Shown in pieces: positions 1-33,095 of a stretch of 33,095 nucleotides of DNA (positions are counted from its first letter, which is position 1; each line of letters starts with the position of its first letter). Position numbers and translations under genes: made by a program. The notes below the pieces were generated by a model. That model had not been told where the DNA came from. It searched no databases and saw nothing but the letters and a program-made list of their open reading frames with translations. Origin of the DNA: Planctomycetia bacterium. Its GTDB lineage: Bacteria > Planctomycetota > UBA8108 > UBA1146. Where the stretch lies: NCBI GenBank assembly GCA_009937185.1, contig JAACCY010000163.1, positions 1 to 33,095 on the forward strand, read 5' to 3'.

Positions 1-1
1 C

Positions 2-2872
2 GGAGTCATCATTCCCGCTGAGATTGCCGAGTTGCATGACTATGGAATAGAACGTATCTATTCTCCGGAAGAAGGCAGGGATCTCGGCTTAGAGGGTATG
101 GCTAAAGATATGTTGGCTCGTTGTGGTTCTCTAGACGGGAACCTTGAGCGGGGAGAACGACTTCCACAGCGCATATCAAGAATCGAATTAGGCGAATCAA
201 AGGATTCCGGTGACAAGAAGATACCGGTGATCGGGCTCACCGGAACAGGCGGGGCTGGAAAGTCCTCTTTGACGGATGAACTTCTTCGAAGATTCCTCCA
301 AGACTTCCCAGATAAAACATTCGCCATTATCAGTGTCGACCCTACAAAAAGAAGAACCGGTGGTGCGCTGCTTGGGGATCGAATTCGTTTTAATAGTTGT
401 GACAACCCAAGGGCTTACGTGCGCTCCTTGGCGACCCGGTCCAGTGGAGTAGAGGTTCCAGAGGCTATCATTGGTGCCATCCATGAAGTTAGCCAAGATG
501 ATTTCGATCTAATTCTGTTGGAGACTTCAGGTATTGGTCAGGGTGATAGCAGGGTTACGGAGATTTCTGATCTCTCGGTATATGTCATGACTCCTGAATA
601 TGGTGCCGCGAGTCAGCTTGAAAAAATCGACATGATCGATTTCGCAGACGCCATCGTGCTCAACAAATCTGATCGAGCTGGAGCCAGAGATGCTATTCGG
701 GATGTACGAAAGCAGTTCCGAAGAAGCCGGAAAGTGTTTGATCCTGAAGTCGCTGATGAATCTTTGCCAGTTTTTGGAACAGTTGCGAGTCACTTTAACG
801 ATGCAGGTGTGGAGAAGTTTTATCGTTTCCTGTTGAGTCATCTTTCACAATCAGAATCGTCTTGGGAAGTTCCATCTTCTCGATTGACTGTTTATGGAAA
901 TGATCGCTCTGCAGTGATTCCTGCGGATAGAAGTGGTTATCTCCTCGATATCATCCAGACCATCAATGACTACCACCGCAAAGTGATAGAGCAGAGTCAT
1001 ATGGCGAGGGATATTGAGTCATTGGAGAGAAGTGCAGAAATAGTTGGGGGAGAAGCTTCATCTGGGCTTACAGAAAAAGCCGCTGACGTCAGAAGTTCTC
1101 TCGATCCACAAGTGCGGAAACTTCTCGAATCATGGCCAGGAATCAAAGAGGCCTATTCAGGTTCTGAGCTAGTTTTCAAAGTGCGTGATCGAGAGATCAG
1201 AGAGCCTCTTCAAGTTGAAACTTTGGCGGGAACTCGATTGCCCCGCGTTTCACTTCCGCGAATCGAAGGACAGGGAGATCTTGCACGTTGGTTGCAGCTT
1301 GAGAATCTCCCAGGATATTTCCCGTTTACGTCGGGAGTATTTCCATTCCGCCGCAGAGATGAGCATCCAAAGCGGATGTTTGCCGGTGAAGGTCCGCCAG
1401 AAAAAACAAATGCTCGATTCCACTATCTCTGTAAAGGCGAAGAAGTTCACCGTTTGTCTACCGCATTTGATTCGGTCACGCTGTACGGCGAGGACCCTGA
1501 TCGCCGACCAGACATCTATGGAAAAGTGGGCGAGAGTGGAGTCAGTATTTGCTGTCTCGACGACATGAAGAAACTCTACGATGGCTTTGATCTCTGTGCC
1601 CCGAGCACTTCTGTTTCAATGACTATCAATGGCCCGGCTACGATGATTCTGGCGATGTTCTTTAATACTGCGATTGATCAGCAAGTTGAAAAGTATCACC
1701 AAGAGAATGGCAAAGATCCAGATGCTGCGGCACGACAAAAGATAGAAGAGTATGTTCTGCAAAACGTGCGAGGCACTGTTCAGGCGGACATCCTCAAGGA
1801 GGATCAGGCTCAAAATACCTGTATTTTCAGTATCGATTTTGCGTTGAGAATGATGGGGGATATTCAACAGTACTTCATCGAAGAAAAGGTTCGTAACTAC
1901 TACTCTGTTTCAATCAGTGGTTATCATATTGCTGAAGCAGGCGCAAATCCGATTACCCAGTTGGCTTTTACTCTCGCTAATGGTTTGACCTATATTGAGT
2001 ACTACCGATCACGGGGAATGAATGTGGATGAGTTCGCACGGAATCTATCTTTCTTCTTCTCTAACGGGCTCGATGCTGAATACTCAGTTCTTGGGCGTGT
2101 TGCCCGCAGAGTCTGGGCTATCGTGATGAAAGATCTTTATAAAGCGAACGAGCGAAGCCAGAAGTTGAAGTATCACATTCAGACTTCAGGACGTTCTCTT
2201 CATGCTATGGAGATCGATTTTAACGATATTCGGACGACTCTCCAGGCTCTCATGGCCTACTACGATCAATGCAATTCTCTTCATACAAATTCTTATGATG
2301 AAGCGATTACCACTCCAACGACTGAATCTGTACGGAGAGCGATGGCGATTCAGTTGATCGTCGCCGAGGAGTTGGGGCTTGCGAAAAATGATAACCCTCT
2401 ACAGGGTGCATTTGTGATCGAAGAACTCACGGAGTTGGTTGAGAAAGCTGTGCTCGATGAGTTTAGAAGACTTCATGAGCGAGGGGGAGTACTGGGAGGA
2501 CTTGAGCGACAGTACCAACGTTCAAAAATTCAAGAAGAGTCGATGCTTTATGAGCACCGAAAGCACACGGGTGAATTGCCAATTATTGGTATCAATACTT
2601 TCCTACGCCCAGAGGGTAGCGAAGAACCGACTCAAGAAATTGAACTACGTCGATCGTCCACCGAAGAGAAAGATCAACGCCTTGTGGATCTTTCTCGTTT
2701 TCATGAGCAGCATTCCGGTGAGTCTGAACCTGCTTTAGAGAAACTGAAAGACGTGGCTCTTTCGGGAGGCAACATTTTCCGTGAACTGATGGATACGGTC
2801 AGGGTTGCGAGTCTCGGTCAGATCAGTGGGGCTCTTTACGAAGTCGGCGGACGTTACCGTAGAAATATGTGA
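2..2872 (+). CDS. icmF: Fused isobutyryl-CoA mutase (IcmF), 5' end missing
   Basis: Adenosylcobalamin-dependent mutase interconverting isobutyryl-CoA and butyryl-CoA, with its G-protein chaperone built in. The reading frame is open from position 2, so the gene enters from the left edge; the first visible residues (GVIIPAEIAELHDYGIERIY) are the end of the B12-binding domain, and the TTG at 32 is not the start. Next comes a MeaI-type GTPase domain with P-loop GTGGAGKSS and G4 motif NKSD, then the mutase TIM barrel (STAFDSVTLYGEDPDRRPD, GTVQADILKEDQAQNT). The two residues that separate isobutyryl- from methylmalonyl-CoA mutases by family knowledge (Phe and Gln in place of Tyr and Arg) are Phe in RMFAGEG (codon 1379-1381) and Gln in QAQNT (codon 1811-1813), supporting isobutyryl-CoA as substrate. 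The cobalamin-ligating DxHxxG motif lies outside the window. It ends 11 bases before a convergent gene. Confidence 0.95.
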   Translation, partial: GVIIPAEIAELHDYGIERIYSPEEGRDLGLEGMAKDMLARCGSLDGNLERGERLPQRISRIELGESKDSGDKKIPVIGLTGTGGAGKSSLTDELLRRFLQDFPDKTFAIISVDPTKRRTGGALLGDRIRFNSCDNPRAYVRSLATRSSGVEVPEAIIGAIHEVSQDDFDLILLETSGIGQGDSRVTEISDLSVYVMTPEYGAASQLEKIDMIDFADAIVLNKSDRAGARDAIRDVRKQFRRSRKVFDPEVADESLPVFGTVASHFNDAGVEKFYRFLLSHLSQSESSWEVPSSRLTVYGNDRSAVIPADRSGYLLDIIQTINDYHRKVIEQSHMARDIESLERSAEIVGGEASSGLTEKAADVRSSLDPQVRKLLESWPGIKEAYSGSELVFKVRDREIREPLQVETLAGTRLPRVSLPRIEGQGDLARWLQLENLPGYFPFTSGVFPFRRRDEHPKRMFAGEGPPEKTNARFHYLCKGEEVHRLSTAFDSVTLYGEDPDRRPDIYGKVGESGVSICCLDDMKKLYDGFDLCAPSTSVSMTINGPATMILAMFFNTAIDQQVEKYHQENGKDPDAAARQKIEEYVLQNVRGTVQADILKEDQAQNTCIFSIDFALRMMGDIQQYFIEEKVRNYYSVSISGYHIAEAGANPITQLAFTLANGLTYIEYYRSRGMNVDEFARNLSFFFSNGLDAEYSVLGRVARRVWAIVMKDLYKANERSQKLKYHIQTSGRSLHAMEIDFNDIRTTLQALMAYYDQCNSLHTNSYDEAITTPTTESVRRAMAIQLIVAEELGLAKNDNPLQGAFVIEELTELVEKAVLDEFRRLHERGGVLGGLERQYQRSKIQEESMLYEHRKHTGELPIIGINTFLRPEGSEEPTQEIELRRSSTEEKDQRLVDLSRFHEQHSGESEPALEKLKDVALSGGNIFRELMDTVRVASLGQISGALYEVGGRYRRNM

Positions 2873-2883
2873 TCGACAGGTGA

Positions 2884-3258
2884 TTAGGAAGTTGTTTTTT
2901 CCTGCAGAGCTCTTTGTGGTGCTGCAGAAATGGCCATCAACGCTAGGCCTGTAATCGATAACCAGCCGTGGGTTTCAAGCCATAGATGTGTGGTATCGCT
3001 CGAGGTCATGCCCAGCATGGGAATGACGAGCGTCACCAACCCCGTCGATAGTAGTAGCCACGCCAAACTTCTGAGCCAGTGTTCCTGCTCACTTTGTAAC
3101 TTGATTCTGAGTAGCAGGCCTACCGCCAACAAGGTTCCCACAGTGATGTGAATCATCAATGGATATCCCCTGAGGTCTGTTCCTAGGGGGATTCCTGGGA
3201 TCGCTGTGAGCATCGCAAGAATGACAAGGAGTTGAAGCCCATGACGCCATGTTTTCAT
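2884..3258 (-). CDS. Small four-helix membrane protein, possible cytochrome b-like partner
   Basis: A 124-residue integral membrane protein with hydrophobic segments at about residues 8-22, 35-51, 63-83 and 95-112. I do not recognise a named family with certainty. Histidines at H6, H37 (in helix 2), H91 and H97 (start of helix 4) could bind haem, as in small b-type quinol-linked subunits, but this is inference. I chose the ATG at 3258 because it overlaps the stop of the upstream multihaem cytochrome gene in an ATGA arrangement and has AGGAG about six bases upstream; the longer reading frame to 3384 would overlap that gene and lacks support. It is the third gene of a translationally coupled minus-strand operon, so it probably anchors or passes electrons to the cytochrome. 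Confidence 0.75.
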   Translation of the reverse strand: MKTWRHGLQLLVILAMLTAIPGIPLGTDLRGYPLMIHITVGTLLAVGLLLRIKLQSEQEHWLRSLAWLLLSTGLVTLVIPMLGMTSSDTTHLWLETHGWLSITGLALMAISAAPQRALQEKTTS

Positions 3259-4982
3259 GAGGGTCTCCTGTCCAGCGATTTGAAGAGCCTGAATAAGCTG
3301 CCAAAAAAGGCGATAAATGCACAACCCGACAATATCAGTTTTGCCAAATCTCTGCCGTTGAATAATGGCTTCCAGAGATTCCAACGCAGACTGTCGAAGA
3401 CCGTCGTTTTTTCTTGGTTCAATTTCTCCGCAGATTTCTGAGCTTCATTACTATTAAGATCGACAAGAGTTTTTGGCTCAGATTCGAGTAAGGGCCAACT
3501 CGCTGTCGTCGAATGACAATCCGAGCAGCCTTGAGCACCTGTCGACATCGATGCCGGACGAACAGGGTGTCCTTGTTTCCATTCGACAGATTTTGCCAGT
3601 TCCATTTCAACTGCGGTCAGTTGGTCACCGGCAGCCTGTTTCCAACCCAACCCGCCGCTGATAAAAGCGGTCGATTCTGATTGCTGCCCCAAGAATACAG
3701 AAATGGAACGTTCTGTACGGTCTGGGTCTTCCGGTGTATTTGCTAATTCCGTAACCATGTCTGATCGGACCCGTAAAATTCTTCTCAAAGATGTTCGCAA
3801 ATCATGGGGAGGCAGAACGCGCTCAGGATGGGTTTCTGATGCGCTCTTCACCCAGCCTGCAGGCCATGTTTGGTAGTGCGGAGCCCAACGTCCATGCTCG
3901 TCCTTGAGAAGTATTCCCGTGAATACTTCGGGAGGAGAATCTGCGGTTCTGTCTTGTCGAGTAATCCCCAGTCTGTGGGCGCGGGAAGTCCAGACCTGCT
4001 CTCCACTGTTCTCGCTCATCGGACCAGAGTGGCACGCTGTACATGTCAACTCTTCGAGATGGAAGGGTGGTAAGCCTCTGTGTTCTGGTCTCGGAGCAGA
4101 ACGCATAACAGGTGTCCCCTCTGGTAAGTGGCAGCCTCTACAACTGAGAGTCTCCACGGGGGTGCCTGAGGGATGAATCTCACCATCATGACCTCGAACA
4201 ATATGATGATCGAGTCCCGCTCGATGACAGTCGACGCAACTCATTCCTGCTGCGAGGTGGACATCTTCTGCATGAGTCCACGTTGGTCGATTGGCATCGT
4301 TGTTTGCGGGAGTCTGTTGATGACAGTGAAGGCAGGCTTCGGGGCCAGCATCTCCTTTGAGATCCAGAGACACCTTGTTTTCTGCATCGAACATTCTGGG
4401 GTTGAGGGCTCCATTGACATCTGACAAACCCATCGCAATGAATGACGCGAGTTGTGGTTTGTTGTCTTTTATCGATTTTGCCCGAAGTTCAAAGTTATAA
4501 CTGTGAGGCATATGGCAGATGAGGCAGTCCGAAGCCATTCCGGATATCGAATTCGTTCCACCCGTGTCGTGGGCTCCGAACTGTTTGATGAGGTCAGATT
4601 GTTTGAGCCCGAGTTCTTCGACAGAAGTGAATGAGTTCCAGGATCGATGATGGACGGGCCAACGAGAACCGCTTCTCGAATCGAGCAGCATCCATGGTTC
4701 TCCGGTTTTTCCGTCAATGCCGTCGCCTCCATGGAGGCCTCCAGATGCTTTTTCGACGTCGTGACAGGGAGCACAGGTGGATCCCAGATGAGGAAGACGA
4801 CCGTTTTCCTGTCCGGGCACGATCACTTGTCCACGATCATCCCTGATTTCAATATGATGAAAATAAGTGTTGGGAGACCCGGTTCTTTTCCAGCGACTCG
4901 TTTCTTCTGAAACCTGTGCTTGCAGAGGGATTTCAGTCAGAGGAATCAGAATCAGAAAGAAACTGGCCAAAGATCGAATCAT
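3255..4982 (-). CDS. Secreted, membrane-anchored seven-haem cytochrome c
   Basis: A 575-residue extracytoplasmic electron carrier. It has an N-terminal signal peptide (hydrophobic residues 5-20, cleavage probably near QAQ), seven CxxCH haem c sites beginning at about C70, C153, C217, C249, C281, C314 and C486, and one C-terminal transmembrane anchor at about 547-565 followed by basic residues. Many additional histidines could be distal haem ligands. The 170-residue gap between sites six and seven is unusual and may form a separate domain. It is coupled by ATGA overlaps on both sides: to the SUMF-fold gene upstream and the four-helix membrane protein downstream. Multihaem cytochromes of this kind act in respiratory or extracellular electron transfer; the terminal acceptor cannot be told from sequence. 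A relation to octahaem tetrathionate/hydroxylamine-type cytochromes is possible but unproven. Confidence 0.88.
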   Translation of the reverse strand: MIRSLASFFLILIPLTEIPLQAQVSEETSRWKRTGSPNTYFHHIEIRDDRGQVIVPGQENGRLPHLGSTCAPCHDVEKASGGLHGGDGIDGKTGEPWMLLDSRSGSRWPVHHRSWNSFTSVEELGLKQSDLIKQFGAHDTGGTNSISGMASDCLICHMPHSYNFELRAKSIKDNKPQLASFIAMGLSDVNGALNPRMFDAENKVSLDLKGDAGPEACLHCHQQTPANNDANRPTWTHAEDVHLAAGMSCVDCHRAGLDHHIVRGHDGEIHPSGTPVETLSCRGCHLPEGTPVMRSAPRPEHRGLPPFHLEELTCTACHSGPMSENSGEQVWTSRAHRLGITRQDRTADSPPEVFTGILLKDEHGRWAPHYQTWPAGWVKSASETHPERVLPPHDLRTSLRRILRVRSDMVTELANTPEDPDRTERSISVFLGQQSESTAFISGGLGWKQAAGDQLTAVEMELAKSVEWKQGHPVRPASMSTGAQGCSDCHSTTASWPLLESEPKTLVDLNSNEAQKSAEKLNQEKTTVFDSLRWNLWKPLFNGRDLAKLILSGCAFIAFFGSLFRLFKSLDRRPS

Positions 4983-6154
4983 TCCTTCTCCGTTGTTTTT
5001 TTATGAGGGACAGGAGCTCGCAATTCCTTGTAGCCATTCTTCAGCTTTCTTTGAATGGCGCCTATCTCCGGGTCCCACCAGCGATTTTTATTTTCGGGTA
5101 CTTGGGCAGGTCTGATCAGGCGAAAGCCGACATGAAATGCATCTGTGCACCACCAAATACTTTTGGGTATCTGGGGATCCCTACGCTGCCATTGAGAAGA
5201 CGATGGTGTTCGTGCCGCTGATCGACAACGGTCTGCATCGTCTTGCCATGATCCGCCGCGAACGACAGCAGGCCAAATCTTCGAGGGCCACACAACCGAC
5301 TCTTCGACGGTGAGAGTTTTCCCTTTTCGATCAGAGTAGGTATCGGGTGCATATCGATCGAGAGTCCATTCAGCGACGTTGCCATGGAGATCGTGAATTC
5401 CCCAAGGGTTGGCCTTGAGAAGGCCTACTTTTCGGTATCCAGAAGCGAGTCCGGGATACCCTGCGTCCGGGTCTTCATACTCGCTGTTATCAAAAATCCA
5501 TGCATGATCGGTGACAGATTCTGATTTGGCAGTGAATGGAAACTCCGCTTCACTTCCACATCTGGCGGCATATTCCCACTCGGCCTCAGTGGGCAGTCTG
5601 AGAAATGTCCCCGTTTTTTTGGAGAGCCACTTGGAAAACTGCATCGCTGCAAACTGGGTGATGTCGGCGACAGGGAATCCGCCCTGAGTTCCAAGTCCCT
5701 CCAGAATTGGACGGGCATCTTGTTCCCAAAGGGGGGTTGGAATACTGACGGCATCAGCCCATTGATTTGATTCGTTTTCTGAAGGATCCAGTCGAATCTC
5801 TTGAAGGATTCCATATTCTTTTCTGAACTCGTCGAACAGGTCCCATGTCACTTCAAATTTCATCATCCAGAAGGGTTCTGCCTGAAGAGTCCAGTTCGGG
5901 CCTTCATCTTTTTTTCGGTTTTTTTCATTCTCTGGAGATCCCATTTTCATCTGAGAAGGATATCCTTCTTCGCCAACAGGAATGGCAACCCAGGTGATCT
6001 CCAGATCTGTGCCAGGAATCTTGTCGGTATAAGATTCCATCGCTTTCCCAAGGACGGTTTCGGAGGGAGTTTTCTTCGCAGTCGTGGGCGAATCAGGTTT
6101 GGGAGGATCCTGCGGTAGTAACAGCATGGTGGTCATCAGAAGAGAGAAGAGCAC
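4979..6154 (-). CDS. SUMF1/FGE-fold exported protein lacking the FGE catalytic cysteines
   Basis: A protein with the formylglycine-generating-enzyme-sulfatase fold: PTEAEWEYAARCG, NPWGIHDLHGNVAEW, VVRGGSWQDDADRCRSAAR and FHVGFRLIR are the family landmarks in order. Aerobic FGE uses a cysteine pair just after the RGGS motif; here that stretch has no such pair, so it is probably not a sulfatase activator but a non-catalytic or differently acting family member. A hydrophobic N-terminal segment (VLFSLLMTTMLLL) suggests export or anchoring. I prefer the GTG at 6154 because AGGA lies five bases upstream; an upstream TTG at 6211 would add a basic n-region but has no ribosome site. It is the first gene of an ATGA-coupled operon with a seven-haem cytochrome, suggesting a structural or assembly role for that complex. 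Confidence 0.8.
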   Translation of the reverse strand: MLFSLLMTTMLLLPQDPPKPDSPTTAKKTPSETVLGKAMESYTDKIPGTDLEITWVAIPVGEEGYPSQMKMGSPENEKNRKKDEGPNWTLQAEPFWMMKFEVTWDLFDEFRKEYGILQEIRLDPSENESNQWADAVSIPTPLWEQDARPILEGLGTQGGFPVADITQFAAMQFSKWLSKKTGTFLRLPTEAEWEYAARCGSEAEFPFTAKSESVTDHAWIFDNSEYEDPDAGYPGLASGYRKVGLLKANPWGIHDLHGNVAEWTLDRYAPDTYSDRKGKTLTVEESVVWPSKIWPAVVRGGSWQDDADRCRSAARTPSSSQWQRRDPQIPKSIWWCTDAFHVGFRLIRPAQVPENKNRWWDPEIGAIQRKLKNGYKELRAPVPHKKTTEKE

Positions 6155-6227
6155 GCGATTCCTTTCCCGAGTCGTATTTCTTGGCACAGATAAATCAGTA
6201 CTTGAGCGCAATGAGGTCGATTAGCGG

Positions 6228-7424
6228 GTGACCGATCACGCCTTTGCGGCTACAAGTGGAATCATGATGGCTTACACGGCACTCCACATCCAGAACTCAG
6301 CGTCCTCTCAGGAGAGATCTCTCCTTCTGCGTTTGGCTCAGGGGGGGATTTTATCATTCTGTCTTTGCTGTGCAGGGTGTTCAGTGATCGGAATTGTAGG
6401 CATGAAATCCTCCCAGCCCTCATCCGGATCCGTTCGTCCTCCAGTAGCAGATTCGCCCATAGGAAAAGTCTCAGCCCCTATAGCAGTGGAGCGATCAGAG
6501 TATTGGCATCCGGCGATGGGGACTCGATTCAAAATCGTAGTATTGACTCCCGTGGGGAAATCCGCCGAAGATTCGGTGGAATCGGCTTTCGCTCGTATTG
6601 ATGAGATTGAAAAGGTGGCATCCGACTGGGACAGGAATAGTGAAGTCAGAGTATTGTGCCGATCGGTGCCACATATTGAACCGATGAAGATGAGCGATGA
6701 TTTGAGACGGATATTGTCTCTGAGCCAAATAATTTATGAGAGATCTTCGGGACGATTTGACATCACCCTTGGAGGCTGGACGAGGCTTTGGCGCCGTTGT
6801 CACAAAGCAGGAAGGATTCCTTCTCCAGAAGAATTGGCGAAGGCCTCTGTAGGGCAAGGGATGCACCATTTGCAGTTGAGTGACCAGGGCTTCTATTGCA
6901 CGGCCTCTCAACTGGCATTGGATCTGGGTGGAATCGCCAAGGGCTTCGCTGTCGATGAGGCTCTGAAAGTAATGATCGATCAAGGCTATCCACACTCGCT
7001 TGTCGATGGTGGAGGAGACATTGCTTTCGGTCCTCCTGCACAGAGCAGTAAAGGCTGGATCATTGAATCACCGAGTGGTGTATTTCAATTTGATCAATCT
7101 GGGGCAGTGGCAACGAGCGGGGATAGTGCTCGATATATTGAAGTGGATGGCGTGCGTTATAGTCATATTCTGGATCCGCGAACCGGATTTGGGCTACAAA
7201 GTTCTAGAACCATCACGGTATACAGCAGAAGTTGTGCGGAAGCGGATGCGATGGCGACTGCACTCTCGATTCCGTCTCAGGTGGTCCCAGACCCGTTACT
7301 TCAGCAACTTCAAGCCTACGATTCGGTTCATATCATTCCTCATGGAACGAATGTCATAGAGCGGTTTGGAGAATTTAAGGGCGTAGAGGTTCAAGTAGAG
7401 CCTGTATTAGAGGCCCCAAATTGA
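6228..7424 (+). CDS. apbE: ApbE family FAD:protein FMN transferase, putative lipoprotein
   Basis: Attaches FMN covalently to Ser/Thr of extracytoplasmic redox proteins, using FAD as donor. ApbE landmarks are present in order: HPAMGTRFKI, SDWDRNSEVR, LALDLGGIAKGFAVDEA, SLVDGGGDIAFG, AVATSGDSARY and YSHILDPRTGFG. The N-terminus has a hydrophobic stretch ending in a lipobox-like CAGC (Cys51), so the enzyme is probably a lipoprotein acting outside the cytoplasmic membrane. The start is GTG at 6228; ATG codons at 6264 and 6267 are alternatives. It is divergent from the SUMF-fold/multihaem cytochrome operon, with only about 73 bases between, which suggests shared control. No flavinylation target (S-G-A-T-type motif) was seen in the neighbouring proteins, so its substrate is probably elsewhere. 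Confidence 0.92.
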   Translation: MTDHAFAATSGIMMAYTALHIQNSASSQERSLLLRLAQGGILSFCLCCAGCSVIGIVGMKSSQPSSGSVRPPVADSPIGKVSAPIAVERSEYWHPAMGTRFKIVVLTPVGKSAEDSVESAFARIDEIEKVASDWDRNSEVRVLCRSVPHIEPMKMSDDLRRILSLSQIIYERSSGRFDITLGGWTRLWRRCHKAGRIPSPEELAKASVGQGMHHLQLSDQGFYCTASQLALDLGGIAKGFAVDEALKVMIDQGYPHSLVDGGGDIAFGPPAQSSKGWIIESPSGVFQFDQSGAVATSGDSARYIEVDGVRYSHILDPRTGFGLQSSRTITVYSRSCAEADAMATALSIPSQVVPDPLLQQLQAYDSVHIIPHGTNVIERFGEFKGVEVQVEPVLEAPN

Positions 7425-7511
7425 TTACGACATGCTTTGAAGTTTTAAGAAGGCTTTCTCTGATCGTGTCGGTACTGGTGAAACCCCCGCTCACTCAGTA
7501 ATATGAGATCT

Positions 7512-7530
7512 AACCCGAGGGCTCGGGGTT
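7512..7530 (+). promoter_or_regulatory. Hairpin just upstream of the Gfo/Idh/MocA ribosome site
   Basis: AACCCGA and TCGGGGTT form a stem (one bulged G) around a GGGC loop, ending about five bases before the AAGGAG ribosome site at 7535-7540. Such a placement could modulate translation or mark a processed leader. This is seen in sequence only; no known regulator is recognised. Confidence 0.35.
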
Positions 7531-7548
7531 CGATAAGGAGTACAAGCC

Positions 7549-8913
7549 ATGGATAACCTTCACAAACCTACCGCACATAAATCGCCTGAAGTCCAGCATT
7601 CAGGGAATGCGCCACAATCAGATGTGAATCGTCGTAATTTTATGGGAGTTGCAACAGGCGGCTTACTGGCGGCGATGACCTCAGGTGCGATGACCTCAGG
7701 GTCTGTGCAAGCGGCTTTGACCGGAGTTCACAATTCTATGGATGACACGATTCGTGTGGGTCTAGTGGGATGTGGTGGAAGAGGTACAGGCGCTGCGACT
7801 AATGCTTTAAACGTCGAACCTCGGGTGAAAATCGTTGCCATGGGTGATCTCTTTATGGATCGCGTCACGAATTCTCACCAAAGTCTTTTAGATGGTGAAC
7901 ATGCTGAGCGCATTGCCGTCACGGACGAAATGAAATTTTCTGGGTTTGATGCATACGAAAAAGTGATTCAAAATTGCGACGTCGTCATACTTGCTACGAC
8001 GCCTCATTTTCGACCGCAGCAAATTGAGAAAGCCGTTGAAGCGGGTGTGCATATCTTCGCGGAGAAACCTGTCGCAACAGACGCACCGGGGGTTGCCCGA
8101 GTTCGTGCCGCTTGTGAGAAAGCCCGGGAAAAAGGGTTAACGGTTGTGAGTGGGCTCTGCTACCGCTACCAAAAATCTAAACAAGAGACTATTGATCGTA
8201 TCCACGATGGCTCAGTGGGAGATATTGTGAATCTTGAGTGTACCTATAATACAGGAGAGCTTTGGTACAATGGCCGTAAGGATGACTGGACGGATATGGA
8301 GTATCAGATTCGCAACTGGTACTACTACAATTGGCTCAGTGGAGATCACATCGCAGAGCAGAGTATTCATAGCCTAGACAAAATAATGTGGGCCATGAAG
8401 GACGTGCCGCCTGCGAAGTGCACTGCGAGTGGCGGAAGAGCACGCCGTACCGAAGAAAAATGGGGCGATATTTGGGACCATTTCAACTGCGTCTTCGAAT
8501 GGGAAAGTGGAGTGAAGTTGTACAGTTCGTGTCGCCAGTGGAGCGGAGCGGACGGCAATGTCAGCGATTATGTCTACGGAACTCGAGGCACTGCTGCGAT
8601 CCAAGCCCATAAAATTGATGGTGAAGTCTCCTGGAGATACAAAGGATCAGGCGAAGATCTCGATATGTACGATTCCGAGTGGAACGAACTTTTCCGTTCA
8701 CTCAAAGGAGAAAGAGGCCTGATCAATGATGGTGAGTATATGTGCAACAGCACTCTTCTTGCCATTCTTGGAAGAACAGCCGCTTATACCGGGAAGACTC
8801 TCACCTGGGATCAGATGAAAGATAGCACCATGGATCTCAGCCCTTCTGTTTATGAATTCGGTTCTGCACCACTCGTTGAAATACCCAAACCGGGTACAAC
8901 GAAGTTTAGCTAG
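7549..8913 (+). CDS. Tat-exported Gfo/Idh/MocA family oxidoreductase
   Basis: An NAD(P)-dependent sugar or sugar-derivative dehydrogenase of 454 residues. The N-terminus carries a twin-arginine signal (NRRNFMGVATGG) followed by an alanine/glycine-rich hydrophobic stretch, so the protein is likely exported folded with its cofactor. The Rossmann motif is VGLVGCGGRGTG and the family EKP signature is AEKPVATDAPG. The substrate cannot be deduced; Tat-exported members are abundant in Planctomycetota and are often linked to sugar or polysaccharide breakdown. The ATG at 7549 is supported by AAGGAG nine bases upstream. It appears to be a single-gene transcription unit, flanked by a leader hairpin and a strong terminator. 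Confidence 0.92.
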   Translation: MDNLHKPTAHKSPEVQHSGNAPQSDVNRRNFMGVATGGLLAAMTSGAMTSGSVQAALTGVHNSMDDTIRVGLVGCGGRGTGAATNALNVEPRVKIVAMGDLFMDRVTNSHQSLLDGEHAERIAVTDEMKFSGFDAYEKVIQNCDVVILATTPHFRPQQIEKAVEAGVHIFAEKPVATDAPGVARVRAACEKAREKGLTVVSGLCYRYQKSKQETIDRIHDGSVGDIVNLECTYNTGELWYNGRKDDWTDMEYQIRNWYYYNWLSGDHIAEQSIHSLDKIMWAMKDVPPAKCTASGGRARRTEEKWGDIWDHFNCVFEWESGVKLYSSCRQWSGADGNVSDYVYGTRGTAAIQAHKIDGEVSWRYKGSGEDLDMYDSEWNELFRSLKGERGLINDGEYMCNSTLLAILGRTAAYTGKTLTWDQMKDSTMDLSPSVYEFGSAPLVEIPKPGTTKFS

Positions 8914-8966
8914 ACTCTCAATCTCAACATCAGGTGCCACCCTTATGGGTGGTAGCGACCCGCGAG

Positions 8967-9003
8967 GCCCTCGTGACGTGAGTTACGAGGGCTTCCTTTT
9001 TTT
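8967..9003 (+). terminator. Rho-independent terminator after the Gfo/Idh/MocA gene
   Basis: GCCCTCGT (8967-8974) pairs perfectly with ACGAGGGC (8985-8992) and is followed by TTCC and a run of seven T. A second small hairpin (CCACCC/GGGTGG, TTAT loop, 8937-8952) precedes it. The T run is on the plus strand only, so it ends the plus-strand gene rather than the convergent ABC operon. Confidence 0.88.
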
Positions 9004-9014
9004 GAGTGAGAGGT

Positions 9015-9800
9015 CTACGAAGACGCGCTTGAATAACTACGAAGAGCAAGCTTCCAGAAAGCAACCATGAGGAGAAACATGATTGCGCTGACTCCCAAAG
9101 ACAGAGAGATCAATTCAATACTGGGCTCTTCGAAGAAGACTCTTGCAGGGACTGCCGCAATTAGAAGGAAAGGGATTACGGTAAGGAGAATCCTGCGCGT
9201 CCAGGTGGGGTAAATGGCATCTGGGCGTTCTCCAAGTTTTGTAGATGAGAAGAATGCATTCAGAAGGCCGCGATTGGTATGGAGCCAAAAGACGGGAATC
9301 TCAAAGAACATTTGCATGGTGTAGTGAACCACCACTCCATTCCCTAATAGGAAAAGATACCAAAACAGATTCACCGCTGAGATTTCCCCGGGTAATCGAA
9401 GGATTGACCAAACAAGTAGCCCTGCTGCAATGATCAGATTGAGAAAGGAATTGGCGGCGAAATCTCTGAGACTGAGGAAGAAGAGAGAGGATACAGGTCG
9501 AACTAGATAATAGTCGAGATCTCCTTTGTTCACGTAAATAGGTAGCCACCACATATTGCTACTGAATACCGTCATATGAACGGCGTCCACCACAAGGTAT
9601 CCGCATACGAAAACAAGAGTTTGATCGAGAGACCATCCTCCAAGTAGATCGGTATGTTGGTAAAGCACTAAAAAGATAGTGATCTCTACAAAATAGAAAA
9701 CGCAATCCATGATGATGCGAAACCAAAAATCGAGTCTGTATTCGAGTGATCGACTGAAGGAAAACTTGAGAAACTGGCCATAGAGTCGGAGATATCGCAT
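9015..9800 (-). CDS. ABC-2 type exporter permease (COG3694/DUF990-like)
   Basis: A 261-residue membrane subunit of an ABC exporter with about six hydrophobic segments. The family-typical motif is the stretch YPTWTRRILLTVIPF followed by VPARVF; the N-terminal YRLDFWFRIIMD is also typical of this permease pair. I chose ATG 9800 because it overlaps the stop of the preceding permease as TGATG, indicating translational coupling; the longer frame to 9887 would run deep into the upstream gene. It is the last gene of the ATPase-permease-permease operon. The substrate is unknown; relatives are annotated only as multidrug or uncharacterised exporters. Confidence 0.86.
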   Translation of the reverse strand: MRYLRLYGQFLKFSFSRSLEYRLDFWFRIIMDCVFYFVEITIFLVLYQHTDLLGGWSLDQTLVFVCGYLVVDAVHMTVFSSNMWWLPIYVNKGDLDYYLVRPVSSLFFLSLRDFAANSFLNLIIAAGLLVWSILRLPGEISAVNLFWYLFLLGNGVVVHYTMQMFFEIPVFWLHTNRGLLNAFFSSTKLGERPDAIYPTWTRRILLTVIPFLLIAAVPARVFFEEPSIELISLSLGVSAIMFLLMVAFWKLALRSYSSASS

Positions 9801-10531
9801 CAAATGCCTACTCCTGTATATCGAAGATTTCCACGTCTCCATACGGGTATCACAAGGAGAGACATCACGACGCACCACACCGCGCATGTCAATAATCCAG
9901 TGAGCCAGTCGTTTACTGAGACCTTGCCAAGAATAACCAGAGTTGGAAATTCGAAGAGATATCTAAATGGCAGAATCGCTAAGGCTCCTTGGGACCATTC
10001 CGGAAAAAGAGACAGAGGTATAGTCGCTCCACCCAATAGCATAGTGATAAATCTCATCAGTACTGAAAGAGACCAAACGTTATCTGCCCAAAAAGCTACG
10101 AGTTGAGGGAGAAGTCCCATGATGTAAAACAACAAGTGAGCAAGTATTAAAGATGGCATACACATGAGAAGTCCGGTGACGTGAAGGTCTACAGAACTCG
10201 AAGAACCCATGAAGGGGAGAATGCACGCAGCCATGACGATACTTTGAAGAATATTGGGAAATACATTACCCAGTTGCTGTGCGTATTTTGTAACTCCGTA
10301 GTTCAGAGGGTAAAGTAGATATCGGCTCAGGCTTCCGTCGTAGATTTCAGAAGCAACAGCCATTTGTAGGTCGCCACCACGTACAACTCGCCCTGTTAAA
10401 AAAACCATCACTCCATATGACAAGATGCCAGTCAGGTCCCATTCCCCGACGAGTTCTTTCCCAGATTCGGCAAAGACCGCTGTCCACAATGCCCACAGTA
10501 CAACGAGTTGCACCGCTAAGTTGACGAACAT
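9800..10531 (-). CDS. ABC-2 type exporter permease (COG4587-like), N-terminus out of frame
   Basis: Second membrane subunit of the exporter, with about six hydrophobic segments; 243 residues when started at the ATG at 10531. That start has no ribosome site and cuts into the first helix. The same frame stays open upstream and encodes FFHLISIESRRLFSYRVDFW, which looks like the true family N-terminus (compare YRLDFW in the partner permease), but contains no ATG, GTG or TTG. A well-placed ATG at 10611, overlapping the ATPase stop as ATGA, is one frame away; a single extra T in the T6 run would join it to this frame. So the intact gene probably spans 9800-10611 with a frameshift or a sequencing indel. 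Confidence 0.8.
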   Translation of the reverse strand: MFVNLAVQLVVLWALWTAVFAESGKELVGEWDLTGILSYGVMVFLTGRVVRGGDLQMAVASEIYDGSLSRYLLYPLNYGVTKYAQQLGNVFPNILQSIVMAACILPFMGSSSSVDLHVTGLLMCMPSLILAHLLFYIMGLLPQLVAFWADNVWSLSVLMRFITMLLGGATIPLSLFPEWSQGALAILPFRYLFEFPTLVILGKVSVNDWLTGLLTCAVWCVVMSLLVIPVWRRGNLRYTGVGI

Positions 10532-10611
10532 GGTAATCCAGAAATCAACTCGATAACTGAAGAGCCTTCGTGATTCGATACTGATCAGATGGAAAAAAGG
10601 CGAAGGGTCAT
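10532..10611 (-). other. Displaced N-terminal coding segment of the COG4587-like permease
   Basis: From ATG 10611 the frame reads MTLRLFSI and then meets TGA. The permease frame is regained only by slipping at the T6 tract (plus-strand A6 at 10593-10598). The peptide downstream of the tract in the permease frame resembles the start of ABC-2 permeases, so this segment is coding DNA rather than a spacer. Possible explanations are a homopolymer indel in the assembly, a real mutation, or slippage. Confidence 0.6.
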
Positions 10612-11603
10612 TCTTGCCTGAGGTCTTTTCCGCCCATCAATATTTCAATGGTGTCACTGATTTCAGGTTCATCGATGGAGAGATCATGAATCTTGAATTT
10701 TCTTAATAATTCTGCAGCGACTTCCGTCACATTTTTTCGGGGGACTTGAATACTGACCTGATCAGATTGGATTTGTACTTTTTCTCCCATCTTTGAGAAA
10801 ATTTCTTTAGAGCTTTCATCGAGTGTTTGATTTTGAAGGTGAAGGGTCAATCGTTTGTAAGGTGCGTATTGCTCGATCACCTTTCGGAGACTGCCGTCAT
10901 AGATCAGTTCTCCTTCGCGAATGATAATGATGCGTTCACAGAGTCGTTCAATGTCTTCCATATAGTGGCTTGTGAGAATCATCGCTGGGGACTCCTCTTT
11001 ACGATATGAAAGCAAGAAATCGCGTACAGCTTTTTGGGTAGTGATGTCTAGCCCGATAGTGGGTTCGTCTAAATACACCACTCTGGGGGAGTGAAGAAGT
11101 GCCGCAATGAGTTCCATTTTCATCCGCTCACCCAGAGAGAGGCGTCGAATCTGAATATTCAGTTCCTCTCCAACGTTGAGTAACTGGGTCAGTCTGTTTA
11201 ATTGATGATCAAACTGTTGTTGAGGGATTTGATATATTTCGCGGAGGAGTTGGAAGCAATCCGCCCCAGGTAGGTCCCACCAAAGCTGTGCTTTTTGCCC
11301 CATGATGAGAGAGATTTGACGCCGAAACGCGTCATGTTTCTCCCAAGGGTTGTATCCCAAAACTCGAGCTTCTCCGGCTGAAGGATGAATAATTCCAGAG
11401 AGCATTTTTACGAGTGTGGTTTTTCCCGCACCATTGGCTCCAATGAGCCCGACGATCTCACCTTCTTCAACCGTGAAATCTGCACCTTCTACAGCAACTT
11501 TTTCGATCCAATCTCTACGGAAAAGGGACTTCAGGGATGCCGAGAGCCCTGGAGGTTTTTTGTGAACTCTAAAGACTTTTCTTAGGTTTTGTACTTTGAT
11601 CAT
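10608..11603 (-). CDS. ABC exporter ATP-binding protein (COG4586-like)
   Basis: The 331-residue nucleotide-binding subunit that powers the two permeases downstream. Walker A is GANGAGKTT, the Q-loop region is ISLIMGQKAQLWWDLP, the signature is RRLSLGERMKMEL, Walker B is VVYLDEPTIGLD and the H-loop is TSHYME. The MGQ...LWWDLP sequence is typical of the COG4586 group that pairs with COG4587 and COG3694 permeases. A C-terminal extension of about 100 residues (RLTLHLQNQTL onwards) is the usual regulatory tail. ATG 11603 has AGG-rich sequence upstream (GGGGAATAGGCGG). Its TGA stop overlaps an ATG for the next gene, so all three genes are coupled. Confidence 0.93.
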   Translation of the reverse strand: MIKVQNLRKVFRVHKKPPGLSASLKSLFRRDWIEKVAVEGADFTVEEGEIVGLIGANGAGKTTLVKMLSGIIHPSAGEARVLGYNPWEKHDAFRRQISLIMGQKAQLWWDLPGADCFQLLREIYQIPQQQFDHQLNRLTQLLNVGEELNIQIRRLSLGERMKMELIAALLHSPRVVYLDEPTIGLDITTQKAVRDFLLSYRKEESPAMILTSHYMEDIERLCERIIIIREGELIYDGSLRKVIEQYAPYKRLTLHLQNQTLDESSKEIFSKMGEKVQIQSDQVSIQVPRKNVTEVAAELLRKFKIHDLSIDEPEISDTIEILMGGKDLRQE

Positions 11604-11819
11604 CCGCCTATTCCCCTTATTTCAGCAAAATACCACGATTTGAAGGCTTACAAAAAAAATAAAAAAAAGGTGGTCCAACCGTCCTTAGGAATCTGATGAA
11701 GGATCAGAGTGTCCAAGGGCTCTTCGGTTAATCCCGGATTTGGATACTTCTTATTTATCAGGATTGAGGGATTGCGGAGACGTCTGGACTTGAATTGGGC
11801 GTGGAGGCTGTTAGACGAG

Positions 11820-11853
11820 TTGGGTGTTGTACTTCGGGTGAAGTAAAACCCAA
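11820..11853 (+). promoter_or_regulatory. 34-base two-tier stem-loop in the protease leader
   Basis: TTGGGT (11820-11825) pairs with ACCCAA (11848-11853), and inside it TACTTC (11830-11835) pairs with GAAGTA (11840-11845) around a GGGT loop; the internal loop is GTTG/AA. No T run follows, so it is not a simple terminator. It may be an operator dyad or a structured leader; no known riboswitch is recognised. Confidence 0.4.
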
Positions 11854-11952
11854 GAAAAGCAGTCAGTCACCCAGTTACATGCTCTCTGAATACCTTTCTT
11901 CTGATAGTTGGAGCGATTGAATCTACATTGCGTGGATTCACGTTTCTTTTAT

Positions 11953-11979
11953 AAGTGCTTCTTTGCCAGAAGTACTTTT
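11953..11979 (+). promoter_or_regulatory. Ten-pair hairpin directly before the protease ribosome site
   Basis: AAGTGCTTCT (11953-11962) pairs with AGAAGTACTT (11968-11977), one G-T wobble, with a TTGCC loop and a short T tract. It lies about 12 bases before the AAAGGGGA ribosome site. It could act as a weak attenuator or stabilise the 5' end of the mRNA. Confidence 0.4.
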
Positions 11980-12001
11980 CTGTCCTCTGAAAGGGGATGT
12001 T

Positions 12002-15000
12002 ATGGGTTTTCCGAGAACCCTTCTGTCGTGGCTGCTGGTTTTTTGCTGCACCACGGTTTCATTTGCGCAAATGTCTGGCTCAGGAGAGGTGGAAAATAAC
12101 TCTCTAGAGATTAAGACGTCCTCGATTACTGGCCTCGCCAGTATGTTGACAGGTCAGAACGGAAGCATTCTACCGCTACCTGCTGACCTCGAAAAACCGC
12201 TATCAATCCTCTCGGAGTATGGGATTCATTTTGGTATTTCTGATGTAGAAAATGAACTTAAACGAATTGAAACAGTTCAAGATGATCTAGGGCAAAGGCA
12301 TCATCGATATCAGCAGATGTATCGTGGTATTGAAGTCTTTACGGGACGAATCGTGGTTCACCAGAACCGCGAAGGTCAATTCCTTGCGGTGAATGGCGAC
12401 TTTTATCCGATTCGCCCAGGCGTAGCGACTCAGCCATTGATCGCGATTGAAGAAGCTGAATTTCTAGTTGAAGCAGAATTGGGTCTTGTGAATCCAGTAT
12501 TCACGGAACAGAGACTGGTTCTGGTTGATCCCGGCTGGTACGGCGACCCCAGTTCGGGTCAAGTTCGACTCGCTTGGCATATTACAGCGAGTGGAGATGA
12601 CGCTTTCGGCAAGCATGTGTTCGTCGATGCCAGAAACAGAGAAGTTTTTGACCATTGGCCAGCAGTGCCCTCCGCAGTAGATCGAAAAATTTATGATGGT
12701 TCAGGCGGTTCTCTTCCTGGAAACCTAGTACGGGGCGAGGGGGCTGCCCAAACTGGTGATGCTGAACTGGATAATCTTTACGAGTATGTCGGTGATTTTC
12801 ACCGCCTCTTGTTCGAGGGATATAATAGGGACAGCATCGATGGAGCCGGAACACCGCTGATTTCAACAGGAAGATGGAATTCGAACATTTGTCCCAATGC
12901 CATCTGGAATGGTAGTGGAACGGCATTTTGTTCAGGTCTTGCCACTGACGATATCGTCGGTCATGAATTTGGTCATGGCTTGGTCGATTTCACTGCAGAT
13001 TTGATCTATCAAAATCAATCGGGGCAGTTGAATGAATCTTTTGCTGACGTCTTTGGTGAGTTGGTCGATCTTTATAATGGCGATGCATCGGAGGCGGGTC
13101 CTCCAGGCGGAGCACCATGGCCGGGTGGCGGACCCACAGGCACGGATATACCGAACACCGCGAGGGGTGGCTGCAACGAGGCTTCCGTTCGTTGGATGAT
13201 GGGAGAAGACAGTTCCCTGGGTGCGATTCGGGATATGTGGTCTCCCACATGTAAAGGTGATCCGGATCGTGCACTGAGTCCACTCTACGAATCAACATGT
13301 TGTGATCCTGGATTTGATAGTGGAGGAGTTCACTTTGGATCCGGTGTGTCCAACCATGCATTTGCAATGTTGACCGACGGAAAAACCTTTAATGGCTTTA
13401 CTATCCAGAGTCTGGGAGCGATCAAGACCGGAGCCATCTGGTATCGAGCTCTGAGCGTTTATTTGACACCTGCTTCTGATTTTAATGAAGCCTTCAATGC
13501 CTTTGTTCAAGCAGCGAATGATTTGGTGGGGACGACCCCTTCGGATCCGAGGACAGGTGGACCTTCGGCAGGACCCATCACCGCTGCAGATGTGACCCAG
13601 GTGACAAACGCACTGACCGCAGTGGAGATGAATGCTTCCGGGATTTGTGCGTTACCACCTGCTCCTTCCAATGATGATTGTGCCGGATCAGTAGTGATCT
13701 CTCCCGGGCTTCATGACCTTGATAACAGAGGGGCGACGAATAGTGGAGTCGTCGCAGATGAAACGCAGTGTTCAGGTTCATTCCTTGGTCAGGTCTCGAG
13801 AGACGTTTGGTACACGTACTCGCCTCCACAGTCGGGAACGATCACGGTGAGTACCTGCAACATCGGCGGTTTCGATTCTGACCTTCTCGTCTATTCCGGG
13901 AATTGTGGCAGTCTCGTTCAGCAAGGTTGTAATGGAGACGCCTCCGGCTGCAGTAATTTCACTTCTACTATTCAGGATCTACCTGTGACCGGTGGAGTCA
14001 GTTATCTGATTCGTGTCGGTAGCTTCGGAACCTCTGGGGGAGTCGGACAGTTTGAGTTGTCATTCGCTCCAGGTGGTGGAAACCCGATCGAGATTTGCAA
14101 TAACTCTGTTGATGATGACGGAGATGGTGCCATTGATTGCAACGATACGGATTGCGCCGCAGATCCTGCATGTTCAGGAACTCCTACTGAGGATTGTTCA
14201 AATGGAGTCGACGATGACGGCGACGGGCAGATCGACTGTGCAGACGCAGACTGTTCTTCTTCTCCAGCTTGTAATTCTGTCAGTGGGGATGAATGTCTGA
14301 CTGCTGTGGATGCGTTTTTGGGCACGAATCCCGTGAATACGACGACGGCGACCACTTCAAGTGACGCATCTGATTCAAGTCAATGTAGTGGTACTTTCCT
14401 GGGCGGTTTCCACTCTGATGTTTGGTACCGATTTGTCTCTCCTCAGGATGGTTTGATGACTGCGAGCCTCTGTGGATTGGTTGATTTCGATTCTGATCTT
14501 GCAGTGTATCAGGGTGGCTGCGCCGCTCTTTCCCAAGTGGGTTGTAATGGTGACGGAGCCGGTTGTGTAAATTTGAGTTCCATCGTGACCGATGTTCCAG
14601 TGAGTGCTGGGACTGAATACATGATTCGATTGGGCGGCTGGTCTGAGACTGCAGCCGGGACAGGAAATCTTGACATAACAGTGACGACTGGAAGTCAGGA
14701 GAACTGCACCAACGGAACCGATGATGATCAAGACGGTTTGATCGACTGCGAGGACCCTGACTGTTCAGCGGAACCCTCATGCACTCCATTCCCTGGTGAT
14801 GAGTGTAATACGTCACTCCCTCTGATTTTGGGTTTGAACTTCATCGATAATACAGGTGCTTCCGATAGCGCGGAGGGCGTGCCTTCGTGCTCCGGCAGTT
14901 TCCTAGGGGCCATGAGTAATGACACTTGGTATGACATTCTGGTGAATCAAGATGGACTTCTCACTGTCAGTGCTTGTGACATTTTTGGATACGATTCCAG

Positions 15001-16315
15001 GCTCGTTCTCTACTCTAGGTCATGTGGGAATTTGATCCCTCTCGCCTGCGATGGAGATTCATGTGGCGGACTGGGCGCGATCGCTCAAGCGAGTGTTACA
15101 GCAGGACAGGTGATCAAGGTGCGAATCGGTGCTTCTGTTTCTGGGGCGGTGAGCTCAGGAGATATGCAAGTATCGTTGCAATCCAGTTCTCCCGAGAATT
15201 GTCAAAATGGTATCGACGATGACCTCGACGGCCTCGCTGATTGCCTAGATCCCGATTGTGCTGCAGATCCCTCTTGTACCTGTGAGTCGCTGACCGGATT
15301 AGTTTGCGTTCAGGGAACAGGTATCGAAGTGAACCTTTCATGGACGAATGGCGAGTTGTACGACGAGATCAGGGTTTCTAGAAATGGTAACCTTGTTGCA
15401 ATCCTCGGAGGAAATGCAACCAACTTCCTTGATGGCGGCGGTTTCGCAGGAAATAGAGTCTACGCGGTCACCGGAGTTTGTAGTCAGAGCCAGTCCACGA
15501 GCGTCTGTGTCATGGATGTCGTGGAGCCTTCGGGATTCAATGCCATTGCTCCTCTGATCACTTCGAACTTTGATGCTGCAACAGGTATCGGTTCGGTGGA
15601 GCTGGACTTGTTCCTCTCCGAGAATTCTGACAACCCAGGGTTCCCCGGAGATACTCAAGGCTTTTCATTATCTTTGGCCAATGATGCGAGTTGGGTAACA
15701 CCTGTGTCCGTGACGGCTACAGATCTGCTGCAGCAACTCAACGGTTCTTCTGGACCAGATTTTTTCACAGAGAATATCTATACAGATGGAATCAATGTCG
15801 GAGTGGTCTACTCATTTTCCGGTAATAACATCATTGAGTTTGCTAATGAATCAGCAGTGGTTCACGTTTCATACAACACTGTCGCAGCGAACCTGGTAGG
15901 TGCTGTGGATAACGTGATCACACCACTGACATGGTCAGAAAATGTAGGCCCGGTACCGGTAGAGAATCTGATCGTCGTCAATGGAACGGCGATTACACTT
16001 CAACCTGAATCAGGATCCATCACGTTGATTCCTGAACAGGGTGTTACTATCTCAAGAGCGGATTGTAACTCAGACGGTTCATTCAATATTGCTGATGCCG
16101 TGACTTCTTTGGATGGCTTGTTCAATGGCGGATTCATCAACTGTGTGGATGCATGTGATTCCAACGATGATGGATTGATGAATATCGCTGATTCGGTCTT
16201 CTCGTTGGCCGCGCTCTTCAACAATGGAATTCTGCCTCCTCCTCCCTTTGGATCCTGTGGGATTGACCCCACGGATGATTCGCTGACTTGTGAGGAATTC
16301 GACGCCTGTCCCTGA
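12002..16315 (+). CDS. Secreted M4 (thermolysin-like) metalloprotease with repeat and dockerin-like modules
   Basis: A very large secreted zinc endopeptidase (about 1437 residues). Order: signal peptide ending near SFAQ; FTP-type propeptide (QQMYRGIEVFTGRIVVHQN); M4 catalytic domain with zinc motif HEFGH, the typical LIYQNQSGQLNESFAD (third zinc ligand Glu) and GGVHFGSGVSNHAF with the active-site His; three PPC-like beta domains separated by four Cys/Asp-rich NGxDDDxDGxxDC repeats; an Fn3-like segment; a cohesin-like beta region; and a C-terminal dockerin-like repeat pair (DCNSDGSFNIADAV, DSNDDGLMNIADSV). ATG 12002 is chosen for its signal peptide and AAAGGGGA ribosome site; the TTG at 11963 is less likely. 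The protein probably digests extracellular protein, held at the surface or in a complex by its C-terminus. Confidence 0.92.
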   Translation: MGFPRTLLSWLLVFCCTTVSFAQMSGSGEVENNSLEIKTSSITGLASMLTGQNGSILPLPADLEKPLSILSEYGIHFGISDVENELKRIETVQDDLGQRHHRYQQMYRGIEVFTGRIVVHQNREGQFLAVNGDFYPIRPGVATQPLIAIEEAEFLVEAELGLVNPVFTEQRLVLVDPGWYGDPSSGQVRLAWHITASGDDAFGKHVFVDARNREVFDHWPAVPSAVDRKIYDGSGGSLPGNLVRGEGAAQTGDAELDNLYEYVGDFHRLLFEGYNRDSIDGAGTPLISTGRWNSNICPNAIWNGSGTAFCSGLATDDIVGHEFGHGLVDFTADLIYQNQSGQLNESFADVFGELVDLYNGDASEAGPPGGAPWPGGGPTGTDIPNTARGGCNEASVRWMMGEDSSLGAIRDMWSPTCKGDPDRALSPLYESTCCDPGFDSGGVHFGSGVSNHAFAMLTDGKTFNGFTIQSLGAIKTGAIWYRALSVYLTPASDFNEAFNAFVQAANDLVGTTPSDPRTGGPSAGPITAADVTQVTNALTAVEMNASGICALPPAPSNDDCAGSVVISPGLHDLDNRGATNSGVVADETQCSGSFLGQVSRDVWYTYSPPQSGTITVSTCNIGGFDSDLLVYSGNCGSLVQQGCNGDASGCSNFTSTIQDLPVTGGVSYLIRVGSFGTSGGVGQFELSFAPGGGNPIEICNNSVDDDGDGAIDCNDTDCAADPACSGTPTEDCSNGVDDDGDGQIDCADADCSSSPACNSVSGDECLTAVDAFLGTNPVNTTTATTSSDASDSSQCSGTFLGGFHSDVWYRFVSPQDGLMTASLCGLVDFDSDLAVYQGGCAALSQVGCNGDGAGCVNLSSIVTDVPVSAGTEYMIRLGGWSETAAGTGNLDITVTTGSQENCTNGTDDDQDGLIDCEDPDCSAEPSCTPFPGDECNTSLPLILGLNFIDNTGASDSAEGVPSCSGSFLGAMSNDTWYDILVNQDGLLTVSACDIFGYDSRLVLYSRSCGNLIPLACDGDSCGGLGAIAQASVTAGQVIKVRIGASVSGAVSSGDMQVSLQSSSPENCQNGIDDDLDGLADCLDPDCAADPSCTCESLTGLVCVQGTGIEVNLSWTNGELYDEIRVSRNGNLVAILGGNATNFLDGGGFAGNRVYAVTGVCSQSQSTSVCVMDVVEPSGFNAIAPLITSNFDAATGIGSVELDLFLSENSDNPGFPGDTQGFSLSLANDASWVTPVSVTATDLLQQLNGSSGPDFFTENIYTDGINVGVVYSFSGNNIIEFANESAVVHVSYNTVAANLVGAVDNVITPLTWSENVGPVPVENLIVVNGTAITLQPESGSITLIPEQGVTISRADCNSDGSFNIADAVTSLDGLFNGGFINCVDACDSNDDGLMNIADSVFSLAALFNNGILPPPPFGSCGIDPTDDSLTCEEFDACP
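13670..15277 (+). repeat. Intragenic repeats: three PPC-like domains and four DxDGDG Cys-rich linkers
   Basis: PPC-like units start near 13670, 14283 and 14793; each contains a CSGxFLG motif and a D(V/T)WY motif, and a Gly-rich tail. The short acidic repeats (pattern NGxDDDxDGxxDCxDxDCxxxPxC) lie at about 14090-14176, 14189-14275, 14699-14782 and 15194-15277. They probably bind calcium and are disulfide-bonded. The copies are clearly diverged, so the duplication is old. Confidence 0.85.
16055..16230 (+). other. Dockerin-like C-terminal module of the protease
   Basis: Two copies of a D-x-N-x-D-G calcium loop followed by a helix (NIADAVTSLDGLFNGG and NIADSVFSLAALFNNG) about 30 residues apart. 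This layout is common at the C-termini of secreted planctomycete proteins and is used here as taxonomic evidence. It may dock the protease to a partner; no cohesin partner gene is seen nearby. Confidence 0.75.
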
Positions 16316-16690
16316 AGAATTCAGGTTCAAACTAGCGTGGGCCAGTCCATTGCTGTCTCTTTCCCCGGGGTACCTCAAGGTATCCCGGGGAATTTTTATG
16401 ACATTTTCTTCATCTGCTGGGAAGAATATTGCCTGTAGGGGCTGTTATTCAGGCAAATCTGAAGAAGGAGCACCCCCGGTACGCTTGCCCGTGAGGGTTC
16501 CGACTTCTACGATCTCATATGTTGGAAACAAAGACTGGAAAGTCTTTTCATTTCGCCGCCTTCCTTCCAGAAGGAGGTGGCTGATCCGACAGTCAGAGAG
16601 GCTTTTCAATACTCTCTGCCAGAACGCAATTACCACCCGAATCCGGGACTACAGATCCCGTTGCGGAAGAGAGACCAGAGGATGAGTTCA
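16316..16690. other. Intergenic region before the acyl-CoA operon
   Basis: A 375-base gap containing the strong terminator at 16361-16397 and presumably the promoter of the acyl-CoA operon. An open frame across it (to 16685) has no ribosome site and begins within the terminator T run, so I do not call it a gene. Confidence 0.6.
16361..16397 (+). terminator. Strong Rho-independent terminator after the protease gene
   Basis: TTCCCCGGGGTACC (16361-16374) pairs with GGTATCCCGGGGAA (16379-16392), 14 pairs with one wobble, with a TCAA tetraloop, followed by TTTTT. It isolates the protease gene from the acyl-CoA operon. Confidence 0.93.
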
Positions 16691-17572
16691 ATGGATTCCA
16701 GTCAAGCTGCTGATCTTGTGAACGGGATCGAGAAAGTCGCTGTTGTAGGTGCCGGAACCATGGGGAACGGGATCGCTCAAGTGGTTGCCACTTCAGGTTA
16801 CCCTGTCACCATCATCGATCCCTTCGAGGCTTCACTCGAGAGGGCAAAGGGCGCCATCGATAACAGCCTTGGTCGTATGGTGAAAAAAGAAAAAATCACA
16901 GCAGATGATGCCAGTGCAACGATGGAGCGCATCTCCTTTTCTACTTCAATCGAAGCATCTGCGGGGACTCAGTGGGCGGTGGAAGCGATTCCCGAGGTGG
17001 AGTCACTCAAAGAAGAGGTCCTTTCTGGTCTTGATTCTCATGTAGTCGAGGGGGGAGTGATCGCCAGTAATACTTCTTCGATCTCCATTACGAGGTTGGC
17101 CAGTTACACCCAGCGTCCGGAACGATTTGTTGGAATGCACTTCATGAATCCTGTTCCCATGATGAAGTTAGTAGAAGTGATCAAGGGACATAAGACAGTG
17201 GACACAGTCGTTGAGGCGACTATGGAACTTTCCCGTAAACTCGGGAAAGAGCCTTGGCTAGCAGAAGATTATCCAGGGTTTGTTGCCAACAGGATTCTTT
17301 GCCCAATGCTCAACGAAGCGATGTATGCCTTGATGGAGGGTGTCGCAACAAAGGAATCCATCGATGAAGTGATGAAACTGGGAATGGGGCACCCTATGGG
17401 GCCTCTGACTCTCGCTGATTTTGTCGGACTCGATGTATGCCTCAATATCCTTGAGGTGTTGCATTCCGAGTTGGGCGATCCCAAGTACAGACCTTGTCCT
17501 CTTCTCAGAAGAATGGTGGCGGCAGGAGACTTGGGCAGAAAAACCGGTCGAGGGTTCTACGACTACTCTTAA
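16691..17572 (+). CDS. 3-hydroxybutyryl/3-hydroxyacyl-CoA dehydrogenase
   Basis: NAD-dependent oxidation of 3-hydroxybutyryl-CoA to acetoacetyl-CoA. About 293 residues, the usual length for stand-alone short-chain enzymes. The nucleotide site is [16 protein letters not shown]; the catalytic region is [18 protein letters not shown] with the His, and [15 protein letters not shown] and [20 protein letters not shown]-type helices mark the C-terminal domain. I prefer ATG 16691 because AGAGG (16677-16681) is nine bases upstream; ATG 16682 abuts it. A longer frame from 16577 adds a tail unlike the family. It is the first gene of a plus-strand acyl-CoA operon, 16 bases ahead of an acyl-CoA dehydrogenase. 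Confidence 0.92.
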
Positions 17573-17588
17573 GTGAAGGAAGTCAGCG

Positions 17589-18794
17589 ATGCTGGACAGC
17601 ACCGGAATCGAGACAAATGAAGCTGCGGGGAGACTCGAAGCAATATTGGGGCTCTCTGTTCCCGAAACTCATCGTTATATTTACGACGAAGCGAAGCGTA
17701 TCGCTGATGAGATTCTCATTCCTGCAGCGAATCTCCATGACAGGGAAGAATCTTTTCCTGAGGATCAGGTTCGAATCCTTGCTCAAGGTGGCTTCATGGG
17801 AATCCTCGCTCCCAAGGAGTTCGGGGGGCAAGGTCTCGATAATCTGGCTTTGACTCTCGCACTGGAGGAGATAAATCGTGGTTGTGCGTCAACAGGAGTG
17901 ACACTTTCAGTTCACAACTCGTTGTTGTCCAGTCCTCTTCTCCACTTTGGAACAGATGAGCAAAAAGCCAGATTGTTCCCAGGACTTGCTTCCGGAGAAT
18001 CCATGGGGGCATATGCCATCACTGAACCGGATCATGGTTCCGATGCGTTGTCGATTGAAACAACTTGTCGCCGTGAAGGTGATGAATGGATTTTAAACGG
18101 AACGAAAGCCTGGATTACAAATGGTTCTAGGGCAGGCACGATCATCACATTTGCAACGATGGATCCTGCATTGCGATCAAAAGGAATTAATGCATTCGTG
18201 GTAGACCCAACGATGCCAGGTTTCTCTGTCGGGAAAAAAGAACTCAAACTCGGTATTCGAGGATCTGACACTGTTCAATTGGTGTTTGATGAAATGCGTG
18301 TCCCTGCTGAAAATCTATTGGGAGAAGAAGGACAGGGATTCAAGATTGCTATGCACACTCTCGACGGTGGGCGAATTGGCATTGCGACTCAGGCGGTGGG
18401 TATTGCTCAAGCATGCCTAGATGTCGCGGTTGATTTTGCAGAAGGCCACGAGATGTTTGGGCGTAGACTTGCAGACAATCAGTTGGTGTCTCACAAAATC
18501 GCAGATATGGCGACTCGAATCGAGGCTTCCCGATTACTCACCTACAGAGCAGCCCTGTTAAAAGATGCTGGAAAGCCTCACAGTCGACAAGCATCGATGG
18601 CGAAACTGAGTTCTTCAGAGATTGCGAATGATGCTGCGCGGATGGCACTCGAAATTCATGGAGGAGCAGGGATAGGGCGACAGTCCCCCATCGAAAGATT
18701 ATTCCGAGATGCGAAAATCTGCGAAATTTACGAAGGCACTAGCCAAATCCAGAGACTGGTGATCTCTCGCCATGTCCGACCGGACCGGGGGTAA
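17589..18794 (+). CDS. Acyl-CoA dehydrogenase, short-chain type
   Basis: FAD-dependent alpha,beta-dehydrogenation of an acyl-CoA, passing electrons to ETF. The substrate loop AYAITEPDHGSDA, the flavin-site WITNGS, the helix LDGGRIGIATQAVG and the C-terminal EIYEGTSQIQRLVISR are all present; the Glu of YEGT (codon 18732-18734) is the usual catalytic base of short- and medium-chain enzymes. Butyryl-CoA or a branched short chain is a fair guess from the operon (hydroxybutyryl-CoA dehydrogenase, MeaB, thiolase) and the nearby icmF. ATG 17589 follows GGAAG at suitable distance, and the TAA abuts the ATG of meaB, so the genes are co-transcribed. The 401-residue length is slightly above the typical 380. 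Confidence 0.93.
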   Translation: MLDSTGIETNEAAGRLEAILGLSVPETHRYIYDEAKRIADEILIPAANLHDREESFPEDQVRILAQGGFMGILAPKEFGGQGLDNLALTLALEEINRGCASTGVTLSVHNSLLSSPLLHFGTDEQKARLFPGLASGESMGAYAITEPDHGSDALSIETTCRREGDEWILNGTKAWITNGSRAGTIITFATMDPALRSKGINAFVVDPTMPGFSVGKKELKLGIRGSDTVQLVFDEMRVPAENLLGEEGQGFKIAMHTLDGGRIGIATQAVGIAQACLDVAVDFAEGHEMFGRRLADNQLVSHKIADMATRIEASRLLTYRAALLKDAGKPHSRQASMAKLSSSEIANDAARMALEIHGGAGIGRQSPIERLFRDAKICEIYEGTSQIQRLVISRHVRPDRG

Positions 18795-19718
18795 ATGTCC
18801 TCCCGCACAGTAGAAGAACTGGTCTCGGGAATCCTTTGTGGACAGCGCAGGGATTTGGCTCAAGCCATCACTGCGGTGGAACAAGATGAACTTAAAGCAG
18901 ATGCTTTACTTTCAGCTCTGCCTCCCGCACCCGGTGCCTTTCGGCTTGGACTGACAGGTGCGCCGGGAGTTGGTAAGTCGACATTCATCTCTAAAGTGGT
19001 TCCTCTACTGATTGAGTCTGGAGAGAAGGTCGCTGTTTTGGCAGTTGACCCGACCAGTCCGGTGACGGGTGGAGCATTACTGGGTGATCGCGCAAGAATG
19101 TCGAGTGATATGGGAGACGCGGGTTGGTTTCGTAGCTTAGCAAGCCGGGGGTCGACGAGTGGAGTTGCAGGTTGCACCGATCACGCAGCAGAGATACTCG
19201 CGAGGGCCGGCTTCGGAATCATCATCATCGAAACAGTTGGAGTTGGCCAACTTGAGGTTGAGATTGCAACAGAAGCCGATCAATCCTGGTTGTTACTTTC
19301 TCCCGAAGGCGGAGACGCAATACAACTCCTTAAAGGTGGAGTACTTGAAGTTGTACAACGAGTCATTGTGCACAAGAGTGATAGACCCGGTGCTGAAGAG
19401 CTGATGCGTTGGGTTGAAGAGGCTGCTAGAGATCAGGGTGCCGCTGACCCCGTTGCAGTCAGTAGTCAAACAGGCATAGGCCTGAACGAAGTCGTGGATC
19501 TTGTTCTGTCCGCAGCGAAAGCGCAAAGATCCAAACCGGATGAAGGTCGTTCAAAAGAGCGGCTTCGACGGAGACTGTTGCGCAGGGCAGAACAGGAATG
19601 GATTAAGAAAGGCCTAGAGGATTCTGGAGGTGAGTCGCAAATTGATCGGCTCGTTGATCAGGTCTTCGAGGGACAAATTGAGGCGAGAGAAGCTCTCGCC
19701 AAGTTAACTGATCGCTGA
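18795..19718 (+). CDS. meaB: MeaB/ArgK-type GTPase, mutase chaperone
   Basis: A G3E-family GTPase that loads and protects adenosylcobalamin in methylmalonyl-CoA-type mutases. The P-loop is TGAPGVGKST, followed by VDPTSPVTGGALLGDRARM and the switch ETVGVGQLE. The G4 guanine-recognition motif, normally NKxD, reads HKSD here (His codon 19371-19373), while icmF's own G domain keeps NKSD. The C-terminal dimerisation helix is present (RLRRRLLRRAEQEW). It sits between two acyl-CoA dehydrogenases with the start touching the preceding stop. No separate methylmalonyl-CoA mutase lies in the window, and IcmF carries its own G domain, so the client is either elsewhere or unusual. Confidence 0.92.
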   Translation: MSSRTVEELVSGILCGQRRDLAQAITAVEQDELKADALLSALPPAPGAFRLGLTGAPGVGKSTFISKVVPLLIESGEKVAVLAVDPTSPVTGGALLGDRARMSSDMGDAGWFRSLASRGSTSGVAGCTDHAAEILARAGFGIIIIETVGVGQLEVEIATEADQSWLLLSPEGGDAIQLLKGGVLEVVQRVIVHKSDRPGAEELMRWVEEAARDQGAADPVAVSSQTGIGLNEVVDLVLSAAKAQRSKPDEGRSKERLRRRLLRRAEQEWIKKGLEDSGGESQIDRLVDQVFEGQIEAREALAKLTDR

Positions 19719-19780
19719 TTCTGAGCTCCCTAATGGGTGAGCAGCAGGATTTCTCAGATGAGTGAGTGGAAGGAAACACC

Positions 19781-20923
19781 GTGATTCGTTTCGAAGAACA
19801 TCACCAAGAGATTCGGGAGATGATTTCCGACTTCTCCGATGACAAAATCGCTCCTCGTGCTGAGCATTTGGATGAGAGCCAGGGTATTCCTTCTGAAAGC
19901 TTGTCCGAAATCGCAGACCTAGAAATGCTGGGATTAACGATTCCCGAAGAGCATGGCGGGGCTGGATTAGATTTGTTGACGGCTTGCCTCGTCGTAGAAG
20001 AGATTTCTCGAAATTGTGGATCTACAGGCGCCATCGTTGCTACCCATCTCTTTGAAGGCACGTCTGCAATACTCAGATTAGGAGATGATGAAGGAAGAGC
20101 ACGTTGGCTTCCTCAATTGGCTTCGGGTAAAACTCTGGCGACTTTTGCGATGGCAGAGCGAGAAGCTGAATCAGATGCCTCCGCTATTGACGCTTCTGCG
20201 GGTGCGGAAGGTGATGGCTTCGCGATTCATGGTCGCAAGACTTGGATTATGGGAGGGCAAACCGCTGGTTTGACCACCGTCATTGCTCGACGTGGTGAAG
20301 ATAATCTAGAAGACCTTGGAGCTTTTGTGGTCGATCCCACTGTTGAAGGGTGTCGCCGAGAGGCTCATGAAGATCTCTTGGGATTGCGTGGAGCTGGTTT
20401 TTGCGCACTCAATCTTGAAGGTGTGCAACTGCCATCGAACGCTCATCTTTCGGGATGTTCTGGGGGCTGGTCAGACATTCTCAAGGTGGTAGATATGGCC
20501 CGTCTCGGGGCCGCTTCAGTCAGCCTCGGAGTGGCCAGAGGTGCTATTGCTCATGCATTAGAATATTCTTCTCAACGCAAAGCATTTGGTCGGTCGATTG
20601 ATCGCTTCGGAGCGATTCGTGCAATGCACGCTGAGGCTGCGACCGCTGTTGAAGGAGCTCGATTGCTCTTATGGAGAGCTGCGGGTCTTCTCGATGCGGG
20701 TAAGTCAGCGGGCAGGGAAGTGTCCATGGCAAATCTGTCAGCGAAGCAGGCCGCTTACAAGGCTGGCCGCGATGCCGTGCAGATTCTCGGAGGAAATGGT
20801 TATAGTCGCGAGTACCCCGTCGAGAGGTGCTATCGGGATATCCAAGCACTCTCTCCATTTGGTGGTGGTGAAGATTTGCAAAAAATATTGGTAGCTCGTT
20901 CGATGGCAGGAGTTCGATCATGA
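19781..20923 (+). CDS. Divergent acyl-CoA dehydrogenase-family protein lacking the usual catalytic Glu
   Basis: A 380-residue protein with the full acyl-CoA dehydrogenase fold: N-terminal helical domain (IPEEHGGAGLDLL), beta domain (HGRKTWIMGGQ), and C-terminal ARLGAASVSLG, QRKAFGRSI and GGNGYSREYPVERCYRD. The YEGT tetrad is replaced by FGGG (catalytic Glu position is Gly, codon 20861-20863), and the alternative base of isovaleryl/long-chain enzymes is Ala in DMARLG. The TEPxxGSD flavin loop is altered to AEREAESDA. It may therefore use another base or catalyse a different reaction. GTG 19781 is chosen because GGAAGGA lies six bases upstream; a GTG at 19766 lacks one. It overlaps the thiolase start by ATGA. 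Confidence 0.88.
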   Translation: MIRFEEHHQEIREMISDFSDDKIAPRAEHLDESQGIPSESLSEIADLEMLGLTIPEEHGGAGLDLLTACLVVEEISRNCGSTGAIVATHLFEGTSAILRLGDDEGRARWLPQLASGKTLATFAMAEREAESDASAIDASAGAEGDGFAIHGRKTWIMGGQTAGLTTVIARRGEDNLEDLGAFVVDPTVEGCRREAHEDLLGLRGAGFCALNLEGVQLPSNAHLSGCSGGWSDILKVVDMARLGAASVSLGVARGAIAHALEYSSQRKAFGRSIDRFGAIRAMHAEAATAVEGARLLLWRAAGLLDAGKSAGREVSMANLSAKQAAYKAGRDAVQILGGNGYSREYPVERCYRDIQALSPFGGGEDLQKILVARSMAGVRS

Positions 20924-22101
20924 GTCGCGCTGTCATCTGTTCGGCTGTCAGAACCCCCATCGGTAAGTTTCTCGGAGGCTTGTCTGAACTGAGTCCTGCC
21001 GATCTCGGAGTCGCTGCTGTTGTTCCTGCTCTAGAAAGGGCAGGAGTCTCCGCAGATCGCGTTGGAGAATTACGGTTCGGTTGTGGACGTCAGGCGGGGG
21101 GTGGCCCCAATGTCGCTCGCCAAATCGCAGTACGGTCCGGGATCCCGGTGACTTCCACTGCAGTGACTGTGAATATGGCCTGTGGTTCTGGCTTACTCGC
21201 CATCATGGAAGCCAGAGATGCTATCGAGCGCGGCGAATTTGAAGTAGTTATTGCTGGCGGTACAGAAAGCATGTCTCAACTTCCATTTTACATGTTGGGA
21301 GCTCGAAAAGGGTACCGTCTCGGACAGGGTGAACTTGTAGATGGAATGTATCGTGATGGTTTTCAGTGCCCCATGGCCGATCAATTGATGGGAGCTACTG
21401 CAGAAAATCTTGCAGAAGAATTTTCTATCAGCAGGGAAGAGCAGGATTCTTACGCAGTAGAAACGCAGCGAAGATGTCAGCAGGCCCGTGAAGAAAACCT
21501 GTTCGCAGATGAGATTGCGCCAGTAGAGATTCCTGGTCGTAAGGGACCGACTGTGATCTCAGTGGATGAGCATCCTCGAGACAATTCCAATATGGCCTCG
21601 ATGGCCAAACTGAAGCCGGTCTTCAAAAAAGAAGGAACCGTTCATGCGGGGAACTCTTCCGGAATCACAGATGGCGCATGCGCTCTTGTTCTTGCCAATG
21701 AAGAAGTGGCCAAAGCTGAAGGCTGGCCCATTTTGGCTGTGGTGGGAGCATCTGCTCGAGGGGGAGTTGAGCCCCGTAGAATGGGAATGGGACCTGTTCC
21801 TGCTATAGGGGAATTGCTCACACAGACTGGTGCGAGCATCAGTGATTACGACTTGGTCGAGATCAATGAAGCTTTTGCTGCTCAAGTTTTGGCGTGTCTC
21901 AAAGAGGTCGATATCGACAGAGATCGTCTCAATGTCCATGGTGGATCTATTGCGCTAGGGCATCCTATCGGCGCAACGGGAGCCAGGATCGTGACGACAC
22001 TTATTCATGCCGCAAAACGTGGCGGTGGTGGTAAAGGTATGGCTTCGCTTTGTATCAGTGGTGGAATGGGCCTTGCTCTGGATTTAGAAATCAGTTCCTG
22101 A
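20920..22101 (+). CDS. Acetyl-CoA acetyltransferase (thiolase)
   Basis: Cleaves acetoacetyl-CoA (or a related 3-ketoacyl-CoA) with CoA to acetyl-CoA, or runs in reverse. The nucleophilic Cys is in VNMACGSGLLAI, the catalytic His in GSIALGHPIGATGARI and the second Cys in SLCISGGMGLAL; EINEAFAAQ and GTESMSQLPF are further family landmarks. 393 residues is the usual length. The ATG at 20920 overlaps the preceding stop as ATGA, so it is translationally coupled to the divergent acyl-CoA dehydrogenase. It closes the acyl-CoA operon; a second thiolase begins at 32317. Confidence 0.95.
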   Translation: MSRAVICSAVRTPIGKFLGGLSELSPADLGVAAVVPALERAGVSADRVGELRFGCGRQAGGGPNVARQIAVRSGIPVTSTAVTVNMACGSGLLAIMEARDAIERGEFEVVIAGGTESMSQLPFYMLGARKGYRLGQGELVDGMYRDGFQCPMADQLMGATAENLAEEFSISREEQDSYAVETQRRCQQAREENLFADEIAPVEIPGRKGPTVISVDEHPRDNSNMASMAKLKPVFKKEGTVHAGNSSGITDGACALVLANEEVAKAEGWPILAVVGASARGGVEPRRMGMGPVPAIGELLTQTGASISDYDLVEINEAFAAQVLACLKEVDIDRDRLNVHGGSIALGHPIGATGARIVTTLIHAAKRGGGGKGMASLCISGGMGLALDLEISS

Positions 22102-22115
22102 CATGATAGGAACTG
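22092..22115 (+). other. Eight-pair inverted repeat overlapping the thiolase stop
   Basis: CAGTTCCT (22092-22099) pairs with AGGAACTG (22108-22115) around an eight-base loop that contains most of the stop codon. There is no T run, so it is not a clear terminator; it may be a 3' stabilising hairpin or weak terminator between the operon and the small membrane gene. Confidence 0.45.
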
Positions 22116-22149
22116 CATTCATCAGTGAGTGAGGAGGAGAGCGAGAGTC

Positions 22150-22371
22150 ATGTCGATACTACTCAAAGGGCGAATGGTACTGGGAGTGTTCCTGTTATTA
22201 GCAGGACTGACCATCGTGCAGTTCCCAAATATTCTCGAATATGCATTGGCTTCCGTATTAATCGTTTCCGGTGTATCAGCAATTCTTGGATCATTAGGGG
22301 GCAAAGCTCCCCAACAACATCCCAGTGAGTCCGAAACACGCGGCGCAAATTTTCGAAAGCTCGAAGACTAA
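22150..22371 (+). CDS. Small two-helix membrane protein, DUF3096-like
   Basis: A 73-residue protein with two hydrophobic segments (about residues 9-24 and 29-46) and a polar, charged C-terminus. The core FPNILEYALASVLIVSGVSAILG resembles the DUF3096 pattern of a Pro before an amphipathic start and a Gly-ending second helix. Function is unknown. ATG 22150 is preceded by purine-rich GAGGAGGAGAGCGAGA; the frame from GTG 22129 would add an arginine-rich run translated from that site, so the shorter form is preferred. It ends three bases before the convergent rsmG stop. Confidence 0.7.
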   Translation: MSILLKGRMVLGVFLLLAGLTIVQFPNILEYALASVLIVSGVSAILGSLGGKAPQQHPSESETRGANFRKLED

Positions 22372-22374
22372 GTC

Positions 22375-23046
22375 TCAGTTTTTTTGATTATCAATTAGGA
22401 TAAGTCTTCTCACCGCTTCATCTCCTGGAATCTGGTAGGGTTCATCGAGGGCCACAAAGAGTCTTCGCTTCCACATTAAGCCTTTGACTGCAGCGAGTTC
22501 TTCGTTAGCGGCTGGCCCTTTCCATAGCAACATAGGCCCGTAGTAGTTGTGGGTACACCAGTTGAGCAATCTTTCGATAGGGCCCACAGCCCTGGCTGTA
22601 ACGAGGTCAATCTCTTTGCGGTGTTCACGAATCCAATCTTCATAGCGACCCCAAACGCATGTGACCCGATCTGAAATACCGAGTTGCTCAACAACTCCTT
22701 GAAGAAACTCAATCTTTTTTCTTTTTGAGTCTAGAAGTGTCACCTTCAGATGTGGGCATGCTAATGCGATAGATAGTCCAGGCCATCCTGCGCCGGTTCC
22801 TAGGTCCAAAATGTGGTGAAAGATTTGTTCTCCCCCTTCAGCAAGGAGGGGGAGAGCTGCGAGCGAGTCTGCACAATGACGAATCGCCATTTCCTCGGGT
22901 TCGGTGACCCGAGTCAGATTCATCACTTCATTGCGTTCTCGAACGAGCCAAGCGTGAAGTGCTAGGCCTTCTCGAGCAAATCCGGGCGCAAAGGGACCCA
23001 GAGCAGCTATGAATCGACTTTTGAACTCTTCGTATTCGATATCCAT
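22375..23046 (-). CDS. rsmG: 16S rRNA (guanine-527 N7) methyltransferase RsmG
   Basis: S-adenosylmethionine-dependent methylation of G527 in the 530 loop of 16S rRNA; loss of the E. coli enzyme gives low-level streptomycin resistance. The SAM motif is ILDLGTGAGWPGLSIAL, preceded by NEVMNLTRVTEPEEMAIRH-like family sequence, and TLLDSKRKKIEFL and VTARAVGPIERLL are further RsmG signatures. About 223 residues, normal length. ATG 23046 has GGGAG close upstream; a GTG at 23073 would add nine residues and has a weaker site. It is on its own here, not beside mnmG or parA as in many genomes, and divergent from msrBA. Confidence 0.94.
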   Translation of the reverse strand: MDIEYEEFKSRFIAALGPFAPGFAREGLALHAWLVRERNEVMNLTRVTEPEEMAIRHCADSLAALPLLAEGGEQIFHHILDLGTGAGWPGLSIALACPHLKVTLLDSKRKKIEFLQGVVEQLGISDRVTCVWGRYEDWIREHRKEIDLVTARAVGPIERLLNWCTHNYYGPMLLWKGPAANEELAAVKGLMWKRRLFVALDEPYQIPGDEAVRRLILIDNQKN

Positions 23047-23157
23047 CTTCTCCCGCCCATTTTTCTGTGACACTTCAGCTCACTCTTTGGAGGTGCTTCT
23101 TGGGTCTTTTGAACCTTGAGGGTAACATAGCGACGAGAGACGAAAGGAGCACTACCT

Positions 23158-24123
23158 TTGGATGATTCAAAAAAATCAGCCGCTGGATATCCCCTAGATC
23201 GACCTAGCGAAGAAATCATGCGGTTAAGAGTCGATCAATTGACTCCTGAACAACATCATGTGACCCAGAAATCGGGAACGGAAGCACCGTTCTGTGGAGG
23301 GTTTCTCGGAGAAAAAGAAGAGGGCACATATGCGTGTGTCGTCTGTGAACTGCCTCTTTTTCGTTCTGAGCACAAATTCGAATCTGGGACGGGATGGCCC
23401 TCCTTCTTTGATACCTATGATCCTGAACACGTTCAGGAAAAATCTGATGCCACACATGGAATGGTTCGTACCGAGATTTGCTGCGCCCGTGGTGATGCAC
23501 ATTTGGGCCACTTGTTTCCCGATGGACCCGCTCCTACAGGAGTGCGTCATTGCCTGAACTCGGCCTCCCTCACTTTTTTTCCTGCGGGAGTTGAGATTCC
23601 TATTGAAGTCAACTTCGCTGACAAGAGTCCTGAATCAGCCCCGGTGGAGAACGGTCGGGCCTATTTTGGCGGAGGCTGATTCTGGGGAGTCGAGGACCGC
23701 TTTGCGGCGATCGATGGCGTGGTCGACGTCATCTCGGGATACATGGGAGGCCATCAGGATAATCCGACTTATGAAGAAGTTTGTTCAGGAGTGACAGGGC
23801 ATGCTGAGGCTGTAGAAGTTCATTACGATTCTTCTCGTGTGAGTTACTCCCGATTGGTCAGTCTTTTCTTCGCTATGCATAATCCGACGACTCCGGATCG
23901 GCAGGGGGGTAACCAAGGCACGCAGTATCGTTCAGTCGCGTTTTGTGATTCCCCTGAAGAGGTTCAGGAAGTGAAACAGAAAATTTTAGCACTTGAGAAT
24001 GAACGTGCATTTGGGGGGAAACCTATTGTGACCCAGATCATCGATAGTGGTCCTACCTTCTGGCGTGCTGAAGAATATCATCAAGACTACTACCAGAAGC
24101 ATAGAGGTTTCTGCTCTCGCTAA
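23158..24123 (+). CDS. msrBA: MsrB-MsrA fusion, putative selenoprotein with in-frame UGA at the MsrA catalytic site
   Basis: Methionine sulfoxide reductase repairing both R- and S-sulfoxides. The MsrB domain (residues about 20-150) has zinc pair CVVC (60/63), [10 protein letters not shown] and catalytic Cys132 in RHCLNSASL. The frame then reads FGGG-UGA-FWGVE: the UGA (23677-23679, codon 174) falls exactly on the catalytic Cys of the invariant MsrA GCFWG motif, and the same frame continues through a complete MsrA domain ([42 protein letters not shown]) to a resolving-type Cys319 and TAA. Read as selenocysteine the product is 321 residues. The TTG start at 23158 has AGGAG eight bases upstream. 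The second zinc pair is degraded (CARG in place of CxxC). Alternative: a Cys-to-stop mutation (TGC or TGT to TGA), less likely given the intact downstream frame. Confidence 0.88.
23677..23679 (+). other. In-frame UGA, putative selenocysteine codon
   Basis: TGA between GGAGGC and TTCTGGGGAGTCGAG in the msrBA frame. All residues on both sides match the MsrA active-site motif, with only the nucleophile replaced. Neither selA, selB, selC nor selD is in the window. Confidence 0.82.
23690..23714 (+). promoter_or_regulatory. Candidate bacterial SECIS stem-loop after the UGA
   Basis: CCGC (23697-23700) and GCGG (23704-23707) form a short stem with a TTT loop about 21 bases after the UGA, with TCGA (23690-23693) and TCGA (23711-23714) able to pair below a 3x3 internal loop. 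The distance fits bacterial SECIS elements in general, but these are poorly conserved and I could not fold the RNA. Confidence 0.4.
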
Positions 24124-24131
24124 TTCTGGAG

Positions 24132-25913
24132 TCAAACTGTTTCAGAATGAACGATGCCATCCTTATCGACTTTTCCTGCACCAACTGCACCGGTCAGTGC
24201 TAGCCAGCCTTCTATTAACATCCAGACCTGTACTAGCATTCCAAATCCGAGAATGATGACTTGGTGCCATGGAATCGCTGCTTCATTGAGAAGGTCTTTC
24301 ATTTGCGATACAGCAGCCCAGCCTACGATAAGGCTCAGAAATACTAGAGGAATCAGAGTCGGGAGTACGGGTTTTCCTCTACGAGCTTGCCATGTTGATA
24401 AAACAACGAGAGTCAAACTAGCGAGCAACTGATTGATCACTCCAAAGATAGGCCAGAGAACAAGGCCCCCTGTTCCTCCTTTACCTGCCAATAAAGCGAG
24501 AGCTGCAGCAGACAGGACAGCGAAGGCTGTCGCGATCTGACGATTTTGTAGACTCCTTATTCCCAGTGAATGACCAATCTCTTCAACAACATAACGTTGA
24601 ATGCGAGTGGCACTATCCATCGTCGTTGCTGCGAAAGAAATGATGACGACAGTGACGACACTGGCTAGAAATTCTATCGAAAAGAAAGGAATAACCTGTT
24701 GAATAAATGTGGCTCCACCATAAATAAATCCGGATAGCCGATCGAGAAGTGAATTTGATCCGACCCAGTTGGACGAATATTTCGCGGTCCATGCTGCGGT
24801 GTCTACAAACCCTGCGCTGGAGATGCAGCATAGTATAACGACTACAGCCAAGCCACCTTCAAGAATCATCGCTCCATAGCCGATGCTTCTCACATGGCTT
24901 TCCGATTCAAGTTGTTTAGAAGTTGTTCCGCTGGCAACCATGCAATGAAATCCGCTAATCGCACCGCAAGCGATGGTGATAAATAGAAATGGAAAGAGAA
25001 AAGGAGCATCTGTAGGGGGGTTTTGGTTGATGGCTGGAGCGACGATTTCCAATTGGGAGCTCCCATTGAAAGCCGCGACGAGAATACCTGCAAATAATCC
25101 GCCCATGGCAAGAAAAAGCTGATGGGAGTTGATGGCATCTCTGGGTTGAAGAAGTCTTTGAACTGGAAGAGTACTGGCAATCCAAGCATATCCAAATAAG
25201 GCGAAGAGCCAAAACATGCGTGCGTTTTCTTTCAGCACACTGCCGGTCGCGGAATCTCCCCAATCAAATGCCAACAAGGATCGAACAGGGTCTAGAGAAC
25301 CTAATCCAATACAACTGTACATGACTACTAATGCGAGTCCGCCCCACAATGCCATCGATCCACCACGCAACAGTTTCCAGCCGATGAAGAGAGCGATGGG
25401 TATCTCTATCCAGACCGCCAGGATACTTTCTGGTCGATCAACGAAAAGGCTAGCGATGACGAAAGCAAAGACGGCAAGAACAACCCAAAGAGCGAGCATG
25501 ATAAAGATAAGAAACAAGATTCGGACTCGAGGAGATAGAATTTCAGCGCAAAGATCACCGATGCTTCGACCTTGATTTCTCGCTGAAAGAACGAGAGATC
25601 CTAGATCATGAACAGCGCCAATAAATATGGATCCGAAAATGACCCAAGCTAGAGCAGGTAGCCAACCCCAAGTAACAGCAACAGCGGGACCCACGATGGG
25701 GCCAGCGCCGGCAATGGTGACATAGTGATGTCCAAAGAGAATCGAACGCTTGGTCGGGACGTAATCGATACCGTTTTGTAGTGCTTGACTCGGCAGTTGG
25801 TTGTCAGGAAATGAACCGACTCCAAATACGTGAGTTGTGATCCATGAGCCGTAGTAGCGGTATCCCAACCATAAAGCAGTCGCTGATAACAATGCCAGGA
25901 TAAAAACATTCAT
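24132..25913 (-). CDS. cstA: Carbon starvation protein A family transporter
   Basis: A polytopic membrane protein (593 residues) of the CstA family, which imports peptides or pyruvate on carbon limitation. Family landmarks are GIDYVPTKRSILFGHHYVTIAGAGPIVGPA, VTWGWLPALAWVIFGSIFIGAVHD, FPFLFITIACGAISGFHCMVASGTTSKQL (each seen in pieces) and ATTMDSATRIQRY. About 14-16 hydrophobic segments are visible. ATG 25913 starts directly before the first helix with GAGG upstream; the longer frame to 25973 adds a polar, non-conserved leader. It ends eight bases from the convergent msrBA stop. No YbdD-like partner gene is adjacent. Confidence 0.93.
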   Translation of the reverse strand: MNVFILALLSATALWLGYRYYGSWITTHVFGVGSFPDNQLPSQALQNGIDYVPTKRSILFGHHYVTIAGAGPIVGPAVAVTWGWLPALAWVIFGSIFIGAVHDLGSLVLSARNQGRSIGDLCAEILSPRVRILFLIFIMLALWVVLAVFAFVIASLFVDRPESILAVWIEIPIALFIGWKLLRGGSMALWGGLALVVMYSCIGLGSLDPVRSLLAFDWGDSATGSVLKENARMFWLFALFGYAWIASTLPVQRLLQPRDAINSHQLFLAMGGLFAGILVAAFNGSSQLEIVAPAINQNPPTDAPFLFPFLFITIACGAISGFHCMVASGTTSKQLESESHVRSIGYGAMILEGGLAVVVILCCISSAGFVDTAAWTAKYSSNWVGSNSLLDRLSGFIYGGATFIQQVIPFFSIEFLASVVTVVIISFAATTMDSATRIQRYVVEEIGHSLGIRSLQNRQIATAFAVLSAAALALLAGKGGTGGLVLWPIFGVINQLLASLTLVVLSTWQARRGKPVLPTLIPLVFLSLIVGWAAVSQMKDLLNEAAIPWHQVIILGFGMLVQVWMLIEGWLALTGAVGAGKVDKDGIVHSETV

Positions 25914-26003
25914 TGATACCGCCTCTTCTGTTTGGATCTCAAGGATTCTAGTGCCTTGACCCTGATAGTCCACCTCCCATGATGTTGCAAGACAGGGGGA
26001 CGA

Positions 26004-26282
26004 ATGGTTAAGAAATCTTCTGAATCAGCGCATTCCGAGTATTGGAAAAAGAATCTTAAATTAATCGGAAAGCTGCTCTTTATTTGGGCCTTCGTTTCTT
26101 TTGGGCTGAGTTTAGCGTTTGCGGATGCTCTTCACGGGGTGCTCTTCCCCCTTCCTGGTACCCCTTTAGGCTTCTGGTTTGCTCAACAAGGCTCGATCTT
26201 TACCTTTGTGATCCTCATATGGGTTTATGCCTGGCGAATGAACCGCTTAGACGATGAATACTTCTCAGAAGGGGACGAATAA
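26004..26282 (+). CDS. Sodium:solute symporter small subunit (DUF4212)
   Basis: A 92-residue protein with two transmembrane segments and the typical YWKKNLKLIGKLLFIWAFVS opening and WFAQQGSIFTFVILIWVYAW second helix of the small subunit of VC_2705-type symporters. It is required alongside the large SSS-family subunit by family association. The TAA stop overlaps the ATG of the large subunit (TAATG), so the two are translationally coupled. ATG 26004 has a GGGGGA sequence just upstream. Confidence 0.92.
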   Translation: MVKKSSESAHSEYWKKNLKLIGKLLFIWAFVSFGLSLAFADALHGVLFPLPGTPLGFWFAQQGSIFTFVILIWVYAWRMNRLDDEYFSEGDE

Positions 26283-27991
26283 TGGATATCCAGCAATGGA
26301 CAGCATTCCTTGTGGGAGCATCTTTTCTTCTCTACATCGTTATTGCCATTCGATCACGAGCAAACAGTACCGGCGAATTTTATGTCGCGGGTGGGCACGT
26401 CCCGCCTTTGGCAAACGGAATGGCAACAGCCGCAGATTGGATGAGTGCGGCATCGTTTATATCGATGGCTGGACTCATCTCATTTTCAGGGTTTGACGGT
26501 TCTGTTTACCTGATGGGTTGGACTGGTGGATATGTCCTACTGGCACTTCTTCTCGCTCCGTATTTAAGAAAATTTGGAAAGTTTACCGTTCCCGATTTCA
26601 TCGGAGATAGGTACTACTCTCAATTGGCTCGAATCGTCGCTGTGATATGCGCTATCTTTGTGTCCTTCACTTATGTCGCTGGCCAAATGAGGGGTGTCGG
26701 ATTGGTATTCAGTCGATTCCTTGAAGTGGATATCACCACGGGTGTCGTCATTGGGATGTGCATCGTGTTTGTCTACGCGGTGCTCGGAGGTATGAAGGGC
26801 ATCACCTATACACAGGTTGCACAGTATTGTGTCCTCATCTTTGCTTTCATGGTTCCAGCGATTTTCATCTCGCTTCATGTCGCGGATTGGGCAATACCCC
26901 AAATTGGATTCGGTATGGGTACTCCGGGTCAAGGGTCGACGATTCTTGCTCGATTGAATGGTCTACATGAGGAACTGGGGTTTTCTTCTTATACGCGGGG
27001 AAGCGGTAACACTATAAACCTGATTGCTATCACCTTTGCGCTGATGGCAGGTACTGCTGGATTACCTCACGTCATCATTCGGTTTTACACCGTACCTCGC
27101 GTTCGAGATGCACGTACTTCAGCCGGCTGGGCTCTCTTGTTGATCGCGATTCTATATACGACAGCTCCAGCCGTTGCTGTCTTTGCGCGAACAAATCTTC
27201 TCGATACCGTGTACAAGGAAGGTCAATTCCAACCTCATTCGAGTATGCCTGATTGGTTTAATACATGGGAAGGAACAGGGCTTATCAAATTCACCGATCA
27301 CAATAATGACGGCTTGATTCAATATGTAGGTGAAGGAGCCGTGGATGCTGAAGGACTACTTCTTCAGAATGAGTTAATTATTGATCGAGATATTATGGTT
27401 CTCGCGAATCCAGAAATTGCAGGGCTTCCCAATTGGGTCATCGGCCTCGTTGCAGCAGGAGGTTTAGCGGCAGCATTATCTACAGCTGCAGGATTATTAC
27501 TCGTGGTCTCTACATCCTTCTCGCACGATCTGTTACGAAAATGGCTTAAGCCTGACATCAGTGAAAAAGAAGAATTGTTGGCGGCCCGAATTGCTGCAGG
27601 AGTTGCGGTGTGCTTTGCCGGATATCTGGGTATTCATCCCCCTGGTTTTGTTGGGGAGGTCGTGGCGTTCGCATTTGGGCTTGCTGCAGCTAGTTTCTTT
27701 CCGGCAATCTTACTGGGCATATTCATGAAGCGGATGAATAGTGAAGGTGCGATCGCGGGAATGATTGTGGGGTTGCTCTTTACTGCGAGTTACATCATAT
27801 ATTTCAAATTTATGCATCCCGAGCTCGATTCCGCAGATCACTGGTGGTGGGGCATTTCGCCGACAGGAATCGGGAGCGTTGGAATGTGCTTTAATTTCAT
27901 GGTCGCAGGGATTGTTCGCTCATTCACAGCTGATCCACCTCAAGAGGTGCTGGAGATGGTGGAGCAGATTCGATTGCCTGAGAAAGGCTAA
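26282..27991 (+). CDS. Sodium:solute symporter large subunit, SSS family (VC_2705 type)
   Basis: A 569-residue Na+-coupled organic-acid symporter, related to acetate permease ActP. Visible landmarks are FYVAGGHVPPLANGMATAADW near the N-terminus, GGMKGITYTQVAQY, MAGTAGLPHVIIRFYTVP and AALSTAAGLLLVVSTSFSHD. An extracytoplasmic loop (about residues 320-375) carries DHNNDGLIQY, an EF-hand-like acidic stretch. About 13 helices are visible. Given the acyl-CoA genes nearby, a short-chain carboxylate is a reasonable substrate guess. It is the second gene of a pair and ends one base before the convergent DMT gene. Confidence 0.92.
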   Translation: MDIQQWTAFLVGASFLLYIVIAIRSRANSTGEFYVAGGHVPPLANGMATAADWMSAASFISMAGLISFSGFDGSVYLMGWTGGYVLLALLLAPYLRKFGKFTVPDFIGDRYYSQLARIVAVICAIFVSFTYVAGQMRGVGLVFSRFLEVDITTGVVIGMCIVFVYAVLGGMKGITYTQVAQYCVLIFAFMVPAIFISLHVADWAIPQIGFGMGTPGQGSTILARLNGLHEELGFSSYTRGSGNTINLIAITFALMAGTAGLPHVIIRFYTVPRVRDARTSAGWALLLIAILYTTAPAVAVFARTNLLDTVYKEGQFQPHSSMPDWFNTWEGTGLIKFTDHNNDGLIQYVGEGAVDAEGLLLQNELIIDRDIMVLANPEIAGLPNWVIGLVAAGGLAAALSTAAGLLLVVSTSFSHDLLRKWLKPDISEKEELLAARIAAGVAVCFAGYLGIHPPGFVGEVVAFAFGLAAASFFPAILLGIFMKRMNSEGAIAGMIVGLLFTASYIIYFKFMHPELDSADHWWWGISPTGIGSVGMCFNFMVAGIVRSFTADPPQEVLEMVEQIRLPEKG

Positions 27992-27992
27992 A

Positions 27993-28943
27993 TCAGAGTT
28001 GCTCTTTGCTGGGGTCATGTGCACTTTTGGTCAGTCCTGGGATTCCCAGTTCTGCGACGAGCATGCCAATGATAATCAGTGCTCCTCCAGCGATCGCTAG
28101 GAGTGATAGCTTTTCCCCGATTAACCACCATGAGAACGCAGCGGCAGTGACGGGCTCCATTGCAAAAATCACAGCAGTGCTGACAGCGGTAGTCGATTTT
28201 TGCGCCCAACTCTGCACCAAAAAAGCGAGGGCTGTTGCGAGTATTCCTGTCAATGCAACGGCGCTCCAAACTTTGCTTGAGAGCTGACTAATATCAGGAA
28301 TATTTTCTAGCGTGAGAGCAGCAATCAAAGACAAGAGAAAGACTGTTCCGATTTCTATCGTGGTCATCGCCAATGCTGAAACTCGAGAAGCCCACCTTGC
28401 TTTGAAAATGATCTGAAAGGCGAAGGCGATCGTGCAGCCAAATGTAATCATATCTCCACGAGCGACGTCCAACTGAGCCGGGGGATCTACCGATTGAGCT
28501 TCTCCGCCAAAGGCCATGCAAGCCAAGCCCATGGCTGCGAGGAAGACACCCAATAGAACCTTGCTCTCGAGTCGATTCTTCAAGAACAGAAATGCCAGTA
28601 AGGGAACGACGATGACTGAGAGGCCGGTGAGAAATCCCGAATGCGCTGGGGTTGTGTAGAGGAGCCCTGTTGTTTGAAATGTGTATCCCAACCAGAGCGA
28701 TATTCCTGTTAAGAGCCCGGCTTTCCATAAGATTTTTTTATCCTCAGTGGAATATTTTTTCTTTTGCCTTCCTCGCAAGAGAAGCATGGGAAGAAGAATG
28801 GCGCTGGCGATCCCGAATCTGAGAACATGAAACGAGTGAACTGGGATCTCCTCAATCGCCTTCTGGACAGAGACGAAAGTCGCTCCCCAGACAACGACGA
28901 CGAGAAACAGTGCAAAATTGGCTCTACGTGTCGTGGAAACCAC
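27993..28943 (-). CDS. EamA/DMT-family transporter
   Basis: A drug/metabolite transporter of the ten-helix EamA type, with two tandem EamA repeats: the first opens with FALFLVVVVWGATFVSVQKA, the second with GDMITFGCTIAFAFQIIF. FAMEPVTAAAFSWWLIGEKLS is the typical end of the second repeat. Substrate unknown; relatives export amino acids or other small metabolites. I chose GTG 28943 because AAAGGA lies seven bases upstream; a TTG at 29009 would add a 22-residue basic leader with no ribosome site. It is convergent with the symporter pair, one base apart. Confidence 0.9.
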   Translation of the reverse strand: MVSTTRRANFALFLVVVVWGATFVSVQKAIEEIPVHSFHVLRFGIASAILLPMLLLRGRQKKKYSTEDKKILWKAGLLTGISLWLGYTFQTTGLLYTTPAHSGFLTGLSVIVVPLLAFLFLKNRLESKVLLGVFLAAMGLACMAFGGEAQSVDPPAQLDVARGDMITFGCTIAFAFQIIFKARWASRVSALAMTTIEIGTVFLLSLIAALTLENIPDISQLSSKVWSAVALTGILATALAFLVQSWAQKSTTAVSTAVIFAMEPVTAAAFSWWLIGEKLSLLAIAGGALIIIGMLVAELGIPGLTKSAHDPSKEQL

Positions 28944-29116
28944 GTCTGTGTCCTTTCCGGCCCTTCGGATGCGCTTCAACGCAATGGTCTCTCGTGTTAT
29001 CTTGCACAAGATCGTGGAAGTCTACAGAGGATTCGGTTTTCCGTATTCTCCAACCGTGAATTTTAAGCCGGAATCCAACTCCTCAAGGAGGTTGGAAGGA
29101 TAGGACGCTGAGTCCA

Positions 29117-29145
29117 CTTTCCACCTCTGGGATGATCGTGGAAAG
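29117..29145. promoter_or_regulatory. Perfect eight-base inverted repeat upstream of the PPIase gene
   Basis: CTTTCCAC (29117-29124) and GTGGAAAG (29138-29145) with a 13-base spacer lie about 90 bases before the PPIase start, in the divergent gap with the DMT gene. A smaller hairpin (CCAACTCC/GGAGGTTGG) lies at 29075-29095. It could be an operator; no regulator is identified. Confidence 0.4.
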
Positions 29146-29233
29146 CCGCTTGGAAATCGCCTTCCTGTAAGAACAGAGTCAATTGAGCCTTCCCTGTGTT
29201 CCAAGTCATGGACAGGGTAGACAAAGGAGCCTA

Positions 29234-31447
29234 ATGATTTCGCATATGTTGAGTTTCAGACCGTCGGTTTGGACGGGGCATTCCAGAATGGAATCCAGAT
29301 TTTCCGTATTACTGGTGTTGGGTCTTCTTCTCGGTGGGGGGATCCTATTTCCCGGCGGGAAATTGGATGCTCAAGAGCAAAGAAATCTCAGGCACATACT
29401 CATTGCTACTGAGAATGTGGCGAACAAGCTTCTTGCCGCTGCTCAATCCGGTACAGATTTTAAGATGTTGGCGAGGAGGTATTCCCTCGATGTCGGCACA
29501 AAAATTCTGGGAGGGGATCTCGATTGGGTTTCTCCCGGTCAGATGGAGCCTGAGTTTTCTCTGGCGGCCTTCAGCATTCCAGAAATCGGAGGATTTGCGA
29601 CCTGCAAAACCCGCTATGGTTGGCACGTGATCCAGTATGTTGATCAAAGGGGGGGCGTAAAAGAGAAGCCTTCAGATAAAGATACGGACAGTGGTGGAGC
29701 GAATCCAGAAACCACTGACAAGGGGAAGGCAGAAGTTAATTCTCCCAAAAACCCGCTTCCTGTGAATCCTTCTGCAGATCGTAATGAAGATCTTGCTTGG
29801 CAGATTTCTTTTTCTGACAGGATCTACACACCGGGAAAGAATGGCGAGGTTCCACAGATCGATTTGACGATCAGAGCGACCAATAAAAGTGAAACGGCGC
29901 TGAAGGTCATCGATCCTGTGCTGTGGCCTTTAGGTCTCATCGTTCGCTATCAGTTCGGTAAACTCAATGTTCCAGTGAACGCTCCTGAAGGGTATTCCAG
30001 ATCGAAGTTCAAGCTGGAAGAGATTGCTCCGGGCGCAACAATCCAAAGAAGTTTCAGGTTACAAGATTATGTCGACGTCAGTCAAAACTGGCCGATTGTT
30101 CGTGTGATTTGGAGAGGTGACACCCTGTTCGACAGATCTTCGAAACAGGAAATCTTGCCCACGGGCCAAGACTCTCTTCAAAAGATGAAATCTCGTTGGA
30201 GATTTTATCGTAGTGGTGAAGCGAATTTCAATCTCCTGCCAGAAGTGAAGTCGGATGAGCGCTGGGTCGTATGCATCTTCTCCTCAGGGAGAATCTGGAT
30301 TGAGTTGAACAACAATGAGGCTATCCCCGGGTTGAATGCCGCAATTGTCAGCAGTATTCGAAAGGGTGATTGGGACAAGCGTCCTTTTGACTTTTTTAAT
30401 AACCAAGTGATGCGATTTGGTTTGAGTGCCGAGTCTACAGGGAATCAAGGAATTGAGATTCCTTCTAGTGCGCAGTTCACAGGAGTTGTGAACAGGGGTG
30501 ACTTCATAGCATTACCGACGAAATTGTCGAATTCTGCACTGGGATTTGGCCAGAGATTTGGTCTTTCGATCACAGACGGCGCTCAACTCTCAACAAAAAA
30601 TGGATCCATCATCGGTCGGATTATTCTCGAAGAAGGGGATCCGCTGAGAAGACTTGAGGAACGGAATGGCGAGAAGAAAACTTCTCAGATCACTCTCGCC
30701 CTCGCTTGGCCCTACGATTTGATTCCAGACAGAACTCGTAAGGCGATGGAGAAGTCTCCGGAAGAGAAAGTTGACCTGCAGAAAAAAGAAGCTTCGAAAT
30801 CGAAAGAAAAAATCGTAGAAACGAAGAAACCTATTCTTCAGAAATCTCCAAAGGAGATTCTTAAGAAGGAAGAGGAGAGAGCGAAGATCAGGGAAAAGGC
30901 AAAACAGTCTACCCTTGAAAAGGTGATCGAGAAAAATCCCGCTCAGGTTCTCGTTCCACTGCCTAGAATCCAAATGGAGACCAGTAATGGTACATTCCTC
31001 ATCCAGTTGTTTGAGAATGATGCTCCAAATACGGTCGCTCATTTCATCCATCTCGTCGAATCCGGATTTTATGACGGCCTGACTTTCCACAGAAGAGTCC
31101 GAACTGATTCGAGTGAGGGATTCGTTCAGGGAGGCAGCCCAGACGGTACAAGTGCGGGGAAACTGGATTACACCATTGTCGATGAGCCCAGTATTAGAAG
31201 GCCGGTGAAAAAATACTCAGTCGTGATGGCGAGGCATCACACCCGTGATAACTCTGCGAGTACGCAGTTTTTTATCGCTCTGGATGATCTCGATTATCTG
31301 AATGGTCAATACACTGTTTTCGGCGAAATCATTAACGGTCAGCAATCTGCAATGCGGCTCGACTCTCGAAGCACTATAAAAAGTATGAAGGTGCTTTCGA
31401 AAAGAGATCGGGAATATAAATTCAAAAAGTTTAATCAGAGTCCGTAG
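29234..31447 (+). CDS. Exported peptidyl-prolyl isomerase with parvulin and cyclophilin domains
   Basis: A 737-residue extracytoplasmic folding factor. Order: N-terminal signal or anchor with hydrophobic residues 25-39; parvulin-type domain at about 51-135 (RHILIATEN, GGDLDWVSPGQMEPEF, CKTRYGWHVIQYVDQR); a central beta-rich region (about 175-500) I do not recognise; a long Lys/Glu-rich, probably coiled-coil linker (about 510-575); and a C-terminal cyclophilin domain (about 578-735; FHRRV with the catalytic Arg, FVQGGSPDGTSAGK, STQFFIAL, YTVFGEI). ATG 29234 has AAAGGAG upstream; TTG-type starts near 29183 would lengthen an already long leader. Combining two unrelated PPIase families in one chain is uncommon. 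It probably assists folding of secreted proteins. Confidence 0.88.
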   Translation: MISHMLSFRPSVWTGHSRMESRFSVLLVLGLLLGGGILFPGGKLDAQEQRNLRHILIATENVANKLLAAAQSGTDFKMLARRYSLDVGTKILGGDLDWVSPGQMEPEFSLAAFSIPEIGGFATCKTRYGWHVIQYVDQRGGVKEKPSDKDTDSGGANPETTDKGKAEVNSPKNPLPVNPSADRNEDLAWQISFSDRIYTPGKNGEVPQIDLTIRATNKSETALKVIDPVLWPLGLIVRYQFGKLNVPVNAPEGYSRSKFKLEEIAPGATIQRSFRLQDYVDVSQNWPIVRVIWRGDTLFDRSSKQEILPTGQDSLQKMKSRWRFYRSGEANFNLLPEVKSDERWVVCIFSSGRIWIELNNNEAIPGLNAAIVSSIRKGDWDKRPFDFFNNQVMRFGLSAESTGNQGIEIPSSAQFTGVVNRGDFIALPTKLSNSALGFGQRFGLSITDGAQLSTKNGSIIGRIILEEGDPLRRLEERNGEKKTSQITLALAWPYDLIPDRTRKAMEKSPEEKVDLQKKEASKSKEKIVETKKPILQKSPKEILKKEEERAKIREKAKQSTLEKVIEKNPAQVLVPLPRIQMETSNGTFLIQLFENDAPNTVAHFIHLVESGFYDGLTFHRRVRTDSSEGFVQGGSPDGTSAGKLDYTIVDEPSIRRPVKKYSVVMARHHTRDNSASTQFFIALDDLDYLNGQYTVFGEIINGQQSAMRLDSRSTIKSMKVLSKRDREYKFKKFNQSP

Positions 31448-31471
31448 GACTCAGGGACGTCAGGATACCAA

Positions 31472-32251
31472 ATGGCAAGTGTGACCATGGATCGATCAGG
31501 AACGGGAATAGCCACCGTTACGATTGATCGCCAGAAACAATTGAATGCTCTTGATGATGCTACGGTGCAATCGATCCGCGAAGTTTTCGAGGAGATCTCG
31601 AATGATACTTCGGTGAGGGCCGTCATATTAACTGGAGCCGGCGATAGAGCTTTTGTTGCGGGAGCTGATATCCAGCAACTCGCCGACCAAGATGCGATCG
31701 AAGCGCGAGAGAGAGCTCTCAAAGGCCAGTCCGCCTTCAATGCCATCGAAAGATGTGGCAAGCCGGTGATCGCTATGATCAATGGCTTTGCTCTCGGAGG
31801 TGGATGTGAGCTCGCCCTCGCTTGCCATCTCCGGTACGCCTCTGCAAAAGCAAAGATTGGGCTACCCGAGGTCACGCTAGGGATCATTCCCGGATACGGC
31901 GGGACCCAAAGGTTGCAGAGAATTATCGGTAGAGGCCGTGCGTTAGAGTTGATTCTAACGGGTGAACACATTTCTGCAGACAAAGCATATGAACTGGGAC
32001 TTGTGAACCAGGTCTTTTCTCCTGAGGAATTAGAAGCCGGCGTTCAGGCTGTAGCGGAGACACTCTGCAAGCGAGGACCCAAGGCTCTCGATCATGCTAT
32101 CGACGCAGTGATCAGGGGGGGTGATGGCACTCTGGCGGATGGACTTGCTATCGAGGCCGATCTCTTTGGAGTGACTAGTGCTACTAAAGATATGAAAGAA
32201 GGAATGGCAGCCTTTCTTGAGAAACGGTCTCCCAACTTCGAAGGAAAATAA
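31472..32251 (+). CDS. Enoyl-CoA hydratase (crotonase family)
   Basis: Adds water to crotonyl-CoA or another trans-2-enoyl-CoA, the step between the acyl-CoA dehydrogenase and hydroxyacyl-CoA dehydrogenase reactions. 259 residues, the normal length. The oxyanion hole segments are AFVAGADIQQL and INGFALGGGCELALACHL; both catalytic glutamates are present, in GGGCELAL and in GLPEVTLGIIPGYGGTQRL. ATG 31472 has AGGA seven bases upstream. It lies 24 bases after the PPIase stop and 65 bases before a thiolase, so it probably forms a small unit with the latter. Confidence 0.94.
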   Translation: MASVTMDRSGTGIATVTIDRQKQLNALDDATVQSIREVFEEISNDTSVRAVILTGAGDRAFVAGADIQQLADQDAIEARERALKGQSAFNAIERCGKPVIAMINGFALGGGCELALACHLRYASAKAKIGLPEVTLGIIPGYGGTQRLQRIIGRGRALELILTGEHISADKAYELGLVNQVFSPEELEAGVQAVAETLCKRGPKALDHAIDAVIRGGDGTLADGLAIEADLFGVTSATKDMKEGMAAFLEKRSPNFEGK

Positions 32252-32316
32252 ATACTCATTTGATATTTCTCGCTGAAGTCCATGAGGCGGAAGTGAATAG
32301 AACTGAAGGAACGAAA

Positions 32317-33095
32317 ATGAAACAAAAAATTAAGGTCCTTGGCGGTGCCAGGACAGCTATGGCCGAATATGTCGGGACCCCCGGATTTGGACTCTTCAAG
32401 GACATCAGTGCCATTGAATTGGGTGCGTTGGCCACGAAAGAGGCATTACGGAGAAGTGAAATCGATCCCGCTGCGGTTGATCATGTCGTGATGGGCAATG
32501 TCATGCAAACCAGTGCTGATGCCCTCTATGGTGCTAGGCATGTCGCTCTTCGTGCGGATTTGCCGATCGAGACACCTGCACTGACAGTCAATCGTCTCTG
32601 TGGATCAGGACTTCAGTCCGTCGTTACTGGAGCCCAGCATATCCTTCTCGACGAAGCCAAGGTGGTTGTGGCCGGGGGCATGGAAAATATGTCTCAATGT
32701 CCACATGTAATCCGTGGAGCCCGTGAGGGGTTCCATCTGGGGCAAGGTAAGCTGGAAGATCTATTGATGGCTTCACTGCTTGATCCCTACTGCGGTCTTT
32801 TCATGGCTCAAACTGCAGAAAAGTTGGCGACTCAGCACAATATTTCTCGCGAAGAGCAAGATGAGTTCGCCATCACGTCCATTTCCCGTGCCAGAGCCGC
32901 GCAGGAAAATGGAGTCTTTAACGATGAAATGTTCCCTGTGACAGTGAAGCGTCGCCGTGAAGAGATTGAAGTCTTTAGGGATGACCACATCAAACCGGAT
33001 ACGACTCATGAGAAGTTATCGAAACTTCGTCCGGCATTTGGCAAAGAAGGAACCGTTACGGCTGGAAACGCCAGTGGAATCGTCGATGGTGCCGC
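32317..33095 (+). CDS. Acetyl-CoA acetyltransferase (thiolase), 3' end missing
   Basis: A second thiolase, cut by the right edge after about 259 codons. It begins MKQKIKVLGGARTAM with AAGGA six bases upstream of ATG 32317. The catalytic Cys is in VNRLCGSGLQSVV; VAGGMENMSQCPH, MAQTAEKLATQHNISREEQD and LRPAFGKEGTVTAGNASGI are typical. The missing part would contain the catalytic His and second Cys. It is similar in layout to the thiolase at 20920 but clearly a different paralogue, and follows an enoyl-CoA hydratase. Confidence 0.94.
   Translation, partial: MKQKIKVLGGARTAMAEYVGTPGFGLFKDISAIELGALATKEALRRSEIDPAAVDHVVMGNVMQTSADALYGARHVALRADLPIETPALTVNRLCGSGLQSVVTGAQHILLDEAKVVVAGGMENMSQCPHVIRGAREGFHLGQGKLEDLLMASLLDPYCGLFMAQTAEKLATQHNISREEQDEFAITSISRARAAQENGVFNDEMFPVTVKRRREEIEVFRDDHIKPDTTHEKLSKLRPAFGKEGTVTAGNASGIVDGA

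Follow-up and report, generated by a model that had tools for sequence, protein, structure and literature searches.

Two acyl-CoA dehydrogenases with reciprocally decayed FAD sites, encoded by neighboring genes in marine Planctomycetota, as probable subunits of one heteromeric enzyme

Two neighboring genes of a planctomycete operon, each coding for a protein of the acyl-CoA dehydrogenase (ACAD) superfamily, probably encode the two subunits of one obligate heteromeric ACAD, presumably of alpha2beta2 architecture with two FADs. Both genes lie within a window of 33,095 nt (the whole stretch of DNA that was analysed), which forms the start of contig C26 in a genome of 2.77 Mb (254 contigs, 87% complete). 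Judged from aligned residues, the beta protein (19781-20923, + strand; the proposed non-catalytic subunit) has kept the half of the FAD site that an ACAD lends to its partner and lost the half that holds the flavin ring and performs the chemistry, while the reverse applies to the alpha protein (17589-18794, + strand; the proposed catalytic subunit). Alpha and beta are therefore likely to work only in combination.

In ordinary ACAD tetramers, each FAD is bound at a dimer interface, the flavin ring being held by one subunit, which also provides the catalytic base. The partner subunit lends Arg281, Gln349 and Gly353 (MCAD numbering) to the ADP half of the cofactor. For human SCAD, a structural description lists F152, L154, S155 and T187 as own-subunit contacts to the flavin ring, G160, S161, T364 and E396 as own-subunit contacts to the ribityl and pyrophosphate groups, Glu392 as the base, and R297, Q365 and G369 as FAD contacts of the adjacent subunit (PMC13027082). 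MCAD numbers were obtained from these human SCAD contacts through alignment, and the informative positions are 136, 141, 168 and 376 for the own-subunit half and 281, 349 and 353 for the partner half.

The reading frame of beta is intact, starts with a GTG codon at 19781 that is preceded by AAGGAA, and begins with an N-terminus (MIRFEEHHQEI) common to its relatives. Membership in the ACAD superfamily is evident from Pfam matches above cut-off for the N-terminal, middle and C-terminal domains (PF02771, 109 bits; PF02770, 57 bits; PF00441, 131 bits), and among solved sequences the best match is human SCAD with 229 bits. A single-chain AlphaFold2 model (pLDDT 92.4, pTM 0.93) likewise matches human SCAD best (7y0a; Z 54.3 over 379 residues, 34% identity). 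The first-pass annotation had described both known base positions as lost and the TEPxxGSD loop as altered, and both descriptions are borne out across 17 genomes. Gly361 (codon GGT at 20861) aligns with the catalytic Glu of the YEG motif (MCAD E376), so that beta reads FGG at this place, and Ala240 (GCC at 20498) aligns with the helix position that provides the base of isovaleryl-CoA dehydrogenase. The loop reads AEREAESD, and Ala125, Glu130 and Met157 occupy MCAD positions T136, G141 and T168. On the other hand, Arg266 (20576), Gln334 (20780) and Gly338 are retained at MCAD R281, Q349 and G353. If a catalytic ACAD is recognised by a Glu at either the YEG or the helix position, beta is excluded, as none of the 17 orthologues has either Glu; in them, E376 is replaced by Gly (15), Ser (1) or Ala (1) and G141 by Glu (16) or Asp (1). 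A slip of the alignment can be dismissed, since beta matches human and rat SCAD without a gap between the helix position and the C-terminal motif and all orthologues agree. Similarly, the Glu of the GGGED stretch, which had been put forward as a substitute base, is rejected because it varies among relatives (GGSDS, GGSDA, SGSDD, ASPPE). Beta is accordingly predicted to lack a catalytic base. The helix position is Gly in 93/101 other ACADs used as controls; since the absence of a helix Glu is thus usual in short-chain-type ACADs, only the YEG loss and the losses in the flavin loop are informative.

The alpha protein is an ACAD of the short-chain type that shares 50% identity with rat and human SCAD, and its single-chain AlphaFold2 model (pLDDT 89.4) has rat SCAD as the best structural match (1jqi; Z 57.3, 50% identity). 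It contains the base Glu382 (18732) and the flavin contacts Thr145 (18021) and Thr177 (18117). At the partner-facing positions, however, His287 (18447) stands at MCAD Arg281 and Glu355 (18651) at MCAD Gln349. Alpha had initially been credited with all canonical residues, which does not hold in view of these two replacements. Consequently, the view of the operon as holding one normal and one odd paralogue is right for the odd member only: in alpha, the half of the FAD site that is lent to the partner has decayed, and the supposedly normal paralogue is specialised as well.

The residue counts were based on 17 alpha and 17 beta rows, one alpha row being cut by a contig end, and on 101 other ACADs as controls. 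These comprised 41 proteins from the neighborhoods read at the outset and 60 further hits from the phylum, the latter being a non-random, hand-picked set of higher-scoring hits from outside the order among the matches listed. The strands of the control rows were set by BLAST, and L094, which represents the same gene as L002, was excluded as a duplicate from residue counts, scan and tree. None of the 17 beta rows exhibits T/S136, G141, T/S168 or E376, and all of them carry R281, Q349 and G353. In alpha, T/S136 and G141 are present in 16/16 readable rows and T168 and E376 in 17/17, as is G353, while R281 is found in 3/17 and Q349 in 0/17. Controls are nearly invariant in both halves, with T/S136 and G141 in 101/101, T/S168 in 100/101, E376 in 99/100 readable rows, R281 in 101/101, Q349 in 98/101 and G353 in 96/101. 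A closer look at alpha position 281 shows His in 13, Lys in one and Arg in three proteins (G007, G012 and G016), i.e., a basic residue in 17/17; at position 349, 16 proteins have Glu and one has Ala. As two other ACADs of the source genome carry Asp and Glu in place of Q349 while keeping R281, the Q349 change alone proves little. MCAD Q292, a further partner contact, runs against the pattern, since beta has Gly or Glu there, although the base-containing ACAD2 proteins of other families in the class already have Gly.

A scan without preselected sites covered the 87 columns that are conserved in at least 95% of the controls, with a deviation being called where 50% or more of the rows of alpha or of beta differ. 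Twenty-five columns deviate, 8 of them in alpha only, 17 in beta only and none in both. Five of the eight alpha-only columns are R281, Q349 and three columns just after Q349 (the GGxGY..EY stretch); for the other three, no connection with the FAD site is known. The beta-only columns include E376, T136, G141 and T168. Zero overlap between the two lists would arise by chance with a probability of about 0.16 (arithmetic from the counts) and is not striking; the weight of the scan lies in the contents of both lists.

All 17 genomes in which the beta gene was found belong to one order of marine Planctomycetota: 16/16 genomes of the family, including the source, and G016, the sole genome of a sister family that was searched. 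Records with 85-98% identity across beta are mostly marine-type Planctomycetota assemblies such as Planctomycetia bacterium TMED53. When 294 genomes of the phylum were searched with a profile, beta orthologues in the sample scored 548-710 bits (548 for G016) and the next protein 383 bits, a drop that leaves no beta relative outside the order in this set. Plasmid records reached at best 36.8% identity to beta among the matches listed. Because the losses in beta are common to 17 genomes and the gene is under purifying selection, it represents neither a pseudogene nor a sequencing slip but a maintained protein. The dN/dS value rests on the comparison with the nearest relative, G005 (98% identical), since almost all other pairs gave saturated or undefined dS; it amounts to 0.067, with 0.038-0.048 for the cluster neighbors. 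Beta does lie on a long branch with many substitutions at conserved sites, as a decaying gene or an assembly artefact would. However, the frame is open in 17/17 genomes, the clamp residues are invariant in all of them and the predicted fold is confident over the full length, so that there is next to no chance of decay or error being the explanation.

The pair is embedded in an operon of acyl-CoA metabolism. A 3-hydroxyacyl-CoA dehydrogenase of the 3-hydroxybutyryl-CoA type (16577-17572, + strand; assigned by profile matches) is encoded by the first gene of the cluster and followed by alpha. A MeaB-type GTPase (18795-19718, + strand; Pfam MeaB, 197.5 bits; NCBIfam lao, 210.9 bits and below the cut-off of 240.75) is located between the two ACAD genes, and beta is followed by a thiolase (acetyl-CoA acyltransferase; 20920-22101, + strand; TIGR01930, 431.8 bits, above cut-off). 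The order alpha-MeaB-beta-thiolase is kept in 17/17 genomes. The fused isobutyryl-CoA mutase/GTPase IcmF is encoded at 32-2872 (+ strand) and passes NF045497 with 1509.8 bits (cut-off 1500), although its 5' part is cut at the contig start; it adjoins the cluster in other families of the same class. A crotonase gene is present in the window at 31472, and one ETF alpha gene was found elsewhere in the source genome. In several loci of other planctomycete families (L051, L053, L054, L055, L056, L057 and L061), IcmF or a stand-alone large subunit resembling that of methylmalonyl-CoA mutase is located near MeaB and two ACAD genes, which suggests that the mutase is linked to both dehydrogenases in these families.

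Elsewhere in the window, a single protein (29183-31447, + strand) combines an N-terminal parvulin-type (PpiC) with a C-terminal cyclophilin-type prolyl isomerase domain, i.e., the same activity from two unrelated folds in one chain. An M4 (thermolysin-type) metallopeptidase of 1450 residues (11963-16315, + strand) carries four acidic double-disulfide repeats and galactose-binding-like domains. Methionine sulfoxide reductase genes with a SelR (MsrB-type) and a PMSR (MsrA-type) domain lie side by side at 23158-24123 (+ strand). A multihaem cytochrome c-like protein with NapC/NirT and paired CXXCH domains (3255-4982, - strand) is accompanied by an FGE-sulfatase-domain protein (4979-6211) and an ApbE-like FAD:protein FMN transferase at 6228.

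In the proposed enzyme, alpha would supply the base, the flavin pocket and the substrate pocket, and beta would lend its clamp residues to the FAD bound by alpha without being catalytic itself. The other two sites of the tetramer, formed by the flavin pocket of beta and the clamp of alpha, would be dead and decayed in both chains. In these dead sites, the acidic residue of beta at MCAD 141 may pair with the basic residue of alpha at 281 and thereby replace the FAD pyrophosphate. IcmF would most likely provide the substrate, butyryl-CoA or another C4 acyl-CoA, and the neighboring hydroxyacyl-CoA dehydrogenase and thiolase could take the product further. Alpha is 50% identical to SCAD, and the cluster together with IcmF would cover the surrounding steps, so that the reaction is likely to be the dehydrogenation of such a C4 thioester. 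An obligate alpha2beta2 enzyme is the best explanation of the residue pattern, as this pattern is what the steroid-type architecture predicts: one chain with base and flavin contacts and another that lacks the base but has the ADP-side contacts, co-encoded in 17/17 genomes with a MeaB-type gene in between. In ChsE4-ChsE5 and ChsE1-ChsE2, own-subunit and partner contacts to FAD are split between alpha and beta in the same manner (PMC11153573), and steroid-type heterotetramers are described as having two active sites and two FADs, with the heteromer being essential for activity (PMC8399759). In human SCAD, replacement at a position lost in alpha (Q365H) is reported to block tetramer formation in the homomer (PMC13027082).

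Base-less members of the family with a chemistry of their own do exist. According to one study, YEG is replaced by GGG in the benzylmalonyl-CoA dehydrogenase IaaF, where decarboxylation is proposed to take the place of deprotonation, and other branches show AGG (desulfinase), SGG (carnitine) or YGG (pimeloyl) (PMC8360864). With FGG in this position and acyl-CoA genes as operon neighbors, beta might be such a flavoenzyme, for example a decarboxylating dehydrogenase of malonyl-type CoA esters that relies on the release of CO2 instead of abstracting a proton. This is rather unlikely: the flavin-ring and pyrophosphate contacts T136, G141 and T168 are gone in 17/17 betas, whereas three ACADs with a helix Glu in place of the YEG base, namely CaiA of E. 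coli and two plasmid-encoded proteins of Sulfitobacter, keep T/S136 and T/S168. Moreover, the residue replacing Glu varies, unlike in a tuned site, and the reciprocal loss in alpha would be left unexplained. Desulfination of the 3-sulfinopropionyl-CoA type, as had been suggested at first, or a related lyase reaction is very improbable. The desulfinase family does lack the Glu while keeping the ACAD fold, and solved desulfinases match the beta model with Z 49.2 and 48.9. These values are below that of SCAD (54.3), and the best matches are SCAD and butyryl-CoA dehydrogenases. Membership in the desulfinase family (NF042439) is rejected with 228 bits against a cut-off of 600, the base-containing alpha scoring higher (264 bits), and no sulfur gene was found among the neighboring genes searched.

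A different role for beta, as a non-catalytic assembly factor or regulator with an ACAD fold that stays outside the active site of alpha, would make alpha a homotetramer of the usual kind whose FAD clamp is modified. The invariably basic residue at alpha 281 and the occurrence of Glu or Asp at 349 in other ACADs that keep R281 speak for this possibility; as R281 persists in three alphas and a phosphate could also be bound by His or Lys, alpha might keep homomeric activity. An accessory role is nevertheless given only a slim chance, since it explains neither why beta retains exactly R281, Q349 and G353 in 17/17 genomes despite the loss of its flavin pocket nor why R281, present in 101/101 controls, is lost in alpha only.

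The simplest history of the pair is a merger of two separate enzymes, ACAD1 and ACAD2, into a single heteromeric one in the ancestor of the order. In two families of the same class (f4 and f6), an ACAD1-MeaB-ACAD2 arrangement is located after the hydroxyacyl-CoA dehydrogenase or IcmF, and all tested residues are canonical in both ACADs. In a maximum-likelihood tree of 75 proteins, from which the trait columns were removed, the 17 alphas form one clade (100/99) inside the ACAD1 group. The 17 betas also form one clade (100/99), on a long branch whose free placement is unreliable. A tree joining beta to four ACAD2 proteins of the class was not rejected (AU p 0.756, with 16/76 aligned rows excluded as long, partial or near-identical) and exceeded the quick free tree in likelihood. 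As the losses trace back to only a few branches, the 17 genomes cannot be counted as independent cases. Base loss in beta and Gln349 loss in alpha are common to all of them, sister family included. Arg281 of alpha appears to have been lost later and at least twice, with a change to His in genera g1, g3 and g4 and to Lys in G010. An origin separate from that of the steroid-type heteromers is likely, since both chains score below the cut-offs of the IpdE2 and Pim models and alpha falls within the ACAD1 group of planctomycetes (in a tree without ChsE). The fuller scenario is put forward tentatively: obligate heteromeric ACADs may have originated a second time, independently and with surviving intermediates, in that two unlike homotetrameric ACADs of one operon merged, Arg281 was lost later and a salt bridge came to occupy the dead site. 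In another class of the phylum, a second degenerate ACAD (L086 on G043:C116, about 5644-6777) lies beside a canonical ACAD1; it has NDG for YEG and Ala at T168 and keeps R281 and Q349, and its neighbor has Ser at MCAD G353. It is possibly an independent, less advanced instance of the same reciprocal decay.

If correct, these findings describe how the reciprocal decay of duplicated active sites can make a homomeric metabolic enzyme obligately dependent on two genes, and each step could be tested with close relatives that have both proteins intact or that represent different stages of decay. They also imply that, before new chemistry is proposed for a base-less ACAD, the partner-facing residues of its neighbor should be taken into account. 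No report of a heterotetrameric ACAD pair from planctomycetes was found in the open-licence literature searched.

Heteromeric ACADs are already known from steroid degraders and have been suggested for enzymes of dicarboxylic acid metabolism. The steroid alpha2beta2 enzymes (ChsE4-ChsE5, ChsE1-ChsE2, IpdE1-IpdE2, Scd and ScdC1C2 pairs) resemble the planctomycete pair in having two co-encoded ACAD chains, of which one contributes the Glu and the flavin pocket and the other reaches the ADP part of FAD, giving two sites per tetramer (PMC11153573; PMC8399759); the planctomycete assembly would follow the same plan. In contrast to these enzymes, each of the two chains descends from or groups with planctomycete ACADs of the short-chain type, whose counterparts in related families are canonical, their base is located at YEG instead of the helix, a GTPase gene separates them, and the operon is of a C4 type instead of a steroid type. 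Assignment to IpdE2 (NF050027, cut-off 450) was rejected with best scores of 28 bits for beta and 49 bits for alpha, and ChsE or other steroid chains were absent from the best 50 listed structural matches of either model, which is no evidence against kinship. The PimC/PimD pimeloyl-CoA dehydrogenase and its beta-proteobacterial dicarboxyl-CoA homologues are similar in their paired ACAD genes, and a heterotetramer has been suggested (PMC12543098); Pim is, like beta, listed as lacking the YEG Glu (PMC8360864). However, PimC and PimD models (TIGR03204 and TIGR03203, cut-offs 624 and 653) gave only 28 and 83 bits for beta and 113 and 89 bits for alpha, which rejects both assignments, and PimC had no match at E 1e-80 among the 294 planctomycete genomes. 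IaaF and 3-sulfinopropionyl-CoA desulfinase share the missing YEG Glu with beta (PMC8360864), yet each of them is an independent enzyme, whereas beta has also lost its flavin contacts. Their operon settings appear to differ too: IaaF would be expected in an indoleacetate (iaa) operon, and the genes adjacent to beta code for a hydroxyacyl-CoA dehydrogenase, an ACAD, MeaB and a thiolase. Human SCAD and clostridial butyryl-CoA dehydrogenase share the fold and provide the closest sequences for both planctomycete chains; these enzymes are homotetramers with four complete sites (for human SCAD, according to PMC13027082), whereas each planctomycete chain would contribute half a site.
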